From: a virus
Length of the DNA stretch: 64,000 nucleotides
Virus record (IMG/VR): IMGVR_UViG_3300008448_000069
Coordinates: 1-64,000 of that record
Reading direction: 5' to 3' (one strand)
Numbering within the stretch: position 1 is the first letter of the stretch; each line of letters begins with the position of its first letter. Shown piece after piece: positions 1-64,000 of the stretch. The notes under the pieces are model-generated. The model made no database searches, was not told where the DNA came from, and saw only the letters and a program-made list of their open reading frames with translations. The position numbers were made by a program, and so were the translations under genes.

Positions 1-1
1 A

Positions 2-1300
2 AGTGGTAGGGTAACAGGACTAGGTGATATCTACTCCCCAGGAAGTGGTTGGAAAGGTGTAGACAGTCAGATTGAATATCTTAAAGCCAATGGTGTTAAT
101 TTTGGTCAATATGGAACCGCTGGTGGAAATGAAGCTGAAGGTATGAGACAGTACAAGGAGGATATTCGTTCTGCAAAAACAAATCCAAGCGATAAACTTA
201 AAAAACATCAGGCTGCAAATCAATGGGTGAATCAACAAGTCAGAAAAATCAACACTGATTATCTTCTAAATAAAGGGTTTACCGCGGATGAAATCAAGGA
301 CATGCCAGAACTTGTTGATGCAAGTAAGGAAGGAGCATGGAACTATGGTAAGGAGATTGCAGGTACTCAGAAGTTCATCAATCTAGAAGACGTACCCACT
401 TCTCCTCCTACTAATCCTCCTACTAATCCTCCTACTAATCCTCCAGTAAAAAAATGCCAGTGTCCTGATTACACTGTTGATCCCACAGGTAACACAATGA
501 AAGAAGTTCCTTGTGATCCTGTCACTGGTGCTCAACCCCTTTGTGATTCTCGTAAACCCAATTGGCAACCTCCAATGAACATTCCTGCATTGTGGATGCA
601 AGGTGATCTGTACAATTTTTACGGTGCACTTGGTGACAGACCTTACAAGTCAAAAGGTCCTGCTGACATAAACGCCAACTTCGGACGTGTTCCATATAAT
701 CTTGAAGCCATTGCAAGACAAGTTGCAGGTGTACAAGGTGCAGGAGCAACTGCCATGAGTGAAATGACAGGTGTAACTGCAAATCCCGCAGTCCTTAGAG
801 CGATGCAATCAGGAGTAGCAGGTCAGATGGGAGACAAGACAGCGGATATAATGGCGCAGAATGAGGCAAGAAACACTGGAATAATCAATGAGGCTGGAAA
901 GGTAAACACCGAAATAGGCATGAAGGAGCAGATCTATAATGCTCAGAACAAAAAGGATTACATTGCAGGTGTTGCAACCAACGAGCAGCAGTATGCAAAT
1001 GAACAACTTGCGATGGATAGGGAAGCAAGAAAAGCATTTATGCAGGGTGATACCAACGCAACGAATCTTACTTCTACAAACATGAGGGAAGAAAACTTCA
1101 AATACATTCCTGGATACGGTGGTATGTTTGTACCTGGATCATTCACAGGTACTGGATCATCAAATTCTTTTGATCTGTATGATAAATATAGAGGTAAGGG
1201 AATTCCGGATGCTGATTTGATAAAACTCATTGAGATAGAAAGGCAACAGAAACATCAACCTAATTACATTCCTTATCGATTTCCAGGAATTCTTTCATAG
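2..1300 (+). CDS. Virion-block protein, 5' end cut by window edge
   Basis: The reading frame is open from base 2, so the gene starts upstream; the first internal ATG is at 143 and is probably not the start. The visible part is about 432 residues and ends in TAG. It has a Thr/Asn/Pro repeat linker (PPTN units) followed by a short cysteine-rich stretch (KCQCPDYT, then two more Cys). A hydrophilic, Ala/Gln-rich, probably helical region follows, then a Gly/Ser-rich C-terminal tail. I do not recognise a family. Its place directly upstream of the giant polymerase-type genes, on the same strand with a 14-base gap, suggests a structural or ejected virion protein. Confidence 0.8.
   Translation, partial: SGRVTGLGDIYSPGSGWKGVDSQIEYLKANGVNFGQYGTAGGNEAEGMRQYKEDIRSAKTNPSDKLKKHQAANQWVNQQVRKINTDYLLNKGFTADEIKDMPELVDASKEGAWNYGKEIAGTQKFINLEDVPTSPPTNPPTNPPTNPPVKKCQCPDYTVDPTGNTMKEVPCDPVTGAQPLCDSRKPNWQPPMNIPALWMQGDLYNFYGALGDRPYKSKGPADINANFGRVPYNLEAIARQVAGVQGAGATAMSEMTGVTANPAVLRAMQSGVAGQMGDKTADIMAQNEARNTGIINEAGKVNTEIGMKEQIYNAQNKKDYIAGVATNEQQYANEQLAMDREARKAFMQGDTNATNLTSTNMREENFKYIPGYGGMFVPGSFTGTGSSNSFDLYDKYRGKGIPDADLIKLIEIERQQKHQPNYIPYRFPGILS
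404..444 (+). repeat. 12-bp coding tandem repeat (Pro-Pro-Thr-Asn)
   Basis: About 3.4 copies of CCTCCTACTAAT encode repeated PPTN units, a flexible Pro/Thr linker inside the first gene. The copies are nearly identical at the DNA level, so copy number could change by slippage. Confidence 0.85.
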
Positions 1301-1314
1301 TAAATAACGCGTAG

Positions 1315-4149
1315 ATGGCAACATTTATAAAAGGTGTGGACGGTAGCGGTGTTCCAGGAATGGTACCGCAAATAATAGACTTTGAGTTTCTTTCAAAAGG
1401 TCTCGATGCGATGCAGACCAGATATGACACAAAAGTCGATCAGTTCAAATCCGCATACAGCTCCCTTCTCAACAAACGGCTTTCCTCTGCTGACAATGTC
1501 CAGTTCAGAGCGGACTACATGAAGAAGGCGGATGCTTATCTTAAACAGGTTGCAATGGTGGATCTCACCAATCCCGCCAACATGCAACAGGCGATGTCGA
1601 TATTCGATCCGTTGGTGAATGACAAGGAATACAACAGCGATCTTTACAAGACATCCTTGCAGGATTCACAGGTTGCAAAAGGCAATTCCACAAGAAACAG
1701 CATGGACAAGGATGTCCGTGCAACATGGAATCCCGTGATGGATGAGTATCTTTCCATAGGACAAGAGCGTCTTTCCAAAACCAAAAGAGGTGATGGATCG
1801 ATTGACAAAGCTCAAGTACACATGTGGGCGCCATGGGAGGATGTATACAAGTACGCACATGATCTTGCAAAAGACCAGGGACTTGAAATAACCAAACCAA
1901 CTTCTGAAGGAATGTATATGGTCACCCGTACAAACGGAAGGACCAAGGAAAACATAAGCACCTTCAACCAATGGTTTAAGAATGCCACAGGAACGCAGTT
2001 TGACAAACAGTTTGGTATTGAAGCGGTTGTAAGAGCGGACAGGCAGGTCAAGTCAATGATGCAGGCTGATCCCAATCTTACAGAACAAGCGGCGATTTCG
2101 CAACTTTCAACTGAGATGGCTCAATCCTATGTGAAGGATTACAATGACGACATGTACGACCTCAAGGAGAACATCGATGAGGTGGATCGTGAGGTTGACA
2201 AGTTGAAAAGGGAATACCCCAAAGGTGTTGATGCTACACGTCTTGAGTATCTCAATGCATTGCAGGAGCGTAAACAAAATCTTACCTCCCAGCTTGACAA
2301 GATGAAAATGGGTAAGGTTTCAGACCAGGATCTTCAGGACAATACACAAAAACTGTTTGCAGAGAATCCAGGGCAGATGTATTTCAGTTCCATCAAGAAC
2401 GAATACGCTCAACGGTTTGCGATAAACTGGGCATCCAAGGAAATCACAAAGGTTGAAGCAGATCAGGTGAAACTCCAAGAGGACAGTCAACGCTTCCAAA
2501 TGGCAAAGATGCGTGCTGAACAGGAGTTTGAAAGAGAGATGGCTGATCTGAAATACGATCGCGATGTTGAACTTGCGGTAAAGAAAGGTGAGATTCCTGA
2601 CGGACAGATTTCCACAGGAAATCCCGAGGATATCGGTAAGTTCAATCTTCAAGGATACTACACACAGTCAAAAGCAAACTATCGTGATAAAGGTTTGACG
2701 GCGTTTACAAATTTAACCAATCTTGCTGTTGCTGCAAGACATGCTACCCAAGGAGACGGAAGGGTTCTGAGTGAAGGAAACGGTTATCAACTTGCAACAG
2801 TTTCAAATGCATTGAACAAAAAAGCAAATGGACAGCCTCTTACCGACGGTGAGGGACAACAGCTTTTAGCGTATTTGAAAAAAGTTGGTCCCACATATTT
2901 CAATACAGTGAATGAATTGAAAAGGGTGAGTTGGAACACCATATCCACACACATAGCTCAGAACGCCAAAGTAAATGCGCAATATTATAGGAATATGGGA
3001 CATAAGGTTGTGGAGTCGATAAACCAATCGCAAAACAACAGACAGGCGTATACTGACATGGTTGCGCAGGAACAAAAACGATTGAACGATTTCAGGGATG
3101 ATCCCACATACAGACCTTACATATTGGCAAATCCAACCACTGGACAATTGTTCATAAACACACAAGCAATCAGCCGTCTTCCCAAGGATCAAGGTGATGC
3201 GATTTACGCACAAATGATTCCAAACGCTCCAAAATGGCAGGAACAACTTCAAAGGAAGGCGTCAACCATTGATTTCAGGGTTGCCGATGACAAGAAGAAA
3301 AACTTTGATTACGGAATCATGGAGCGTGTAATTAACCTTGCACAAGAAGCTGGAGTGGCACCTGATGGAAGCGTTGGTGATAATAAGATGACTACAGAAG
3401 AACTGGCAGCCTTCAGAGACAAGATGGTCGGTGGTAAGAACTATTCAGAGGTTTTTGATCCTGACCAGATGAAGATTTCGTTGAAAACCGTCAATGGACA
3501 AACGCGTATTGCAGTAAGGATACCTATTAATCTTGTAAAGAGTGAAGGTACAGCCAAGAGAGCAAGTGAAGTGTTTGGCATGGAGACAAGCAAAATCTTG
3601 TCAGAGAGCGGTAAGAACTACATGGAGTTCTACCTGGACAGGTCAAATGCAATGGAAATTGTAGGACCTCCGCAATCGTATAGGAATTCCAAAGGACAGC
3701 TTGTTGAAATAAAGAACCCTCTTGCTGAAAAGCTTCGTGATCTTGTTGGTGCGGACATATATCCTGCTGCACGCAGTTGGGTTAGTGGAGTATCTCAGAA
3801 CGGATCAGCTAGTTTTCCAAAAACGCTTTATGGAAATCTCAATGGAGGAACATTGAACTCTGGTGCGGATGGTAGATTGTATGCCACTTTTGATTTGAGG
3901 AACACTGGTTCACAGACTATTGATATTACGACATCCACAGGCGTTAGTGCATCTGATCTGAGTGATCAGGTCTATGGTGCTGAAAACGACAGAAAAGTGC
4001 GTGAATACATAGAAGGTTTGTCGCTTCAGCAGGAGATGTCCACAACAACCAACGGTAACAACAAGGTTACAAACAATGCAACCGCAGCTTCCACAGGAAA
4101 CGGAAATTACATACCTTGGACAGACAATAGACTCAGGTACTGGCAATAA
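1315..4149 (+). CDS. 944-aa virion or ejected protein of the crAss-like late block
   Basis: A 944-residue hydrophilic protein with no signal peptide or transmembrane segment. Residues about 280-430 are highly charged and predicted by eye to be coiled coil (alternating Glu/Lys/Asp and Leu). The C-terminus is Asn/Thr/Gly-rich. It starts at ATG 14 bases after the previous stop and ends with TAA 8 bases before the next gene, so it is in the late operon. No enzymatic motif was found. In crAss-like phages the genes next to the polymerase genes encode capsid cargo or tail-associated proteins; that role is inferred from position only. Confidence 0.85.
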   Translation: MATFIKGVDGSGVPGMVPQIIDFEFLSKGLDAMQTRYDTKVDQFKSAYSSLLNKRLSSADNVQFRADYMKKADAYLKQVAMVDLTNPANMQQAMSIFDPLVNDKEYNSDLYKTSLQDSQVAKGNSTRNSMDKDVRATWNPVMDEYLSIGQERLSKTKRGDGSIDKAQVHMWAPWEDVYKYAHDLAKDQGLEITKPTSEGMYMVTRTNGRTKENISTFNQWFKNATGTQFDKQFGIEAVVRADRQVKSMMQADPNLTEQAAISQLSTEMAQSYVKDYNDDMYDLKENIDEVDREVDKLKREYPKGVDATRLEYLNALQERKQNLTSQLDKMKMGKVSDQDLQDNTQKLFAENPGQMYFSSIKNEYAQRFAINWASKEITKVEADQVKLQEDSQRFQMAKMRAEQEFEREMADLKYDRDVELAVKKGEIPDGQISTGNPEDIGKFNLQGYYTQSKANYRDKGLTAFTNLTNLAVAARHATQGDGRVLSEGNGYQLATVSNALNKKANGQPLTDGEGQQLLAYLKKVGPTYFNTVNELKRVSWNTISTHIAQNAKVNAQYYRNMGHKVVESINQSQNNRQAYTDMVAQEQKRLNDFRDDPTYRPYILANPTTGQLFINTQAISRLPKDQGDAIYAQMIPNAPKWQEQLQRKASTIDFRVADDKKKNFDYGIMERVINLAQEAGVAPDGSVGDNKMTTEELAAFRDKMVGGKNYSEVFDPDQMKISLKTVNGQTRIAVRIPINLVKSEGTAKRASEVFGMETSKILSESGKNYMEFYLDRSNAMEIVGPPQSYRNSKGQLVEIKNPLAEKLRDLVGADIYPAARSWVSGVSQNGSASFPKTLYGNLNGGTLNSGADGRLYATFDLRNTGSQTIDITTSTGVSASDLSDQVYGAENDRKVREYIEGLSLQQEMSTTTNGNNKVTNNATAASTGNGNYIPWTDNRLRYWQ

Positions 4150-4157
4150 GTTTCAAT

Positions 4158-7100
4158 ATGGAAAACATTCTCGGTTCAGACTTCAACGATTTCGAATTTG
4201 ACAACTCATTGGCTGACCATGCCATTGAGACAACTGATGCATCGACTCAACCCGCTTACACGGATCCTGAGTCAAGCTTTTCAGCTGATCCTGTACAGAA
4301 TCCTACGGAACCGAATTCAAATTCGTTTCTGAACGCTGTCAACATAATGGACAACAAGTTCAACCAGGAAAGGTTGAGGGGTCCGATTGAGACAGGAGGT
4401 TATGATCCTGACATAAAGGAGCGTTTCAAAGATTTTCCAGGAATATATAATGACAATTTTGATCCTAGAATCGATCATGAGCGTGTTGCATATGAGAACT
4501 GGGATAAGTGGGATGCATTAGCCACCGGTTGGGCGGGATTCAAAGATAACTTCTCTGCTGCGTTTGCAGAAACAGCATATGTGTGGCCGCGTACCGCAGC
4601 TGCATTATTGACAATGAATACTGATTATCTGACTCCATCCGAAGATCGTATTGCGGAACTGGGAAGGATGCAGGCGCAAAGCAGACTTGACAATCCATTG
4701 TTTCTTGGTCCAGGTGAAAGTCAGGATGATTTCCTTACAAAATCCTTTCTTGCGGAAACACTTCAAAACCTTGGTTTCACATTCGGAACACTTGGTGAAC
4801 TTGGAGCGGAATGGGCGGCCACAGCTGTAATCAGCAGAGTGAATCCCTTTGCAGCTGGAGCAGCTGTTGTGGCACAAGGTCAACGCACCAACAAGGTGAT
4901 GAACTTCCTTTCAGGATTGTTCTCCAAGTCAGCTATTGACGATGTTGCAAGAGCGACTGCGGATGATGCCACTAGAATGGCGACACAAACAGGATTTGAA
5001 ACAGGGGGATCCAGATACATCATCGGTCAACCTTACAGCAAACTTGGAAAGTCAAATCTGGAGAATCTCCGTTTGATGAATGCATCATCCAATGTTGGAC
5101 TCAACGGTGTGAAACTGGGTGTCGATGTCTGGGACAATGCATTGAACATAGCTTCAAAAGTTCCGTTTTTAGGAAGTGTTGCTGATGCAGGAAGAGTGAT
5201 GCGTCAAGCACGTGGTGCTGGACTGACAACCGCTGAACTTGCAAAGATCGGAGCAGGAGGACTCAGACGTTCATTTGCAGAATGGCAGATGGCAGCAGGT
5301 GAAGCGGCGATTGAAGCAGGTGGAACCTACAATGAGTTTCTAACCCGCATGATGGACTACCAGAGTGAAGGTGGTAAAAAGGAAGTCACTGGTGAACAGT
5401 TTCTTGAAATGAGGAATCTTGCTTTACAAAGTGCAACTGCTGCTTACGGTACAAACGTTGCGATTCTGGGTATCAGCAACAAGCTGATGTTCGGTAACAT
5501 GCTTGGTAAGTTTGGATTGGACTCAAGACTTCTTTCACAACTCAAGAACAGCATAGGTGGAGGTCTTGCAAAGGAACTTGGAATCAAAACAGTGGTGTCC
5601 AAAGGTGTTCCAAAGCATTATCAGTTGAAAGGATTCCAAGGACTTTTTGGAACATTCGGTATTGCGAACCAGATCCGTAACGATTTCGGATCCAAAGTGA
5701 TGGCGTGGGAACTTGGAAAAAGCACACTACGTGGTGTCACCAACTTCCAGGTTGTAGAAGGTCTTCAGGAAAACATCCAAGAAGGTACCAACCACTATCT
5801 TTTGGATTATTACGGTGATATATACAAAGGTGATCCCGCATCTTGGGGTAAGTCGTTTGAAGAGGCTATTGATTCACAGATGACAAAACAGGGTGCCAAG
5901 GTTTTCCTCATGGGTGCCATGACAGGTATGTTTGTGAATCCTGTGGTGAACAGTGTCCAATACTCCAAAAACCTGGTAGGTGACAAGTCACATCAGGAAT
6001 CCATTGGAAGAACCATAGACATCCTCAACAATTTTTACAAAAGTGATTCCAAAACAATCCTCAGTGAACATGTCAAGAACATAAAACTGCAGACTGAATA
6101 TGCCGAGAACATGCGTGATGCTGTCGGTTCCGGCAACAAGATGCAATACTTCAACAATAAGGATTCCGCTCTGATACAAGCTGTGATGCATGCCAAGCGC
6201 ACAGGTACGATGGATTACATGACAGAGTTCCTGAATGGTTATGGTGACAACTTCAGTCCAACGGAGTTCCAGGAAGCATTTGGCTACTCACCGCAAGACC
6301 TTGGGAAATCATCACCCAAGGAAGTGATGGATGAGATTGCTGGAAATGTCAAAAGATACAGCGATCTGTATGACAAGTATCAGACAAAATACGGTTTGAT
6401 GCTCAGTCTGGACCAATACATGGGTGACGATGCGGGAAGGATGAAGTACAGCATCAGGAAAGCGGCGTTGATGGATGCCATCACAACAGTCGCTTTCGCC
6501 GAGGCAAAAGGTCAGCAATCCACCATTAGAAGTGAGGAGATACTCCGCAGGTTAAGCTCATTACCCAGTATCGGTAACAGTCTTTCATCCTCGTTCAACA
6601 CCATCATCAGTCCTGATGAGATACGGGATAACCTGCTTGTATTGAACAACGAGATAAAGACACTGGAAGAAGGCACTGACAAGAGTCCGCGTGTACTTGA
6701 GATGATCAAAGACAAGAAGCGTGAGAAAGAGCTTCTTGAAACCATGGAAAAGGACATGTATGAGGTTGTCGAAGAGGAGGATCCGAATGATGCGACCAAA
6801 ATCATCAGATACACTGTACCAAAGAAAACCAGGGTGAAATCCGAAATGGACAGTGCTGCCAGCGTGCTTTCGGAATACCTTGAGATAAAGAACCGACAAA
6901 ACGGTATAAACACCGCGGTAAACCAGCAAGAAGTGAGGGATGCCTTGAATGACATATATGATTATGTCACTCTTGGACGCGATCACAATGAATACATACA
7001 GGCGGTCAATCTATTGAGTGATCCTGACAACTTCACAAAGTATTACGAGAACATCATGGATGCGCGCGCGGGAGCGCATGCCAGACGTCTTTATGAGGAC

Positions 7101-9128
7101 TACCAGGAGATGGGTAAAATCAGCGAGGTCGGTAAGAATTTCATAGAGACCCCTGAGGTTAAAAAACTGATGGACGACCTTCTTGCCTTCAGCAAAACTC
7201 CTTACGGTACATACAACAATTACAGCAAGCTCCAGAAGATAATGGACGAAGTTGTAAAAAAGAAGGATGAACTGGTGCTTGGTAAACTTCAGGAAATTTT
7301 TGCAGAACAAGTAGAGCAAGATAAAAAAAAGACGGAAGAAAGGATTAAACAAGAGAGGATACTCCAGTCCAAGAGTCCTGTGAACATAGAAGAGCTTTAT
7401 AATAATCCCGATACGCTACAGCAAGCCGAGGAATACATGGCAATGCGCTATGATTTTGAAGATCTTGCAAACAACTTCCCTTTTGAAAGTACAGACTTGA
7501 GTCAAAGAAAGGTCACCAGGTATTACCTGCATCCTGATGGTACAAGAATTGCTTTTGAAAAACAGATCACAGTCCATACGGAGTATGATCTGTATCAGAC
7601 AGGTGAACTTGTTCCTATTGACAACATGGAGATCCTCAAGGAATACTTGAAGATTCGTGAACAAATGAACTATGATGTCAGTCTAAGGGAAACTCCTACC
7701 AGCCAGCAGACTGATGAAAAGACAGAACAGATTGACGATGAAAAGGCGAAACTTGCCAATCACGTCGGCAACACTGTTGTAGTTGCAGGAAACACAGGTA
7801 CCCTTCAGATGAATGAAGACGGTGGTTTCTATGTGGAATATCCTGATGGAACACGCACCGAGTTACCCGATTCAAACGAGGAATCATCGTTCAATGACTA
7901 CACTGACATAAGTCCCGCATATCCGTTACTACCTGAGGAAGACAAGGAATTGATTTCTCCGACTTCCAATCCAGTCGTAGAATCAACTGAGAGCGGTGAA
8001 ATGACCATTGATTACGTAGTTGATGTTGAGGATGGTGTGAAGAGTGTCAAGTCAATAATCATAAACGGTGTAGTATGGAATATTGAGTATAATGACAAAG
8101 GTGAGATTACAGGATTTGTAAGGGATTACGAACGCAAGAAAGGAAACAAAACACGTATGGTGCGTGAGCGTTTGAAGCTTGCCGAACCATACGATTTGAC
8201 ATATGGACCAAAACAAGAGGCTAAATATGTCGGATACCGTACAGCATCTGAAAGAAAAGCTCAGCAGTATGCCGCACTTGTGAACTCTCATTTGCAGCTT
8301 ACAATGGCTGATATTCCTGAAAGTATTGAAGAAATGCAGGAAATGAGTGATATTCTTGATCAGGCGATTGCGGCTGTCGACAATATCATTGAAACCGAAA
8401 GTGTAGAACAACGTACAAGAAGGGAGATTGTTGATCAGTTCAAACTGAACAAGATAATAAATGTCAATACTCCTGAAAATATTACATTATTAAGAACTAA
8501 ATTTGGTAATCCAGAGACACGTTCCCAAATGACTCAGGATGAGCTTGTTGAACTTGCATTGTGGGCAAGCGACTTGCGTAAGAGTATTAAGAAAAACTGG
8601 AGCATATACATCAACAATCCTATTGTAAACGGGTATCTTACCCAGCTGACAAAGGAGTATATAAATCCAATAGACCAACTTTTAACTGAACAGGATAAGA
8701 AAGATGGAACAAGAGGACAAAAACAAAGAACAGCTACGCGTAGAAATACTACGAAAAAGGAACGAGCTGAAAAGTCTGCTAAAGCTGATAAGTCCGGAAA
8801 ACGCAAACCAGGTGCTGAAACAGTACAAGGAGAGCCTGCAACAAAAAAAGGTAGAAAGAGAAAGTCAGTTGCCGAAGCAATAGACCAGGTTGAAAAGACC
8901 GCTGAGAAAAAACGCAAGAAGGCTGCAAGATCCCAAAGGGAAGGTGTCACCGCTGATAAAGTACAAAAGGTTTCCTTGCGTAATGACACCAAGAAAATCA
9001 ACAAGATTGGAGTCAGGAAGATATCCAGAATACAGGATTCAATCAGAAATTCCGATTCAACATTATTAAGGGATCCTAACGTGAATCCCTTCTCATCACT
9101 TAATTCAAATTCAACATACTGCGAATAA
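4158..9128 (+). CDS. 1656-aa giant virion (cargo-type) protein with lysine-rich tail
   Basis: A very large protein without recognised catalytic motifs. The N-terminal third has several Ala/Gly-rich weakly hydrophobic helices (for example around residues 213-240 and 585-600). The middle is charged and helical. Residues about 1210-1240 hold a GNTVVVAGNTG stretch that looks like a small beta domain. About residues 1510-1610 are strongly basic (many KKER, RKRK and EKKRKK runs), resembling a disordered nucleic-acid-binding tail. The gene ends in a single TAA at 9126-9128, and the next gene begins at the next base in the same frame, so readthrough would give one protein of about 5517 residues. Role inferred: protein packaged with the virion RNA polymerase. 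Confidence 0.88.
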   Translation: MENILGSDFNDFEFDNSLADHAIETTDASTQPAYTDPESSFSADPVQNPTEPNSNSFLNAVNIMDNKFNQERLRGPIETGGYDPDIKERFKDFPGIYNDNFDPRIDHERVAYENWDKWDALATGWAGFKDNFSAAFAETAYVWPRTAAALLTMNTDYLTPSEDRIAELGRMQAQSRLDNPLFLGPGESQDDFLTKSFLAETLQNLGFTFGTLGELGAEWAATAVISRVNPFAAGAAVVAQGQRTNKVMNFLSGLFSKSAIDDVARATADDATRMATQTGFETGGSRYIIGQPYSKLGKSNLENLRLMNASSNVGLNGVKLGVDVWDNALNIASKVPFLGSVADAGRVMRQARGAGLTTAELAKIGAGGLRRSFAEWQMAAGEAAIEAGGTYNEFLTRMMDYQSEGGKKEVTGEQFLEMRNLALQSATAAYGTNVAILGISNKLMFGNMLGKFGLDSRLLSQLKNSIGGGLAKELGIKTVVSKGVPKHYQLKGFQGLFGTFGIANQIRNDFGSKVMAWELGKSTLRGVTNFQVVEGLQENIQEGTNHYLLDYYGDIYKGDPASWGKSFEEAIDSQMTKQGAKVFLMGAMTGMFVNPVVNSVQYSKNLVGDKSHQESIGRTIDILNNFYKSDSKTILSEHVKNIKLQTEYAENMRDAVGSGNKMQYFNNKDSALIQAVMHAKRTGTMDYMTEFLNGYGDNFSPTEFQEAFGYSPQDLGKSSPKEVMDEIAGNVKRYSDLYDKYQTKYGLMLSLDQYMGDDAGRMKYSIRKAALMDAITTVAFAEAKGQQSTIRSEEILRRLSSLPSIGNSLSSSFNTIISPDEIRDNLLVLNNEIKTLEEGTDKSPRVLEMIKDKKREKELLETMEKDMYEVVEEEDPNDATKIIRYTVPKKTRVKSEMDSAASVLSEYLEIKNRQNGINTAVNQQEVRDALNDIYDYVTLGRDHNEYIQAVNLLSDPDNFTKYYENIMDARAGAHARRLYEDYQEMGKISEVGKNFIETPEVKKLMDDLLAFSKTPYGTYNNYSKLQKIMDEVVKKKDELVLGKLQEIFAEQVEQDKKKTEERIKQERILQSKSPVNIEELYNNPDTLQQAEEYMAMRYDFEDLANNFPFESTDLSQRKVTRYYLHPDGTRIAFEKQITVHTEYDLYQTGELVPIDNMEILKEYLKIREQMNYDVSLRETPTSQQTDEKTEQIDDEKAKLANHVGNTVVVAGNTGTLQMNEDGGFYVEYPDGTRTELPDSNEESSFNDYTDISPAYPLLPEEDKELISPTSNPVVESTESGEMTIDYVVDVEDGVKSVKSIIINGVVWNIEYNDKGEITGFVRDYERKKGNKTRMVRERLKLAEPYDLTYGPKQEAKYVGYRTASERKAQQYAALVNSHLQLTMADIPESIEEMQEMSDILDQAIAAVDNIIETESVEQRTRREIVDQFKLNKIINVNTPENITLLRTKFGNPETRSQMTQDELVELALWASDLRKSIKKNWSIYINNPIVNGYLTQLTKEYINPIDQLLTEQDKKDGTRGQKQRTATRRNTTKKERAEKSAKADKSGKRKPGAETVQGEPATKKGRKRKSVAEAIDQVEKTAEKKRKKAARSQREGVTADKVQKVSLRNDTKKINKIGVRKISRIQDSIRNSDSTLLRDPNVNPFSSLNSNSTYCE

Positions 9129-12100
9129 ATGAGCTGTCAGATTCCTTCATCCAATCTAGAAGATGCATTGTATCAGGCTTACAGGCATGACTTTGAAAAG
9201 TATAAGAACCTTTCCGCTGTCATACAGGATGTCCTGAACCAACCAATTGCTCCTGAGTCCAAGATACATGCCGTATGGTTTTATGCAGGATTTGTAGATA
9301 CCGCAGCATTTCAGATCACCAGACTCCAGACACCTGAGTGGAAAAGCCGAGTATATGCCAAGTTGAACAACTACCTGAAACCTTTTTTGAATGGCGACAA
9401 GGATTTTGATTATGATGCGATTGTAGAACAGATAAAGGCATTCTTTCCAAAACGCGCTGAGACTCCCGCTCCTTCAACAAAGACAACTGTTGGACAGATT
9501 GCGGAGAAGAACAGTGCATTCAAGGAAGCAGTGCTGACTGATCCTTTTGAAGCTGAGGCGCTCAGACGTGAGCTTGATGACTTGAGGGAGCAGGAAAGAG
9601 ATGAACGTTTGTGGGAAGAGAAAGGATACCTCGGTGGAAAATCTGAAACAGTATCACTACCTGAGGTTGAATACACTGGTGGTGAGGAATTGAATCTACC
9701 TGTTGAATCCGAAATAAAAACTGAAAAATCCACCACACTTGATGAAATAATAAGTGATGAAATAGCAGACCTCGAAACCGTATCCGATGTGTCACTTGCG
9801 TCCACAACGATGACTCTTGTCAATATGATAGAGGAGAACTCATCGGAACTTGAAGCATTTGCTTCAGGTGCTGAAGGATCCGTCGTTTTGAGTTATCTTA
9901 AAAGCATGCAGGATACGATCAGAAGACGTCCTGAGTCAAGCATGAAGACAACGACACTTGACTTTCTGGATTCTGCAATAACTGCAATCACCGAGACGCG
10001 TGAGTTTGGAAAGGACTATGTCAGACTCAGCAATGCGGAAGGCATCGGCATGGTTTCAGGACGTTCCGTTCAAGTATTGAGAAGAGCTGACGGTACCAAG
10101 ATTGAAGTCATATATGATCCCACTATTGCAAATAAATACAGGACTCTTGAAGGTACTGAGGTTGAAAGACTGCCTGGCGATCAAGTAACCGCTATTTACA
10201 GGAAGGACAATCCTGAACATATTGACAAGAAGACACTCAATCTTCGCATGAAGATGGAGAATCTTATCACAGGACTTATTCTGGGAAATGAGAAGATCGA
10301 AGGTGCGGAGCAGACCATACGTGAGATGATTGCCGCTCAGATGCCTGTGGACCAGAGATTCTACAATTTCATACGCATCACTGCAACTACGGATACGGCA
10401 CGCATGAATGCGAATCGATTGAACAGGATTCGTGCGATGTTTCCAACTCTTGGATCCAGGATGTTCGAGACAACAGAACTTCCTGCACAAATGAGTGCTC
10501 TTGAACAGGGTAACAACAACAATCCTGTTCTTTCTTTCATAAGACGTCCGTACGGATTCAACATATCGGTCAGCAATTTCAAAGGAGACATGTCTTTTGA
10601 GCTTACACCTTTGACCGACCTTGCATTTGTATATCCAAACAACACGGTTGTACAACTGGACATCGAAAATCCTGAGCATGTTCAGATGCTGAAGAACATG
10701 ATCAATTACAGGGATGATTCCTACATGGATGCATTCGGTGGAGAACAGGTTCTTCGATATGAGAATACTGTTGGTGACAAGGAGATCGATCAGCTTCGTA
10801 CAGCGATCAGGACATACAAGGCTTTCGAAATGGAAGTCGCTAAACGAATCGCATCCACAGGAAACCAGAACATTGACATCAGGGATATCTTCTACAGGTA
10901 TTATGACTTGTCCAATGCCGTTGTTGAAACCAAGATGGATGAAGGCAATGAGCAGGTTCAAAACCTCGGGGATTTCATAGATGCTCATGAAGGACGTCTT
11001 GCCATACCTCTTCAAGATGTGGATGCTCAAGGAAATCCTGTGGGTATAGCTACCGAACACAGGGTTCCGATCGTAATGCGTAAAACAAAAGCTACGTGGG
11101 AGATAGTCAATACATTACCTTTTGGTAAGAGGATCATTGACGCCAATGGAAACACCTATATGACTGTTGAACGTTATATCAAGGATTCATTGAACATTGA
11201 CATCATTGATTTTGTCAAGAAGAACTTCAACACAAACAACTCGGTTTACATATCTTTCATCAGCAAGGCTGATCAACTTATTCCAAGGGTCATACCATTG
11301 GTGTACCGTAGGAATGTCAATACACCTTCTGACTTGGTTGACTTTTTTGCAAGCATGCAACATGCTTTCAACAACGCATCCATTGAAAAAGGAAACAGAG
11401 CGATGATCGACTTCAACGACAAAGGTTGGGGATTCGATGTCATGAAGAACATGGGGATTCGTCCAGAGATAGTCATCCTGAAACAACAAGGTGACAAGAA
11501 AACCTTTGGAATCCGTTTTGTCATGCTTGAAGGTGAAGGACGTCCTGCTGATGTGGTGGAAAGGTTCAACACCTACGCCAAGGCTAACATGAACATTGTC
11601 TTCAAATCGGAGCAGCTCGATCAGATGTTTGAATTGACAAACCAGATTGTATCAGGTTACGGTCTTGACAAGATAACTCCAGACATGACAATGGAGCGTG
11701 TAGGACAAATAGCTTCTGAAGCAGGATCACTTGCTGGATTCAGCAATCCTTTGGTAGGTTCCCTTGGGGACAAGTACAGTAATTTTATAGATTCGATTCG
11801 TAAAAGGTTTGATGACATCATAAACAACTATCAAAAGGCTCGTGATGACGGAAGAGTTTCTCCAGGTCTCATCCCTGATGAATTTGTGAACTATGCGTTG
11901 TTTGATGGGAAAGTACTGAAAGTTCAAAGAAGGATTGCAAAGGAGGATATCCGTAACAACTTCTTCACCAAGAAGATACAAACTCGCAATGAACTTGTGA
12001 TTTCCCCAAGGGACATTGCAAAGCGGATAGTGATTCCTGTCATCAAAAGAAAAGCACCTGCTGCTCCCGCCAAGGGAAAGGATTATGATGTCTCAGCTGA

Positions 12101-15100
12101 GGTTGTTGACGTGGATCATTCCACTCCTTCTGTCGATCCCACCGTATCCAATGAAAAGACATCGGCAGGTACGGCGATAGATTGGAACAATCTTGACCAG
12201 ACATCCCAGGATGAGGATATCACAAACTTCAAACTAGGTACAAACGTCGAAAGCTTTGTGGCTCTTTCGGAAGAAGACCGTTCAGAGGAAATACGTGTGA
12301 TAAGCGCACTTATTCCAGATGCCTTCTCCTTTGTGAGGAAGGATGATCTTCAGGGAATGAATGTCGATGGACATGTACTGGGTTATTACCGAGACACCGT
12401 CATATACCTCAATGAAACCTTGAGAGTGAAAGGTGTCGTATACCATGAAGCGTTCCACGGAGTATTCAGAAGACTGCTTAGTCCAGCACACCAGGTGTAC
12501 TACCTGAAGGAAGTGGGTAAGCTTCTCGGTGATTACAAGACAGATAGCAAGGGTAAATACATACAGGTAGGTAGTGAAAAGGTTTATGCAAGCGAGTTCA
12601 GGGAGCGTCGCAGCTATGGACACCTTACAGACGAGCAAATCAAGAACCTGATATACGAGGAGTATCTCGCTGACGGTTTCGCATCCTTCATGGAGACCAA
12701 CAAAGTCCCCAAGACATGGATGGAAAAACTCTTCACATGGTTGAAGAAGATGATCAACATGTTCAAGAAGGAAGGTCGCATACAGAACCTTTATTATGAC
12801 ATCACACTTGGCAAATACAGGAATACCGCATTAAGGGATGCGACAAAGGATACCGATTCCGTTTACAGCATGGATTACAAGAGTATTCCATTCATAACGT
12901 TCGGCAATGGAAACCAGCCTAAGTTCGGAAATCAGATAATACCGTCATATGTCACTTCGGAACTCCGTGACAAGATGGTCTATGCGATGGCGCAGATACG
13001 TGTTGAGAACAGCGATCCTGATCTGAAGATGAATCAGTTGTTCAACCTTGCCAGATTGCGTGTGTTGCAGGATTACAAAATCGAGAATCTGATCAGACAG
13101 TTTCCTGATCAGGAGCAAAGCATAATCGAGCGTTATGGATCACATTATGAAAACGCCCGCTGGTTGCTTGGAACAATGCACATTCCTGGAGAGGACGGCA
13201 ACACAGAGTCTTTCACATGGAGGAATTACACCAACGATTCAACGAATGACAGTCTGGTGATAAACAGCAAGATCCAGACACAAATAAGTCAAAAGAACGC
13301 ACAGAAGTTCAAAAACCATGTGCTTGACGAGTTCAGGGAAGTGTATAACGAATCCACTTTCGATGACACTCAGGATTTGGAACAGGACTTCCAGGTTGAA
13401 GATGAAGAACAAGAGTCAGGACAACAGTTTGCCAACCTCGGTTTTGCAAACAAGGCTCCATATGAAGGAAGTTCATATTTCAGAAAGCTGTTCAAATACA
13501 TTCCTTATGAATACACTGATCCGCAACTTGGTGTCAAAAGGACCAAGATGGTGGACAGCAAACTCATATTCAGCACAATCAGGAAGATAACAACAAATCT
13601 TTCAAAGTCTGAAATCGTTCCCGCCATACTTACGGAGATATCACGTCTCAATTCAATACTCACGCATTACAACAATGTCCTTGTTTCAAGGATGGATTAC
13701 GGTTTCTACATGCCTGATGATATTGCGCAGACATTGGAATTGAGAGACTCTTTGATGGGTGTCTACAATACCCTTGCTTCAACCACTGGCATAACCGAAG
13801 CAGGTGCTGCGGTAAGAAACAAACATGTCATGGTCATGTTCCAGGATGTGTTCAATACCGTTGACGCACACTTGTTGCAGGTTAAGACGGAAACAAGACT
13901 TGGAGCCGAAAAAGGTGAAAAGCTGCAAGCGAAAGAGCAGACATACAGGGTTGATGATATCGTAGTGGGAGCGGACATAAACCGCATCCGTACTGAAATC
14001 ACTGAACGAATCAATACAATGGCGTTGGACAAGGAGGAAATCATCGAGAGCATAAACATGCTCAAGTCGATAGCCACCATATTCAAGTCATCGGCTTCAT
14101 TGAAGGACGCTTTCTTCACAGGTAGTCAGAAGGAGATGTTCAATGATGCGGCATTCCAAAGCTTCATAGATGACGTCTATGTTGCCATATCCAAATTCAA
14201 TCTGAACATACCGTATAGTGCAATCATGATTTCATTGGGTTGGCAGATGTATTTGAAAACGGATTCAAATCCTTCCAACTTCAGTCCGGACAGCACCCTT
14301 CGCAACATGTTCCGTATGAACAAGTCGCTGTTGAAGGAAATAAAGAACCTGAGTTATGAGTTCTGGAGTAAACAGATTCCAACTGTGATGACAAAGGCGG
14401 CATCAAGGACTGAAAAGGAAAAAACCGATGCCGCACGTGGAATACAGATTGACAATGACATCATAAGGTTGCGCGAGGCATACATTCGTTCACTCGGATC
14501 TTTTATATTGAAATACAATCCACGTATCGGAGGAAGTGTCACCAGAGATGCCAATGGAAACCTGGTTCACAAATATGTAAAGCCGACTCCTGCATATGTG
14601 ATGATCATGAAACTCCAATCAATGACCGATCCTGATACGGATAAGATGGACATTGAAGGAGGTCTTGATGCGCTTATTTCAGAGTATTACAACGGATTCC
14701 AGGAATATTTCATGAACAATCCGATGCTTGACATGAACAATCCTGTTGTCAAGACATTCCTTGAAACCATGGAGGTTTCAGCTTTTGCGGGATTCGCTCA
14801 GAAATACAACATCTTCCAAAATGAAAAACAAGGTGACACCAGCAGTTTCAAAGGCATAGATGAAAAGTCGTTCATGCTCTCCATGTTTGGACTTTTCCAA
14901 AGCATGCGTGATGTGTCGATTCCAGGAACAAACACCACCAGAAAACTTTTCAAACGCATCCTTACCCAGTATGAGGCTACAAGTACCAGTATCGTCGTTG
15001 ATGGCATCTATAAGGAGTACTTTGATGCTGCAGGTAAACAGAACAAAGTAGGAAAGTTTGCATCGCATGTGGTTGACCTGATGAAGGTTATACGTCAGGA

Positions 15101-18100
15101 ATATGAACTGATGCGTAAGAATCACAGGGAACTGAACGATGAATCCGTAAAAAGATACGAAGGATATAATGACAGTGAGTTTAATCAGAAAGGTCAGCTG
15201 AACAGAGGGTTCACATTCAACATCCTTGCAGACATGTTTGGTTTGACTGCGGATCCTGACAATGTAAATGAGACCGTTTCAAACAGGATATCCAACAGGA
15301 AAATGCTGGAGGAAATGGCGAAACAGGATAAATCATGGGATTCCATTGTCGCTGATCCTGAGAACACCGCTGCGCTTGTGGATATGGTTTCCGAATTTGC
15401 AGAAGAACAATACGATCGTTTTGAGACCTATCTAAAGGAAATCGGCATAGGAAAAGAAACTATCAAAAATGACGCAGGCCAACTTGAAACCGTATTCACT
15501 GATGTGGACCTTCCGACAACAGGTTCTCCAGAACAGTTCAAACGCAACTTCTTCTTCAACAACTGGATCAATTCGATATTTGTAAATCAGATATTCGATG
15601 GACCTATTGCAGTGGGTATCTCCTCATTTGCAAACTTCTACAAACGTCAGAAGTCAGGTGCGGCAGCTGGTTCCAACATATATGATCCCAACAGAAGTCA
15701 GTATGGTGATGTGACTACTTATAGATCATCCGTTCTGAAGGACTTTGTAATGTACATTGATAAGAACGATCTTACCAAACCATTGAGTCTTACACCTTAT
15801 GAAGGTGATGGAAACACCGCTGTTCAGGCGTTTGACGGTCAGTCCTTGAATACAATCGATAGGCGAATGCGTATGGCGGAAGCTGCAGGTCAACTTGATC
15901 CAGAATCCATGCAGATCATGCGCAGGATGCGTTATGAGACAAGATCGACAAGACAATATCGTGATGGAATCAGAAGATTGCGCGATGCCGGAATCGTATT
16001 CAACAGTGTGAAATCCGTAACAGCTGCATTCCAATACATCAAACAATCCGAACATACTTTCATCCGTAAGGAAGTCAGCATGTTGCGTCCTGATCTCAAT
16101 TATGACACAGCGATGCTGGAGTTGGAACAGTTGTATGATATTGCTGATTACTATGCAATGCAGCTTGAAGCAGGGATTGATGAAATGGAGATGGATCCTG
16201 AGACAAACGAATCAACTCCGATATCAGAACTGTACAAGAAAACCATGGCGGCCATACACGGGTATTTCGTACCATCCACAAAAGGTCCATTGGGGGGATT
16301 CCTGCACAACCTGCTTAACTCAATGGAGTACCATAGGATAGAACAGGTATACGATACGAATTCCAGTAAACGTGCGACCGTGGCTCCGTTGGATTATAAC
16401 ATGATAACCGATGCCGCTCCAGGAGTTTATCTGGATCTGGAAAAGTCACTTGACAACATACCCAATGAACTTACCTATAATCAGGTAGGTACCTCCAAGA
16501 TATCCAATAGGATTACAGCAGGTATCCAACAGAAACTGCTTTTGATAAGTCAGTTGGATCCTAATGACAAGAGGTACAAGGCGATAAAGGATGATATTGA
16601 AACTTATCAGAAAGGTCTTGCGGAAGCTGTTGATTCACAAGTGAAACGCATGATGCGTATGTTCAACACGTCTGATGAGAAGATAGTTGGCAAACTGTAT
16701 GACAACATCAGAGCGGGTCTTCGCGATCAAGGAGCTGATGCAACCCTGTTGCAATACTTTGAAGTGGATAAGAGCGGTAAACCGATCTTCCCTCCAAGCA
16801 TGCCGAGACTTGCGAACATACTTGTATACTATTACTTCAGCATCTTCAATAAGAATGTATTTGACAAGAAGACGGAAGGTAGGAAATACTACCACGTCAG
16901 TCCGATCATGTATCCTGTGATGGAGATGAATGGCAAGGTTGTAAAGCGTGCGGACTATAAGAGGAATCCTCAGGATTACCGAAACGCTAAATCCAGATAT
17001 CTGACCATAGAAAAAGAGGAGATTGAGGTGAGGGGTGAGGATGGAAAGATGGTCAAGAAGGACCTTTATACCGTCGAAGTTGTCATACCAAGGGAACTTA
17101 AGAATGTTGATCAGAAGTTTGTAGAGGAGTACTTGAGCAAGTTTTTTGCGACACGTATCCCTACGGAAGACAAACGTTCCATGTTCATTGCCAAGGTTGT
17201 CGATTACATGGATGAAGCATACGGTTCGGGAATCATTGTTCCATCCCAAATGCACATGCTTTCAGGTTCTGACTTTGACATTGATACATTGTATGCGTAC
17301 ATACGTTCATCCTATTATGCCGTTGACGGCACAAGGATAGCGTATGGAAACTACAAGCATTACATTGAGAAGTATGGAATGAGTCAAAACGAAGCAAAGT
17401 TCATAGAATACCTTACTTCGCTTGGTCGTGACGATATCATGTCGGACATCATCAGTGATGAGATCCGTAAGATAAAAGATGATGCCGGATACAGAAAGGA
17501 ACAGGCTTATGCCTTCGGTGAATTGTTTGGAGGAAAACTCAATGATTATTTTACAAAGAACGCTTCTGTCTTGGAAGAGACTGAGAACTTTGAAAATGAA
17601 CAGATGATCGATACCTTCCGCAGACTGATAGCGACTTACAATGTCCTGCAGAAAATGAAGGATTCGGATCTTCCAACAAGACCTGATGAGCTTGAAGCAT
17701 ATGAAAAAGAATCCAAGTCCAATCCCGTTACGGAAGTCATTCTGAACAAGGTTCTGGATGCCAAGATGAATATCTTGTCTAATCCCAACGTGTATGAAAG
17801 GTTCCTTGCAGACAAGAAAATGACAGCGGATCAGGCTGTCGCACCGATTGCAACACTTGTTAAAAGAAGAGGTCTTACAGAGAAGGACATATACAACAGA
17901 CAAAACGTGTATACTCCAACCGCTCTTGCCGTTGCAAGGTCATTGAACTCCGAATCAAAGGATTCATTGGGTATAGCCGCTTCATTCAACAAAGGTGTGA
18001 GCATGCTTGTGACAGTTGGCGCTGAGATAAACAAGCAGATGAGTCCATCGATGTATACCGAGATAGGTGGAAAACTGCAAAAGGTCAATACCAATAAAAT

Positions 18101-20711
18101 AGTAAGTGATTCTGTACAGCTTGTCGGTGCACTGATAGGTATGTTTGCGGATGCTCCGAAGACTCCATACCATGGACCATTGCATCTCAACAGTACGACT
18201 ACCCCCATACTTGCGGCAATGCTCAGCATCGGTGTTCCCCAAAATGCGGCTATCTTGTTCCAATCCTTACCGATAATCGTTGATGTTGTCAATGAATACA
18301 ATCAGACCTATGGAAGTACGTATTCAAGAACAAACCGTAGACGCAGGATGGGTTTCAACACTTTCCTTAAAAAGTACATGAATTCCATTCTTGAAAACAG
18401 TTCAGAAGCAAGGACAAAACTTGATGCAACTTTAGTAAAGAAAGATTACGTTATTGATCAGACTTCTTATAAGATAATCTTCAATGATGATGTTTCAAAG
18501 GATGATCCTCAGGATGTGATTGACAAAACTGTTCCGATATCAAATTTCGGATACAAGATCACAGACAAGAATAATGTTTCTGTATCCCGTGAAATTGAGA
18601 ATCTTGTGATAATCAATGAGTTCTTGAAATACAGTGAACTGGCAAATGAGATCAGTTTCAATATATCGGTTCTTACAGATCCGATGAAAGCATTGCGTCC
18701 TGACATGGACAGGATGGATAGGTTGATAACGACATACAGGAAAGCGAAAAAGGGGGAGATGAACTTCTTTACTAAAGAAAGCATGACCAAGCTTTTCGCA
18801 ACATATCCTGTTTTGGATGCAAACATGAGAGCGCTTGAATACATGGACAAGGTCTCAAACAAGGTGTTGATCGAGCGCACCAGTATGATGAGAGGTCTGA
18901 TGCTGTTGTTTGAAAACATATACGGATATGACAAGCAGCAGATCAGAAAGGACATAAACGCATTCATAGGTTTGCAGTTGCAGCGTGCGACAATGGAACA
19001 ACAAAAGGAGGATGTGTTACCACAGATTTACATGGAAATGCTGGATCCTGAGAATTTCCTAAGTGGTCAGATCGTATCAGACTACCATGATCTACTGAGA
19101 CAGTATCCCAACAATGAGTTTCTCAAAGCCATCAAGGTGGTATCGATAGGTAGGACCAAAAACATCAGGGTTCTTGAAATGGCTACTTCTCGACTTGGTG
19201 CGAGTGGACGTGAAGCAGCCTATGCGGATCTTTTGCATCTGATGACAGGTGATTCTGTAACCAAGGAAAAGGCGCACAGGATCGCTTACTATGGAATGAT
19301 AAAAGCAGGTGCGCAATCCGCCGAAGGTGGTTTCTACGAGATACTCCCCGCAAAACTCTCACAACCGATGGCTCAAGCTATATGGAATCTTCAAGAGGAT
19401 CTTGTAAAACTTGATGATGACATGTTGAAGTTGGCAAAAAAGAATCCAAGTAAATACACTGTAGAGCTTATAGGTACAGGTGTTTTCAAGATGTCGGACA
19501 GCGCCAAGGAGATATATGCGGAAAGACTCAATAAGATAGTCTCCTCCAACTTTGGGAACATGAACCTTGGAGACGTCATCACTGAAGCAATATCCAAGAT
19601 CATAAGTTACAGGATGATGAACGATATGGAGGAAAACACCATGGTCAATACAATAGACCAGGAGAAGATAAACAAAAAGTATTTCTCAAAACAGGAAGAT
19701 AAACTTCTGGGAAGAACCATGCTTGAGTTTTTTGAAACAGTGACAGGTGACAACAGCAGATTGATTGTCAAGTATTCTGAAAGCAAAGAAGGTGTTAAAG
19801 GTATCTCAAGACCTGCAATACCTGGGGCACCGTCTGTGAATGTCAAAAGCGACAAGTTTGATCTGTTCACTCCCAATGAGGAAGGAAAACTAACCATAAG
19901 CATCCCTGAACTTGAGAAGGACTCTCAAAAACAAAACTTCTACAACACAATGTTGTATGAGTCAGGAATATTGAGAGCAAATGAAGGTTACAAATTCCCG
20001 TTGTATAGGGTGAACATGTACAACCAGATGATGGTCCTTAAGACCATTGATGGAAAAAGCCTGGGTGAAGCTTTCATAAGCACGCTTGCACAGAATGAAA
20101 ACAGTGAGATTGATCCCACACTTGACTTGATAGGCATGTCCGCTGAATATGAAGTCGTGGTGAAACAAGGTTCCAAACACGTATCACCTTTGGCATTCAG
20201 CATGAAGGAAGGTGCTCAAATCACCAATATGCTTGAAGGAAGAGCGCAATCCACAACCATCATGAAATCGGTAGATCTTCCCAGGAATGCAAGTGTGATG
20301 AAAAACAAGATGTATATGATCAGCGTCTCCTCGGTTCCTACTGGAAATCACAAGAACAAAGTCTTTACCAGGATGGATGGCAGCAAGGTGCAAACCAACA
20401 GCAGACTGAACAAGTATCAGTTTGTCGATGGAAGACTTCTGCAATTCCCTGATGCAAAGAACATTGCAAATGAGATACCCAAAGAACGTCTGGATTCCTT
20501 TGCTGATATCTTCGGTTTTGCGGATTGGCAGATGATGATTGAAAGTCCTAAGTTCGAAGGGTTTGTAAAAGGAAAAGAATCTATATTTGTGTATGACCTA
20601 CAGAATAACGACATCCCTGCCGATCCGCTTACTCAAAGGGATGATGATATTACCATAGAGGACATGAACAGACAGATAGATGAAGAAGACAACAGGTGTG
20701 TTAGTGGTTGA
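9129..20711 (+). CDS. Giant virion RNA polymerase with N-terminal zincin domain
   Basis: A 3860-residue protein, the largest gene here. Residues 1106-1110 are HEAFH, an HExxH zinc-binding motif, followed by E1177/E1178 (EEYLADG) as a plausible third ligand and an amphipathic Trp/Lys helix: a zincin-like metallopeptidase domain. Residues 2715-2719 are DFDID in the context SGSDFDIDTLYAY, matching the metal-binding catalytic loop of crAss-like virion RNA polymerases such as gp66 of phage phi14:2. The expected reaction is DNA-templated RNA synthesis by a polymerase injected with the genome to transcribe early genes. The remaining length is helical with no other motif I can name; I could not place the second double-psi beta-barrel. 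It is longer than the phi14:2 enzyme (about 2180 residues) and seems to combine functions that other members split. It ends in TGA. Confidence 0.92.
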   Translation: MSCQIPSSNLEDALYQAYRHDFEKYKNLSAVIQDVLNQPIAPESKIHAVWFYAGFVDTAAFQITRLQTPEWKSRVYAKLNNYLKPFLNGDKDFDYDAIVEQIKAFFPKRAETPAPSTKTTVGQIAEKNSAFKEAVLTDPFEAEALRRELDDLREQERDERLWEEKGYLGGKSETVSLPEVEYTGGEELNLPVESEIKTEKSTTLDEIISDEIADLETVSDVSLASTTMTLVNMIEENSSELEAFASGAEGSVVLSYLKSMQDTIRRRPESSMKTTTLDFLDSAITAITETREFGKDYVRLSNAEGIGMVSGRSVQVLRRADGTKIEVIYDPTIANKYRTLEGTEVERLPGDQVTAIYRKDNPEHIDKKTLNLRMKMENLITGLILGNEKIEGAEQTIREMIAAQMPVDQRFYNFIRITATTDTARMNANRLNRIRAMFPTLGSRMFETTELPAQMSALEQGNNNNPVLSFIRRPYGFNISVSNFKGDMSFELTPLTDLAFVYPNNTVVQLDIENPEHVQMLKNMINYRDDSYMDAFGGEQVLRYENTVGDKEIDQLRTAIRTYKAFEMEVAKRIASTGNQNIDIRDIFYRYYDLSNAVVETKMDEGNEQVQNLGDFIDAHEGRLAIPLQDVDAQGNPVGIATEHRVPIVMRKTKATWEIVNTLPFGKRIIDANGNTYMTVERYIKDSLNIDIIDFVKKNFNTNNSVYISFISKADQLIPRVIPLVYRRNVNTPSDLVDFFASMQHAFNNASIEKGNRAMIDFNDKGWGFDVMKNMGIRPEIVILKQQGDKKTFGIRFVMLEGEGRPADVVERFNTYAKANMNIVFKSEQLDQMFELTNQIVSGYGLDKITPDMTMERVGQIASEAGSLAGFSNPLVGSLGDKYSNFIDSIRKRFDDIINNYQKARDDGRVSPGLIPDEFVNYALFDGKVLKVQRRIAKEDIRNNFFTKKIQTRNELVISPRDIAKRIVIPVIKRKAPAAPAKGKDYDVSAEVVDVDHSTPSVDPTVSNEKTSAGTAIDWNNLDQTSQDEDITNFKLGTNVESFVALSEEDRSEEIRVISALIPDAFSFVRKDDLQGMNVDGHVLGYYRDTVIYLNETLRVKGVVYHEAFHGVFRRLLSPAHQVYYLKEVGKLLGDYKTDSKGKYIQVGSEKVYASEFRERRSYGHLTDEQIKNLIYEEYLADGFASFMETNKVPKTWMEKLFTWLKKMINMFKKEGRIQNLYYDITLGKYRNTALRDATKDTDSVYSMDYKSIPFITFGNGNQPKFGNQIIPSYVTSELRDKMVYAMAQIRVENSDPDLKMNQLFNLARLRVLQDYKIENLIRQFPDQEQSIIERYGSHYENARWLLGTMHIPGEDGNTESFTWRNYTNDSTNDSLVINSKIQTQISQKNAQKFKNHVLDEFREVYNESTFDDTQDLEQDFQVEDEEQESGQQFANLGFANKAPYEGSSYFRKLFKYIPYEYTDPQLGVKRTKMVDSKLIFSTIRKITTNLSKSEIVPAILTEISRLNSILTHYNNVLVSRMDYGFYMPDDIAQTLELRDSLMGVYNTLASTTGITEAGAAVRNKHVMVMFQDVFNTVDAHLLQVKTETRLGAEKGEKLQAKEQTYRVDDIVVGADINRIRTEITERINTMALDKEEIIESINMLKSIATIFKSSASLKDAFFTGSQKEMFNDAAFQSFIDDVYVAISKFNLNIPYSAIMISLGWQMYLKTDSNPSNFSPDSTLRNMFRMNKSLLKEIKNLSYEFWSKQIPTVMTKAASRTEKEKTDAARGIQIDNDIIRLREAYIRSLGSFILKYNPRIGGSVTRDANGNLVHKYVKPTPAYVMIMKLQSMTDPDTDKMDIEGGLDALISEYYNGFQEYFMNNPMLDMNNPVVKTFLETMEVSAFAGFAQKYNIFQNEKQGDTSSFKGIDEKSFMLSMFGLFQSMRDVSIPGTNTTRKLFKRILTQYEATSTSIVVDGIYKEYFDAAGKQNKVGKFASHVVDLMKVIRQEYELMRKNHRELNDESVKRYEGYNDSEFNQKGQLNRGFTFNILADMFGLTADPDNVNETVSNRISNRKMLEEMAKQDKSWDSIVADPENTAALVDMVSEFAEEQYDRFETYLKEIGIGKETIKNDAGQLETVFTDVDLPTTGSPEQFKRNFFFNNWINSIFVNQIFDGPIAVGISSFANFYKRQKSGAAAGSNIYDPNRSQYGDVTTYRSSVLKDFVMYIDKNDLTKPLSLTPYEGDGNTAVQAFDGQSLNTIDRRMRMAEAAGQLDPESMQIMRRMRYETRSTRQYRDGIRRLRDAGIVFNSVKSVTAAFQYIKQSEHTFIRKEVSMLRPDLNYDTAMLELEQLYDIADYYAMQLEAGIDEMEMDPETNESTPISELYKKTMAAIHGYFVPSTKGPLGGFLHNLLNSMEYHRIEQVYDTNSSKRATVAPLDYNMITDAAPGVYLDLEKSLDNIPNELTYNQVGTSKISNRITAGIQQKLLLISQLDPNDKRYKAIKDDIETYQKGLAEAVDSQVKRMMRMFNTSDEKIVGKLYDNIRAGLRDQGADATLLQYFEVDKSGKPIFPPSMPRLANILVYYYFSIFNKNVFDKKTEGRKYYHVSPIMYPVMEMNGKVVKRADYKRNPQDYRNAKSRYLTIEKEEIEVRGEDGKMVKKDLYTVEVVIPRELKNVDQKFVEEYLSKFFATRIPTEDKRSMFIAKVVDYMDEAYGSGIIVPSQMHMLSGSDFDIDTLYAYIRSSYYAVDGTRIAYGNYKHYIEKYGMSQNEAKFIEYLTSLGRDDIMSDIISDEIRKIKDDAGYRKEQAYAFGELFGGKLNDYFTKNASVLEETENFENEQMIDTFRRLIATYNVLQKMKDSDLPTRPDELEAYEKESKSNPVTEVILNKVLDAKMNILSNPNVYERFLADKKMTADQAVAPIATLVKRRGLTEKDIYNRQNVYTPTALAVARSLNSESKDSLGIAASFNKGVSMLVTVGAEINKQMSPSMYTEIGGKLQKVNTNKIVSDSVQLVGALIGMFADAPKTPYHGPLHLNSTTTPILAAMLSIGVPQNAAILFQSLPIIVDVVNEYNQTYGSTYSRTNRRRRMGFNTFLKKYMNSILENSSEARTKLDATLVKKDYVIDQTSYKIIFNDDVSKDDPQDVIDKTVPISNFGYKITDKNNVSVSREIENLVIINEFLKYSELANEISFNISVLTDPMKALRPDMDRMDRLITTYRKAKKGEMNFFTKESMTKLFATYPVLDANMRALEYMDKVSNKVLIERTSMMRGLMLLFENIYGYDKQQIRKDINAFIGLQLQRATMEQQKEDVLPQIYMEMLDPENFLSGQIVSDYHDLLRQYPNNEFLKAIKVVSIGRTKNIRVLEMATSRLGASGREAAYADLLHLMTGDSVTKEKAHRIAYYGMIKAGAQSAEGGFYEILPAKLSQPMAQAIWNLQEDLVKLDDDMLKLAKKNPSKYTVELIGTGVFKMSDSAKEIYAERLNKIVSSNFGNMNLGDVITEAISKIISYRMMNDMEENTMVNTIDQEKINKKYFSKQEDKLLGRTMLEFFETVTGDNSRLIVKYSESKEGVKGISRPAIPGAPSVNVKSDKFDLFTPNEEGKLTISIPELEKDSQKQNFYNTMLYESGILRANEGYKFPLYRVNMYNQMMVLKTIDGKSLGEAFISTLAQNENSEIDPTLDLIGMSAEYEVVVKQGSKHVSPLAFSMKEGAQITNMLEGRAQSTTIMKSVDLPRNASVMKNKMYMISVSSVPTGNHKNKVFTRMDGSKVQTNSRLNKYQFVDGRLLQFPDAKNIANEIPKERLDSFADIFGFADWQMMIESPKFEGFVKGKESIFVYDLQNNDIPADPLTQRDDDITIEDMNRQIDEEDNRCVSG

Positions 20712-20732
20712 CAATAAAAAACAGTTAAGTAA

Positions 20733-23700
20733 ATGAGATCTTGTGCATTCGATAGGAATCCCCAGACAGATGAAATTGTAAATGTCTATGCTCCCAATGG
20801 ACAACCTTCCAAGTTGTATCAGGCGGCATTGAATGAGTTTCCGCAAGAACCCAGGAAAGCATTGCAGGTATGGTCAATAGCTTATACCAACAAGTTCAAG
20901 CAACGTTACGGAGACTGGCAGAACGGGACAACGCATATTCCATTGGATGAGAACGGTGAACCCACAATCGACACTGTTTTCTACACAAGGTCTGCCATGA
21001 CCAAGATACTGCGCAATGATTTCTCCCATTGGTATGAATTTCAACCTGGAGAGGAACCGTGGCATAATGAGGAGAAGGCAAAGCGTTTCGCAGCTGCATT
21101 ACGCAAGAAGTTTCCCGACATGCGGATTGAGTTTGAAAGAAACTATTCAATGCAGGGAAAAGTCAAGATAAAATACGTTCCTGCTGTCAAGGAGATAGGT
21201 CTCAGAAGATACACCAAGGAAGAGATTGAAGCGCAGAAACGGATTGTCAATCCCATAATGGACAATCTAGTTGCCAAGTTCAAAGGTTTGACATATGAGT
21301 GGGTCAAACCTGGCAAGTTGAAACAGGATGAGCATTACGAGAATGTGGACAACATCCGTTCGTTTGTACGAAACAACAAGATATATCTTGTGGAAGGTCG
21401 TGTCATACCAGAGGATGCCATCGAAGAGGTGATGCACGTGTTTGTTGAAATGCTCAGAACGGACCGTAAACCCCTGTTCATGGGTCTTTTCAACATGTTG
21501 AAGGACGATCCTCGTTTCGAGGCGATGCTCAAGAACCTTCAGACCGCATATGGCAACAACAAGAGAATCTCCGATCCAACCGTTGTAATACAGAGTGAGT
21601 TCATTGCAAAGAATCTTGCAATAGCCATGAAGAACGAGTTGAGCATTGCACCTGAAGGAAGACGATCTCCATTGGCAAACCTGATACAAAGGTTTTTCGA
21701 CTGGTTGTCGAAGCTTCTGAACATGGAAAAGGTTGACGGAAAGACAACTCTTGCAACGATAGCTCAGACAATCAACATCAAAGGCGCTTACTTCGATACA
21801 CCCGAGGTGGATCCTTACCTGTACTACAGTGCGACACCTGATGTCGAAGGTGCCAACTTCAATCCTGAAGACAGAGAAGAGACTCAAAAACTTGATCCTG
21901 TCAACAAGAAGAAGACAGCCAGGGAACTCAACATTGAAAAAGCTGAAAAGGAGATTGAGAAGATTGCCAACATGCGCAAGAAACTCCTGTCCACCACAGC
22001 ATTCAGGAAGACTGCTGCTCAACTTGAAGTCATAAAGAAGCTTGAACAAAACGTAAAGGACAAGCTTGAATGGTTGAAGGGAGGTGGTCAGACCATCGGT
22101 GTAACCAAGTACATAGGTTCCGAAGACACGGAGATGCTTGACAGTTTTGTCGCTGAACTTGGTGCTAACTTCGGTAACTTCTATCACTACCTGCTTGAGG
22201 AACTCCAGGAGGAGTATATCAATACAGGAAAGGCTCCGATCATAATCATGTCGGATCCTGCGTTCTTTGACAACTTCTTTAAGAAAAACGAAAGGTTGAT
22301 CAAGTTTTCGGACTTTGACAAGGATACTCTTAGGAATGCAGCCTTGGAACTTGCTGGACAGATGAGTTCCATACTCAGTGACGGAAAGATCATACTTCCT
22401 GAGATAAGTATCGCAGTGCAGGATTTGAATGGAAACATGGTTCTTGGACGTCTTGACTTGATGGCTGTTGACAAGAACGGAAACATCGAAGTCATCGACC
22501 TTAAGACAAAAAGCGCAAACAAGTATCCAATCGGTTCATTTCCGATGATGGCGTTCACCACAAAGAACTTTGTCAAAACCTTTTTCAAGGATGGTGCCAA
22601 TTACCTTTTCTCTCAGATAAAGGACAGAAGCGCGCTTGACAAGTACCACATGCAGCTTGCGGTTTATTCCGAGATGTTGCGTAAACTGAACATCAATGTC
22701 AACGGACGCACCGTGTGGGCGCTTGCGTACAAATATGACAAGAACGCTGAAGATCCCAAGGATAACAAGATGATCGGATACAAGATCGCCACCTTCAGGG
22801 ATTATGATTTCTTCGGTCAAGTCGATCCTGCGGACCAACCTGCCATGTCAAATGGTATTGAAATGGCTGCCAGACAGAGTTTCCGTGAGTTGGATCAGAT
22901 GACTGACAACACCACTTTACCTGGTGAAGGAAAGATGAATCCTTTTGCATCCATAGATCCTTCCATACAGGACATGATGCTTGAACGTTTTGACGAACTT
23001 GCCAAGAACCAGTTTGAAGTCATTGCTTCCGATGTAAGGAGGATAAGTGAGGACAAAAAGATCCCGCAGGAAGAGCGCGAAGAGAAGATCAACATGCTCA
23101 AACGCCGTCAGCAGAGTCTTGTGAGTCTTCGTGAAAGCATAAAAAAGGATTTCTCAAGTGAAAGTTCTGAGGCGATACGTACTGCAAAAGCTCTTTTGAT
23201 AAAGACCGCTTTCGATGTATTCACCAATGAGATCGAAATGATTGTCGAAAGGGTAAAGGCGATAGACGTTCCAAAGACATTCGAGTTGGGTACTCCCGAG
23301 AATCAGGTTGCACTGGGTCTGCTTCAGTATTACAATCGTTCTCTTGGTGGAATGAGTGAAAGCATCCAGATGTTCGGCAACACCATACAACAAATGGAAG
23401 ACTTGGATCCCCAGACAAAGAGGGAGATAAGTCAGATGTTGCATGATATGCGTGAAGGAATTGCGGAAGTTGAAAATAAGAATGGGAGAGTCGGTCGAAG
23501 GGTCATAATAGCGATCATGAAAGCGACAGTTGGCACGCAATCATTGAAAGTGTTCGGTGAAATGAGCAAGCTTCTGGAGGTGGAACTTCAATACTTGGAG
23601 AAACAGATCCAGAAGATGGAGTCCGGACAATTGAATCCTGAAAGCATGACTTACAATGCACTGCGTAGATTGAAGAATCTTCTAGGCAGTGATAAACCGC

Positions 23701-26700
23701 TTAACACCACAAAGTTGGAGGACTTCAAAAAACGCGCTGAAGAGATCAGACAGATGATCGCAATCAAGCAGTTTGATGATAAAACCATTGACATGTATCT
23801 GGATGGCATTCTCAACAGTGGAGAACATGTCTTTTACATGGGTAGTACAGTACAGGGTGCCAACGGACTCATCACCATGGATTCAATAATCGGTGACAAT
23901 GCCAACTCTGAAGCTATTGTCGCCGCCATGTGGAAATACATGTACAACATCACTGAGAGATCCAGAGTGGAAATGCTGCGTTGGGCGGAATCCCTTGGCA
24001 TAGACAAGTTGAAACAGGATATCATTGATTCATTAGGAGGAATCACTGAAGCAAACAAGTTCTTCAGTGAGGAGATTGAAGTTGACGTGTATGATGAGAA
24101 TGGAAATGTGACAGGTACTGAAACCGTTCGTGTATATGCTGATCCTGCACACTCGAAGTTTTACAAGGAGCATGACAACTTCACCATCGCTCTTCGTACA
24201 CTCAACAAGAAAATTGATGAGATCAACCGGAAACTGAATCAAGGTGTGGAAGAAGCTGAAGCTCAGACTCTGCGTCAAGAAAGAGATAAACTCAATGAGC
24301 AGCAACGTGCAACATACACCGCATTCACAGAATGGAAAATTGAAAAAACGAACACCATTCTCAAGCCTGAGGTAATGCGATTACAGCTTCAAAGCGGAAG
24401 TCAGATAGCTGAAATCAGTGCCATTCGAGATAAGATAAGCAGTATTGTCAAATCTGTTGGTAGTGATGCTTATCTTGACGACATGCAGCAGGAAATCATT
24501 GATGATTTGGAATCCCAGATGTCAAGGATTCTCCAAGAGATCCGTGACAAGGATCCGCAGGCGATGGAGCGTTACAAAGAGCTTGATGAGTATTACACTT
24601 TCCGACTCAACTATAACCTTTGGGAGAAGAAACGTACAGCCATAAGAAACCAGGGAGACGCAAAACTTCTTGAACGTTTTGATATGAACAATACGGACAT
24701 GACTCCCACCGCAGAGTACACTGACCGTGTAAATGAGATATTTGAAAGAATCGCTGAACTGAAGTCACAGGATCCTGTGATGCAGGACATACGCGAACGT
24801 ATGAATAAACTGAGATCCAAAGCTTATGTGAGAGGCAAATTCAATTACAAGTTTCTCAATGAGCAGGAGATAGCTGAATACGAATCATTGGAGGATGAAC
24901 TTGAGTTGAGAAAAGAGGAACTCAGGATGGAACCTGATGACATGCTCACTGATGATGAGAAAATGGAACTCAATGACCTTTTCTCAGAACTTGCAAGCAT
25001 GCGTACCAAGGTTTTACGCACTGATTTCGCAAGGGATTTCAACAACCACCGTGACCGTGTCATCAAGTCGTACAACTATCTGCAGGAACTGAATCGTAAA
25101 AGGGACAATCTTGCAACGGTTGACCGTACACTTCTTGACCAGATAGCGGATGCTGAGAAACAATACATGAATCATGAGAAGGAGTTTGCAACTTTCTTCA
25201 ACAAGCATAGCAACACCAAATACGTGGTGGGAAAAGACACTCTTGCCAAAGGCGGAGCGTTGAATGAAAAGTGGAGATCGCATCTTTACACATACATGCC
25301 ATCTGATCCGAACATGATGGAGATGGTTCCAAACAAGAAATACAAGATCAAGATCCTCAAAGACGCCGCGTACAATCCCGATTACCAGGATTCATTTGTG
25401 AAGAATAAATACGGTAGGGGTTTTTATCCTATGCCTAAAGGCATAAGGTTCAACAAGGATACCAACATGTTCGATATCACAAATCCAAAAGGTGAATATG
25501 TGAATCCGAAATTCATGCAGATCCTGGCTAATCCCAAGACGAAGGAGTTTTATTCAAAATGGATTGTGGAGAATTTCCTTTTGAAACAACGGGAGGCTTC
25601 AGGAACACCGCTGGGATTCCGTTTCCCCAACGTACAACAACTCGGATTTGACAACCTGGTCACCAAAGGAATGACAGGTGTCGCAAGAGAGATACAGGAA
25701 AAAGCGCAGGAGGTTCACTACGCAGGTAGTGAGTTTGAAAAGGCGACAAACGAATCCGGTATGGCTGGAAACATGAAGATTCTCTTCAAGGAGAACTATC
25801 CCATGGCTGCTGAACTTACCACCACCAATGGAATCGAAGCGATTGTGAATTGGAATGCTGGATTTTACCTGAACAAGCAATTGACTTTCCTAGACATATA
25901 CATGTCAAGCAGTTTGAATTACCTGGAAGGTCGATACAAGGAGCTTGTCGATAAAGGGACAACGGAGTCGCTGAATAACGCAAACAAATTGCGGACCATA
26001 ATTGAACAGATCAAATTCAATCGCGACAAGTTCGTATTCGGTCAGATATATGAAAAGAGCACTGACGAGAGCAAAACCGTACTGAACCGTAAGAACATGA
26101 GGATTCTCATGCAGATTGGAGCATGGGGTCGTATGGCATTTGACGCAAGTATGCAGGTAGGTAACCTTCTATCTGGTAACATCCAGGGTTTCCTATCGAC
26201 ATCCGCAAGCAGACATGCCACTGAAGCTGATTATTTCACAGCTAAGAAACTCCTGTATGGTAAGTTCTTTCCTGCAATGCTTGCTGATTGGGGAAAGATA
26301 TCAGATGCAAGTTTTGAGACAAAACTTATTCGTTTTCTGAATCCGCTTGCCAAGAATCTTGACAGGGTGATGGATGCCAATACCGCAGGTAAAGCACGCA
26401 GGTTGGCAAACAGGGTGTTTAATGTGGGTGACCTTGCGATGATAATCCAGGACAAAGGTGAGGTGGAAATAGGTGTGACTACTGCGCTCATGATACTTGT
26501 GAATCGCAGGTATGAAGTGTTTGAGACAGATCCTGATGGAAATGTCATCATGGAAAACGGAACCAAAAAGCTGAAGAAGAACGCTGACGGATCAACCGTG
26601 ATGGTCAATGGAATGGAAGCCTTCAAACTCAAGAACAATTCCATACACATCAGGGAAGACGTGAATCTTTCCGAACGCGAGGTTGAGGACCTCAAGGTTT

Positions 26701-27548
26701 TGATACTTACTGAGATCTACAGATTCCAAGGTAACTATTCCCAAGCTACCAAGAGTAAGTTCGGAAGCACCATCTGGGGATCGCTGTTTGAGTATTACCG
26801 TAAATACCTTATTCCAGCAATATCCGCACGTTTCCAAGGAGCATTCTCAGACACCTATAAGGGTGTAGGATCCTCTTATGGATGGAGTACCGAAGAAGCT
26901 TACATGGGATGGTGGGTAGGTACATGGAGATTCTTCCAGTATCATGGATTCAAGAAGGGTGCAAAGACCTTTTTACTGGATGGAATCCTTTCTTTTCCAG
27001 GACTGTCGGCACTTGGATCTGACAAGTTGAAGAAATCAATAAACACAGGTATTGAGACATCCGATCCATATCGTGCGAAAGCTGCACAGACAGCAAGAGA
27101 AGTCTTACTGGCATATCTTGGATATCATTTGTACATGATGTTGCGAGCCATGATTTATGATGAAGACCGTGATGATCTTTCATGGGGTGAACTTCAGTTA
27201 TACCGAGCGTTGATAAAGACCACAAACGAAACACGTTCAATGGTTCCTGTTCCAATCGTAGGTAAACCTCTGGATTACATAGATCAGTTTGGACAGTTTA
27301 CAACAGCATTCAAAGAGGTCAAAACCATGGGTTCCCTCATGACAAATGGATTATGGTATATAAACTACAACCTTACAGGTGACGAAGGTGCTTATGAAAA
27401 CGGATTTTACCAGCGTAATGCAGGTCACCAGCAAAAGGGTGATGCCAAAGTGATAAAGAATTTCCAGGACATCACTGGTTTCTCAAACATAATAGACATG
27501 TATGATCCTTACTTTAGAGCTAAGGAACAGGCAAAACAGAAATATTAA
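20733..27548 (+). CDS. 2271-aa cargo-type protein: degenerate zincin plus PD-(D/E)XK nuclease
   Basis: The N-terminus (LYQAALNEFP, then FKQRYGDW) resembles the FKxxFGDW-type segment of large phage polyvalent proteins. Residues 231-235 are EEVMH, aligned with the HEAFH site of the upstream polymerase protein but with the first His replaced by Glu; a SEFIAKN segment and amphipathic helix follow as in that protein, so this looks like a paralogous, probably inactive zincin. Residues 571-591 (LGRLDLMAVD, then VIDLK; D575, D589, K591) with QLAVY at 641-645 form a Cas4/RecB-like PD-(D/E)XK nuclease site. Residues 790-1540 are mostly coiled coil, and the C-terminal third contains weakly hydrophobic helices. 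Probably packaged and ejected with the polymerase; the nuclease target is unknown. Confidence 0.88.
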   Translation: MRSCAFDRNPQTDEIVNVYAPNGQPSKLYQAALNEFPQEPRKALQVWSIAYTNKFKQRYGDWQNGTTHIPLDENGEPTIDTVFYTRSAMTKILRNDFSHWYEFQPGEEPWHNEEKAKRFAAALRKKFPDMRIEFERNYSMQGKVKIKYVPAVKEIGLRRYTKEEIEAQKRIVNPIMDNLVAKFKGLTYEWVKPGKLKQDEHYENVDNIRSFVRNNKIYLVEGRVIPEDAIEEVMHVFVEMLRTDRKPLFMGLFNMLKDDPRFEAMLKNLQTAYGNNKRISDPTVVIQSEFIAKNLAIAMKNELSIAPEGRRSPLANLIQRFFDWLSKLLNMEKVDGKTTLATIAQTINIKGAYFDTPEVDPYLYYSATPDVEGANFNPEDREETQKLDPVNKKKTARELNIEKAEKEIEKIANMRKKLLSTTAFRKTAAQLEVIKKLEQNVKDKLEWLKGGGQTIGVTKYIGSEDTEMLDSFVAELGANFGNFYHYLLEELQEEYINTGKAPIIIMSDPAFFDNFFKKNERLIKFSDFDKDTLRNAALELAGQMSSILSDGKIILPEISIAVQDLNGNMVLGRLDLMAVDKNGNIEVIDLKTKSANKYPIGSFPMMAFTTKNFVKTFFKDGANYLFSQIKDRSALDKYHMQLAVYSEMLRKLNINVNGRTVWALAYKYDKNAEDPKDNKMIGYKIATFRDYDFFGQVDPADQPAMSNGIEMAARQSFRELDQMTDNTTLPGEGKMNPFASIDPSIQDMMLERFDELAKNQFEVIASDVRRISEDKKIPQEEREEKINMLKRRQQSLVSLRESIKKDFSSESSEAIRTAKALLIKTAFDVFTNEIEMIVERVKAIDVPKTFELGTPENQVALGLLQYYNRSLGGMSESIQMFGNTIQQMEDLDPQTKREISQMLHDMREGIAEVENKNGRVGRRVIIAIMKATVGTQSLKVFGEMSKLLEVELQYLEKQIQKMESGQLNPESMTYNALRRLKNLLGSDKPLNTTKLEDFKKRAEEIRQMIAIKQFDDKTIDMYLDGILNSGEHVFYMGSTVQGANGLITMDSIIGDNANSEAIVAAMWKYMYNITERSRVEMLRWAESLGIDKLKQDIIDSLGGITEANKFFSEEIEVDVYDENGNVTGTETVRVYADPAHSKFYKEHDNFTIALRTLNKKIDEINRKLNQGVEEAEAQTLRQERDKLNEQQRATYTAFTEWKIEKTNTILKPEVMRLQLQSGSQIAEISAIRDKISSIVKSVGSDAYLDDMQQEIIDDLESQMSRILQEIRDKDPQAMERYKELDEYYTFRLNYNLWEKKRTAIRNQGDAKLLERFDMNNTDMTPTAEYTDRVNEIFERIAELKSQDPVMQDIRERMNKLRSKAYVRGKFNYKFLNEQEIAEYESLEDELELRKEELRMEPDDMLTDDEKMELNDLFSELASMRTKVLRTDFARDFNNHRDRVIKSYNYLQELNRKRDNLATVDRTLLDQIADAEKQYMNHEKEFATFFNKHSNTKYVVGKDTLAKGGALNEKWRSHLYTYMPSDPNMMEMVPNKKYKIKILKDAAYNPDYQDSFVKNKYGRGFYPMPKGIRFNKDTNMFDITNPKGEYVNPKFMQILANPKTKEFYSKWIVENFLLKQREASGTPLGFRFPNVQQLGFDNLVTKGMTGVAREIQEKAQEVHYAGSEFEKATNESGMAGNMKILFKENYPMAAELTTTNGIEAIVNWNAGFYLNKQLTFLDIYMSSSLNYLEGRYKELVDKGTTESLNNANKLRTIIEQIKFNRDKFVFGQIYEKSTDESKTVLNRKNMRILMQIGAWGRMAFDASMQVGNLLSGNIQGFLSTSASRHATEADYFTAKKLLYGKFFPAMLADWGKISDASFETKLIRFLNPLAKNLDRVMDANTAGKARRLANRVFNVGDLAMIIQDKGEVEIGVTTALMILVNRRYEVFETDPDGNVIMENGTKKLKKNADGSTVMVNGMEAFKLKNNSIHIREDVNLSEREVEDLKVLILTEIYRFQGNYSQATKSKFGSTIWGSLFEYYRKYLIPAISARFQGAFSDTYKGVGSSYGWSTEEAYMGWWVGTWRFFQYHGFKKGAKTFLLDGILSFPGLSALGSDKLKKSINTGIETSDPYRAKAAQTAREVLLAYLGYHLYMMLRAMIYDEDRDDLSWGELQLYRALIKTTNETRSMVPVPIVGKPLDYIDQFGQFTTAFKEVKTMGSLMTNGLWYINYNLTGDEGAYENGFYQRNAGHQQKGDAKVIKNFQDITGFSNIIDMYDPYFRAKEQAKQKY

Positions 27549-27567
27549 CCTTAAACAAAAACACATC

Positions 27568-27690
27568 ATGAAAACCATCAAAGACATTATCGCAGGAATC
27601 AACGAATCAATCGATGCATATTTGCCAAGCGTACCCAACTGGTGTATTTGGACCATTGGAGCATTGGTTTTGTGGTTGATTCTCAAATAA
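27568..27690 (+). CDS. Small single-pass membrane protein, 40 aa
   Basis: The polar N-terminus (MKTIKDIIAGINESID) is followed by a Trp-rich hydrophobic helix at residues about 24-39 that runs to the C-terminus. It starts at ATG after an A-rich leader, 19 bases after the giant gene, and ends in TAA. It could be a holin-like or virion membrane peptide; function unknown. Confidence 0.65.
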   Translation: MKTIKDIIAGINESIDAYLPSVPNWCIWTIGALVLWLILK

Positions 27691-27711
27691 ATTTTGCTTA
27701 TATTATAGTGT

Positions 27712-27855
27712 ATGGCAAAGCCTAAGAAATCAGAATCCGTAAGGACGGTTGTTAAGAAAGAGGTCAATAGACCTGGTATTCATGCTAAGACTAAGTCTAG
27801 TAAGCTGAAGTCCAGCAAGTTGTATAAAAAAGCATATAGAGGACAAGGTAGATGA
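27712..27855 (+). CDS. Small lysine-rich basic protein, 47 aa
   Basis: The ATG at 27712 opens a 47-residue frame rich in Lys, Ser and Arg (KPKKSESVRTVVKKEVNRPG at the N-terminus). Its TGA overlaps the next ATG as ATGA, indicating translational coupling. It is the first of the small basic proteins that follow the giant genes. Likely a nucleic-acid-binding or virion peptide; function inferred from composition only. Confidence 0.7.
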   Translation: MAKPKKSESVRTVVKKEVNRPGIHAKTKSSKLKSSKLYKKAYRGQGR

Positions 27856-29390
27856 CACCTGCTGAAAAAGAACAGTTATGGAACTGCATCATGCAGATGC
27901 GATCTATGCCTTGGAGAGGTCCTAGGGGTGGTGTCAATAATTGGACTCAGCGTGAGATGCGCAAGCTGTATGAAAAGCTTGTGGTCTATGGGGACAACAA
28001 CCAGCCTGATGCAGCCTGGCGTCTTCTAAACAGCGGGAAGTACAAGTACATGATATACCCCTGGAAGAAGAGCTTGATCTATAACTGCATATCCTTCGAG
28101 CCACCTTGTGTTTATACATCAAATAACGCAACTGTAACTGATAATTTATCGTTAGTTTACTCAGGAACCGTTACTATAACAGATGTGGATACCAGCACTG
28201 TTCTAACAACAAACATTTGGGAAAGGGTATTTACAGATTTACAGGATTTAGGTTACGATACATGGGGTGTTTTATATACAACTTCTTCTACTCCAACTTC
28301 TGCAACATTTAAACTTATATTGTACATCAATACAACATCCGTACCCAATTGGTCTGTTACGTTTGATGTTAATTCCAATGTAACAACTTTCCCAATTGAG
28401 TTTTTACCAGGAGTAACGTGCAATCCTACTTATATAAGTCCAGAAAACCTTACTCCGTGGCTATTTAGAGGCGGAACATCTCCGTCAGATATTGAGTTTA
28501 CCTCTTTTCAATTTAGTTCAAATACAGGTTATGTTGCAGCACTTGCTGTTAATTTAACTCTTCCTGTAAGGATTGACAATTTTGATCAAGTCCAGCAAAT
28601 TGCAAGAGCTATAAGTGGTCCTCAAATAACTCTTATACAGACAAATGCTCAAAATGGAACCACAGGAGAGTTTTATACAGTCATATGTGGAGCATACACT
28701 TGTGCAAGACCTGCTAAATTTGTATCAGTAAAAATAGGCGGAGGTACTCCAAATTTTGACGGTGAAAGTTATGTAACCAGTTGCGACACACCATGTGCCA
28801 GCTGTTATGCATTTGTAATTTCTGTAGGAAGTGGTGAAACTGTTGATGGACTTCCTGCCGATGATCCTGCAACATGGACAACAACAATAGCTTCAACATA
28901 TGGATGTAATGTCTTGGCGTACTATGATTCTTCATTTTCCCAGGTCTATGTGATATTGGTGTTTACATCGGTCAGTTATGCAGATATTCTACCAATATAT
29001 GTGGAACCAAGTGGTCCATATACTGATAAGACCGTATACAATACTATTTCATCGTCCTGTGATCCTGGTTGCATGGAGGTCATCATACCAGCATTTGATC
29101 AATACATAGATAGATTGAATGATGTATCTACCATAAATCTTACTGATTTCAATGGAGGAGGATATGTAGATCTAGCTGATACTGTAACAGCCACATCTAT
29201 TCTTACTCAGATATATTCCTCTCTTTATGGACCAGCTTGTTATGTTGTTGTAGACTTCACTGATATCTTTGATTATAGGATCACTGTATACAATGCATAT
29301 ACCGCAGGAGCTGGTTCATTTGTTGCTCCATCAGTGTCTTCTCCACTTACTGCAACTACATATAGCTTTACTCAAATACCATGTCCGTAA
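27852..29390 (+). CDS. 512-aa beta-rich surface-type protein
   Basis: The N-terminal 75 residues are charged and helical (WNCIMQMRSMPW, then WTQREMRKLYEKL), like an attachment domain. The rest is Thr/Ser/Tyr/Asn-rich, low in Lys and predicted beta, with scattered Cys pairs (CDTPCASCY, SSCDPGCMEV) and repeated modules of similar pattern. The DNA is AT-richer and codon use differs from the giant genes, suggesting separate acquisition or fast evolution. It may be a head fibre, decoration or adhesin-like protein that binds host glycan. It overlaps the next gene by 10 bases in another frame. No family recognised. Confidence 0.8.
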   Translation: MTPAEKEQLWNCIMQMRSMPWRGPRGGVNNWTQREMRKLYEKLVVYGDNNQPDAAWRLLNSGKYKYMIYPWKKSLIYNCISFEPPCVYTSNNATVTDNLSLVYSGTVTITDVDTSTVLTTNIWERVFTDLQDLGYDTWGVLYTTSSTPTSATFKLILYINTTSVPNWSVTFDVNSNVTTFPIEFLPGVTCNPTYISPENLTPWLFRGGTSPSDIEFTSFQFSSNTGYVAALAVNLTLPVRIDNFDQVQQIARAISGPQITLIQTNAQNGTTGEFYTVICGAYTCARPAKFVSVKIGGGTPNFDGESYVTSCDTPCASCYAFVISVGSGETVDGLPADDPATWTTTIASTYGCNVLAYYDSSFSQVYVILVFTSVSYADILPIYVEPSGPYTDKTVYNTISSSCDPGCMEVIIPAFDQYIDRLNDVSTINLTDFNGGGYVDLADTVTATSILTQIYSSLYGPACYVVVDFTDIFDYRITVYNAYTAGAGSFVAPSVSSPLTATTYSFTQIPCP

Positions 29391-29542
29391 AAAAGAAACA
29401 AATGATCAAGCGTGCTGATGGATCCTACTCCCAACGAGGATTGTGGGACAACATCCGCGCCAACAAAGGTTCAGGTAAGAAACCCACTAAACAGATGCTC
29501 AAGCAGGAGCGTAAGATCAAGGCAGCTTCAAAAAAGAAATGA
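29381..29542 (+). CDS. Small lysine-tailed basic protein, 53 aa
   Basis: Starts at ATG inside the end of the previous gene and ends TGA overlapping the next ATG (ATGA). It contains RADGSYSQRGLWDNIRANKG followed by a Lys/Gln-rich helix and ends in SKKK. Similar tiny proteins are common in environmental and gut phages, but no function is known to me. Tight overlaps on both sides support a real, co-translated gene. Confidence 0.75.
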   Translation: MSVKKKQMIKRADGSYSQRGLWDNIRANKGSGKKPTKQMLKQERKIKAASKKK

Positions 29543-29778
29543 AGAAGACCAAGGTTACAGCTGGCGGTGAGAAGCATGTGGTCTACAAGAAGACCAACAA
29601 GCGTGGTAAAGGCGAGCCTGGAGATATCATGGTCAACCATCCTACCAAGGATAAAGGTAAGTGGGATACCATCAATCTTACCAAGATAGGTAAGGCAAAG
29701 ACAGTCAAACAGGGGGTTGCCTCCACCAAGAAATGGCATAAGGACAACCCTGATTACAAATACAAAAAGAAGAAGTAA
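29539..29778 (+). CDS. Small basic protein with KKKK tail, 79 aa
   Basis: It contains a compact central motif (GEPGDIMVNHPTKDKGKWDT) and a C-terminal KYKKKK tail. It begins within the stop of the previous gene and its TAA shares a base with the next ATG (TAATG). The conserved-looking core suggests a folded domain rather than simple charge filler. Function unknown; likely virion-associated or DNA-binding by context. Confidence 0.78.
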   Translation: MKKTKVTAGGEKHVVYKKTNKRGKGEPGDIMVNHPTKDKGKWDTINLTKIGKAKTVKQGVASTKKWHKDNPDYKYKKKK

Positions 29779-30059
29779 TGGCAAAAACACCAAGTTGGCA
29801 GCGTAAGGAAGGCAAGGATCCCAAAGGGGGTCTCAATGCTAAAGGTGTTGCTTCATATCGTAGAGCAAATCCTGGTAGCAAACTGCAGACTGCAGTAACC
29901 ACCAAACCTTCCAAAATCAAGAAGGGGAGTAAGGACGCAAAACGACGTAAGTCATTCTGTTCCAGGATGAAAGGTATGAAAGCCAAGTTGACTTCAGCAA
30001 AGACAGCCAATGATCCTAACTCAAGGATAAACAAGTCTTTGCGAAAATGGAATTGCTAA
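29778..30059 (+). CDS. DUF6321-like small phage protein, 93 aa
   Basis: The sequence has the hallmarks of a widespread phage family: WQRKEGKDPKGGLNAKG near the N-terminus, RRKSFCSRMKGM in the middle and NDPNSRINKSLRKWNC at the C-terminus. I recall this as DUF6321, common in aquatic phages. It is strongly basic and has two Cys. Biochemical role unknown. It is encoded directly behind the previous gene through a TAATG junction. Confidence 0.82.
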   Translation: MAKTPSWQRKEGKDPKGGLNAKGVASYRRANPGSKLQTAVTTKPSKIKKGSKDAKRRKSFCSRMKGMKAKLTSAKTANDPNSRINKSLRKWNC

Positions 30060-30086
30060 TTATATTTACACCCAAAACCAACCAAC

Positions 30087-30287
30087 ATGGCAAAGACAAA
30101 ATCGACACCCAAGATTCAGATGTCCAAAGAGGAACGTAACTGGAAAGTTCAGTCTGCGATGGATACTCTGAAGCGTGCAGCCGATATCCAGAAGGATAAA
30201 GGTTTGATGCGTGAAGTATTAAAAGCAACCGAAGACTTACAAAAAGCGGTTATGGGTGGTATAACCAATCCTCCAAAAAAGAAATAA
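30087..30287 (+). CDS. Small lysine-tailed helical protein, 66 aa
   Basis: The predicted structure is mainly one or two helices (ERNWKVQSAMDTLKRAADIQ) followed by a tail ending in PPKKK. It is preceded by a 27-base A/C-rich leader and followed after one base by the next ATG. Unknown function; part of the small basic gene run. Confidence 0.75.
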   Translation: MAKTKSTPKIQMSKEERNWKVQSAMDTLKRAADIQKDKGLMREVLKATEDLQKAVMGGITNPPKKK

Positions 30288-30288
30288 C

Positions 30289-30477
30289 ATGGCTGAGAAG
30301 TGGATCCAGAAAGCTATCAAGCGTCCAGGTGCATTCACAGCCAAAGCGAAAGCAGCAGGTAAGTCAGTGAGTGCATATGCAAAGAGCGTCCTTAAAGAGG
30401 GTAGCAAGGCAAGCACTCGAACCAAGCGTCAAGCGGCGCTTGCTCAAACATTAGGTAAAATGCGTAAAAAGAAATAA
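30289..30477 (+). CDS. KWIQKAIKRPGA-type small basic phage protein, 62 aa
   Basis: It opens with EKWIQKAIKRPGAFTAKAKA and continues with RTKRQAALAQTLGKMRKKK, a signature seen in many short phage proteins of unknown role. The helical, amphipathic basic composition suggests nucleic-acid or membrane-surface binding. It ends in RKKK and TAA, two bases before the next start. Confidence 0.8.
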   Translation: MAEKWIQKAIKRPGAFTAKAKAAGKSVSAYAKSVLKEGSKASTRTKRQAALAQTLGKMRKKK

Positions 30478-30479
30478 CA

Positions 30480-30755
30480 ATGGCAAGCAACAAATCAAAA
30501 GCAAAAGTCAGTCCTGCTCGCAAGAGCAAAGGATCATCCACTGCAAAGACAGCAGGAACCAGCGTAAAAGCTGTGATGAACACTCGTTCACCCAAGAAGC
30601 CTGTCGCTATCTCTGGTGATACCATGAGTAACTATGCAATGTATGCTAAAGGTGGTACCACCAAAACTAAGCGTTTCGCTGCTTTGGCTCCCCCTTATGA
30701 TAAAGCAACTGCTGCAGATCGTATCGCAGGTGCTAAGAAATCCAAAAAGAAATAA
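30480..30755 (+). CDS. Small Lys/Ser/Ala-rich protein with KKSKKK tail, 91 aa
   Basis: The N-terminal half is low-complexity Lys/Ser/Ala, resembling a histone H1-like or linker-type tail. A middle segment (ISGDTMSNYAMYAKGG) may be the folded part, and the C-terminus is KKSKKK. Function unknown; DNA compaction is a composition-based guess. Confidence 0.75.
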   Translation: MASNKSKAKVSPARKSKGSSTAKTAGTSVKAVMNTRSPKKPVAISGDTMSNYAMYAKGGTTKTKRFAALAPPYDKATAADRIAGAKKSKKK

Positions 30756-30774
30756 TACTAACCAATTAAAAATC
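30751..30774 (+). repeat. Duplicated 5' leader, copy 1
   Basis: A 24-base stretch containing the stop of one gene and the leader of the next is repeated at 31062-31085 with a single C/T difference (core ACTAAYYAATTAAAAATC, where only the first Y of copy 2 versus copy 1 varies). It precedes the ATG at 30782 by 7 bases. Probably a duplicated translation-initiation leader. Confidence 0.6.
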
Positions 30775-30781
30775 TGTATAA

Positions 30782-31066
30782 ATGAAAACTAAAATGAAAA
30801 AATCAGCAGCAGGCACTGCTATAAAAAAAGGAACTAAACTCAAAAAGTTTCAAGATGCTGGTCAACAACTTTTAAAAAAGCCTTCAATGGTAGCAACAGA
30901 TGAGGAAAAGAAGAATTATGAAATCCAAGGTAGGCGTGAAGCGGTAAATAGAATGGGTCAAATGGAGCGATATCGTCAAGAGGGTAAAACTTATCCTTAT
31001 AAAATAAGTGATCTACAACCTAGACTAAAAAAAGGCGGATCCACCAAGAAAAACAAAAATAAATAA
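30782..31066 (+). CDS. Small lysine-rich protein with KKNKNK tail, 94 aa
   Basis: It has a basic N-terminal stretch (KTKMKKSAAGTAIKKGTKLK), a charged helical centre rich in Arg/Glu, and a KKGGSTKKNKNK tail. It starts behind the repeated leader at 30751-30774. AT-rich codon use differs from the preceding small genes. Function unknown. Confidence 0.75.
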   Translation: MKTKMKKSAAGTAIKKGTKLKKFQDAGQQLLKKPSMVATDEEKKNYEIQGRREAVNRMGQMERYRQEGKTYPYKISDLQPRLKKGGSTKKNKNK

Positions 31067-31085
31067 TACTAACTAATTAAAAATC
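31062..31085 (+). repeat. Duplicated 5' leader, copy 2
   Basis: Second copy of the 24-base leader at 30751-30774, one mismatch, placed 6 bases before the ATG at 31092. The duplication of stop plus leader suggests that these small genes spread by local tandem duplication followed by divergence. Confidence 0.6.
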
Positions 31086-31091
31086 AAAACA

Positions 31092-31244
31092 ATGGCAATT
31101 ACAAAACCAAAAAAAGGAATGGGTGGTAACCTAATGGGAAAAGGTGGTACCAAAGGAAAAAACAAAGTCCCCATGAAAGCTGTACCATCCAAGAAAATGG
31201 GTGGCTCTTACAAAAATGCAGGAATGGTTAAAAAAGGAATGTAA
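31092..31244 (+). CDS. Small Gly/Lys/Met-rich protein, 50 aa
   Basis: A 50-residue frame made of Lys, Gly and Met with MGG repeats (GMGGNLMGKGGTKGK near the N-terminus). It starts behind the second copy of the duplicated leader and ends TAA two bases before the next ATG. Low complexity makes homology hard to judge, but position and spacing support a gene. Confidence 0.65.
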   Translation: MAITKPKKGMGGNLMGKGGTKGKNKVPMKAVPSKKMGGSYKNAGMVKKGM

Positions 31245-31246
31245 TC

Positions 31247-31411
31247 ATGAAAAATCCAAAGGCAACAGTGCAGAAGGTTCCAGGTAGTAATGGAACATTC
31301 GTAGGACTGAACAAGAAAGTTTCAGTTCAAACAACTCCAGGTAGCAAGGGTGTCACCCCCAATACCAATCCAAAAGCAAAGGTGATGCCTTGTCATTACG
31401 GCGAGCATTGA
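31247..31411 (+). CDS. Small basic protein, 54 aa, last gene of the late block
   Basis: A 54-residue frame rich in Lys, Pro, Thr and Val with a VPGSNGTFVGLNKKVSV core and a CHYGEH C-terminus containing possible metal ligands (Cys and two His). It begins two bases after the previous stop. A hairpin terminator follows 46 bases downstream. Confidence 0.65.
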   Translation: MKNPKATVQKVPGSNGTFVGLNKKVSVQTTPGSKGVTPNTNPKAKVMPCHYGEH

Positions 31412-31457
31412 TTACTTTTGCAAGTGCGCTTCGTTTGTTTTTTTAGTTAGACTGTTT

Positions 31458-31481
31458 AAGGGTTCTCTTCGGAGGACCCTT
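31458..31481 (+). terminator. UUCG-capped hairpin between convergent blocks
   Basis: A 10-bp stem (one G-U pair) closed by a TTCG tetraloop lies between the plus-strand late block and the minus-strand gene ending at 31480. A T-run (31438-31444) lies just upstream rather than downstream on the plus strand, so it is not a textbook intrinsic terminator, but the position and symmetry suit a bidirectional one. Confidence 0.7.
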
Positions 31482-31725
31482 ATTCGTCTTCAGGAAATCC
31501 GATATCTATCGGAATTATCCATTTGATGGTGTCCATGTCGGAAGTAAAAGTACTTACGTAATCCATTCCATAAGTAGTGGTTCCGGGAACGTTCAGGACG
31601 TCCTCGGGTGAATCCTCTGTCGGTTCCACTTCAAAGACGTCCTCTACGTTATGCAACGACACTTGTACTTTGTCGTTTTCTATTTCCACTCTGAGTATGA
31701 ACTCCATCATTGTTTTCATTGTCAC
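31480..31725 (-). CDS. Small acidic hypothetical protein, 81 aa
   Basis: A GTG start at 31725 overlaps the stop of the upstream gene (GTGA); an ATG two codons later is an alternative. The protein is acidic, with beta-type segments (MEFILRVEIENDKVQVSL) and an acidic C-terminus. It is the last gene of a three-gene minus-strand unit and ends at the bidirectional hairpin. No function recognised. Confidence 0.65.
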   Translation of the reverse strand: MTMKTMMEFILRVEIENDKVQVSLHNVEDVFEVEPTEDSPEDVLNVPGTTTYGMDYVSTFTSDMDTIKWIIPIDIGFPEDE

Positions 31726-32312
31726 ACGAGTCTATTGAATCCTACAAAGGGATTGGCTTGAGGTTTTTCCTCATCATTTTCAGCCTCACACCATGTAGCT
31801 AATGTAGACAATGTACTTCGGTTTTTGTCATCTTTCTTTATAAAATATGCCGCAGTCATGCAGTATCTGTAATCACCGTTCTGGGATTCCAGATATTTAG
31901 CGGTGGCTGACAACACCATCTCCCATGTATAATCAGGATAACTTCTGAAAAACCATAGCATTCTTGGTTCCAAATCTTTCACAGTGCTTCTTACAGGACG
32001 TCCCACATCAACGGTACTTGGAAATAAATTCCTGAATTTCAACAAGTTATCTTTGAAATCAGATGGTATGACTTCTTTGCCACCTTTTGTTTTCACTGGA
32101 TCCAGACGCGCAGCATCCGTAATAACCTTTATGGACTTGTCTGTAAGACTTGACTTATCATCCAGGAATCCCTGAAGCTTTAGTTTATGGATCTCAGTCC
32201 CATAGGCAAGACTGAGATCCATTTCGATTTTGTTTTCAATACAATGGAGAATATAATATCCATTGGGTGTCAGATTGTTATCCCTGAATAGTTGAAATAA
32301 TTCCTTCATCAC
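31722..32312 (-). CDS. Conserved crAss-like protein with winged-helix-like N-terminus, 196 aa
   Basis: The N-terminal about 65 residues (LTPNGYYILHCIENK, then LKLQGFLDD) read like a winged helix-turn-helix. The C-terminal half (FRNLFPSTVDVGRPVRS, then WEMVLSATAKYLES and YCMTAAYFIKK) resembles a conserved region I associate with Bacteroidota phage proteins near replication genes. A role in replication initiation or helicase loading, or as a transcription regulator, is possible. It overlaps the upstream gene by 35 bases. Confidence 0.72.
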   Translation of the reverse strand: MMKELFQLFRDNNLTPNGYYILHCIENKIEMDLSLAYGTEIHKLKLQGFLDDKSSLTDKSIKVITDAARLDPVKTKGGKEVIPSDFKDNLLKFRNLFPSTVDVGRPVRSTVKDLEPRMLWFFRSYPDYTWEMVLSATAKYLESQNGDYRYCMTAAYFIKKDDKNRSTLSTLATWCEAENDEEKPQANPFVGFNRLV

Positions 32313-32745
32313 GTAGGCAGATTAATAGTTTATTGTAGTTACGCACATACTCCTTGTACATGCAGCTTGCATTATGTCTTCTTATGTAATACAGTATGTT
32401 TGAATGATTTATGTTGATCATTCTAGCAAATGATTTTTTTGCAATATCGTAATAAGACAGCAGTATGTTACAAGCTGTGCTGATTACATCTAGAAATTTC
32501 TTGGTCGCTCTTCCGGATTTGTTTTTGTACGGAATCACAGACCAGTCGTTGTTGTATATGAAGTTTGTCCAGGACAGAATCCTCTCAAAGGTCTTCACAA
32601 TCGAAGCCTCGATTTCATCTGTGGGTATTTCTGAAACATAAACCTTCTCGACCTGTGGAAACAGCCTGGCTGTCATCCTCAAGTACCAGTTCCTGAATTC
32701 CTCTTCGGATTGCAAGACTGAATTGGGTACGCAGATATCGTTCAT
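32278..32745 (-). CDS. Protein with DnaA domain IV-like helix-turn-helix, 155 aa
   Basis: Residues about 103-125 (KKSFARMININHSNILYYIR) match the pattern of the DnaA C-terminal DNA-binding helix-turn-helix, where a His-Ser/Thr-x-Ile/Val stretch begins the recognition helix. The rest is helical with no AAA+ motor, so it is not a full DnaA. It may bind the phage origin or act as a regulator. First gene of the minus-strand unit that also holds the winged-helix protein, starting 65 bases from a divergent plus-strand gene. Confidence 0.72.
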   Translation of the reverse strand: MNDICVPNSVLQSEEEFRNWYLRMTARLFPQVEKVYVSEIPTDEIEASIVKTFERILSWTNFIYNNDWSVIPYKNKSGRATKKFLDVISTACNILLSYYDIAKKSFARMININHSNILYYIRRHNASCMYKEYVRNYNKLLICLRDEGIISTIQG

Positions 32746-32810
32746 TTTACTTGTTTTTTTGACCTTTTATGCTTAAATTTTATTGTAATGTATATGTATC
32801 CTGATTAGAA
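32746..32810. promoter_or_regulatory. Divergent intergenic region
   Basis: This 65-base AT-rich gap separates a minus-strand unit (start 32745) from the plus-strand lysis and tailspike unit (start 32811). Both transcripts must start here or upstream. I could not match a full Bacteroidota TTTG / TAnnTTTG promoter in either direction. Confidence 0.45.
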
Positions 32811-33134
32811 ATGAATAACAGCGGTAAGGATCCTGTAATATCCAGGGTCAAGGAGTATATCACTCCAGGGTTGATCACCATACTTGGAATACTTCTTTGG
32901 GCGGAAATATCTGAACTTAAGAGAGATGTGAAAACCCTTCTTGCAAATGACGCCTCTACGCAAACCAAGGTGGACATGCTTGAAAAAGAGATAGACAGAG
33001 TTAGACAAAGTGTTTGCAACACATATAAGAATACGAGTTATGGAGGAAATGAACCCAGCTCCTTGCCAACAAGAGGAGTTGCAAAAAAAGAAGACGATCC
33101 AGAAGTCCCCACTTCGGAAGATTCTATGGCGTAA
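32811..33134 (+). CDS. Membrane-anchored coiled-coil protein of the lysis cassette, 107 aa
   Basis: One transmembrane segment near residues 17-34 (ITPGLITILGILLWAEI) is followed by a charged coiled coil (KRDVKTLLANDAS, then KVDMLEKEIDRVR) and a polar tail. Its 3' end overlaps the next gene by 95 bases in another frame. With the holin-like and spanin-like genes that follow, it probably acts in membrane disruption, perhaps as a holin, antiholin or scaffold. Confidence 0.7.
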   Translation: MNNSGKDPVISRVKEYITPGLITILGILLWAEISELKRDVKTLLANDASTQTKVDMLEKEIDRVRQSVCNTYKNTSYGGNEPSSLPTRGVAKKEDDPEVPTSEDSMA

Positions 33135-33312
33135 TGTAATCAAGTCATTGATTACTACAACGTTAGGTGCAGTAATCATACTTGGTTCATTGTTCTCAGC
33201 GATTGTGATGGAAGGTGGTTGGTCTGACGCCATATGGGGAATAGCTGTTGGATTGGGTTTATTGTTTGCTCCAGATGCGATTCTGACTAAACTTAAGAAC
33301 TTTATACGTTGA
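33040..33312 (+). CDS. Holin-like protein, two transmembrane segments, 90 aa
   Basis: Starting at ATG 33040 gives a basic cytoplasmic N-terminus and two hydrophobic segments (SLITTTLGAVIILGSLFSAI and AIWGIAVGLGLLFAP), ending in a basic tail (LTKLKNFIR), typical of a class II holin. An ATG at 33010 in the same frame would add 10 residues. It would form lesions in the inner membrane that trigger lysis. Its stop overlaps the TTG start of the next gene. Confidence 0.72.
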   Translation: MEEMNPAPCQQEELQKKKTIQKSPLRKILWRNVIKSLITTTLGAVIILGSLFSAIVMEGGWSDAIWGIAVGLGLLFAPDAILTKLKNFIR

Positions 33313-33857
33313 GGGTATTCTTTCTGATATTGTCCATTCTGCTGTTTTCCTGCAACCCTGTCAAAAAGGTGTTGAAGGACCGCAAGATGTTTGAGGAGGT
33401 TGCCAAGGAAGTCGTAAGACAAGGGTACTGTGTCAATGACACCACTGTGGTGACAACCGTTAAAGATACGGTCTATGTGCACACTTCCAGTTCAATAGAC
33501 ACTATATTTGTAGGATCTGATTGTGAAATAGATACTACATTGGAGTCAGGAACCAGGATCAGAGTGGCCGATGGCATGTTGATTATTGATGAGAAAATCT
33601 ACCACAAGACCAGGGAAGTGATCAGGAATGTGGACAGGTACATCCGCGATACCAAGATGGAGGATATCCTCAAAGAGGAGATAGCAGAGCGGGAGAATGA
33701 GATAAGCAATCTACAAGGTATGATCAGTGTCTACCTTGAGAAGATGGAAAAATTAAAAAAAGAGTGTGACAGGTACAAGTGGTATTTCATAGGTATGAGT
33801 GTGCTTGTTACCGTCGTATTTGCAATATCAGTGTTAAGATTCATAAAGATCATTTGA
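33309..33857 (+). CDS. Probable u-spanin (lipoprotein signal plus C-terminal membrane helix), 182 aa
   Basis: The TTG start at 33309 overlaps the stop of the holin-like gene (TTGA). Residues 1-15 form a lipoprotein signal with lipobox LFSC and lipidated Cys15. The middle is beta and coiled coil (EERENEISNLQG-like, then EKMEKLKKECDRYK), and residues about 158-180 form a C-terminal transmembrane helix. One protein anchored in both the outer and inner membrane is the topology of a unimolecular spanin, which fuses the membranes in the last step of lysis of Gram-negative hosts. Assignment is by topology and neighbours, not sequence family. Confidence 0.72.
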   Translation: MRVFFLILSILLFSCNPVKKVLKDRKMFEEVAKEVVRQGYCVNDTTVVTTVKDTVYVHTSSSIDTIFVGSDCEIDTTLESGTRIRVADGMLIIDEKIYHKTREVIRNVDRYIRDTKMEDILKEEIAERENEISNLQGMISVYLEKMEKLKKECDRYKWYFIGMSVLVTVVFAISVLRFIKII

Positions 33858-33858
33858 C

Positions 33859-35052
33859 ATGTCTGTAAACAAATATGTGGCTACAAACGCCACAACTTTC
33901 GTAAATGCCGTTGCAAACACTGCAAATAGCAACATTGACTATACAACCATCAGCATAGAGCAGACCGCAGGTGCTCCAGGTGTTGGAGCCGATGTACTCG
34001 AACTTGCAAGCACCTTGGTAATACCTGATGATTTCACAGGACTATTGACCAAAACCCTCATCATTGATGGTAATGGTGTCACAATACGTCCAAACACTTC
34101 CGCGGGATTTGGAACAGATCAACCTTTGATCAAAAGGAACAGTCCCACTGACAACAAATCATGTTCGATCATCTTCAAGAACATAAACTTCGACTGCAGG
34201 TATTCTGATATGATCTGTGTTCAGTTGTTCAATGCATCAAACGTGGTGTTTGAAAACTGCAGGTTCAACAATGCCAAGAAAGGTTTGATGTTGGCAAACG
34301 TAAACGGAGCATTCATACGCGATTGCAGTGCGAAAGACATAACACTGATCGGATTTGAGACAACAGTCGATCCAGCAGTAGCTAATTTCTTCACCAGATG
34401 CAACAATGTGACATATCAGAATTGTGTGATGACACCTCTTGCAACAGCTGCAACAGGAGCCATAGGTTTCAAATCATTTTATGCTCAGAACATCGCATAC
34501 TATGAGTGCAGGACTCCTGTGGAGATGTTGTACGGGATATACTGTGATTCTGGTGCATCTGCAGGAGTACCGAACGTAGTAAACAACCTTCAAATACGTA
34601 ACTTCAGCGCATTTGGATCTGTGAATCCAACCGCTCTTTTGACAGGAGCTGTCGTTTACATGAGACTTGCCACTGGTTTTGCAAAGATCGATGGTCTATA
34701 CATCACAGGAACAGGAGGAAACTCAACCCCTGGAATGGTTGTTGTTGAAGCAAACGCTCATACTGCAACAGGTTCTCCAAATCCTCATCTATATGTGGAA
34801 AATCTTCCATGGATACCGAACAGTGGAATCTTCAAAACCGAAGGTGGCATACCAGCAGGTGTGAATTGTCCGGTGACACCACTTAGTGATGTGGTTACCT
34901 GGGAGTTCAAGGAAGTCTATGACGGAAGAAACATATTCAATGCATCCAGGTGGTACGGAGGTTTGATTCCCCGTCACCGTTATGCTGAATTCTTTGATGA
35001 CTCGAAAATCATTCTTACAGACTCATTATATCTAAACAACAAATACTTATAA
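33859..35052 (+). CDS. Beta-helix tailspike or fibre protein, 397 aa
   Basis: Repeated short beta rungs (SIIFKNINFDCRYSDMI, VVFENCRFNNAKKGLML, AFIRDCSAKDITLIG) indicate a right-handed parallel beta-helix of the pectate-lyase type, as in phage tailspikes that bind or cleave surface polysaccharide. It ends in a single TAA at 35050-35052; the next gene starts one AAA codon later in the same frame. Readthrough would produce a fused spike of about 1132 residues. No catalytic residues can be assigned by eye. Confidence 0.8.
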   Translation: MSVNKYVATNATTFVNAVANTANSNIDYTTISIEQTAGAPGVGADVLELASTLVIPDDFTGLLTKTLIIDGNGVTIRPNTSAGFGTDQPLIKRNSPTDNKSCSIIFKNINFDCRYSDMICVQLFNASNVVFENCRFNNAKKGLMLANVNGAFIRDCSAKDITLIGFETTVDPAVANFFTRCNNVTYQNCVMTPLATAATGAIGFKSFYAQNIAYYECRTPVEMLYGIYCDSGASAGVPNVVNNLQIRNFSAFGSVNPTALLTGAVVYMRLATGFAKIDGLYITGTGGNSTPGMVVVEANAHTATGSPNPHLYVENLPWIPNSGIFKTEGGIPAGVNCPVTPLSDVVTWEFKEVYDGRNIFNASRWYGGLIPRHRYAEFFDDSKIILTDSLYLNNKYL

Positions 35053-35055
35053 AAA

Positions 35056-37257
35056 ATGGCATTCTACAATAATTTCTGGGCGTTACAAAACGTCACAACC
35101 TATGCGTCACATGTAATAGGTTCATTTGATAGCAACACCACCACCGGTGGCGGTATCTTCCGCTGGGTAGGAGGTGTGAACAACTCAACAATCACCAATA
35201 TTCCAGGTATTAGAATCAAGCCGATCAACAGCAGCACTGGATATTGGATTCGTGTGTTTGATGGACCTTTGAACGTATCCTGGTTCGGTTGTCAAAATGA
35301 AGGAACTGTTCCTCCAAACACCTTCGCACAACTTGGAGTGAACCAAGCAACACTTGACAGCAGATATGGAACAGGTTTTGCCACTACAAGTGATAACTAT
35401 GATACCACTGCGATCAGGTATGCTATGAAGTTAGTTCAGGATACCGTCAATAATCTGGTAGTTTCCTGGACAGGTCCAATCACTTCTGTGGTTTTAGAAC
35501 CCAAGAGTTACTGGTTGACAAGAACTGTTGAACTTCCTGTTCCCACTTCTTCGTATGGTGAAGGTTTCCTTTCAATTGACGGCAATGGTGCCTACATCAG
35601 AAAAGCGAATACCAACCAGTTTGATTTCTTCAATAGGTACTTTGTTGATCAATCAAGTGCAAACAGCAGCAAGGACTACCAAATCATATTCAAGAACTTT
35701 TCAGCAAAAGGAATCGGTGGAGTCTGGCAAGGAAGCGGATACTCATTTTTAACGCTAGGTGCGACAACCAACAGCATGATTGAAAACATCACGCTGTCCA
35801 GTTTTGACATCGGTATACGTCTTGAATGGTGTGAAAGTGTGAAAGTGAGCAAAATAAACATCAGTGATGTTGAAACATGCGGTATCCTTGCCAAGGAAGG
35901 CGGATGGACAGGTTCAAGTCCTGCAACAGGATGTGACAATATTGTCATTGATCAGGTTACTGCGGTCAGCGCAAGCATTGCTCCCAATGTCGCATATGTG
36001 AAGGTTTTGAATTGCAACAACGCACTGATTCAAAACACATCCATAAATTCAATAAATGTTACTCTGGAAGAAGGTATCATTGTAGATAGTTCTCCGATAA
36101 CAAGTCCTTTGGAAAACAGAGCTTGCAAGATCGTAAATACGATGTTCACCAAGAGCGGTTCATTTGTAGGATGGAACAAATCCCTCATATCCATCTATGC
36201 GCGCGATAATGTGAGATACATTGTTGATACGATATATTGCAACACTGCGTCATCTTTCGGATTCAATCAGGGATTGATCAATGCGGAACAGTATACACCA
36301 TCCATTGTCGGACAAGTTCCTACAATTGAATTGAACAACATCTATTTCTCATCCAGCTATCCGACTACTCCGACACTTCCCCTCGCTACAAACACTCTTG
36401 CGCGTTTCAGAAATGTTGGAGACATCAACTGGCATTTCAGGACAGTTGATTTTGGTAATGATCCAGCTGTGGATGCTGCAGCGATCATCAATCCTTTGAG
36501 TTACATTTGGGCAAGTGCCGCTCCTGCAACCATTCCTTTGGCTGCAAACATCATTTACGAATCCACACTTGATCCATGCTGTGGAATCCAGCAGGTTCTT
36601 GATACCAGCAAGTCAATCGCAAATGGATTGTTGTTCATTGGAACAGATGCAGGTGAGTCCAATACTGGTGCAAATGACGTAATTGGACTGGGTACTGATG
36701 CTGCAGGTGTGAACTCTGGAATCGATGTTGTTGCACTTGGTAACAGTGCAGCATTGAACAACACAGGTAGTGATGTAGTGGCAATCGGTAACAACGCACT
36801 ATCAGGTAACACTGCAAGTGATGCGATTGCCATTGGTGAAACCGCAGGTCAGAACCAGACAGGTGCTGACGCCACACTCATTGGACAAGGTGCGGGTTTC
36901 AACAACTCAGGAGTCGATGTTGTCGCAATAGGTAAAAGCGCAGGTAATGCGAACACTGGAGACAAGCTTCATGCCGTAGGTGTATTAGCTGGAGCTGGAA
37001 ACACTGGTGATTATGTGGTTGCACTTGGTTCAGGTGCTGCACAAGTCAACACTGCGAATTATGTGATAGCTTTAGGTAACGCTGTAGGTGCAAACAATAA
37101 TATTCCAAACTCCACAATCATCTCCAATGACTGTCTTCCAAGTTATTTGAACTATGCTGCAGCCGCAGCTGTGATTGTGGCACCTGGAGCAACTACAGGA
37201 ACTTACCTGTATCATGATCAGACCACCAATTCAATAGGTGCTGTAAGAATACCCTGA
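35056..37257 (+). CDS. Tailspike/fibre with beta-helix and YadA-head-like repeats, 733 aa
   Basis: The N-terminal 130 residues include LNVSWFGC and YDTTAIRYAMKL, the usual entry to pectate-lyase-superfamily spike domains. Residues about 180-500 are beta-helix rungs. Residues 524-682 are about ten copies of a roughly 16-residue repeat of the form NTGxDVVAIGNxA, resembling the beta-roll head repeats of YadA-type trimeric adhesins. A short C-terminal domain may be the trimerisation or receptor-binding tip. The product is expected at the tail tip, binding the host envelope. It ends in TGA before a strong terminator. Confidence 0.85.
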   Translation: MAFYNNFWALQNVTTYASHVIGSFDSNTTTGGGIFRWVGGVNNSTITNIPGIRIKPINSSTGYWIRVFDGPLNVSWFGCQNEGTVPPNTFAQLGVNQATLDSRYGTGFATTSDNYDTTAIRYAMKLVQDTVNNLVVSWTGPITSVVLEPKSYWLTRTVELPVPTSSYGEGFLSIDGNGAYIRKANTNQFDFFNRYFVDQSSANSSKDYQIIFKNFSAKGIGGVWQGSGYSFLTLGATTNSMIENITLSSFDIGIRLEWCESVKVSKINISDVETCGILAKEGGWTGSSPATGCDNIVIDQVTAVSASIAPNVAYVKVLNCNNALIQNTSINSINVTLEEGIIVDSSPITSPLENRACKIVNTMFTKSGSFVGWNKSLISIYARDNVRYIVDTIYCNTASSFGFNQGLINAEQYTPSIVGQVPTIELNNIYFSSSYPTTPTLPLATNTLARFRNVGDINWHFRTVDFGNDPAVDAAAIINPLSYIWASAAPATIPLAANIIYESTLDPCCGIQQVLDTSKSIANGLLFIGTDAGESNTGANDVIGLGTDAAGVNSGIDVVALGNSAALNNTGSDVVAIGNNALSGNTASDAIAIGETAGQNQTGADATLIGQGAGFNNSGVDVVAIGKSAGNANTGDKLHAVGVLAGAGNTGDYVVALGSGAAQVNTANYVIALGNAVGANNNIPNSTIISNDCLPSYLNYAAAAAVIVAPGATTGTYLYHDQTTNSIGAVRIP
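36625..37110 (+). repeat. Coding repeat of about 16 residues (YadA-head-like)
   Basis: About ten diverged copies of a unit encoding NTGxDVVAIGNxAxxx lie in the C-terminal part of the second spike gene. The repeats are clear in protein but only moderately similar in DNA, so they are old. Such repeats build left-handed beta-rolls and set fibre length. Confidence 0.8.
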
Positions 37258-37283
37258 TTGTTTGGGTTGTTTGTTTGGAGTTA

Positions 37284-37314
37284 CCCCCGCAGTTGGTTTG
37301 GCTGCGGGGGTTTC
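37284..37314 (+). terminator. Intrinsic terminator after the spike genes
   Basis: A perfect 9-bp GC-rich stem (CCCCCGCAG with CTGCGGGGG) and a 9-base loop are followed by TTT and a T-rich stretch. It ends the plus-strand lysis/spike unit and lies 5 bases beyond the 3' end of the convergent minus-strand gene, so it may also stop that transcript. Confidence 0.88.
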
Positions 37315-37318
37315 CATT

Positions 37319-37654
37319 TTAGAAGATGGGGACTCCTCTTTTCTTCTGCATTGCGATCTTCAGGTGTACGAGATATCCTATCAGATCATTTATACTGTCT
37401 TCAGTATCGTTGTTTATACCGACATTCTGTATCCTGCGAAGCTTGTCGTTTATCCTTGACTGGATTCCTATGACAGGATCCACGTCGAAAAGCGGACCCG
37501 ATTGATGTACGGAATCACCATACTTCATGTTCTTGTCCAAAAGCATGGCTTTCAGGTCGTCACAGACCTTGATGATCAATTCGGTTGTCGATTCAGTAAC
37601 GCTTTCCATGTAGTCTTTCCCTTGTGGTGTTATAACGTATTTTGTTTTTGACAT
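37319..37654 (-). CDS. DUF1599-like nucleotide-metabolism-associated protein, 111 aa
   Basis: The motif LLDKNMKYGDSV, a DKLRRIQN segment and the C-terminal EDSINDLIGYLVHLKIA match the small family usually called DUF1599 or nucleotide modification associated domain 1. Members lie near nucleotide-metabolism genes, here next to a MazG-like enzyme. I chose the ATG at 37654, which overlaps the MazG-like gene by 62 bases; an ATG at 37609 with a purine-rich stretch upstream is an alternative. Confidence 0.75.
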   Translation of the reverse strand: MSKTKYVITPQGKDYMESVTESTTELIIKVCDDLKAMLLDKNMKYGDSVHQSGPLFDVDPVIGIQSRINDKLRRIQNVGINNDTEDSINDLIGYLVHLKIAMQKKRGVPIF

Positions 37655-37973
37655 GCCAGTCAATGTCGATATGCAAACCCCCGCAGATGTCCATGATCCT
37701 GATCAAGGCGTCCGCCATCTCGTCTGCAAAGGTGTCTTTGGCAACAAGTACAAAGTGCTCCTTGAACTCCTCGTCACTCATCTCAGCCATCGCTTCCTTT
37801 ATCTCATTGCTTATCGGTATGATTGATCCGTCCTTGCGATGTGTCTCCATCGCTTCTGATAACTCGGTTACAACCAACATCAGCATCTCTCCAAGATTGC
37901 GGTCATTGTCCCAGAATCCTTTTCTTCTAGCGGTGAGATGTATTACATCCCTTAAGTCATTCAGCTTTGACAT
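37593..37973 (-). CDS. MazG-like nucleotide pyrophosphohydrolase, 126 aa
   Basis: An all-alpha MazG/NTP-PPase pattern is visible: ExxE in TELSEAMETH and ExxD in FADEMADALIRIMD give the four acidic Mg-binding residues, followed by the typical C-terminal helix ending NTTRERLHGKRY. It would hydrolyse nucleoside triphosphates or alarmone-like nucleotides to monophosphate and pyrophosphate, shaping the nucleotide pool during replication. Its 3' end overlaps the DUF1599-like gene. Confidence 0.83.
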   Translation of the reverse strand: MSKLNDLRDVIHLTARRKGFWDNDRNLGEMLMLVVTELSEAMETHRKDGSIIPISNEIKEAMAEMSDEEFKEHFVLVAKDTFADEMADALIRIMDICGGLHIDIDWHVKNKIRYNTTRERLHGKRY

Positions 37974-37984
37974 GTCTTTTTGTT

Positions 37985-38179
37985 TTACGTGAAACTTATT
38001 ATATCAGAGAAACTATCGTAATCTCCCCATTCTTCCTCGGGAAGATAACCTTTGAAATATTCGTGCGTCTTTTTATTATACAACAGCACCAGAAGTTCCT
38101 CCAGTGCTGTTGTATCGTTGTAGTTACATATGTCATCGGTGATTTGTTCAACCACTCGATCAATAATTGTCTTGCTCAT
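37985..38179 (-). CDS. Small acidic hypothetical protein, 64 aa
   Basis: An acidic helical protein (VVEQITDDICNYND, then LPEEEWGDYDSF). Its ATG overlaps the stop of the DNA polymerase gene by 4 bases, so it is translationally coupled. No family recognised. Confidence 0.7.
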   Translation of the reverse strand: MSKTIIDRVVEQITDDICNYNDTTALEELLVLLYNKKTHEYFKGYLPEEEWGDYDSFSDIISFT

Positions 38180-40101
38180 TGGAATAATGATGTTTGTGCC
38201 TGTGATGCTTTTGTTCCCTCAATATTAGCTATTTCCTGATAAATCTGGTCAAGATAGTACCTTTTATCAATGCGGTATTTTTCAAACGGCTGCTCCAAAT
38301 GACGGTTGAATACGGTCTGAAGCCAGTGTCCTGACTCCAATTGGATTTCCCGTCCGTCAGGGTTACATTTGAACAGTTTGACACCGTTCTCGGATATGTA
38401 ATACCTGACCAGTTTCTGGAGTTTCTCCTCTTTGTATTCGCCGTTAAGGATATGCCGCTGTACAAAGTACCATTCACCCCTGATTTTGGCACCTCCGCAG
38501 TAATCGAATATGTTCTGGTTGCTTTCCAGGTAGTCTTCAGGTTTTACCCCGTTGACAAAATATTCGTATAACGCCTTGGAAACCACTAGGAAACTCTTGT
38601 TCTTATGCAACGCAAGGTCTTTCCATTCAAACCTGCCTTTGCATTTGGGTTCCTTTCCTTTTCCATACACGGCGATATAGTTGTTGACGTCTGCGATGAT
38701 CATCTTCTCATAGGTGTCGCATTCCAGCTGGAGACTGGTGAGAGTCTCCCACTCTTTACACACTCTTTCAAAGACCTCTTGGTCCTTTTTGCACATTCGA
38801 AACTCCAATCCGTCGGTATTTTGCATAATCGGTTGTGCATCTGGGATCGCCAGCATCACCATTTCGTACAACTTGCTCAACAGAAGCTGACCATTGACAG
38901 TGATCCTGAAGGTAAGCTCAGGGTCATACAGGAAACTATGCTTGTTCTTGCTCAGACCATAGGTTGAATTCAGGATAATCTTGAACAGGTAGTTCAGCGG
39001 GTCCTTCTTGCTATACTTCTTACGTTCCTCAAAGAACCATTCATACAACTCACAGAACTGTTCCTGAGGTATGTGCGCAGGAGACCAACCGTTGCGGATA
39101 GCCAGGTTCGGATAGAAACTAGTGACGTCTGCCGTTACTATTACATGAGTTTCGTCGCTTTTGTAGATGCCAGGCTTGGTACAACCATGAATACCACCCA
39201 GAGCATAGACAGTATCCACACCATATGTTTTCATGATATGCTGTGGACCTTTCATCTTACCTTCGGTGATCTTGATGTTCATTTTCTTGAACCAGCAGAG
39301 CATGTTTACAAACGGGGGTGTGGTGAATTCAATGTAAGGAAGTATTAACTCATTGACATTCACGCTGTCACGAACTGTCCTCAGTCCTTTTATGGACTTC
39401 TTGTCCGTTCCCAACTTCTCACTGAGGAAGTGGATGAACATCTCCTTGCTGATACGCGGTTCACTGGCTGAATACAGATTGAGTCCATATTCCTTGCTCA
39501 GTTTTGCACGAAGCTTTATCTGTTTCTTCATGTCATCTTGCAGGAATATCGCCTTTGTACTGGATACGTCATTGATACAATAAGCAATCACCTTGTTCAA
39601 TGCATCCATTCCATTGACAGGTTTGTAGTGCGGATGAGGCATCTCCTCGACATTGTACCAGTCCATGCTGTACTGAACCCACTTGAGTCCGCATTTCTTC
39701 GCTTCACTGTCCCAGTGATTAAGCTTGAATATGTCCACTTGTGGCATGCTCAACTTCCACTCAGGATAGTCACTGAAATCCCCGCTATTGGATTTTTCAA
39801 TTGTCTTCTGGGCGTATGCATAAATGAATCCAGCAACCTCTTCCGCTGATTTTCCCTTCAGGGTGCTTCTATTGCGCATGATATGCTCAATAATCTGAGC
39901 GTCAAATGCGATGTTGTTGAATCCGAACATCCATGTCTTGTTCTTTTTGCATTGATCCAAAAAGACAAGAAATTCATCCAGATCATTCTTAAGAGGATGG
40001 ATCACAAACACCTTTCTTTCGGTTCCAGCATAAGACTCGAAGACCCCGATGAAACAATTCATCAGGGTCTCCAGGTCATACACCCAGTGTTTTACATTCA
40101 T
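38176..40101 (-). CDS. Family B DNA polymerase with 3'-5' exonuclease
   Basis: A 641-residue replicative polymerase. Exonuclease motifs: D9/E11 (VYDLET), NNIAFD at 62-67 with D67, and YCIND at 174-178. Polymerase motifs: motif A D325 in ADVTSFYPNL, motif B K374-xxx-N378-STYG, and motif C NTDG at 428-431, in which D430 is kept but the usual first Asp of DTD is Asn. It would copy the phage genome with proofreading. Family B polymerases occur in part of the crAss-like group. It is short for the family but all core motifs are present. Confidence 0.93.
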   Translation of the reverse strand: MNVKHWVYDLETLMNCFIGVFESYAGTERKVFVIHPLKNDLDEFLVFLDQCKKNKTWMFGFNNIAFDAQIIEHIMRNRSTLKGKSAEEVAGFIYAYAQKTIEKSNSGDFSDYPEWKLSMPQVDIFKLNHWDSEAKKCGLKWVQYSMDWYNVEEMPHPHYKPVNGMDALNKVIAYCINDVSSTKAIFLQDDMKKQIKLRAKLSKEYGLNLYSASEPRISKEMFIHFLSEKLGTDKKSIKGLRTVRDSVNVNELILPYIEFTTPPFVNMLCWFKKMNIKITEGKMKGPQHIMKTYGVDTVYALGGIHGCTKPGIYKSDETHVIVTADVTSFYPNLAIRNGWSPAHIPQEQFCELYEWFFEERKKYSKKDPLNYLFKIILNSTYGLSKNKHSFLYDPELTFRITVNGQLLLSKLYEMVMLAIPDAQPIMQNTDGLEFRMCKKDQEVFERVCKEWETLTSLQLECDTYEKMIIADVNNYIAVYGKGKEPKCKGRFEWKDLALHKNKSFLVVSKALYEYFVNGVKPEDYLESNQNIFDYCGGAKIRGEWYFVQRHILNGEYKEEKLQKLVRYYISENGVKLFKCNPDGREIQLESGHWLQTVFNRHLEQPFEKYRIDKRYYLDQIYQEIANIEGTKASQAQTSLFQ

Positions 40102-40487
40102 ATGTTTATAGGTGGTTCTATTGCTTGTTTCTGTTTGATGTATTGTTTATAATCAAACCCTTCATTGACTGCGAAATACTCTATGAAAGCACACATGTCT
40201 TCATAGGTTTCGATATAGTATTCGTACCATGTATCCAATACCCTGCGTTCTTCAGCATAGTTCTTACCGTTCATACGGGGTTTTGGAAGATAGGACGGAT
40301 CACCTTTTTCAGTCATCTTTGGAACAAGCTGAAACGATTCCTTGCATTCCTTTCCGATTACAGCAAGCACATGCTGATCAGCGTCATAAATGACTTCATT
40401 GTACGGACAGTCCACGTGTACGGGAATCATCCTGAATGTCTTTCCTTGGTTCCACGATGAGTGGATGCACATCATTGATTTTTGCAT
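40098..40487 (-). CDS. Conserved phage protein next to DNA polymerase, 129 aa
   Basis: A small protein with a beta-rich N-terminus (VIYDADQHVLAVIGKE) and a helical aromatic-rich C-terminus (LDTWYEYYIETYEDMCAFIE, then FDYKQYI). Its stop overlaps the start of the polymerase by 4 bases, and its start overlaps the upstream gene by 92 bases; the ATG at residue 20 is an alternative start. The coupling suggests a polymerase-associated role. No domain identified. Confidence 0.7.
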   Translation of the reverse strand: MQKSMMCIHSSWNQGKTFRMIPVHVDCPYNEVIYDADQHVLAVIGKECKESFQLVPKMTEKGDPSYLPKPRMNGKNYAEERRVLDTWYEYYIETYEDMCAFIEYFAVNEGFDYKQYIKQKQAIEPPINI

Positions 40488-41031
40488 TTTTTCTTAGTTT
40501 GAGTGTTTCAAGTTCAAAATTGGGTTTATCACACAATTCGCCGGTAAATTTAATATGTTCCTCGTCAACGTCCAGCAGATAGCTGTACATTTTGGTGTGT
40601 TTTGCTGGAAATAGGAACGTTTCCATATACACCCATTCGGGACTGTTCGGTCCGTAGTAATCCCGTATCCTCTGTTTTACGATCCTACCCAGTTTACTGT
40701 AGGTTCCATTGAGAAAATACATGTAGTCTTGTTCGATGCAGTTGAGATCAAACGATACTGCGACAGTATCCTCATCAATCTCATGATATTCATCGAACAT
40801 TTTGCTTGCCATCAGTTCAAGTAGCAAATGATCATCCCATCCGCTGTCATACTCACGTCTGGCGTAAGTAAGCACAAGTTTTTGGTGATCGCGTGAATAA
40901 ACATCCTCCCATGCAACATACGATTGCATGAAAGGATATTTTGTCTCACGTTTGATTCCCAAAACGGGAACCAGAAAGCTCCGTGATTTCTGGAAATAAC
41001 GGTTATAGAGTTTCTTGAGTTTATAACTCAT
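40396..41031 (-). CDS. Unknown replication-block protein, 211 aa
   Basis: Hydrophilic, Tyr/Asp/Glu-rich, mixed alpha/beta (DHQKLVLTYARREYDSGWDD, then TVAVSFDLNCIEQDYMYF). It has no signal peptide or known catalytic motif. It is coupled to the nuclease gene upstream by a 4-base overlap. Not recognised; a role in replication or recombination is suggested only by neighbours. Confidence 0.72.
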   Translation of the reverse strand: MSYKLKKLYNRYFQKSRSFLVPVLGIKRETKYPFMQSYVAWEDVYSRDHQKLVLTYARREYDSGWDDHLLLELMASKMFDEYHEIDEDTVAVSFDLNCIEQDYMYFLNGTYSKLGRIVKQRIRDYYGPNSPEWVYMETFLFPAKHTKMYSYLLDVDEEHIKFTGELCDKPNFELETLKLRKNAKINDVHPLIVEPRKDIQDDSRTRGLSVQ

Positions 41032-42086
41032 ACTTCAAACTCCCTGTTTGCAGAAATTAGTAATTCATAAGGCGCACTGAAATCCTTCTGGACAAAGTGC
41101 GAGTTCGCCTTTGTAAGCGCTTCTATTGTCCTTACCATGTATTTCTCCATGCTGATATCCGATATCTTGAAAGGAGCCATCTGCATGTAGGGGTCGATGA
41201 CCAGAAACCTCACTTCAACGGGATAATCCACCTTGTAGGTTTCATTTTTCACATGGTTCACAATCATCCTGTATATCGCGGCTTGCAACCAATAGCTGTA
41301 ATACTCCATGGTCTCAGGAAACAATGACAAGGGTTTGGAAGTCTTCTTCAAATCATTTACCCGTATTACCTGCTCCTTGTGGTCAATCACAAGATTGTCA
41401 ATGATACCTCTGATGCCGAATTCAAACATGGTCGGAAACATCGCGAGTTCAACCTCATTGTAGACCTGCATCCAGGATACGTCATTCATCCCCATGAGTT
41501 CCCTCATCTGATTGTTGTTCATGAATGTCTCTTTCAGACGTGTTGCAAAATCAACCATTGACTTGTCAACGACGATTCGTCCGTTCTTCTTGAGCATGAA
41601 GTCAAGATACTCCATGTTCTTTTCAGTGAGCATCCTGTCCAAACGCTGCTGGTCAGTCTTGAGTGTCTGATGCAGGTTCTCGTCCTTGAGGATGTCAAGA
41701 ACCGCATTCTCCACATTTTTCAGATGAGGAATCATGCTTTCACGAGTGTCCATGATTTGCGGATACGATTCGGTAATGTGCGCGTGCAACCTCTCCATCA
41801 CACGTTTTGGATTCTCACTTGGAAAACTGTTGGGTATCACCACAAACTCGTCATCGAACTTTTCAGGTGTGAGAAGCATGCAGTGTATGAGGCGTCCTTC
41901 AGCCATACCTTTGTCAACGGTGTCATCCCGCTGCTTGAGTACGTAATGCTGATAGAATGCACCTGGACTATACAGGAGTTTGTTCAGTCCGCTATAGGAC
42001 ATCATGAACCCTTGTGCGAAGAACTCGTCTTCTAGTTTCAACCTCTCTACGAGGTCCAATTCATAAGTGCTAAGAAATGGTTTCAT
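41028..42086 (-). CDS. PD-(D/E)XK exonuclease (RecB/Cas4-like), 352 aa
   Basis: A GRLIHCMLL segment with H68, then D230 in GIIDN, D245-L-K247 and a Q268/Y272 helix (YWLQAAIY) give the order His, Asp, Asp-x-Lys, Gln-x-x-x-Tyr of RecB/Cas4-type nucleases. It would degrade or process DNA ends during phage replication or recombination. I place the start at ATG 42086 (MKPFLSTYELDL), since the upstream in-frame extension of 25 residues lies inside the RusA-like gene. Confidence 0.85.
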   Translation of the reverse strand: MKPFLSTYELDLVERLKLEDEFFAQGFMMSYSGLNKLLYSPGAFYQHYVLKQRDDTVDKGMAEGRLIHCMLLTPEKFDDEFVVIPNSFPSENPKRVMERLHAHITESYPQIMDTRESMIPHLKNVENAVLDILKDENLHQTLKTDQQRLDRMLTEKNMEYLDFMLKKNGRIVVDKSMVDFATRLKETFMNNNQMRELMGMNDVSWMQVYNEVELAMFPTMFEFGIRGIIDNLVIDHKEQVIRVNDLKKTSKPLSLFPETMEYYSYWLQAAIYRMIVNHVKNETYKVDYPVEVRFLVIDPYMQMAPFKISDISMEKYMVRTIEALTKANSHFVQKDFSAPYELLISANREFEV

Positions 42087-42510
42087 TTGGATTTGGATTA
42101 TCGATCTCTGTACAAAAAGAGTCGAGGATTGCAATATACACACCTGGTTTATCCTTGTCATAACTCCAAGGACTCCCGTCTATGTAAAGTGGTACAGGCA
42201 ATATCTCTTCCACATTGTCATCGTCAATCCATCCAGCTTTTGTCATCTCGTCCTGGATCGTCTGTGCTGGATTGATGAAATCCCACTTGTGACGACTGCC
42301 TCGAACAAAATGCATTCCTATTATTATAGGTTTGGACATCTTGGACAACTCCGCTTTGAATTCGGGTTTGTACATGAGCCAGTATGCTGCAGATGTTTTG
42401 CGATACTTTTGTGTTGCTTTACTAGCAATGAAAAGACCAGACCTGGTCATGACCCTGCTGTTCTTACTCGAAGGAACAGGTCCCGGTATGAAGAACAGCT
42501 TTGGTGTCAT
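42070..42510 (-). CDS. RusA-like Holliday junction resolvase, 146 aa
   Basis: It opens with IPGPVPSSKNSR, where the K-N-S/R pattern is typical of RusA. It continues with D77 in KWDFINPAQTIQDEM and D96-D98-N in GWIDDDNV, the acidic residues that bind metal in RusA. It would cut four-way junctions formed during phage recombination and replication. It overlaps the primase gene by 4 bases and the nuclease by 17. Confidence 0.85.
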   Translation of the reverse strand: MTPKLFFIPGPVPSSKNSRVMTRSGLFIASKATQKYRKTSAAYWLMYKPEFKAELSKMSKPIIIGMHFVRGSRHKWDFINPAQTIQDEMTKAGWIDDDNVEEILPVPLYIDGSPWSYDKDKPGVYIAILDSFCTEIDNPNPNETIS

Positions 42511-43454
42511 TGTATTTGTGATATTATGTTCGATTTGACTACTCTTGCTCCGTGATCCCTGACCGAGTCGCTGACATCTTTGCTGAGTTCCAAGTGTATG
42601 TACGGTAACCCGTACTGTTGCTCGTACCTCTGCATCATCCGCAATCCAGTGGAATCGTTGTCAAATATAACATACTTTTTGGGATAATCTCTTATCCATT
42701 CGATAATGGGTTCTATGTTGGCGTTCTCGCTGCTGGGAGCTATGAAATCAGCATCGATACCCAATGAGTCCAAAGACATCGCGTCCTTGAGGGAACTGCA
42801 TATGAACAAGGTATCCTTTCCTTGTATCTGGTCCCATCCTTGAAGATGGTTCATGAAAGTGGTGAACTTCCTTTCCGAGTTCATGGGTTCATATATCTTG
42901 TACACGTTTTCACCTGTACGGTATGCATAAACCTTACCCATGGACTTGTCAAGCGTCCTTGTCTCATCACCTCTCTGCAACACATAGTTTGATACGGGAA
43001 TCACATTGTATTTCTCCAGTATCCTGCTACCTATGTTGTAGGGACTCCAGAAATCAACATCGTTCTTGTTCCAGTTCCTGCGACTGATCTGTGCGATTCT
43101 CCATTTCTCCTGAGGCACATATTCAATCTGTTGTTCCAATCCTCCGTTTTCCAGGTATTGCTGGTAATCGGATACTATCTGACGAACGGCGTCACTGAAA
43201 CTCAGTCCACAAACAAGCTTGACAAGCTCGATTCCATTACCACCAACACCAGTGCTAAAGCATCTGAAGTAATAATCGTTGTAACGTCTGTTGACGTATA
43301 CGACAAGACTCGGATCCTTGTCCAAAGGGTTGAATATGCTTTTAATCTTGACATCCTGTCCTTCGAGTTTCTGATCTAGTTTCAGATAGTGTTCAAATAT
43401 CCATTTGCTGGGGACATCTTTCCCCGTAAATACGGTTTTTCTGCTTGAAAACAT
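42507..43454 (-). CDS. DnaG-like primase with TOPRIM domain, 315 aa
   Basis: The N-terminal region (SIFNPLDKDPSL, then YYFRCFSTGVGGNGIELVKL, residues 39-80) has the layout of the DnaG zinc ribbon, but only one of the usual ligand residues remains (C65). The C-terminal TOPRIM core has SSLKDAM (221-227) and FDNDSTG with D266 and D268 as metal ligands. It would lay RNA primers for the family B polymerase and work with the DnaB-like helicase. It is short compared with bacterial DnaG and lacks a clear helicase-binding domain. Confidence 0.85.
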   Translation of the reverse strand: MFSSRKTVFTGKDVPSKWIFEHYLKLDQKLEGQDVKIKSIFNPLDKDPSLVVYVNRRYNDYYFRCFSTGVGGNGIELVKLVCGLSFSDAVRQIVSDYQQYLENGGLEQQIEYVPQEKWRIAQISRRNWNKNDVDFWSPYNIGSRILEKYNVIPVSNYVLQRGDETRTLDKSMGKVYAYRTGENVYKIYEPMNSERKFTTFMNHLQGWDQIQGKDTLFICSSLKDAMSLDSLGIDADFIAPSSENANIEPIIEWIRDYPKKYVIFDNDSTGLRMMQRYEQQYGLPYIHLELSKDVSDSVRDHGARVVKSNIISQIQ

Positions 43455-43467
43455 ATGCGTGAAATTG

Positions 43468-43504
43468 GTGAAAGGGGAGACAGATGATCATCTCCCCTGT
43501 TCAC
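43468..43504 (-). terminator. Strong hairpin between SSB-like and primase genes
   Basis: A 13-bp stem with one bulged base (AGGGGAGA paired with TCTCCCCT, extended by GTGAA and TTCAC) and a 10-base loop. No T-run follows on the minus strand, so it may be an attenuator, RNA-stability element or Rho-independent site of low strength that makes more SSB-like protein than primase. Confidence 0.55.
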
Positions 43505-43524
43505 GACCAGGCAACAATGGTTTA

Positions 43525-44205
43525 TCAATCAAGATCCAGGTCACTGCCTGCATCTCTTCCTGCGAACGAATCAACAGATTCTGATTTCTTCTTCTTGATA
43601 TGTACTGCAGGATCGAACTTCATCACTTTCTTGGGTTCAACACCGGCTTTCACAAGTTCATACGCAACCTTGCCTTTTTCAGGTTTAGGAAGGAACAACC
43701 TGTGTTGGATGTATCCGTTCTTGTTCTCATATTCAGAACCGCCGATGCAGAAATGTATCCAGCGCTCCTTGCTTACGATGTAACCTTTTGCATTCTCGAG
43801 ATACTCCTCGATGGTACTACCTTGGATATCCTTCTCTTTAAGAGTATCGGCAACACCGATCTCTTTTGCGAAGTTCCATAACCAACGGAAGATCATGTCC
43901 TCCTTGGTGGTTGTATTACCATCCTTGTTTGTATAATCGCTGTAAGAATACTGCTGTGTCTGAACACGAGCAACTTGACCTGCATGGTTACCCATTTCAG
44001 GCATGTCCTTGTTTATGGCGAGACCTTCAAAATCTCCTCCAATAGGTTCTGTTTCCAGATTCATCACCAATACAAAGGCGGATGAATCATACGGTGGAAC
44101 CTCGAGTTTCATGTCAAGGATTCTTGCAACGATGTTGCCTGGTTGAATTACTTTGGAGATTGTAGAACCTCCTACTTTTTTGTCTGCTTCTTTACTGCTA
44201 AACAT
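43525..44205 (-). CDS. Single-stranded DNA-binding-like protein with acidic tail, 226 aa
   Basis: The N-terminal two thirds looks like an OB-type beta domain (GNIVARILDMKLEVPPYDSS, FVLVMNLETEPIGGDF, GYIVSKERWIHFCIGGSEYE). The C-terminus is disordered and acidic, ending SDLDLD, like the protein-binding tails of phage and bacterial SSBs. It lies between the primase and ATPase genes, where crAss-like phages commonly carry an SSB. Function is inferred from tail and context. Confidence 0.72.
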   Translation of the reverse strand: MFSSKEADKKVGGSTISKVIQPGNIVARILDMKLEVPPYDSSAFVLVMNLETEPIGGDFEGLAINKDMPEMGNHAGQVARVQTQQYSYSDYTNKDGNTTTKEDMIFRWLWNFAKEIGVADTLKEKDIQGSTIEEYLENAKGYIVSKERWIHFCIGGSEYENKNGYIQHRLFLPKPEKGKVAYELVKAGVEPKKVMKFDPAVHIKKKKSESVDSFAGRDAGSDLDLD

Positions 44206-44225
44206 GTCAATAATGGTTTTAGTGA

Positions 44226-44975
44226 TTAATCAATGTAAATTTTATCCCAGTGTGTAATTATCGAGTCATCCGTAAGTTCGGATACCACGATCTCTTGATT
44301 TCTCAGATGCTGAGGTCTCGCTCCGCAAGACACCTCGTCGTTTGTTTTGAACGAAAGAATGTTCTTATCACCCTTTCTGTAAAGATAACCAATAGCGTCT
44401 GAATCACTAGCGGTTATGCGCTTAATTTTTCCTGTAAGATCAAGGTCAAGACTATTGAACTCATTACCAGCTTTTTCCAGTATCGTATCCTTTACGTGAC
44501 CCACCAATATGATTCTTGGTGCAAGTCCTTGTATGAAATCGATGACTTTGGTGTAAGCTGTCCTGAGCCACTGATATCCTGCACCCTGCGGCATGTTGAT
44601 AATAGTGCCGTATTTGGGTTTACCTTCAGTGAACCAGTTCTTACCCATGCTGGATTTTGAGTACAAGTCTTCTGCGTACGCGATACAAAACTCTTCCAAT
44701 GCTGTAACGGTGTCTATCGCAATATAACGATAAGGATTCTCCGCTTCCTTGATGGCTTTACCGATCGATTTGAGTTCCTCAATGTTCCTCACCTTGAGTT
44801 TCATCGCCTCGATGTAATCCGTACCATCTTCGAAATCCAATATCAGACAGTCTTTCAGACCTGCAAGCAAGGTTGTCTTACCCACCTTGGGTTTACTGAA
44901 TATGATCAGCTTCTTTGGTGACTTGGTCAAAGCCTTTACAGGTGTTCTAGGAAGTTCAATCTTGATTTCTGACAT
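44226..44975 (-). CDS. P-loop ATPase, Sak4/RecA-like, 249 aa
   Basis: Walker A is SKPKVGKTT at residues 27-35 and Walker B ends at D88 (RYIAIDTVT). A RIILVGHVKD segment follows as in Sak4/RecA-core ATPases encoded next to phage SSBs. It would use ATP to handle single-stranded DNA or anneal strands in recombination-dependent replication. It overlaps the upstream gene by 20 bases. Confidence 0.83.
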   Translation of the reverse strand: MSEIKIELPRTPVKALTKSPKKLIIFSKPKVGKTTLLAGLKDCLILDFEDGTDYIEAMKLKVRNIEELKSIGKAIKEAENPYRYIAIDTVTALEEFCIAYAEDLYSKSSMGKNWFTEGKPKYGTIINMPQGAGYQWLRTAYTKVIDFIQGLAPRIILVGHVKDTILEKAGNEFNSLDLDLTGKIKRITASDSDAIGYLYRKGDKNILSFKTNDEVSCGARPQHLRNQEIVVSELTDDSIITHWDKIYID

Positions 44976-45510
44976 TGTTCTTGGATATTAGCTTGTTCAA
45001 CCATGGTTTCGCACTCACAGGTTTGTTCTGCAATATCGCATAAAAATCCCGTATGGTAAGCGCACTGATGTTCTGATCGGTGTCGTCCTCGATTTCATCT
45101 TCTGCGACCTCCTCCACTTCTGAAGACAGCGGTTTCAATTTAACCATGTCCTCAAATGGGAATTCCCAGGACTCGTCGCTTGCAGTTGGACTGTGCGCCT
45201 TACTGTACTTTCCTGTTGCAACCTTGGCTGCCACCTTTTCCTTGTCAATCATGAAATACTGGGGACTGTCCACAATCTCACCGTTTTCATCTGAAAACAG
45301 CTTGTACTGTTTCTTGTAGATGATGTAGACCAGGTTTTTGGCAAACTCGTGACCATACAACAGGATGTGGTCAGGAAGACCCCGATGCGTTTTTGGTGTA
45401 ATCTGATTGGTCGTAACCTCTAATCCGTAGTTCTCTTTGAGATCCTTTACGGCGTAGCCTTCGACCAACTCCTTCGCTTGCTGCCAAGCGGACTTTTGAA
45501 TCTTTGACAT
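44956..45510 (-). CDS. Replication-block protein with acidic linker and C-terminal docking motif, 184 aa
   Basis: I chose ATG 45510 (MSKIQKSAWQQAKELVEG); an in-frame start 14 codons upstream lies inside the helicase gene. The N-terminal domain is mixed alpha/beta. A very acidic linker (SSEVEEVAEDEIEDDTDQN) joins it to a short C-terminal segment (LTIRDFYAILQNKPVSAKPW) that I recall as recurring in Bacteroidota phage proteins. The design suggests a tethered docking peptide, perhaps for helicase or SSB. No enzymatic motif. Confidence 0.7.
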   Translation of the reverse strand: MSKIQKSAWQQAKELVEGYAVKDLKENYGLEVTTNQITPKTHRGLPDHILLYGHEFAKNLVYIIYKKQYKLFSDENGEIVDSPQYFMIDKEKVAAKVATGKYSKAHSPTASDESWEFPFEDMVKLKPLSSEVEEVAEDEIEDDTDQNISALTIRDFYAILQNKPVSAKPWLNKLISKNNVRNQD

Positions 45511-45520
45511 TTGATTGTTT

Positions 45521-46453
45521 TTAAAATATCTGATGAATTTTGCTTTTTGCAAAGTCAGCTCTGAACATGGTCAATCCAGGTTCACCTGTCCTAACCTTGA
45601 GGAAATGCACCGCAAGGGTATTGATGTCAACAGGTATTTTGTGTGGACCGTATTCGGTGATACCGTACTTTGTAGGTCGATTTATACCAATTAGAATATC
45701 AGTGAACTGCAGCAATGCATCCGCTCCGAAGATATCGCTATCCTTTACGAAGTTTCCGATGCTGCCGTTCTTAACACGGTCAGTAGTCTCGATCTCTCTG
45801 TTTAATTGGCTCAGTACTATGAATGATACTGGCAATTGTCGTCTAGTCTCGGCAAGCATGTTGCCAAGATTATATAACGATTCTATTCTGTCTTTTTCGC
45901 TGGCACTTTTCTTAATCAAAAGACTGTGGTCCAGTGTAATGAGGACGGGTTTCTTAACGGTTTCATAGAAACTCGTTATCTTGTTCTTCATTCCTTCGAC
46001 ATCCAGAGGCCGCTCATATGTGTACACCTCTCTATGTCTATTTGTTTCGCAGTATTTGAGTGCGGCTGACAGGTCTTCGTCTTCAAGCTTGCTTCCCACT
46101 GAGGATAGCTTTCTGACATTCACACCTATGTTCCCGCTGATTTCACGCATTGCAACACTTCGAGCAAGCATTTCGAACTGGAAGTCCAGGACACAGAAAT
46201 CCTGTTCAGGATTCAATCTGAACGCTTCCCTGCTGATCATGCTACCTATCAATGTCTTACCGCTACCAGGTCTCCCTGCTATTACAGTAAGACTGTTCCA
46301 TTCAAGTCCGTCCATGGAGACTTCATTGAATTTTTGCCAAGGGGTCTTGATGCTCTTGATTTCCCCTGTTCTTCGTTTTTTCATATATGTGATGGCTTGT
46401 TCGTAAGCCTCAGATACATGTAGGAAACCTTGTTCTCTTAGTGATTTTGACAT
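45521..46453 (-). CDS. DnaB-like replicative helicase, 310 aa
   Basis: A RecA-fold core with Walker A GRPGSGKT (60-67), Walker B LITLD with D175-H176, and the DnaB motif SQLNR at 215-219, followed by a C-terminal strand pattern (VHFLKVRTGEPG). It would unwind the fork 5' to 3' as a hexamer, working with the primase. It lacks the usual N-terminal DnaB domain, as is common in phage versions. It follows a 38-base gap with a promoter-like motif. Confidence 0.88.
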   Translation of the reverse strand: MSKSLREQGFLHVSEAYEQAITYMKKRRTGEIKSIKTPWQKFNEVSMDGLEWNSLTVIAGRPGSGKTLIGSMISREAFRLNPEQDFCVLDFQFEMLARSVAMREISGNIGVNVRKLSSVGSKLEDEDLSAALKYCETNRHREVYTYERPLDVEGMKNKITSFYETVKKPVLITLDHSLLIKKSASEKDRIESLYNLGNMLAETRRQLPVSFIVLSQLNREIETTDRVKNGSIGNFVKDSDIFGADALLQFTDILIGINRPTKYGITEYGPHKIPVDINTLAVHFLKVRTGEPGLTMFRADFAKSKIHQIF

Positions 46454-46468
46454 AGTACGAATTTATTG

Positions 46469-46484
46469 AATTAGGTTTAAACTT
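46469..46484 (-). promoter_or_regulatory. Candidate promoter-type motif upstream of the helicase gene
   Basis: On the minus strand the gap reads AAGTTTAAACCTAATT, 16 to 31 bases before the helicase start. Fifteen of these bases recur with one mismatch at 55486-55500, also upstream of a minus-strand gene. Recurrence in two of the few real gaps makes it a promoter or regulator candidate. Confidence 0.4.
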
Positions 46485-46491
46485 ATATGAG

Positions 46492-47226
46492 TTACCACAA
46501 TATTTTTTCTTTTTTGTACTCAACTAGTTGCTTGTTCACCTTATTGAATACATCATTGCAGTCCCACGAAGGGGATCTCAAATAAGCAGCATAAGCAGGA
46601 TGGGTCGTAGTAAACACCGTGTGGTGTTCACCTATCAAACTTTCAAAGCTTTGCGCCTGTTTACCCATCAACACCCATACTAAACCTGACTGTTTGAAGT
46701 TCAGCATGTCAATGACGTATTCTAAGAAGGGACGCCAAATATCGGAATGTTTTCCTGTTTTAGTAACCTCAGTAGTCAATGCGGCATTCATCAAAAGTAC
46801 CCCCTTTTTCGACCACCTGGAAAGGTCATATCGTTCAGATTCTTCCACAAAGTCCTTATCTTCAGGAGGTACCGTGGTTTCAATACTATTGAGGATATAC
46901 CTAAGACTTGCTTCAGGTTTACCAGTATTACCGCAACTGAACGCTATACCGTCAGCTACCGCTGGTTGTGGATACGGATCCTGTCCAATCATGATAACCT
47001 TGACTTTATCCACTGGACAGAGTTCCATCGCTCTGAATATCTGTTTCAAAGCTGGAGTAAACCTTCTTCCTGACTCATTTTCCTTTATCAGGAAAGCTAT
47101 TATCTTCTCGAAGTCAGATGACCTGAGAAATCCTTTAAGTAAATCCGACCATCCGCCAGGAGATAGCTTTTCTATCAGTCTGTCACGGATTTGCTCTACA
47201 GACAATTTTTCTTTAACTTCGCTCAT
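46492..47226 (-). CDS. ung: Uracil-DNA glycosylase, family 1, 244 aa
   Basis: GQDPYP at 81-86 carries catalytic D83, LLMNAAL carries N147, which would read uracil, and THPAY at 208-212 contains H209 in the position of the family HPSP motif. It removes uracil from DNA. UDGs are a frequent component of the crAss-like replication set. It starts only 23 bases from a divergent plus-strand gene. Confidence 0.92.
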   Translation of the reverse strand: MSEVKEKLSVEQIRDRLIEKLSPGGWSDLLKGFLRSSDFEKIIAFLIKENESGRRFTPALKQIFRAMELCPVDKVKVIMIGQDPYPQPAVADGIAFSCGNTGKPEASLRYILNSIETTVPPEDKDFVEESERYDLSRWSKKGVLLMNAALTTEVTKTGKHSDIWRPFLEYVIDMLNFKQSGLVWVLMGKQAQSFESLIGEHHTVFTTTHPAYAAYLRSPSWDCNDVFNKVNKQLVEYKKEKILW

Positions 47227-47249
47227 ATAAACAATTAAAATTTAAACAA

Positions 47250-47471
47250 ATGGCTAAGACACATCTTAACATGTTGAAAGATGATGCAATCATCAAAATT
47301 GAATTTCGACCAGCTGACATCGCAAAACTTCAAGCAATCCTTTTTAAGCATATGTCAAAAACAATCAATATTGATGATGCTTCTTGGGATACAATTCTTG
47401 ATCTTTGTCAACGAATAGACGATGAAGCGTCTCTACAAAAACAAATCATATCCAAAGAAGTGAATTTCTAA
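47250..47471 (+). CDS. Small plus-strand protein inside the minus-strand block, 73 aa
   Basis: A helical charged protein (KIEFRPADIAKLQAILFKHM, then DDASWDTILDLCQRIDDEA). Its TAA shares a base with the next ATG (TAATG), coupling the two. It has only a 23-base AT-rich gap to the divergent glycosylase gene, so its promoter overlaps that gene's 5' region. No family recognised. Confidence 0.75.
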   Translation: MAKTHLNMLKDDAIIKIEFRPADIAKLQAILFKHMSKTINIDDASWDTILDLCQRIDDEASLQKQIISKEVNF

Positions 47472-47812
47472 TGGAACAGCAGAAAGAACCTACAATGATT
47501 GAAGTCATGACCGAGGATGCGGTCGTGGTTTTCAAATACAAGAGAAGTTTTTACCAGCGGCTGGTAATGGTCTTCAACAGCATTCTGGATGGAAAGACTC
47601 CGGAGGATCTCCAAGAGGCAAACCGTCAGATAACCGAGAAGAACATCACCGAACCGTGGGTGGCAAACTTTGAAACAATACTTTATATCATCCAGGATGC
47701 GGAGCAATACGTCCGTAAGAACGGAATGACCCAGATGATGCCTGTTGATGAGATGCAATCTGCAATAAGCAGCAATCCTGTTCCTGATATTCCAAAACAG
47801 GAGGATCAATAG
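47471..47812 (+). CDS. Second plus-strand island protein, 113 aa
   Basis: The acidic N-terminus (MIEVMTEDAVVVFKYKRSFY) looks beta-type and is followed by helices (FETILYIIQDAEQYVRKNG) and a Pro-rich tail. It is translated from the same strand as its neighbour at 47250 and overlaps the 3' end of the convergent minus-strand gene by 7 bases. The long opposite-strand frame here is a shadow. Function unknown. Confidence 0.75.
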   Translation: MEQQKEPTMIEVMTEDAVVVFKYKRSFYQRLVMVFNSILDGKTPEDLQEANRQITEKNITEPWVANFETILYIIQDAEQYVRKNGMTQMMPVDEMQSAISSNPVPDIPKQEDQ

Positions 47813-48201
47813 AGTATGCAACCTACGTCCTCACCTATGAGGATGCAGGCTTCAATCGCCATTGACAGTTGTTCCTTGCTGCAATCCGCGAAACTCTTCA
47901 CATATTCCAGCGATTTGCCTTCGCTGTCTTTTGCTTTTACGGTGAGTCCCGCTTTTCGTTTGACTTCGAGTTTGACATCCTCGAATTCGTTACCTGTACA
48001 GTGTGCCAGCTCGCGTATCAACGCATGAACCTTCGCAAGCTGTACCAGACTATGGTCGTCTTTCACCACTTCGCACATCATGCTCACCCTGTTACCGGGT
48101 TTGAGTGAAAGAAGCAACCTGTTGAATTTCTGTAGTTCCTTGTCGTTCAAAGGAGCCAACACTCCTTTTTCATCAACCGCGTATTCAATGATTGTGTACA
48201 T
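47806..48201 (-). CDS. NinB-like recombination protein (tentative), 131 aa
   Basis: The segment LAKVHALIRELAHCTGNEFEDVK followed in the C-terminal half by a SMAIEACILIGEDVG helix resembles NinB/Orf-type phage recombination mediators, where a helix with an RE(L/I)A pattern precedes EDVK. It overlaps the SF2 helicase gene by 17 bases, consistent with a joint role in recombination. Confidence in the family is modest. Confidence 0.65.
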   Translation of the reverse strand: MYTIIEYAVDEKGVLAPLNDKELQKFNRLLLSLKPGNRVSMMCEVVKDDHSLVQLAKVHALIRELAHCTGNEFEDVKLEVKRKAGLTVKAKDSEGKSLEYVKSFADCSKEQLSMAIEACILIGEDVGCILY

Positions 48202-49312
48202 CCCTGTGTTTTATTTTTTCCTTGTCAAAATCCATGAGTGCTTTCTTCACCCACATTTCGTCTATGGTATCCTTGTACATGAGCACATGGACGTTTGCGA
48301 CATCGTCAGGATTCAATCGCAAGACGCGTCCTAATCTCTGCGCCGCTTTCCTTTCGTTACCATAAGCATGAAGCATAATGCAATTCCTAAGATCAGGAAT
48401 ATTGACACCCTCATTAAGCTGTAGTACGCAAGATAGTCTTTGAATAGTTCCATCCTTGAACATCTTTAGGTTTTCCTCACTCATTGGATTGTCGCTGTGG
48501 TAACTGTGTTCACACATGCGTTCCGCCTGTTCCTTGGTATTGCAGAATATGATGCATTTGCCTTCGATATCCTTCATCAGCTTGGAAGCGTAACGCTCTT
48601 TGCTTTGATAGGACATCATGCTGCGCATCCTGCCTATCCTGAAGTACTGATCGCTCTTGGGGTCGGTGGCGGATTCTATCCTTGAACACCAATATTTGTA
48701 ATTCTCGTATTCGCTGGTCACCCAGCTTTTTGTTGATGACTTCACCGTATGTCTGGGAAGCCTGTCAAGATTGACGGAATGAACCGTTATCCTGTAATCG
48801 TTGAGTATACGGTCCTCTACGGCGTCATCCGTGATGTACGAATACATTATCGGACAGTATCTGTCAACCATCTCGCCTTTCTCGCTTTTGGCGTGTCTGG
48901 GAGGTGTACCTGTAAGACCAAGTATCCATCCACCATACGTGTTCAACCAAAGCTTGTGGCTTGACAGCAGACTATGACACTCGTCAAGATACAACACGTC
49001 GTAAGACAACGACTGTTTGGTAAGTGAAAGATAAGTGGTAACCTTCACCCTGTCCTTGAGATGGGACAGTCCGAACTTGTACATGTCGTCAAACCAGCTG
49101 GAGAATATGCTCCTTTTGGGTGCGACAACCAAGAAAGTAGCATCTGGATTCACCTCCTTGAGGTACCAATCCATATGCTGCAATCCTATGTATGTCTTAC
49201 CGACACCCATGCTTAGTGCGAGACCGCATCGTTTGTTTTGTTTTGCCACGGACAGTGCTTTTGATTGCACTGTCTCGCGGCTAGAATGCTGGTTCTTCAC
49301 CATTGTTTCCAT
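48185..49312 (-). CDS. SF2 DNA helicase (SNF2/DEAD-type), 375 aa
   Basis: Walker A MGVGKT at 35-40, motif II DECH at 110-113, motif III region LGLTGTPPR and motif VI QRLGRVLRL are all visible, giving both RecA-like lobes. SF2 helicases of this type are standard in the crAss-like replication module and probably remodel forks or recombination intermediates. The start overlaps the upstream gene by 32 bases; an ATG three codons in is possible. Confidence 0.88.
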   Translation of the reverse strand: METMVKNQHSSRETVQSKALSVAKQNKRCGLALSMGVGKTYIGLQHMDWYLKEVNPDATFLVVAPKRSIFSSWFDDMYKFGLSHLKDRVKVTTYLSLTKQSLSYDVLYLDECHSLLSSHKLWLNTYGGWILGLTGTPPRHAKSEKGEMVDRYCPIMYSYITDDAVEDRILNDYRITVHSVNLDRLPRHTVKSSTKSWVTSEYENYKYWCSRIESATDPKSDQYFRIGRMRSMMSYQSKERYASKLMKDIEGKCIIFCNTKEQAERMCEHSYHSDNPMSEENLKMFKDGTIQRLSCVLQLNEGVNIPDLRNCIMLHAYGNERKAAQRLGRVLRLNPDDVANVHVLMYKDTIDEMWVKKALMDFDKEKIKHRDVHNH

Positions 49313-49496
49313 TCAACTTTATTTTTTCAATTTCAATTTCTTGAAGGACGTTCAACACCTCATGGAATCTTTCAGACAGGTTTGTCGTTCTCAATTCATA
49401 AGGATATTCGTCCTCAATCGCCATGCATAGGCTAAGTGTTGTTTCGAAAAGTCTTTCGAAATACTTGATCTTCAATTCATTTTCAGTAGTACTCAT
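49281..49496 (-). CDS. Small helical protein, 71 aa
   Basis: Starting at ATG 49496 gives a charged, fully helical protein (ENELKIKYFERLFETTLSLC, then ERFHEVLNVLQEIEIEKIKL). It overlaps the helicase gene by 32 bases. Role unknown. Confidence 0.68.
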   Translation of the reverse strand: MSTTENELKIKYFERLFETTLSLCMAIEDEYPYELRTTNLSERFHEVLNVLQEIEIEKIKLNGNNGEEPAF

Positions 49497-49500
49497 TTTT

Positions 49501-50154
49501 CTATTTTTTGTAATAATCTTCAGATACGTATTGGTAATGTCCAATGATCTCGTAATCAAAGAGACAATCGTCCAATATCTGACCGGATCCCACATTGTGA
49601 ACCATCATCCATTCGGCACCTACAAGGTTGTTTGTCTTCACATTGGATACGATTCCTATGTGGGTTGTTCCACCACCAAGCGTCCAACATACGATATCTC
49701 CTGGAACAAAATCCTCTGGATTGGGATCTTCTGTCAAATCACTCTGTATAGTACCATGTCTCTCAAAGAATTTCATCAGATTACGAACCCTCCTATGATC
49801 AATATTCGGATCAGGTTTGGTAAGACCCCAATGATTAGGATACTCGTCAAATTCATAAAACATGTCATCATGCACCAGTTTCTGGAGATCGATCCCTAGT
49901 TTTCTGTATGCTCGTATTACAACATCTGCGCATACCCCTTTGTCTGCGGGTACATCGCCGTTTGGATAAGGTATTTTGAAATATGACGCGTCATAAGTGA
50001 CGTCATCCTTTGTAAGGTGAACTGCTGCTTGAGCAAGAGTACCTCCAAAACCTTCGATTTTAATTGGTCTTTTACCGGATGCACTACTACCGTTACATCC
50101 ATAAGACAATACGACCGCAGCTACTGCGGCAATCATTAAACTCCTTATTTTCAT
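49501..50154 (-). CDS. DUF1287-type cysteine cell-wall hydrolase lipoprotein, 217 aa
   Basis: The ATG at 50154 gives a lipoprotein signal with lipobox LSYGC (Cys20). Residues 71-98 (DKGVCADVVIRAYRKLG, then DLQKLVHDDM) with C75 and H165 in THIGIVSN match the DUF1287 family, an NlpC/P60-like fold. It would cut peptidoglycan peptides in the periplasm, anchored to the outer membrane. It may be the phage endolysin, a penetration aid or a cell-wall modifying enzyme. It is encoded away from the holin cassette, next to the tRNA gene. Confidence 0.85.
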   Translation of the reverse strand: MKIRSLMIAAVAAVVLSYGCNGSSASGKRPIKIEGFGGTLAQAAVHLTKDDVTYDASYFKIPYPNGDVPADKGVCADVVIRAYRKLGIDLQKLVHDDMFYEFDEYPNHWGLTKPDPNIDHRRVRNLMKFFERHGTIQSDLTEDPNPEDFVPGDIVCWTLGGGTTHIGIVSNVKTNNLVGAEWMMVHNVGSGQILDDCLFDYEIIGHYQYVSEDYYKK

Positions 50155-50169
50155 TGTTTTGTTATTTAG

Positions 50170-50240
50170 TAACCAGTGGGGGAGTCGAACCCCCATGCTG
50201 ATCCATAAAGGAACAGTGTTGCCATTTACATCAACTGGTT
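50170..50240 (-). tRNA. tRNA with apparent UUA anticodon (ochre-reading)
   Basis: A cloverleaf fits: 7-bp acceptor stem AACCAGT/ACTGGTT, D-arm with ATGT/ACAC and GG in the loop, a perfect 5-bp GGGGG/CCCCC T-stem with TTCGACT loop, discriminator A and no encoded CCA. The anticodon loop is CTTTATG (50204-50210), giving U33 and anticodon UUA, which reads the stop codon UAA. The anticodon stem has one T-T mismatch, position 26 is missing and position 37 is U instead of a purine, so the gene may be degenerate or specialised. It sits alone in a 96-base gap. Identity of the charged amino acid cannot be read. Confidence 0.6.
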
Positions 50241-50250
50241 TCCATATCTA

Positions 50251-50955
50251 TTAATTTGTTACGTATTTCACAGGTTCCGCTTTACCATCCATTATACTAA
50301 GATAGTAATTTGACTCGAGACAATCTATGAAATAAACATTTTCTATGATCTCCACACCAAATGGTTTTCTAGTGTGACCTACAACCTGTTTGTATCCGTC
50401 TATAGGATCATTGAGCAGACTGTTTGGTCTTATCCATGTGGGTGATTGACATACCTCGTCTCCATATGAATCATGGTATGCACCTGGAATAAATCCGAAC
50501 CATCCTCTTGAAAGATCATTGATCTCATGAATGTCGGAAACACCTGTGTTTTTGAACCATGTCTTGCTGACACCTGCATGACTGAACAGATATCCGTCTT
50601 CCAAATGCGTCCATTTCAATAATCTATCCAATATGGCTTGTTCAAGCTCTTGAGAAAAAGCAGTGTACATGTCCATCTGAAATCCTGAATAATGTGCATT
50701 TACACCTGACAAATAATGGTAATCGTGATTTCCCAGAAGCAGGACTGTCTTTTCGGGATTTGATCTTTTATATGCGAGAATGTTCTTAAAATTCTCCAAT
50801 TCGTGAACACCGTACATACCTAGATGCCTCTTTGAGGGAGGAGCATCGAAGTAGTCACCGATGAATATGATGCGATCGGCATCTGGATTTTCTTCTATGA
50901 TCTTTGACCATGACGTACGACCATGTATGTCACCAATAGCTATTATCTTCTTCAT
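50251..50955 (-). CDS. Calcineurin-like metallophosphatase, 234 aa
   Basis: Metal-binding motifs are in order: GDIHG with D9 and H11, GDYFD, GNHDYH and a late HAG (FSHAGVSKTW), followed by VVGHTRKP. This is a phage-type serine/threonine or nucleotide phosphoesterase of the calcineurin fold. Substrate unknown; such enzymes in phages remove phosphates from proteins or nucleic-acid ends. The start is set at ATG 50955, just before the conserved KKIIAIGDIHG. Confidence 0.87.
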   Translation of the reverse strand: MKKIIAIGDIHGRTSWSKIIEENPDADRIIFIGDYFDAPPSKRHLGMYGVHELENFKNILAYKRSNPEKTVLLLGNHDYHYLSGVNAHYSGFQMDMYTAFSQELEQAILDRLLKWTHLEDGYLFSHAGVSKTWFKNTGVSDIHEINDLSRGWFGFIPGAYHDSYGDEVCQSPTWIRPNSLLNDPIDGYKQVVGHTRKPFGVEIIENVYFIDCLESNYYLSIMDGKAEPVKYVTN

Positions 50956-50960
50956 GTTGC

Positions 50961-51362
50961 TTATTCTTCCACAGTCCATAAAAAGTAATACTTATTGGTG
51001 TCCGTCGTCTGTCTCAGAGTGCATAGGAACACAGCACCATTATTATAGAATCTCCAGGTGCTGTTGTCTACGATCACATACCTGTTGTTGTACCGTTCAA
51101 TCATGCCTTGCAGTTCTCCAACTGTCAAAGGACATATGCTTGTGAACACGGAACGATTCTCCTCATCGAAGAAATACATGACTCTGATGTCATCCTCCGC
51201 GAATGTCATTATCATCTTGTCCTTGCGTTCACCCCATTTCTCATACTCCCAGTCGAAGTTGGGCCATTTGTCCCTTATCTGAGAGGGAGTGTATCCAAAC
51301 AGGGGTTGTGACATCGACACCCCTGGTAATAGCAATAATAGGAATAGTAATATCTTTTTCAT
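50961..51362 (-). CDS. Exported protein of unknown function, 133 aa
   Basis: Starting at ATG 51362 gives a cleavable signal peptide (KKILLFLLLLLPGVSMSQ) followed by a mature domain with a Trp/Tyr-rich beta pattern (IRDKWPNFDWEYEKWGERKD). It overlaps the glycosyltransferase gene by 4 bases. A phage protein exported to the host periplasm could act in superinfection exclusion; that is a guess. Confidence 0.72.
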   Translation of the reverse strand: MKKILLFLLLLLPGVSMSQPLFGYTPSQIRDKWPNFDWEYEKWGERKDKMIMTFAEDDIRVMYFFDEENRSVFTSICPLTVGELQGMIERYNNRYVIVDNSTWRFYNNGAVFLCTLRQTTDTNKYYFLWTVEE

Positions 51363-52000
51363 TTTCTGTTTTTTAAGTCCAATATCATATTGCATAGTTC
51401 GCCTTGAACGCTGCAGTTCTTTGATTCAGTACCATGTATTGTCTTCCTGGGATCAAGAGTCTCTTGGTATCTTATCCATGTACGTTTATGGGATGCGATC
51501 ATTATCCTCTTCTTCTGTCTTGCAGCCTCCAAGGAAAACACCACATCCGACATCTTCTTGTACTGTGAAAGATATATGTCCACAGGGTTGAAGTAATCAG
51601 TCCTGAACGCTGTGACACCAGTGCCAGCGACATCTATCTCCACATCATAACCAATGTCCTGATTCCATCTGTAAGGCTTGTGACCTGTGTAATAGTTCCT
51701 GTTCTTTCCCAGCAGCTTGCGACCATGATATGTTATGATGCATCCAGTCCTTTCAATCGCCTTGATTGATCTGGATACATAATCGCTGGGATACATCAAA
51801 TCATCATCGCAGCTGAAATAATAGATGGGTTCCTTGTAGTCCTTCAGAAAGCTGAACTTTCCATTGTCTGTAAGATCAATCTCTTCCTTTCCATTGTCAT
51901 AGACATGGACATGGTCACACTGTCCTTTCAGACTGTTCACAGCATCTGGAAGAATATCCTCTCTTCCAGGCATTGTGGCTATTCCTGCAACAATCAGCAT
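51359..52000 (-). CDS. GT-A glycosyltransferase, 213 aa
   Basis: A small GT2-like domain: IVAGIATMPGRED at the N-terminus, then FSCDDDLMYP (DXD-type metal and nucleotide-sugar site) and a VFSLEAARQKKR helix. It would transfer a sugar from a nucleotide donor to an unknown acceptor. It overlaps the methyltransferase-like gene by 7 bases, forming a cassette with a second glycosyltransferase. Confidence 0.82.
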   Translation of the reverse strand: MLIVAGIATMPGREDILPDAVNSLKGQCDHVHVYDNGKEEIDLTDNGKFSFLKDYKEPIYYFSCDDDLMYPSDYVSRSIKAIERTGCIITYHGRKLLGKNRNYYTGHKPYRWNQDIGYDVEIDVAGTGVTAFRTDYFNPVDIYLSQYKKMSDVVFSLEAARQKKRIMIASHKRTWIRYQETLDPRKTIHGTESKNCSVQGELCNMILDLKNRK

Positions 52001-52488
52001 AGCTTGGTTACATCTATATGATTACTGAGCAGTGTGGTGCTCTTCAGATATCGTTCATACTTATGGCAATACTTGAACTCTGAGAATACGCTTCCATATC
52101 CATAATAGTTCATCTTGTCAGTGTCATGTACCACCAGAATCTGTGCTACATCCCTGAACCTTTTTATGTCCACAACCCTCTGTTCTGGAGGATAATGGTC
52201 AATGAGAACCACCCCACAAGGAATCACATCTATGGCAGACCAGTTCTTCACAAGTATGAAGTTGTGCGAAGAGATTTGCAGATCTATGAAGTTCTGCTGC
52301 CATTCCACGCTGTCGTCGTATGAGATCACAGGTCTTCCCTGGAATTTACATATCTCATGTATCAATGGTGTGGAATAATCACCTGTACCTAGCTCAATCA
52401 CTAATCCTTCTGTATTGAGAAGGGAAGCGAGCAATGGATGGAAGTGGGTGCCATAGGCGCCTTTGGGGTTCTCTCTGTTCTTAATCAT
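51994..52488 (-). CDS. Class I SAM methyltransferase-like protein, 164 aa
   Basis: The segment GLVIELGTGDYSTPL (residues 28-42) is the SAM-binding loop, followed by VISYDDSVEW and GVVLIDHYPPEQR as strands 2 and 4 of the Rossmann fold. It is encoded between two glycosyltransferases with overlaps on both sides, so it may methylate a sugar or another acceptor modified by them. Confidence 0.75.
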   Translation of the reverse strand: MIKNRENPKGAYGTHFHPLLASLLNTEGLVIELGTGDYSTPLIHEICKFQGRPVISYDDSVEWQQNFIDLQISSHNFILVKNWSAIDVIPCGVVLIDHYPPEQRVVDIKRFRDVAQILVVHDTDKMNYYGYGSVFSEFKYCHKYERYLKSTTLLSNHIDVTKLC

Positions 52489-53456
52489 ATGCTTATCAAT
52501 GGGTTCTTCTTTCGTTCATGATTATGCATAATGCTCTCGTGATCACCATGGTAAATCAATGATGTCTTGTTTCTGTAAATCGGTATCCTGCGATTGTTCA
52601 GTCTTTTGGTGAGCTGTTGACCCACTCCGCTGCTTATGCCTGGGATCTTGAAACGTACACGATCAATCGCCTCCATCCAATATCCTATCAGACTCAATGT
52701 CTTACGAGTGGTGAAGAAGAGACAGTCCACAAAACCCACCTTGTCAATCTCTTCATTGAATGGTGTGGGAGCTATGGAATTCCAACAAGTAATCCTGCTG
52801 TCAGTAAGTACATTGAACGCATATGTTTTATCCTTTAAGAGATTATGATACTCAATGATCTTGTCAATTCTGACATCAAACACATCATCTTGAAGGAACA
52901 ATGCAAACTCATTCCTTGACTTCTTGAACAGTTTCAGCGCATGGTCCCAGTTTCTCCAGAAACCTTCTTTACCACCATGAGGTAGTTTTATAAAACCAGG
53001 GTGATCCAGGTCAAAGGATGATCCATCATCGATGATCGTGACATCATATCCTTCAAGCTCAGCAAGAAGTCTTTCCAACATCTCCTTTCTCTCATATGAG
53101 AATATGAATATGGACAATGTGGGTTTTCTTTCTTCAATAATTATCTTTTGTTGCACCACAGGCTGTTTCACCACAGGTTCCTTATTTACTACAGGACTCT
53201 TGGGTCTTACAGGTTTCTTTGACTTTTCAATGTAACGAGCTGTATACTCTTGTTTTTCACGAATCCTCTTGTCCGCACGTTGTTTTCGCGCAATGGATTC
53301 CTTTTCCTTCAACTCCTGTTCGAGCTTGGATTTCTTTTCAGCTTTCAGACGCTCTTTTTCCTCTTTTGCAGCAGCTGCTTGAACCTTTTTCAGTTCGTCC
53401 ATTTGCTGCTGAAGACGATCAGTATATCTTTTTTTGACTATAGGTTTCCTTAACAT
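52485..53456 (-). CDS. Glycosyltransferase with N-terminal coiled coil, 323 aa
   Basis: Residues 1-100 form a highly charged Lys/Glu coiled coil (EEKERLKAEKKSKLEQELKE) and a Pro/Val linker. The GT-A domain starts with SIFIFSYERKEMLERLL, then VTIIDDGSS and FLQDDV as the DXD site. It probably transfers sugar to a surface or virion glycan. The unusual coiled coil could anchor it to a scaffold or virion. It is the first gene of the cassette. Confidence 0.82.
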   Translation of the reverse strand: MLRKPIVKKRYTDRLQQQMDELKKVQAAAAKEEKERLKAEKKSKLEQELKEKESIARKQRADKRIREKQEYTARYIEKSKKPVRPKSPVVNKEPVVKQPVVQQKIIIEERKPTLSIFIFSYERKEMLERLLAELEGYDVTIIDDGSSFDLDHPGFIKLPHGGKEGFWRNWDHALKLFKKSRNEFALFLQDDVFDVRIDKIIEYHNLLKDKTYAFNVLTDSRITCWNSIAPTPFNEEIDKVGFVDCLFFTTRKTLSLIGYWMEAIDRVRFKIPGISSGVGQQLTKRLNNRRIPIYRNKTSLIYHGDHESIMHNHERKKNPLISI

Positions 53457-53459
53457 TTC

Positions 53460-53648
53460 TCATTTGCGTTTGTGGTATTCCTTCTCATATGGGAGTTTCC
53501 TCTCAAGTTGGTATATCACATCTTCGATAAGGGAGAGTTCCCGCAATGCGCGCATGGATTTGGTTTCCAAATATTCCTTGCGCAGTTTGTCAACGTCCTT
53601 GTTGAACAGCTCCAAGAGCTGCTCTATGGGGGACATATGGCTTTTCAT
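53460..53648 (-). CDS. Small coiled-coil protein, 62 aa
   Basis: A helical charged protein (LLELFNKDVDKLRKEYLETK, then LIEDVIYQLERKLP). The ATG four codons later is an alternative. It lies 3 bases from the glycosyltransferase start and overlaps the upstream gene. Unknown role. Confidence 0.68.
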   Translation of the reverse strand: MKSHMSPIEQLLELFNKDVDKLRKEYLETKSMRALRELSLIEDVIYQLERKLPYEKEYHKRK

Positions 53649-53887
53649 GAATCACTGAATGCGTGTTTGATTTGTCTTTTGACTTCCTTCCAGTATTCCA
53701 AGCGATCAACACCGCTGTAGCAGTCCTGAATATGGATACGTAGTTCCTCCACTATCTTCATGACAGTGTATTCAGCAATCTGTTTTGCAACACCCATGTT
53801 TGAATACTTGGGAATGAGACCGCCTGAACCACCCAGTTGTTTCAGGTGGTCCATGACGATTCTCTCAGCGGTCTCTTTCGGTGTCAT
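53645..53887 (-). CDS. Small helical protein, 80 aa
   Basis: The ATG at 53887 (MTPKETAERIVMDHLKQLGG) gives an 80-residue helical protein whose length and shape recall small phage proteins of unknown role (KETAERIV, then AKQIAEYTVMKIVEELR). It shares one base with the upstream stop. Confidence 0.72.
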   Translation of the reverse strand: MTPKETAERIVMDHLKQLGGSGGLIPKYSNMGVAKQIAEYTVMKIVEELRIHIQDCYSGVDRLEYWKEVKRQIKHAFSDS

Positions 53888-54513
53888 CAATAATCCTTGG
53901 AATTGTTCTCCTTTTGTTTCCTTACAACTTCGTTGATGATCACAGCATCTTGATATGACACCTTCACCATGCATTCAGGAACAACCTTCACTTGAATGGT
54001 GTTGTCATCATCTTCGTTTGAAGCCGTATTCAATACATCAAATGTCCACAAGGAGATCATTGTCACATTTCCATTTTTAACCATGGATTCTGTGTATTTA
54101 TACTTGTCGGTTTTGTTGTATGGATGTGAGTAATACTCCAACTTCTTCTTGCTATTTCCATATCGTTCAGCAAGTTTTTCAATGATTTCATCATACAGAT
54201 TGAACACACCTTTTGGAAACTCAGGTTGTATCAATATCTGTACCGTGTGAAGCTTGTCTTCTGGAGAGAACTGGAAAATGACAAGATAAGCCTTGTAATC
54301 ACCCCATTTTACGTCAGTGTAGCTTATTGACTTCTCAGTCTGGCTGAACACTTTGCATTCAGGTTGTTTGGATGTGAGGATTTCACTGACTTTTGCTTTG
54401 CTTGATCCAAGCTCAATACCCATGACAGAGGTCATGGTGGTTGTTGTCTGTGCAAATGATGCACTTGTCCAAAGCGACATTGTCGCTGCAATAATGGTAA
54501 GGAACTTTTTCAT
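53887..54513 (-). CDS. Exported protein of unknown function, 208 aa
   Basis: A cleavable signal peptide (KKFLTIIAATMSLWTSASFA, then Q) leads to a mature beta/alpha domain (VKWGDYKAYLVIFQFSPEDK, then LYDEIIEKLAERYGNSKKK). No catalytic motif. Likely periplasmic. Together with 50961-51362 and 54521-54772 it suggests a group of envelope-targeted accessory proteins. Confidence 0.75.
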   Translation of the reverse strand: MKKFLTIIAATMSLWTSASFAQTTTTMTSVMGIELGSSKAKVSEILTSKQPECKVFSQTEKSISYTDVKWGDYKAYLVIFQFSPEDKLHTVQILIQPEFPKGVFNLYDEIIEKLAERYGNSKKKLEYYSHPYNKTDKYKYTESMVKNGNVTMISLWTFDVLNTASNEDDDNTIQVKVVPECMVKVSYQDAVIINEVVRKQKENNSKDY

Positions 54514-54520
54514 TGTCTTG

Positions 54521-54772
54521 TTATTTGGTTTTAGTTGAATCTAAATCAGTTACCACATAGACCGTGTCATTCTGTATGTAACTCACTGTAAGGGGAATCG
54601 AATACCCCAATGATGCATTTCCTCCGTATACGTAAGTCATGTCTAGCATCCTTTCATATATCTGGATCTTTGTTATTGTAGGATTTTTAAAGATAACCAT
54701 TGCAGACAACACACCCAATGCTACCAACAAGGCATAGTGGATGTTATCCAGCTTGATTTTAATGTTTTTCAT
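54521..54772 (-). CDS. Small membrane-anchored protein, 83 aa
   Basis: A single transmembrane segment at residues about 11-29 (YALLVALGVLSAMVIFKNP) is followed by a polar, probably periplasmic C-terminal part. It is encoded 7 bases upstream of the exported protein on the minus strand. Unknown function. Confidence 0.68.
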   Translation of the reverse strand: MKNIKIKLDNIHYALLVALGVLSAMVIFKNPTITKIQIYERMLDMTYVYGGNASLGYSIPLTVSYIQNDTVYVVTDLDSTKTK

Positions 54773-54789
54773 TTGATCTTTCTTACAGA

Positions 54790-55203
54790 TTAGTCTGTAT
54801 CCTGTTCTCCCAATCTTGACATTGAGAATCCCAGGTCTTTGGCTTCAATAGGATGTTTTTCAATCCAGTCATGGCAGTTTCTGCATACAGACAACCATGT
54901 TTGCTTTTCCAAATAGTGTTTACCCCTTCCTTTCTTGTGATGGATGTCCGTGCTCTTAACCGTACAACCATTCAAATGAGCCTTGCAAAAGGGATGTTCT
55001 GTTAAAAATTCCAACCTTAGTCTTGCATAAAGTTGGTCGAGTACCGCTCGTTTGGGTGATTTGGGATTCAACACCCTTGATTTGCTTTCAAACTTCGGTG
55101 GTTCCTTTTTGAACCAGCAGTTCTTGCAGTATCGGTGACCAGCGTCGTTTTTCCATATCGGACGCATTTCTCCGCATCCAGCGCACTGCTTAAGTTTCGT
55201 CAT
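54790..55203 (-). CDS. HNH endonuclease, 137 aa
   Basis: The ATG at 55203 is chosen. The N-terminus has a zinc-type CxxC pair (CAGCGEM) and another (CKNC). The HNH core is IHHKKGRGKHYLEKQTWLSV followed by CRNCHDWIEKHP. It would nick or cut DNA; phage HNH proteins serve in packaging, as homing enzymes or as accessory nucleases. It overlaps the upstream acidic-protein gene by 14 bases. Confidence 0.83.
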   Translation of the reverse strand: MTKLKQCAGCGEMRPIWKNDAGHRYCKNCWFKKEPPKFESKSRVLNPKSPKRAVLDQLYARLRLEFLTEHPFCKAHLNGCTVKSTDIHHKKGRGKHYLEKQTWLSVCRNCHDWIEKHPIEAKDLGFSMSRLGEQDTD

Positions 55204-55444
55204 CGTCTTCTGCGTCGAGGTCCAGAAGTTTATCCAAGTCGGACGGTTCAACAACATCATCGGGTTCCTCATATTCTTCATCCTGCTTCGCTTCACCGTA
55301 TAGCAAAACGCTGGCTTCGAAGGGGTTAAGAACTTCATCGCCACAGTTTATTGATATGAGATACTCGAAATCGTCATCCGTCATCCTTAGATAAACCTCC
55401 AGGGAAACCTCTATGGTTTTTCCATTGGGGAGATTGATAATCAT
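55190..55444 (-). CDS. Conserved small acidic phage protein, 84 aa
   Basis: The N-terminal half (TIEVSLEVYLRMTDDDFEYL, then ISINCGDE and PFEASVL) matches a short domain I recognise from many phages without a function. The C-terminal 30 residues are almost all acidic. The gene starts beside a promoter-like gap, so it probably opens the transcript that runs leftward from about 55.4 kb. Confidence 0.75.
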   Translation of the reverse strand: MIINLPNGKTIEVSLEVYLRMTDDDFEYLISINCGDEVLNPFEASVLLYGEAKQDEEYEEPDDVVEPSDLDKLLDLDAEDDDET

Positions 55445-55533
55445 TGATATACATATAAATACACATAGACTACCAAACTACCAATAATTAGATTTAAACT
55501 TTACGAATTTAGAAAATTGATGGTATTATATCA
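55445..55533 (-). promoter_or_regulatory. AT-rich gap with repeated promoter-like motif
   Basis: An 89-base AT-rich gap without a gene. At 55486-55500 it carries the TTTAAA-centred motif also found upstream of the helicase gene at 46469-46484, one mismatch in 15. It lies 42-56 bases upstream of the gene starting at 55444. A TTTGGT-type stretch and a TATTTATATG stretch follow, but no exact Bacteroidota promoter could be fixed. Confidence 0.45.
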
Positions 55534-55923
55534 CTATAATTCCACATCTCTTTCTTCATATTCGCCTTTTATGTTTATGTCGATTTTTTTAGCAACTCTG
55601 AGCTGCCATGGTTCAATCTTCAAATGCTTGATATACTCTTTCGCATTTGGAATGAATCCGCAGTCTTCTGTAACATGTTGCTCACCAAGTAACCTGACAG
55701 GTACTTCCTTGATGTGACCTGATTCCAAGATTATCCTTATGGATACACCGAAAACCTTCTCACATTCAAAGATACCTTCAGCATGGTGTCTGAACATCCT
55801 GTGTCTTACATCCGGAACCCAGGATTTGGTCTCATCAAACCAGCTGTGGATATGCACGTACTGTTCCCACGTGCCACCATGTTTCCTTGCGGAAGACATG
55901 GCGTGATGCATGGGTGTAGCCAT
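55534..55923 (-). CDS. DUF6915-like phage protein, 129 aa
   Basis: It begins PMHHAMSSARKHGGTWEQYV and continues with HSWFDETKSWVPDVRHR, HHAEGIFECEKVFG and GEQHVTEDCGFIP, a His-rich conserved pattern I know as DUF6915. The many His, Asp and Glu residues suggest metal binding, but no reaction is known. It overlaps the upstream gene by one base. Confidence 0.82.
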   Translation of the reverse strand: MATPMHHAMSSARKHGGTWEQYVHIHSWFDETKSWVPDVRHRMFRHHAEGIFECEKVFGVSIRIILESGHIKEVPVRLLGEQHVTEDCGFIPNAKEYIKHLKIEPWQLRVAKKIDINIKGEYEERDVEL

Positions 55924-56966
55924 CAGAATGGAAGTGTATCACTGTCAGTATCCACTTTCTCTTCTTCTACAGTAATGATTGTACCAAGTTCGTGTTCTTG
56001 AGTCTGGACATAATTGAAATGATCCCATCGGAAACTTTTTCCAGTGAGGATTATCTTACCATATCCACCTTCGTCATTGTAGAATCCACCCACGCGGCTT
56101 GAAATCAGATTCCATATCTTGGTGTCAAGATCAGGACTGCTTATAATTGTAGGATAAGAATCAGACTCCTCAGCGCTCATATAATCTTCATAAGTTTTAG
56201 CGCCATTATACTTGAAAGTGTCATATATGGAGACATCATCAGTCTGACCACTGTCACCTCCGCCTGAATACTGGATTACAACTGTTTTACCAAACAGATC
56301 ATGATCTACAAACAGATAATCCCATAACTCACATGCGGATTCACCTTCACTGGATTCCAATTTCTCTTTCATTTCCTTTACAATACGTACAGGAGTGACT
56401 GTCTCATCCACATATTCCTCATCATCAGATTCCTCATCATCATATTCCTCATCATCATCCTCAACCATGGGTTCTTCAATGTGTTTCAGCATGTCAAAAG
56501 GCACTTCAGTGGAGATCTCTTCTTCTTCCTCTTCATGAACAGTGATGGTATCTGCTTCAGTGACAATTGTTTCAGGATAAAGAATCTCCCGCCAGTTGGA
56601 ATACATGCCATCCAGAAACATGGAACCGCGCTCCTTACCTTTCTTGTCATAAAACACAATGATGTTTTTCTGCAAGTCCAAGGTGAATGACTGGTCAACA
56701 AGACCCAGTGGTCCGGTCACAGGCATGTCAATGTACTTTCTTGCATTTATCAATGTGTGCAGAGCGTCATCCACATTTATGTATTTGGTGGGTTTACCAA
56801 CAACAAGTAAAGGATTCCGTTCACGCATTCTTTGGATGCCTTTGGAATATTTTTCAATCACTCCTATTATCTCACCACCTGATGTACATTCAGTGGAACT
56901 TGTATCCGGCAACAGAAAATGCTCTGTCCACCCATTAACTAATACGATTTCTAATGATCTAGTCAT
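55923..56966 (-). CDS. Unknown protein with acidic centre, linked to MoxR/VWA genes, 347 aa
   Basis: The N-terminal domain (residues 1-140) is mixed alpha/beta. Residues about 145-200 are almost entirely Glu/Asp. The C-terminal domain has QYSGGGDSGQTDDVSIYDTF and VGGFYNDEGGYGKIILTG, a pattern I associate with DUF6878-like proteins that accompany VWA/MoxR gene pairs. It follows the VWA gene after a terminator and starts a new transcript or is reached by readthrough. A partner or substrate role in that module is inferred. Confidence 0.72.
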   Translation of the reverse strand: MTRSLEIVLVNGWTEHFLLPDTSSTECTSGGEIIGVIEKYSKGIQRMRERNPLLVVGKPTKYINVDDALHTLINARKYIDMPVTGPLGLVDQSFTLDLQKNIIVFYDKKGKERGSMFLDGMYSNWREILYPETIVTEADTITVHEEEEEEISTEVPFDMLKHIEEPMVEDDDEEYDDEESDDEEYVDETVTPVRIVKEMKEKLESSEGESACELWDYLFVDHDLFGKTVVIQYSGGGDSGQTDDVSIYDTFKYNGAKTYEDYMSAEESDSYPTIISSPDLDTKIWNLISSRVGGFYNDEGGYGKIILTGKSFRWDHFNYVQTQEHELGTIITVEEEKVDTDSDTLPF

Positions 56967-56980
56967 CTCTTAAATTTAAA

Positions 56981-57004
56981 ACCCCCTGCTGTTACACAGG
57001 GGGT
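56981..57004 (-). terminator. Hairpin terminator between the VWA gene and the acidic protein gene
   Basis: An 8-bp stem (ACCCCCTG with CAGGGGGT) and an 8-base loop are followed on the minus strand by TTTT and an AT-rich stretch. It lies 6 bases after the VWA stop, so it probably reduces transcription of the leftward genes. Confidence 0.78.
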
Positions 57005-57010
57005 CTTGGT

Positions 57011-58849
57011 TTACAATATCACTTTCTCCTTTATCAGGGAATTTATCTTTTTCTTCAGGAAGCTCACAAACATGGTGGGAAACGTGGAAATGTCATCCAT
57101 GTCAACCACATTCTTGAACATATCCTTGCTGCGGTATCCACCAATGGTGACCTGTACAACCTGGAATCCCATCTTCTCAATCTCATTGGCCATCCTGCGT
57201 ACATGTGTCCTGGCAGCTTCTCCGCGATACGCTATGGCGGATGGTGAACCGTCACTGATGATGATGAACACACCATGGTTGGATGTCCTTGCGCGTACAC
57301 GCTTTGCTGCAGCCATCATAGCAACACCATCGCGATTCTCGGATCTTGCGCTTATACCACCAAGTGCGATATCATTGTTGACACCAGGCTCCTTGTATAC
57401 AAGCAACTGTGTACGATTACTACCACCAGCACCTAAATCTGATTCATAATAATCCGCAGTATGACCATAGATGAACAACTCCACGTCAGGTACACCTTTC
57501 ATCGCCTCATTGAGGAATATGGCAGCCTCGCGTGCAGCTGTCTCACCTGAACCACTCATTGAACCTGATTCATCAACCAGGATGCTTACGCATAACTTGT
57601 CAGTCTTTACAGAACCCATGCGTTCATAGATGTTAGGTACCATCTGCTTTGCTTCTGCAAGCTTGTTGGTATCCAATCTACCTGTACGCATTGATTTGAG
57701 GGAGAATTGATAATCCCTGTTCTTGCGCTTAAGCAGGTTAGCTATTACATTGGCTTTCAATCGGTCAATCTTTGCAATTGCACGCTGGTATCTGCTTTTG
57801 GCGTATGAGGTCACAGGCATGATGCAATAGTCCACCTTACCCATGTGTTCCTTGGTGGAACCAGTGGATTCAGAGTGTTTCATCTCCTCGATGAATTCGT
57901 TGAACACTTTGGTGTCGCTGCTGTCAGTTTCTTTCATGGATTCGCGAAGTTTTTCCAGAAACTTTTTCAATGACTCCTGTGTCTTTTTAGGAGGTGTCTT
58001 GTCATCTCCATCTGTTGCTTTGGAATCATCCATACCTATGCTTTCACCTCCATCAGGTCCATCATCTCCTCCTTCTCCAGAAGGTGGAGGGGGTGGTTCC
58101 TCATCAAACTTGATGTATTCCTGCAGTACCTTGGTGATTTTGGTAGCCATTTTCTTGCATGCTCCATGTTCAACAGGTATCCCTTCAGACTTGTCAATGA
58201 TGTCTTTGACCTTCTCCAAAGGTTCCTTGAATTCCTCCATCTCCTCTTCGGTGATCTGTTCCGGATATCTGATGATCCTGTCAAACAATTCAAGCAACCT
58301 TTGATTGGAATCTTCTGCATCCGCTTCTGGACGATCCTTGTACTTGTGTATCTTGTATTTGGATACGAACTTCAGATAACCTGGAGTCTCATCAGCCATC
58401 AGCTTGTTCACACGCTCCTCATTAAGGATGTTGTACACTGTCTTTGAAAGTTTATCTGCACCTGTCTTGGCGTAAATCCTTTCCTCTTGCGTCTGGTGCA
58501 TGAACTTCGCGATGTTCTGAAGAGAGGCACCGATGAACAGATCCATATCCAATCCTGATGCAAGCATGTCTGTTGGAATGTGTATCTTCTTGCTGTCCAT
58601 TGACAAGTGGGAGAAATGATCGCTGTTTGTACCCATCACACGGGACATTGTGAGCAGCAGACTCGCTGAATCCTGGGTGTTGACCTTCTTTGTAGAACCG
58701 TTCTTCTTACCGAAGAAGAAGTCACTGTATGTGTCATAACCCTTCTCCCAGTGCATGGTGCGTTTGGTTGGATCATACGATGTGTAACCATAATCAGCAT
58801 CACGGCTGAACCAGTCATAATAATCAAATCCTATCTTCTTTTTCGCCAT
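57011..58849 (-). CDS. CobT-like VWA-domain protein, 612 aa
   Basis: The ATG at 58849 (MAKKKIGFDYYDW) is preferred to a TTG five codons upstream. The N-terminal part is helical and its only visible landmark is a conserved-looking LNEERVNKLM segment. Residues about 265-310 form a Pro/Gly/Asp/Glu-rich linker (EEPPPPPSGEGGDDG). The C-terminal von Willebrand A domain has the MIDAS motif DESGSMS with D426, S428 and S430, plus IIISDGSPS. This is the layout of CobT, the chelatase subunit that works with the CobS AAA+ ATPase. The pair probably forms a MoxR/VWA remodelling complex rather than a cobaltochelatase, since no CobN is present. Confidence 0.87.
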   Translation of the reverse strand: MAKKKIGFDYYDWFSRDADYGYTSYDPTKRTMHWEKGYDTYSDFFFGKKNGSTKKVNTQDSASLLLTMSRVMGTNSDHFSHLSMDSKKIHIPTDMLASGLDMDLFIGASLQNIAKFMHQTQEERIYAKTGADKLSKTVYNILNEERVNKLMADETPGYLKFVSKYKIHKYKDRPEADAEDSNQRLLELFDRIIRYPEQITEEEMEEFKEPLEKVKDIIDKSEGIPVEHGACKKMATKITKVLQEYIKFDEEPPPPPSGEGGDDGPDGGESIGMDDSKATDGDDKTPPKKTQESLKKFLEKLRESMKETDSSDTKVFNEFIEEMKHSESTGSTKEHMGKVDYCIMPVTSYAKSRYQRAIAKIDRLKANVIANLLKRKNRDYQFSLKSMRTGRLDTNKLAEAKQMVPNIYERMGSVKTDKLCVSILVDESGSMSGSGETAAREAAIFLNEAMKGVPDVELFIYGHTADYYESDLGAGGSNRTQLLVYKEPGVNNDIALGGISARSENRDGVAMMAAAKRVRARTSNHGVFIIISDGSPSAIAYRGEAARTHVRRMANEIEKMGFQVVQVTIGGYRSKDMFKNVVDMDDISTFPTMFVSFLKKKINSLIKEKVIL

Positions 58850-58850
58850 C

Positions 58851-59027
58851 TTATCGAGTATCAAATGTTATTATCAATCTTACGGAAGGATCCAACTCCC
58901 GTAGCTTTTGTTCAAACTCAACAACCATTTCCTCAAGGTCATATACCTTGAGGCCATGGTCATTGATATGAAAGTAAGTACCTACGGTGATCACACCGTA
59001 CTCGCTGTCATCAAATTCCTCTTTCAT
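58851..59027 (-). CDS. Small protein between MoxR and VWA genes, 58 aa
   Basis: A 58-residue frame from ATG 59027 to TAA 58851 fills the gap exactly: the start shares one base with the MoxR stop, and the stop ends one base before the VWA start. It is acidic with a short beta hairpin (YGVITVGTYFHINDHGLKVY) and a helix. This tight nesting supports a real linker gene of the module. Confidence 0.75.
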   Translation of the reverse strand: MKEEFDDSEYGVITVGTYFHINDHGLKVYDLEEMVVEFEQKLRELDPSVRLIITFDTR

Positions 59028-60289
59028 CAGTTGGCTGCGATAATGGATTTGACTTTGGTACGCTCGGATACGCCGGATGCGTCATCAAACAAAGGCATTA
59101 CAACCTTCATCAGCGCACCCACGGTGTCGAAACCGTCCTTGATAAGACTGGCTGCAAGCAGAGTATGACGCACAGACACCACATTGGACAACTCCTGCTC
59201 CTTGAACTGCTCGCGGATGGTCTTGGATACCTTGACAATAGCCTTTGCGGTCTTGTTGTCGATACCGGTGCGGATCATCAGGATCTTGGTCTCTGCCGCC
59301 TCGCTTGGATAACTCAACTCCACAGGCATGAAGCGATCGAGCAACGCACGGTCGATCTGCGTGGTACCTGAATACTCGGAACCGAGATTCGCAGTGGCAA
59401 AGAACACACAGTTCTCGTGTACAGGTACCGAACGCAAACCTTCAGCGCTTGCAACGTCGATAGGCAGATATCTACGCTTGTCAAGACACGGAAATAGAAT
59501 ATTGGCTGCACTCAATGGAGCACGATTCAACTCGTCTAGAAGGACAATACCTTCCTGTTGTACGTGACTTACAAAGGGTGCGTAATCGAAATCCGAGTGA
59601 CCTTCCTTGTTCAGACGGTGAACACCCAGCAACGCTGATTGCGCATCCTGAACGGTACCCATGTCCTGTATGCTAAGGTGTTTACCCATCGCTTTGGTGA
59701 TATGGCTGACAAGTTCTGTCTTACCTGAACCAGTGGGACCGATCAACAGGGTATTCTCACCACGCATGATGTTGCGTACCAGCAGATACCATACATCCTC
59801 TTCCACGTGGAATCCGATTTCAGACTCCTTAGGACAAGGATGCTGGCGGATGATGCGGTCACGCAATGTACCTGAAGTATCTTCAGTGAACTCCTTGCAT
59901 TTGGCTTCCACGTCCACCGCATAACCTGCTTCCATGAACATTGTGGCATACTTGCGTGCACCTTCACAACGGTATTCGGATGAGGCAATCATGTAATCCA
60001 TCAGATATTCGATGTCTGCGTTAGTGGGGGTATTCTCGGCAGCGAGACTTGTTACATAAATCTGATCTTCGTAAAACAACGGGCGTACGGAACCCACGAT
60101 CTTGGATGACAATTCACCCCAGGATATGTCACTTACGATGAAGCAAGTTCCGATGGGGAATTTGGTGAAATAAGCGGCGTTTCCTTCAAGCTTGCTGTCA
60201 ACGCAAGTCACTGGAATCTCGCTCTTTTGGTCTTTTAGACATTTGATTGTGAACTGGGTGCCTTCCAAGGCGGTCTTAACTAAATACAT
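59027..60289 (-). CDS. MoxR/CobS-like AAA+ ATPase, 420 aa
   Basis: Walker A GPTGSGKT at 184-191, Walker B IVLLDELN with D252 and E253, sensor 1 N301 (FATANLG) and Arg320 as arginine finger (LLDRF) define a MoxR-type AAA+ ring ATPase. The N-terminal 160 residues are a separate alpha/beta domain. It would remodel a target protein using ATP, with the CobT-like VWA protein as adaptor. Target unknown; such pairs occur in several large phages. Confidence 0.9.
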   Translation of the reverse strand: MYLVKTALEGTQFTIKCLKDQKSEIPVTCVDSKLEGNAAYFTKFPIGTCFIVSDISWGELSSKIVGSVRPLFYEDQIYVTSLAAENTPTNADIEYLMDYMIASSEYRCEGARKYATMFMEAGYAVDVEAKCKEFTEDTSGTLRDRIIRQHPCPKESEIGFHVEEDVWYLLVRNIMRGENTLLIGPTGSGKTELVSHITKAMGKHLSIQDMGTVQDAQSALLGVHRLNKEGHSDFDYAPFVSHVQQEGIVLLDELNRAPLSAANILFPCLDKRRYLPIDVASAEGLRSVPVHENCVFFATANLGSEYSGTTQIDRALLDRFMPVELSYPSEAAETKILMIRTGIDNKTAKAIVKVSKTIREQFKEQELSNVVSVRHTLLAASLIKDGFDTVGALMKVVMPLFDDASGVSERTKVKSIIAAN

Positions 60290-60481
60290 TTATTTGTTGG
60301 TTTTAAGAAGTTCGAGATATTCTATCAGGTATTTGGCATAACTGGTCAACAGTACATGCCCTTTGTATGTGAACTCTTCACGATGTTGATCTTTCGCTTT
60401 TTCATATGCGATCTTCAAACCATCGAGATCTTCTGGTGATATGTAATCGTCCTCCTTCATGGATTGCTTATTTTGTTTCAT
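60290..60481 (-). CDS. Small acidic/helical protein, 63 aa
   Basis: The ATG at 60481 overlaps the upstream stop by 14 bases; ATG 60460 (MKEDDYISPEDLDGL) is an alternative with a 7-base gap. The product is a helical protein (DLDGLKIAYEKAKDQHREEF, then YAKYLIEYLELL). Its stop abuts the MoxR start. Unknown role. Confidence 0.7.
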   Translation of the reverse strand: MKQNKQSMKEDDYISPEDLDGLKIAYEKAKDQHREEFTYKGHVLLTSYAKYLIEYLELLKTNK

Positions 60482-60638
60482 TATGAATGCGCTCCATAGC
60501 AGTTTGAGCTTCTTCAAGTGATGAATATTTCCCAGCAGAAACTGTGTATTCATCGAAGTCCTCATAAGTTTCATTTCCGTCATCGTCAATTATGCATTCT
60601 TCGATGACCATCCAGATCCTATATGTCTTTTCTACCAT
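60468..60638 (-). CDS. Small acidic protein, 56 aa
   Basis: A 56-residue frame from ATG 60638 to TAA 60468. The sequence MVEKTYRIWMVIEECIIDDD followed by FDEYTVSAGKYSSLEEAQ looks like a small beta-beta-alpha domain of the kind with a C-terminal Ala/Glu helix. Gap filling and composition support it. No family name. Confidence 0.68.
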   Translation of the reverse strand: MVEKTYRIWMVIEECIIDDDGNETYEDFDEYTVSAGKYSSLEEAQTAMERIHNETK

Positions 60639-60641
60639 AAT

Positions 60642-60932
60642 TTAAGGATTGCTTATTTCGCACCACACAAGGTGCAGCGAGTGAAGGGGTTCGTATGTCT
60701 TTTCAGCGGTTATGATGACCCCAGGTTCATAACCTGCATTCACTATGCGCCTGTACACTTCAATCTCCATGTCGTCTATGGGATATTCAATACCCTTGAC
60801 ATGTCTGCAGAATCTGTATTCAGCGCGTTCTATTATCTCATTGTCAATACTGTCGTTTTCACCATAAATGCAAAACGCCTCAATTATCTGAGGCGTTCCA
60901 TTCTTTACTTTGATGATGTTCAATGTTCTCAT
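60642..60932 (-). CDS. Hypothetical protein, 96 aa
   Basis: Mixed alpha/beta, acidic, with an N-terminal strand (TLNIIKVKNGTPQIIEAF) and a central Arg/Cys segment. It overlaps the upstream gene by 4 bases (ATGA). No family recognised. Confidence 0.7.
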   Translation of the reverse strand: MRTLNIIKVKNGTPQIIEAFCIYGENDSIDNEIIERAEYRFCRHVKGIEYPIDDMEIEVYRRIVNAGYEPGVIITAEKTYEPLHSLHLVWCEISNP

Positions 60933-61177
60933 TCAAGGTTTACGTTTTGATACGTTGATTCATAGTACAGCTTCGCTTTTTTGGCGAGTTTTCGCAGTTC
61001 ATCATCGGAAATGTCATCATCATACAACCCTATGTTGGCTTTCATGATGTCAAACTTCTCCGCAGTATCACGCAGCTCAGTGGCAAACGCGATAAGGATG
61101 TCATAGTCAAACTCTTTTTTCCCATCCCTGCATTTCTCAAGAAACTCCAGGAATATGGTCATTGCTGTCTTTGTCAT
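60929..61177 (-). CDS. Hypothetical helical protein, 82 aa
   Basis: Acidic, all-helical (FLEFLEKCRDGKKEFDYD, then DDELRKLAKKAKLYYES). The ATG lies 1 base downstream of the stop of the small membrane gene. Unknown role. Confidence 0.7.
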   Translation of the reverse strand: MTKTAMTIFLEFLEKCRDGKKEFDYDILIAFATELRDTAEKFDIMKANIGLYDDDISDDELRKLAKKAKLYYESTYQNVNLE

Positions 61178-61178
61178 G

Positions 61179-61310
61179 TCAAAAATCTTCGTCTAGGTAA
61201 TCCTCACCTTTGTATTCAGGATGATTTTCATTCATCTTGTCAATACCGCGAACCCACAATATGCAGATGATCGTGACAAGTGGTACGGCTATCAAAATGA
61301 ACTCAGTCAT
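61179..61310 (-). CDS. Small single-pass membrane protein, 43 aa
   Basis: An N-terminal transmembrane helix (EFILIAVPLVTIICILWVRG) is followed by a polar acidic tail (HPEYKGEDYLDEDF). It fills the gap between two genes and overlaps the upstream gene by 8 bases. Function unknown. Confidence 0.66.
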   Translation of the reverse strand: MTEFILIAVPLVTIICILWVRGIDKMNENHPEYKGEDYLDEDF

Positions 61311-61734
61311 TGTTCAATGTGGCGTATTTCCAGTGGTAATGAACACCTATTGTAGTGGCAATACCTCCAGCAGCGACCATGAACCAGAAGTTACGTGAAC
61401 GCTTCAACTGAGTCGTACGCTTGGTGTACTTGAGCTGCAGGTTGACATTGTCAGTCATCAAGCTGTCATTCAACATTGATGATGCTGTGATCTGTCTGCT
61501 GGCGTTTTTAAGCATCTCAGCTTTGGTCTTCATCTCGGATTCAAGGACGGCATAGCTCTTTTGAAGCTCGATCATATCCTGTTTATCAAGATCCTTTTGC
61601 TCGAGTTCGTAAATCATGTTCTCCATCAGGTTGAGGGGAACATAAACCAAAGTGTCACTCAGTTTCGTAACGCTTTGAGAGAAACTCAGTGATGCGCTTA
61701 GAAGCAGACTTAGAGATAGGAACAGTTTTTTCAT
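61303..61734 (-). CDS. Signal-peptide/coiled-coil/transmembrane protein, 143 aa
   Basis: The N-terminal signal sequence (KLFLSLSLLLSASLSFSQ) has no lipobox Cys. A long coiled coil (LEQKDLDKQDMIELQKSYAV onward) follows, and a C-terminal transmembrane helix near residues 115-132. It overlaps the upstream membrane coiled-coil gene by 80 bases. Topology recalls spanin components but lacks the lipid anchor, so the assignment is open. Confidence 0.7.
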   Translation of the reverse strand: MKKLFLSLSLLLSASLSFSQSVTKLSDTLVYVPLNLMENMIYELEQKDLDKQDMIELQKSYAVLESEMKTKAEMLKNASRQITASSMLNDSLMTDNVNLQLKYTKRTTQLKRSRNFWFMVAAGGIATTIGVHYHWKYATLNND

Positions 61735-62011
61735 TTTTCTTTATTGATTTTGGTTGTTCTGGTTTACGTGAAAGTCTCTCAACTTCCATTTTGTATTCAT
61801 TTACCTGTGTGATCAACTTGCCGTTTTCATACAACAATGCGCCTTCACGCTGTTCGAGGAGTTTGATCTTTTCCTCCATCTCAAGATTGTTCTGCAACCC
61901 TGTTTGGAAGGCTTCCTTTTGTATACGATCCATTTCAGTGGAATTGCGCCAGGTCCAGTAAATCATTCCTGCACACAAGACGAAAACCACACCTAATAGT
62001 TTGAGATTCAT
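61655..62011 (-). CDS. Rz-like membrane coiled-coil protein, 118 aa
   Basis: An N-terminal transmembrane helix (LKLLGVVFVLCAGMIYWTW), a periplasmic coiled coil (EEKIKLLEQREGALLYENGK) and a basic C-terminus give type II topology like an inner-membrane spanin. The overlapping downstream gene is exported too, resembling the Rz/Rz1 nested layout. Not proven. Confidence 0.7.
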   Translation of the reverse strand: MNLKLLGVVFVLCAGMIYWTWRNSTEMDRIQKEAFQTGLQNNLEMEEKIKLLEQREGALLYENGKLITQVNEYKMEVERLSRKPEQPKSIKKNEKTVPISKSASKRITEFLSKRYETE

Positions 62012-62292
62012 GGCTTTATGTTTATTGATTTTTTGTATTTGAGCATCGAAGATATGAAATCTTTCAATTCATCACGCTTTTGGAAAACATAATCTCCTGT
62101 TTCGAACAATTTTACGATCCAGATGTCATCGCTGATCCTGTCAGACTCCTGGGATATGAGACACAAGTTATCGTTTTCCTCACTTAAATTGTACTCGTAA
62201 TAATAGAATCCGAGTGGGTCCCCCGATTCCTCGGGGGTTATCACCACTTTCTCGAACCCTAATTGTTGCAGGTCTATCTCACGGATCACCAT
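62008..62292 (-). CDS. Conserved small phage protein (LGFEK type), 94 aa
   Basis: The ATG at 62292 is preferred. The sequence QLGFEKVVITPEESGDP, then YYEYNL, LCLISQESD and WIVKLFETGDYVF is a beta-rich pattern common in small proteins of Bacteroidota phages. Function unknown. It overlaps neighbours on both sides. Confidence 0.72.
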   Translation of the reverse strand: MVIREIDLQQLGFEKVVITPEESGDPLGFYYYEYNLSEENDNLCLISQESDRISDDIWIVKLFETGDYVFQKRDELKDFISSMLKYKKSINIKP

Positions 62293-62897
62293 ATCTCGAA
62301 TCCTCCACATTCGCGCAGGAAATCAATGAACTCCTGGATATGATCCAAGGATGTGCTGTGTGTGGTATGGTAAACAACACCATCGTGGGTCACTTCACCA
62401 TCCCTTACATAAAGGACATCGCATATCAATGCTTCCGCACTATGGTCCAGAAGGATCTTTTCAAGTGATTCCTTCTCATCCATCCATTTCTCGATCAAAT
62501 GACCTTCGTCATTGACAGTGGTGTAAGTGAGACGACCATAATACACACCAATCCTTTTCCATCCGTCAAAATTACTCTTGACGTATGATTCAAGGAAATC
62601 AGCCAGTCTATTGCATTCCTCCTGTGTCTTGAGACCGCTACCGTCATTGTAATGGAGCTTTCCTATGAAGTTATCATCGTATCCCAAACCGTAGTTTTGA
62701 TTCACGGTGGTGATCAATTCAGCGATAGGTCTCCATGACCACAGGTTCGCTCTGAAATAAACACCAGGATTCTGCGCATTATATTGTTCACGCAGTTCCC
62801 AGTATTTGTCTTGTTCTTCTTTTGTAGAGTTTTGCCAATCAATCGTTGGTTCCTCACCTCTACGTATAGGGTCAATACCTGAGATGTCCATTCCCAT
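62286..62897 (-). CDS. Conserved phage protein with FRANLWSWRP motif, 203 aa
   Basis: It starts MGMDISGIDP and has VYFRANLWSWRPIAELI followed by HYNDGSGL and CNRLADFLESYV, a pattern shared by many phage proteins that begin MGMDxxG and contain a YFRxNxWxWRP segment. Role unknown. It shares one base with the upstream stop. Confidence 0.75.
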   Translation of the reverse strand: MGMDISGIDPIRRGEEPTIDWQNSTKEEQDKYWELREQYNAQNPGVYFRANLWSWRPIAELITTVNQNYGLGYDDNFIGKLHYNDGSGLKTQEECNRLADFLESYVKSNFDGWKRIGVYYGRLTYTTVNDEGHLIEKWMDEKESLEKILLDHSAEALICDVLYVRDGEVTHDGVVYHTTHSTSLDHIQEFIDFLRECGGFEIW

Positions 62898-63283
62898 TAT
62901 TTTCCGAATTTGCGTTTAAGTTCAGACAATAGTTTCTTGATGTTCTCATCCTGTGTACCATCCATCAGATCCTTTATCCTTGGATCATCCATGTCGGACA
63001 CACCGAGCTTTTCAAACAACGACTGAATTTTCTCACTCATCTCCGTCATCGTGTCCAGCTTATCGAATGTGTTTTCAAGCTGTTCATTGAGCATGTTCTT
63101 TAGCAGTTCTATGCCTGCGATCAATAATGCTGGACCGGCTTGACAACGCATTCCTTTCGCGACCGGGAATCCATCGTCATCGAACTGGATACCGATCATC
63201 ACCAATTTCGCATCAGGTGTCTCATCCACCTTGTTGTTTGCGAATTCGAATATTTCCTTCAATACTTCCTTTGATTTACTCAT
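62897..63283 (-). CDS. Hypothetical protein, 128 aa
   Basis: An alpha/beta N-terminal part (KLVMIGIQFDDDGFPVAKGM) and a charged helical C-terminus (EKIQSLFEKLGVSDMDDPRI). It overlaps the upstream gene by 8 bases. No family recognised. Confidence 0.68.
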   Translation of the reverse strand: MSKSKEVLKEIFEFANNKVDETPDAKLVMIGIQFDDDGFPVAKGMRCQAGPALLIAGIELLKNMLNEQLENTFDKLDTMTEMSEKIQSLFEKLGVSDMDDPRIKDLMDGTQDENIKKLLSELKRKFGK

Positions 63284-63572
63284 CGAGCTTTATTTTAATG
63301 TCAGGTTCCGCTTCTTCAATCATTTCCACAACGGGACGAAGCTTGTCCACTATGGATTTCACTGTGAGGTAGTAGTGACTGCCTTTTATGGCAGCCACTT
63401 CCTCCTCGGTTATTCGTATTACGACGTACGGTACGATGGTGAGTCCAGCTTCGTTTATGGTCCATTTCTCGGTACGGTATCCATCATCGAGCTTCTCATC
63501 CAACTCCTTGATGTAGTCACTGAACCTGTAATACACACAGGATATTTCGTTGTTGTCAAGATTCTTTATCAT
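63276..63572 (-). CDS. Hypothetical acidic protein, 98 aa
   Basis: Mixed alpha/beta (EISCVYYRFSDYIKELDEKL, then LTIVPYVVIRITEEEVAAIK). It follows the partial gene at the right edge after 9 bases. Unknown role. Confidence 0.68.
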   Translation of the reverse strand: MIKNLDNNEISCVYYRFSDYIKELDEKLDDGYRTEKWTINEAGLTIVPYVVIRITEEEVAAIKGSHYYLTVKSIVDKLRPVVEMIEEAEPDIKIKLDE

Positions 63573-63581
63573 AGCCTGGTT

Positions 63582-64000
63582 TCATAGTTTTATATTGTCT
63601 GTATCTAAACTGTAGAAGTTTAAAGGTAACAATTTATTGTAAATCCAGGTGTCTATGATGTCCAGGGTGGTTATTCCAAGTTCACGCAGTGTCGGCATGT
63701 CGGCGTATTTGCCGTCCTTGAAGTAATCCAGCTTGACTTGCGGGAATATGACCTTGAACAACTTGTTGATGTGACCGTAACAACGCTCGTATTTGAGCAT
63801 GTTCAGCACTTCAGTGGCACGCAGGTGCTTGTTGTTGATGCTGAATACCGCATTTTCCGACATTGTCGCACGTTCCTCGGACGAATACAGTTTCATACCG
63901 TGCATCAGCTGTTGATACAGCTTGTACTGTATGGAATTCATCTGGTAGTGCCTGTTGTTGTCGTTGTTTTGTCTTACGGGTTCATCCTGATAGGGAATGA
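63582..64000 (-). CDS. Hypothetical protein, 5' end cut by right window edge
   Basis: The frame is open from base 63998 leftward: a stretch reading IPYQDEPVRQNNDNNRHYQ precedes the ATG at 63941 with no stop, so the gene probably starts beyond the window. The visible part is a basic/aromatic helical protein (YKLYQQLMHGMKLYSSEERA). If the ATG at 63941 is real, the product is 119 residues. No family recognised. Confidence 0.65.
   Translation of the reverse strand, partial: IPYQDEPVRQNNDNNRHYQMNSIQYKLYQQLMHGMKLYSSEERATMSENAVFSINNKHLRATEVLNMLKYERCYGHINKLFKVIFPQVKLDYFKDGKYADMPTLRELGITTLDIIDTWIYNKLLPLNFYSLDTDNIKL

Follow-up and report, generated by a model that had tools for sequence, protein, structure and literature searches.

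Several phage lineages have been described that carry a tRNA reading a stop codon without a matching change in their genetic code; the accounts given here follow the accessible parts of the cited papers. In the Lak megaphages a TAA-suppressor (TTA) tRNA occurs in 51 of 51 genomes, which otherwise give no sign of TAA recoding (PMC8346664). In the alpha crAss-like phage OKSC01000115, a tRNA-Gln (TTG) has become a Sup-TTA tRNA while TAA has not been reassigned (PMC7886860), and Zeta crAss-like phages retain non-functioning CTA suppressor tRNAs, for which the authors propose an effect on host defence (PMC12386605). TAA recoding itself was not found in a large set of jumbo phages, according to the accessible part of that report (PMC13037316). 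Phage tRNAs with changes in the anticodon loop have, in addition, been described as evading host nucleases (PMC10264068).

The tRNA considered here lies in the window, i.e. the whole 64,000-nucleotide stretch of DNA that was analysed, which comprises positions 1–64000 of a virus record of 67131 bases. The Lak phages, which are phages of Bacteroidetes, share with the window phage a UUA anticodon without UAA recoding, but their loops are ordinary (CTTTAAA in Lak-C1 and TTTTAAA in Lak-A1, from two records), as opposed to CUUUAUG in the window; moreover, they recode TAG and carry many tRNAs, whereas the window phage, with its single tRNA, recodes no codon. The tRNA of OKSC01000115 is, by its description, comparable in reading UAA without reassignment, but it arose by a point mutation in one genome within a block of sense tRNAs, while ours is a lone tRNA present in three phage records (that of the window and those of two further copies, L120 and L472) with a conserved, odd loop. 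The Zeta tRNAs are alike in being stop-reading and kept across diverged phages without recoding, but read UAG rather than UAA. The nuclease-evading tRNAs also have an altered anticodon loop, but are sense tRNAs that replace host ones, whereas the window tRNA pairs with a stop codon, matches no sense codon and does not fit the replacement of a cut host sense tRNA. Its loop was not met in the searched literature on UAA tRNAs of phages, as far as the accessible text of those papers extends. Phage tRNAs of this orphan, stop-reading kind were known before; the novelty lies in the recurrence of this loop variant in different phages.

The reading that we tentatively prefer is that of a selected, UAA-pairing tRNA in a non-recoding phage, which is likely to be a weak (attenuated) reader of UAA. 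Such a tRNA would be made during infection and charged; its decoding of UAA would be weak, given U37, G38, a possible C32–G38 pair and a stem mismatch; and it would cause low readthrough of a small number of messages, from phage or host, leaving the many UAA-ended phage genes unharmed and presumably bringing the phage some benefit.

The tRNA gene and its setting

The first-pass annotation had read a UUA anticodon at this locus, and ARAGORN agrees, calling a tRNA-Stop(tta) at 50169–50240 on the minus strand with the anticodon placed as in Table 1. A local search with Rfam RF00005 gives a full-length match (model positions 1–71) at 35.9 bits and an E-value of 7.2e-6, above the curated cut-off of 29 bits; the match is a modest one, because a fast Rfam run over the whole window did not list the tRNA. 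The gene is 71 nt long including the discriminator A, and CCA is not encoded. RNAfold gives −24.9 kcal/mol with a z-score of −2.68, and 2 of 200 shuffles folded as well.

Table 1. Positions of the tRNA, its anticodon loop and its neighbouring genes in the window
Feature	Coordinates	Strand	Basis
tRNA gene, UUA anticodon	50170..50240	minus	ARAGORN, Rfam RF00005, L120 identity, L472 covariation
Anticodon loop CUUUAUG (positions 32–38)	50204..50210	minus	Identical in L120 and L472
Anticodon UUA (TTA in DNA)	50206..50208	minus	ARAGORN
DUF1287 protein, 217 aa, weak CHAP match	49501..50154	minus	Pfam PF06940, 205.9 bits; downstream of tRNA
Calcineurin-like phosphoesterase, 242 aa	50251..50979	minus	Pfam PF00149, PHROGs; upstream of tRNA

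The cloverleaf consists of the acceptor stem AACCAGT/ACTGGTT, the D arm ATGT-AAATGGCA-ACAC, the anticodon arm TGTTC-CTTTATG-GATCA, a variable loop of 4 nt (GCAT) and the T arm GGGGG-TTCGACT-CCCCC. The tertiary pairs U8–A14 and A15–U48 are hallmarks of tRNAs; both are present, together with G18G19 and the TTC loop, and this fold counts in favour of weak UAA reading. The canonical fold that had been claimed for the locus holds for the cloverleaf, the D-loop GG and the T arm, but has to be qualified for the mismatches A10·C25 and U29·U41, the absence of nucleotide 26, the variable loop of only 4 nt and, above all, U37 with its neighbour G38. The weak Rfam score and the mismatches would also suit a relic, i.e. 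a former sense tRNA now without function, its anticodon having drifted to UUA; the conservation described below makes this very improbable. One genuine tRNA gene is present at 50170–50240. An anticodon register shifted to UAU was rejected on the sequence itself, since the anticodon stem then fails. According to ARAGORN, neither the window nor the final 3.1 kb of the record contains a second tRNA or a tmRNA, and a tmRNA remnant was dismissed on the lack of a tmRNA call in the window and of an Rfam tmRNA match in 29300–38200.

Both neighbouring genes, for the phosphoesterase and the DUF1287 protein, are encoded on the same strand as the tRNA. Used as a query, the 2.5-kb neighbourhood of the tRNA was unmatched in the phage collection, and an origin from a bacterial genome was rejected, the single GTDB match being a tRNA-Ala in a cluster of 24 tRNAs and not a homologue. 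A second record, G001 (79319 b), is nearly the same as the window record over their common 58.7 kb (99.98% over 57,539 bases and 100% over 1,169 bases). The window phage has genes for a DNA polymerase A, Sak4-like and DnaB-like proteins, a primase and a uracil-DNA glycosylase, as well as giant ORFs (1656, 3860 and 2271 aa, within 4158–27548); TerL, portal and capsid genes were not identified among the proteins scanned. CrAss-like records are among the 100 phage records found with the uracil-DNA glycosylase protein, at less than 60% identity, and the gene content suggests that the window phage may be crAss-like. CobT-like and CobS/AAA ATPase-like genes, which are common to relatives, lie adjacent at 57011–60289.

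Conservation of the tRNA and its absence from close relatives

L120 (IMGVR_UViG_3300043449_001948) comes from a diverged relative of the window phage that carries the same tRNA. Identity over ten compared genes is 70.1% for protein, 68.4% for DNA and 37.6% for fourfold sites (n=620), a saturated divergence across which 70 of 70 nucleotides of the tRNA body are kept. Divergence begins right at the ends of the tRNA, which in L120 lies between a 147-aa ORF upstream and a helicase gene downstream, with no phosphoesterase or DUF1287 gene there. That the body is kept although flanks and neighbours differ favours weak UAA reading and stands against a relic. In both phages the frame of the downstream gene extends without a stop into the 3′ half of the tRNA, and this overlap contains an ATG (49501–50196 in the window, 8957–10129 in L120). 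A stretch of 127 nt about 1.1 kb from the tRNA (L120:10775–10901, window 51354–51480) is 99% identical between phages otherwise about 70% alike, and shows what was probably a recent exchange near the tRNA. The tRNA body may recently have passed by itself between L120 and the lineage of the window, which would weaken the argument that L120 provides against a relic.

A third copy, L472, was obtained from an unlimited scan with the loop left free (GTAAATGGYAACA...GGTTCRANTC), which returned 10 stretches. Its record (G043, 33.9 kb) matches one of the 47 window-record proteins, at 34% identity, and the tRNA, which scores 42.6 bits, is directly upstream of the terminase large subunit gene. It differs from the window tRNA at 16 of 71 positions, of which four are in the acceptor stem and none in the D or T stems; the anticodon stem has changed at eight of its ten positions and the anticodon loop at none of its seven. 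Four pairs (1–72, 2–71, 30–40 and 31–39) are altered on both sides, the two acceptor pairs in a compensatory manner, a number reached by 4 of 500 shuffles in a comparison of three sequences only. The changes are mixed, in that 27–43 becomes U·U while U29·U41 becomes C–G. Stems that covary around a constant loop support weak UAA reading and count against a relic, and decay is unlikely because the tRNA is kept in L120 while in L472 the stems covary with the loop unchanged. The proposal of the first-pass annotation that selection maintains the fold is borne out by these two copies. The discriminator base, one of the identity elements on which many charging systems rely (PMC9976931, accessible part), is A in the window and L472 but U in L120; this variation argues against one conserved amino acid, counts against weak UAA reading, and would be in keeping with a non-decoding RNA.

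Three close relatives (G002, G003 and G004), whose helicase is about 70% identical to that of the window, lack the tRNA from the matching interval in the parts covered by these fragments; from the helicase to the next conserved gene they have about 1.3 kb, compared with 6.6 kb in the window. This absence fits a relic. The single weak match of G003 to the tRNA model, at 14.5 bits, lies inside a tmRNA. A tmRNA with the tag GNESTFTFEDAMNFVSIDELVAA is predicted downstream of the DNA polymerase gene in L009 (18355–18659), from a phage closely related to that of the window. A lone tRNA-Met(cat) is found at about 1501–1572 in L056, L057 and L058 (records G019, G005 and G017; polymerase identity 58%), with an A1·A72 mismatch, an initiator-like feature, and in two of these three a tmRNA is called nearby (tags ANMNKVFSLLGEEVAVAA and ANMNKVFSLIREEVAVAA).

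UAA codons in the window phage

Of the 47 ORFs that reach 100 aa, 17 end in UAA, large ones among them, 24 in UGA and six in UAG, and coding density, which is 0.962 with the standard code, gains nothing when UAA is treated as sense (0.960). Reassignment was rejected on these grounds: UAA is not recoded in the window phage, as had been argued when the standard code was read from its genes, and the anticodon is complementary to a stop codon that does not serve as sense inside them.

In the tRNA-bearing phages UGA stops are slightly favoured at the expense of UAA, which would be consistent with weak UAA reading. UAA ends 22 of 61 ORFs in the window and L120 together, as compared with 40 of 71 in three close relatives that lack the tRNA (p 0.024; for UGA, p 0.11). 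With G043 included, the UGA share is 45 of 90, whereas in phage contigs of GC 0.38–0.45, a background whose counts were rebuilt from rounded fractions, it is about 34% (p 0.003; for UAA, p 0.048). The shift is, however, nominal, confounded by GC and inside the spread of ordinary contigs, of which 10 of 61 have a UAA fraction of 0.36 or less and 11 of 61 a UGA fraction of 0.5 or more, and avoidance of UAA was rejected as an explanation. UAA ends 14 of 29 ORFs in G043. UAA is the commonest stop in two other phages that have this loop (40/60 in G046 and 9/14 in G045), which counts against weak UAA reading; the first of them, whose copy is L226, shows this among its ORFs of 100 aa or more while carrying a tRNA array with two UUA-anticodon tRNAs. 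Nor are backup stops enriched, the next in-frame stop lying a median of 13 codons after UAA and seven after UGA, which again speaks against weak UAA reading.

A partial or timed suppression of the phage’s own genes had been suggested. The two giant ORFs of 1656 and 3860 aa lie in the same frame, with TAA and directly after it ATG at 9126–9131, and in G030, a distant relative, they appear as a single ORF of 5148 aa, so that programmed suppression might, for example, fuse them; in all, five of 31 UAA genes in the window record continue in frame into the next gene. In the covered parts of eight relatives without the tRNA, the same is true of 36 of 393 junctions, with a range from 0/21 in G004 to 14/76 in G022 (G019 8/78, G017 5/55, G005 5/75, G030 2/49, G003 1/25, G002 1/14), and Fisher’s test gives p 0.21 when only the window is compared, and 0.07 once the 2/5 of L120 are added. 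The two giant genes are, moreover, separate in G022, G005 and G017, and the coding densities given above offer no help to this explanation, which we regard as improbable. Readthrough at the giant-ORF junction and others (three tight in-frame UAA junctions) was set aside, as the controls from the relatives weaken it. With many UAA-ended genes, no extra backup stops and junctions not significantly commoner, the suggestion found no clear support.

The CUUUAUG loop and possible roles

The loop departs from the ordinary form in having U37 instead of a purine, followed by G38, with C32 and G38 able to pair; RNAfold closes this pair in both the window and L472 tRNAs. Both U37 and G38 are ill suited to decoding, which weighs against weak UAA reading. 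As a background we used 1462 ARAGORN tRNAs from the fetched loci, out of 1615 distinct ones, after removal of those matching the loop patterns or lacking a three-letter anticodon. Base 37 is A in 1208 of these, G in 218, T in 26 and C in 10; many of the 36 with a pyrimidine are Asp(gtc) with the loop CTGTCTA or TTGTCTA. C32 occurs together with G38 in 15. Stop anticodons number two tta and five cta, and the rarity that had been ascribed to UAA-reading tRNAs holds in this sample.

An unlimited scan for compact tRNAs with CTTTA fixed, bases 37–38 free and an AATGG D loop gave 57 stretches, six of them called tta by ARAGORN and 33 not tRNAs, the remainder being other isotypes. Bases 37–38 are TG in five of the six (the window record, L120, L472, L226 and L228) and AG in one (L505), and C32–G38 is present in all six. 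This recurrence, set against the background frequency, and the RNAfold closure argue for a tRNA-shaped RNA that does not decode, in which C32–G38 closes a five-base loop UUUAU with another role; it might, for example, be bait for a host nuclease that cuts anticodons, a substitute resistant to such a nuclease, or an operon processing signal. The independent events are fewer than six, because the window record, L120 and L472 are one family, and in this confirmed family the anticodon bases, which were not selected for, are always UUA; both points tell against a non-decoding role. A tRNA-like stretch, L478:4310–4376, has the matching D arm and a 13-nt anticodon arm, CCCC-UAUAU-GGGG, and is not called as a tRNA by ARAGORN or Rfam; it would favour a non-decoding role, but its kinship is unsure because its D arm also occurs in a tRNA-Ala. 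The adjoining phosphoesterase likewise weakly matches a PHROG annotated as RNA ligase, which would suit such a role, but is not beside the tRNA in L120. Taken together, a non-decoding RNA is in our view possible but doubtful, and weak UAA reading remains our tentative choice.

Scans by loop sequence place the family among other UUA tRNAs. With CTTTATG there were at least eight tta calls (six distinct sequences) among the 119 matches listed, and with CTTTARA at least 13 among the 121 listed, from which it follows that UUA tRNAs with ordinary loops are also found in many phages; a control scan with CTTTAYH had no tta call among the 121 matches listed, 74 of which were tRNA-Val. The idea that all CTTTATG tRNAs form one family was abandoned, as L132/L168/L211, L188/L218, L191, L226 and L228 had been chosen by their loop and are lookalikes only. 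Between L132 and L188, an unrelated pair, two stem positions co-vary in the register that places UUA at 34–36, while ARAGORN switches between tta and tat (L188 being called tat).

There may be a phage-mobile class of UUA tRNAs with the fixed loop C-UUUAU-G that does not recode phage genes and that would act through deliberately weak UAA reading of host messages or a non-decoding use, e.g. as nuclease bait; we put this forward as a conjecture rather than an expectation. Stop-reading tRNAs in standard-code phages have been reported but are unexplained. The window offers a case in which such a tRNA is under strong selection without any recoding, with its anticodon loop held fixed in a form that is seemingly bad for decoding, and so makes testable the question of whether it serves the phage by weak decoding of UAA or in some other way.
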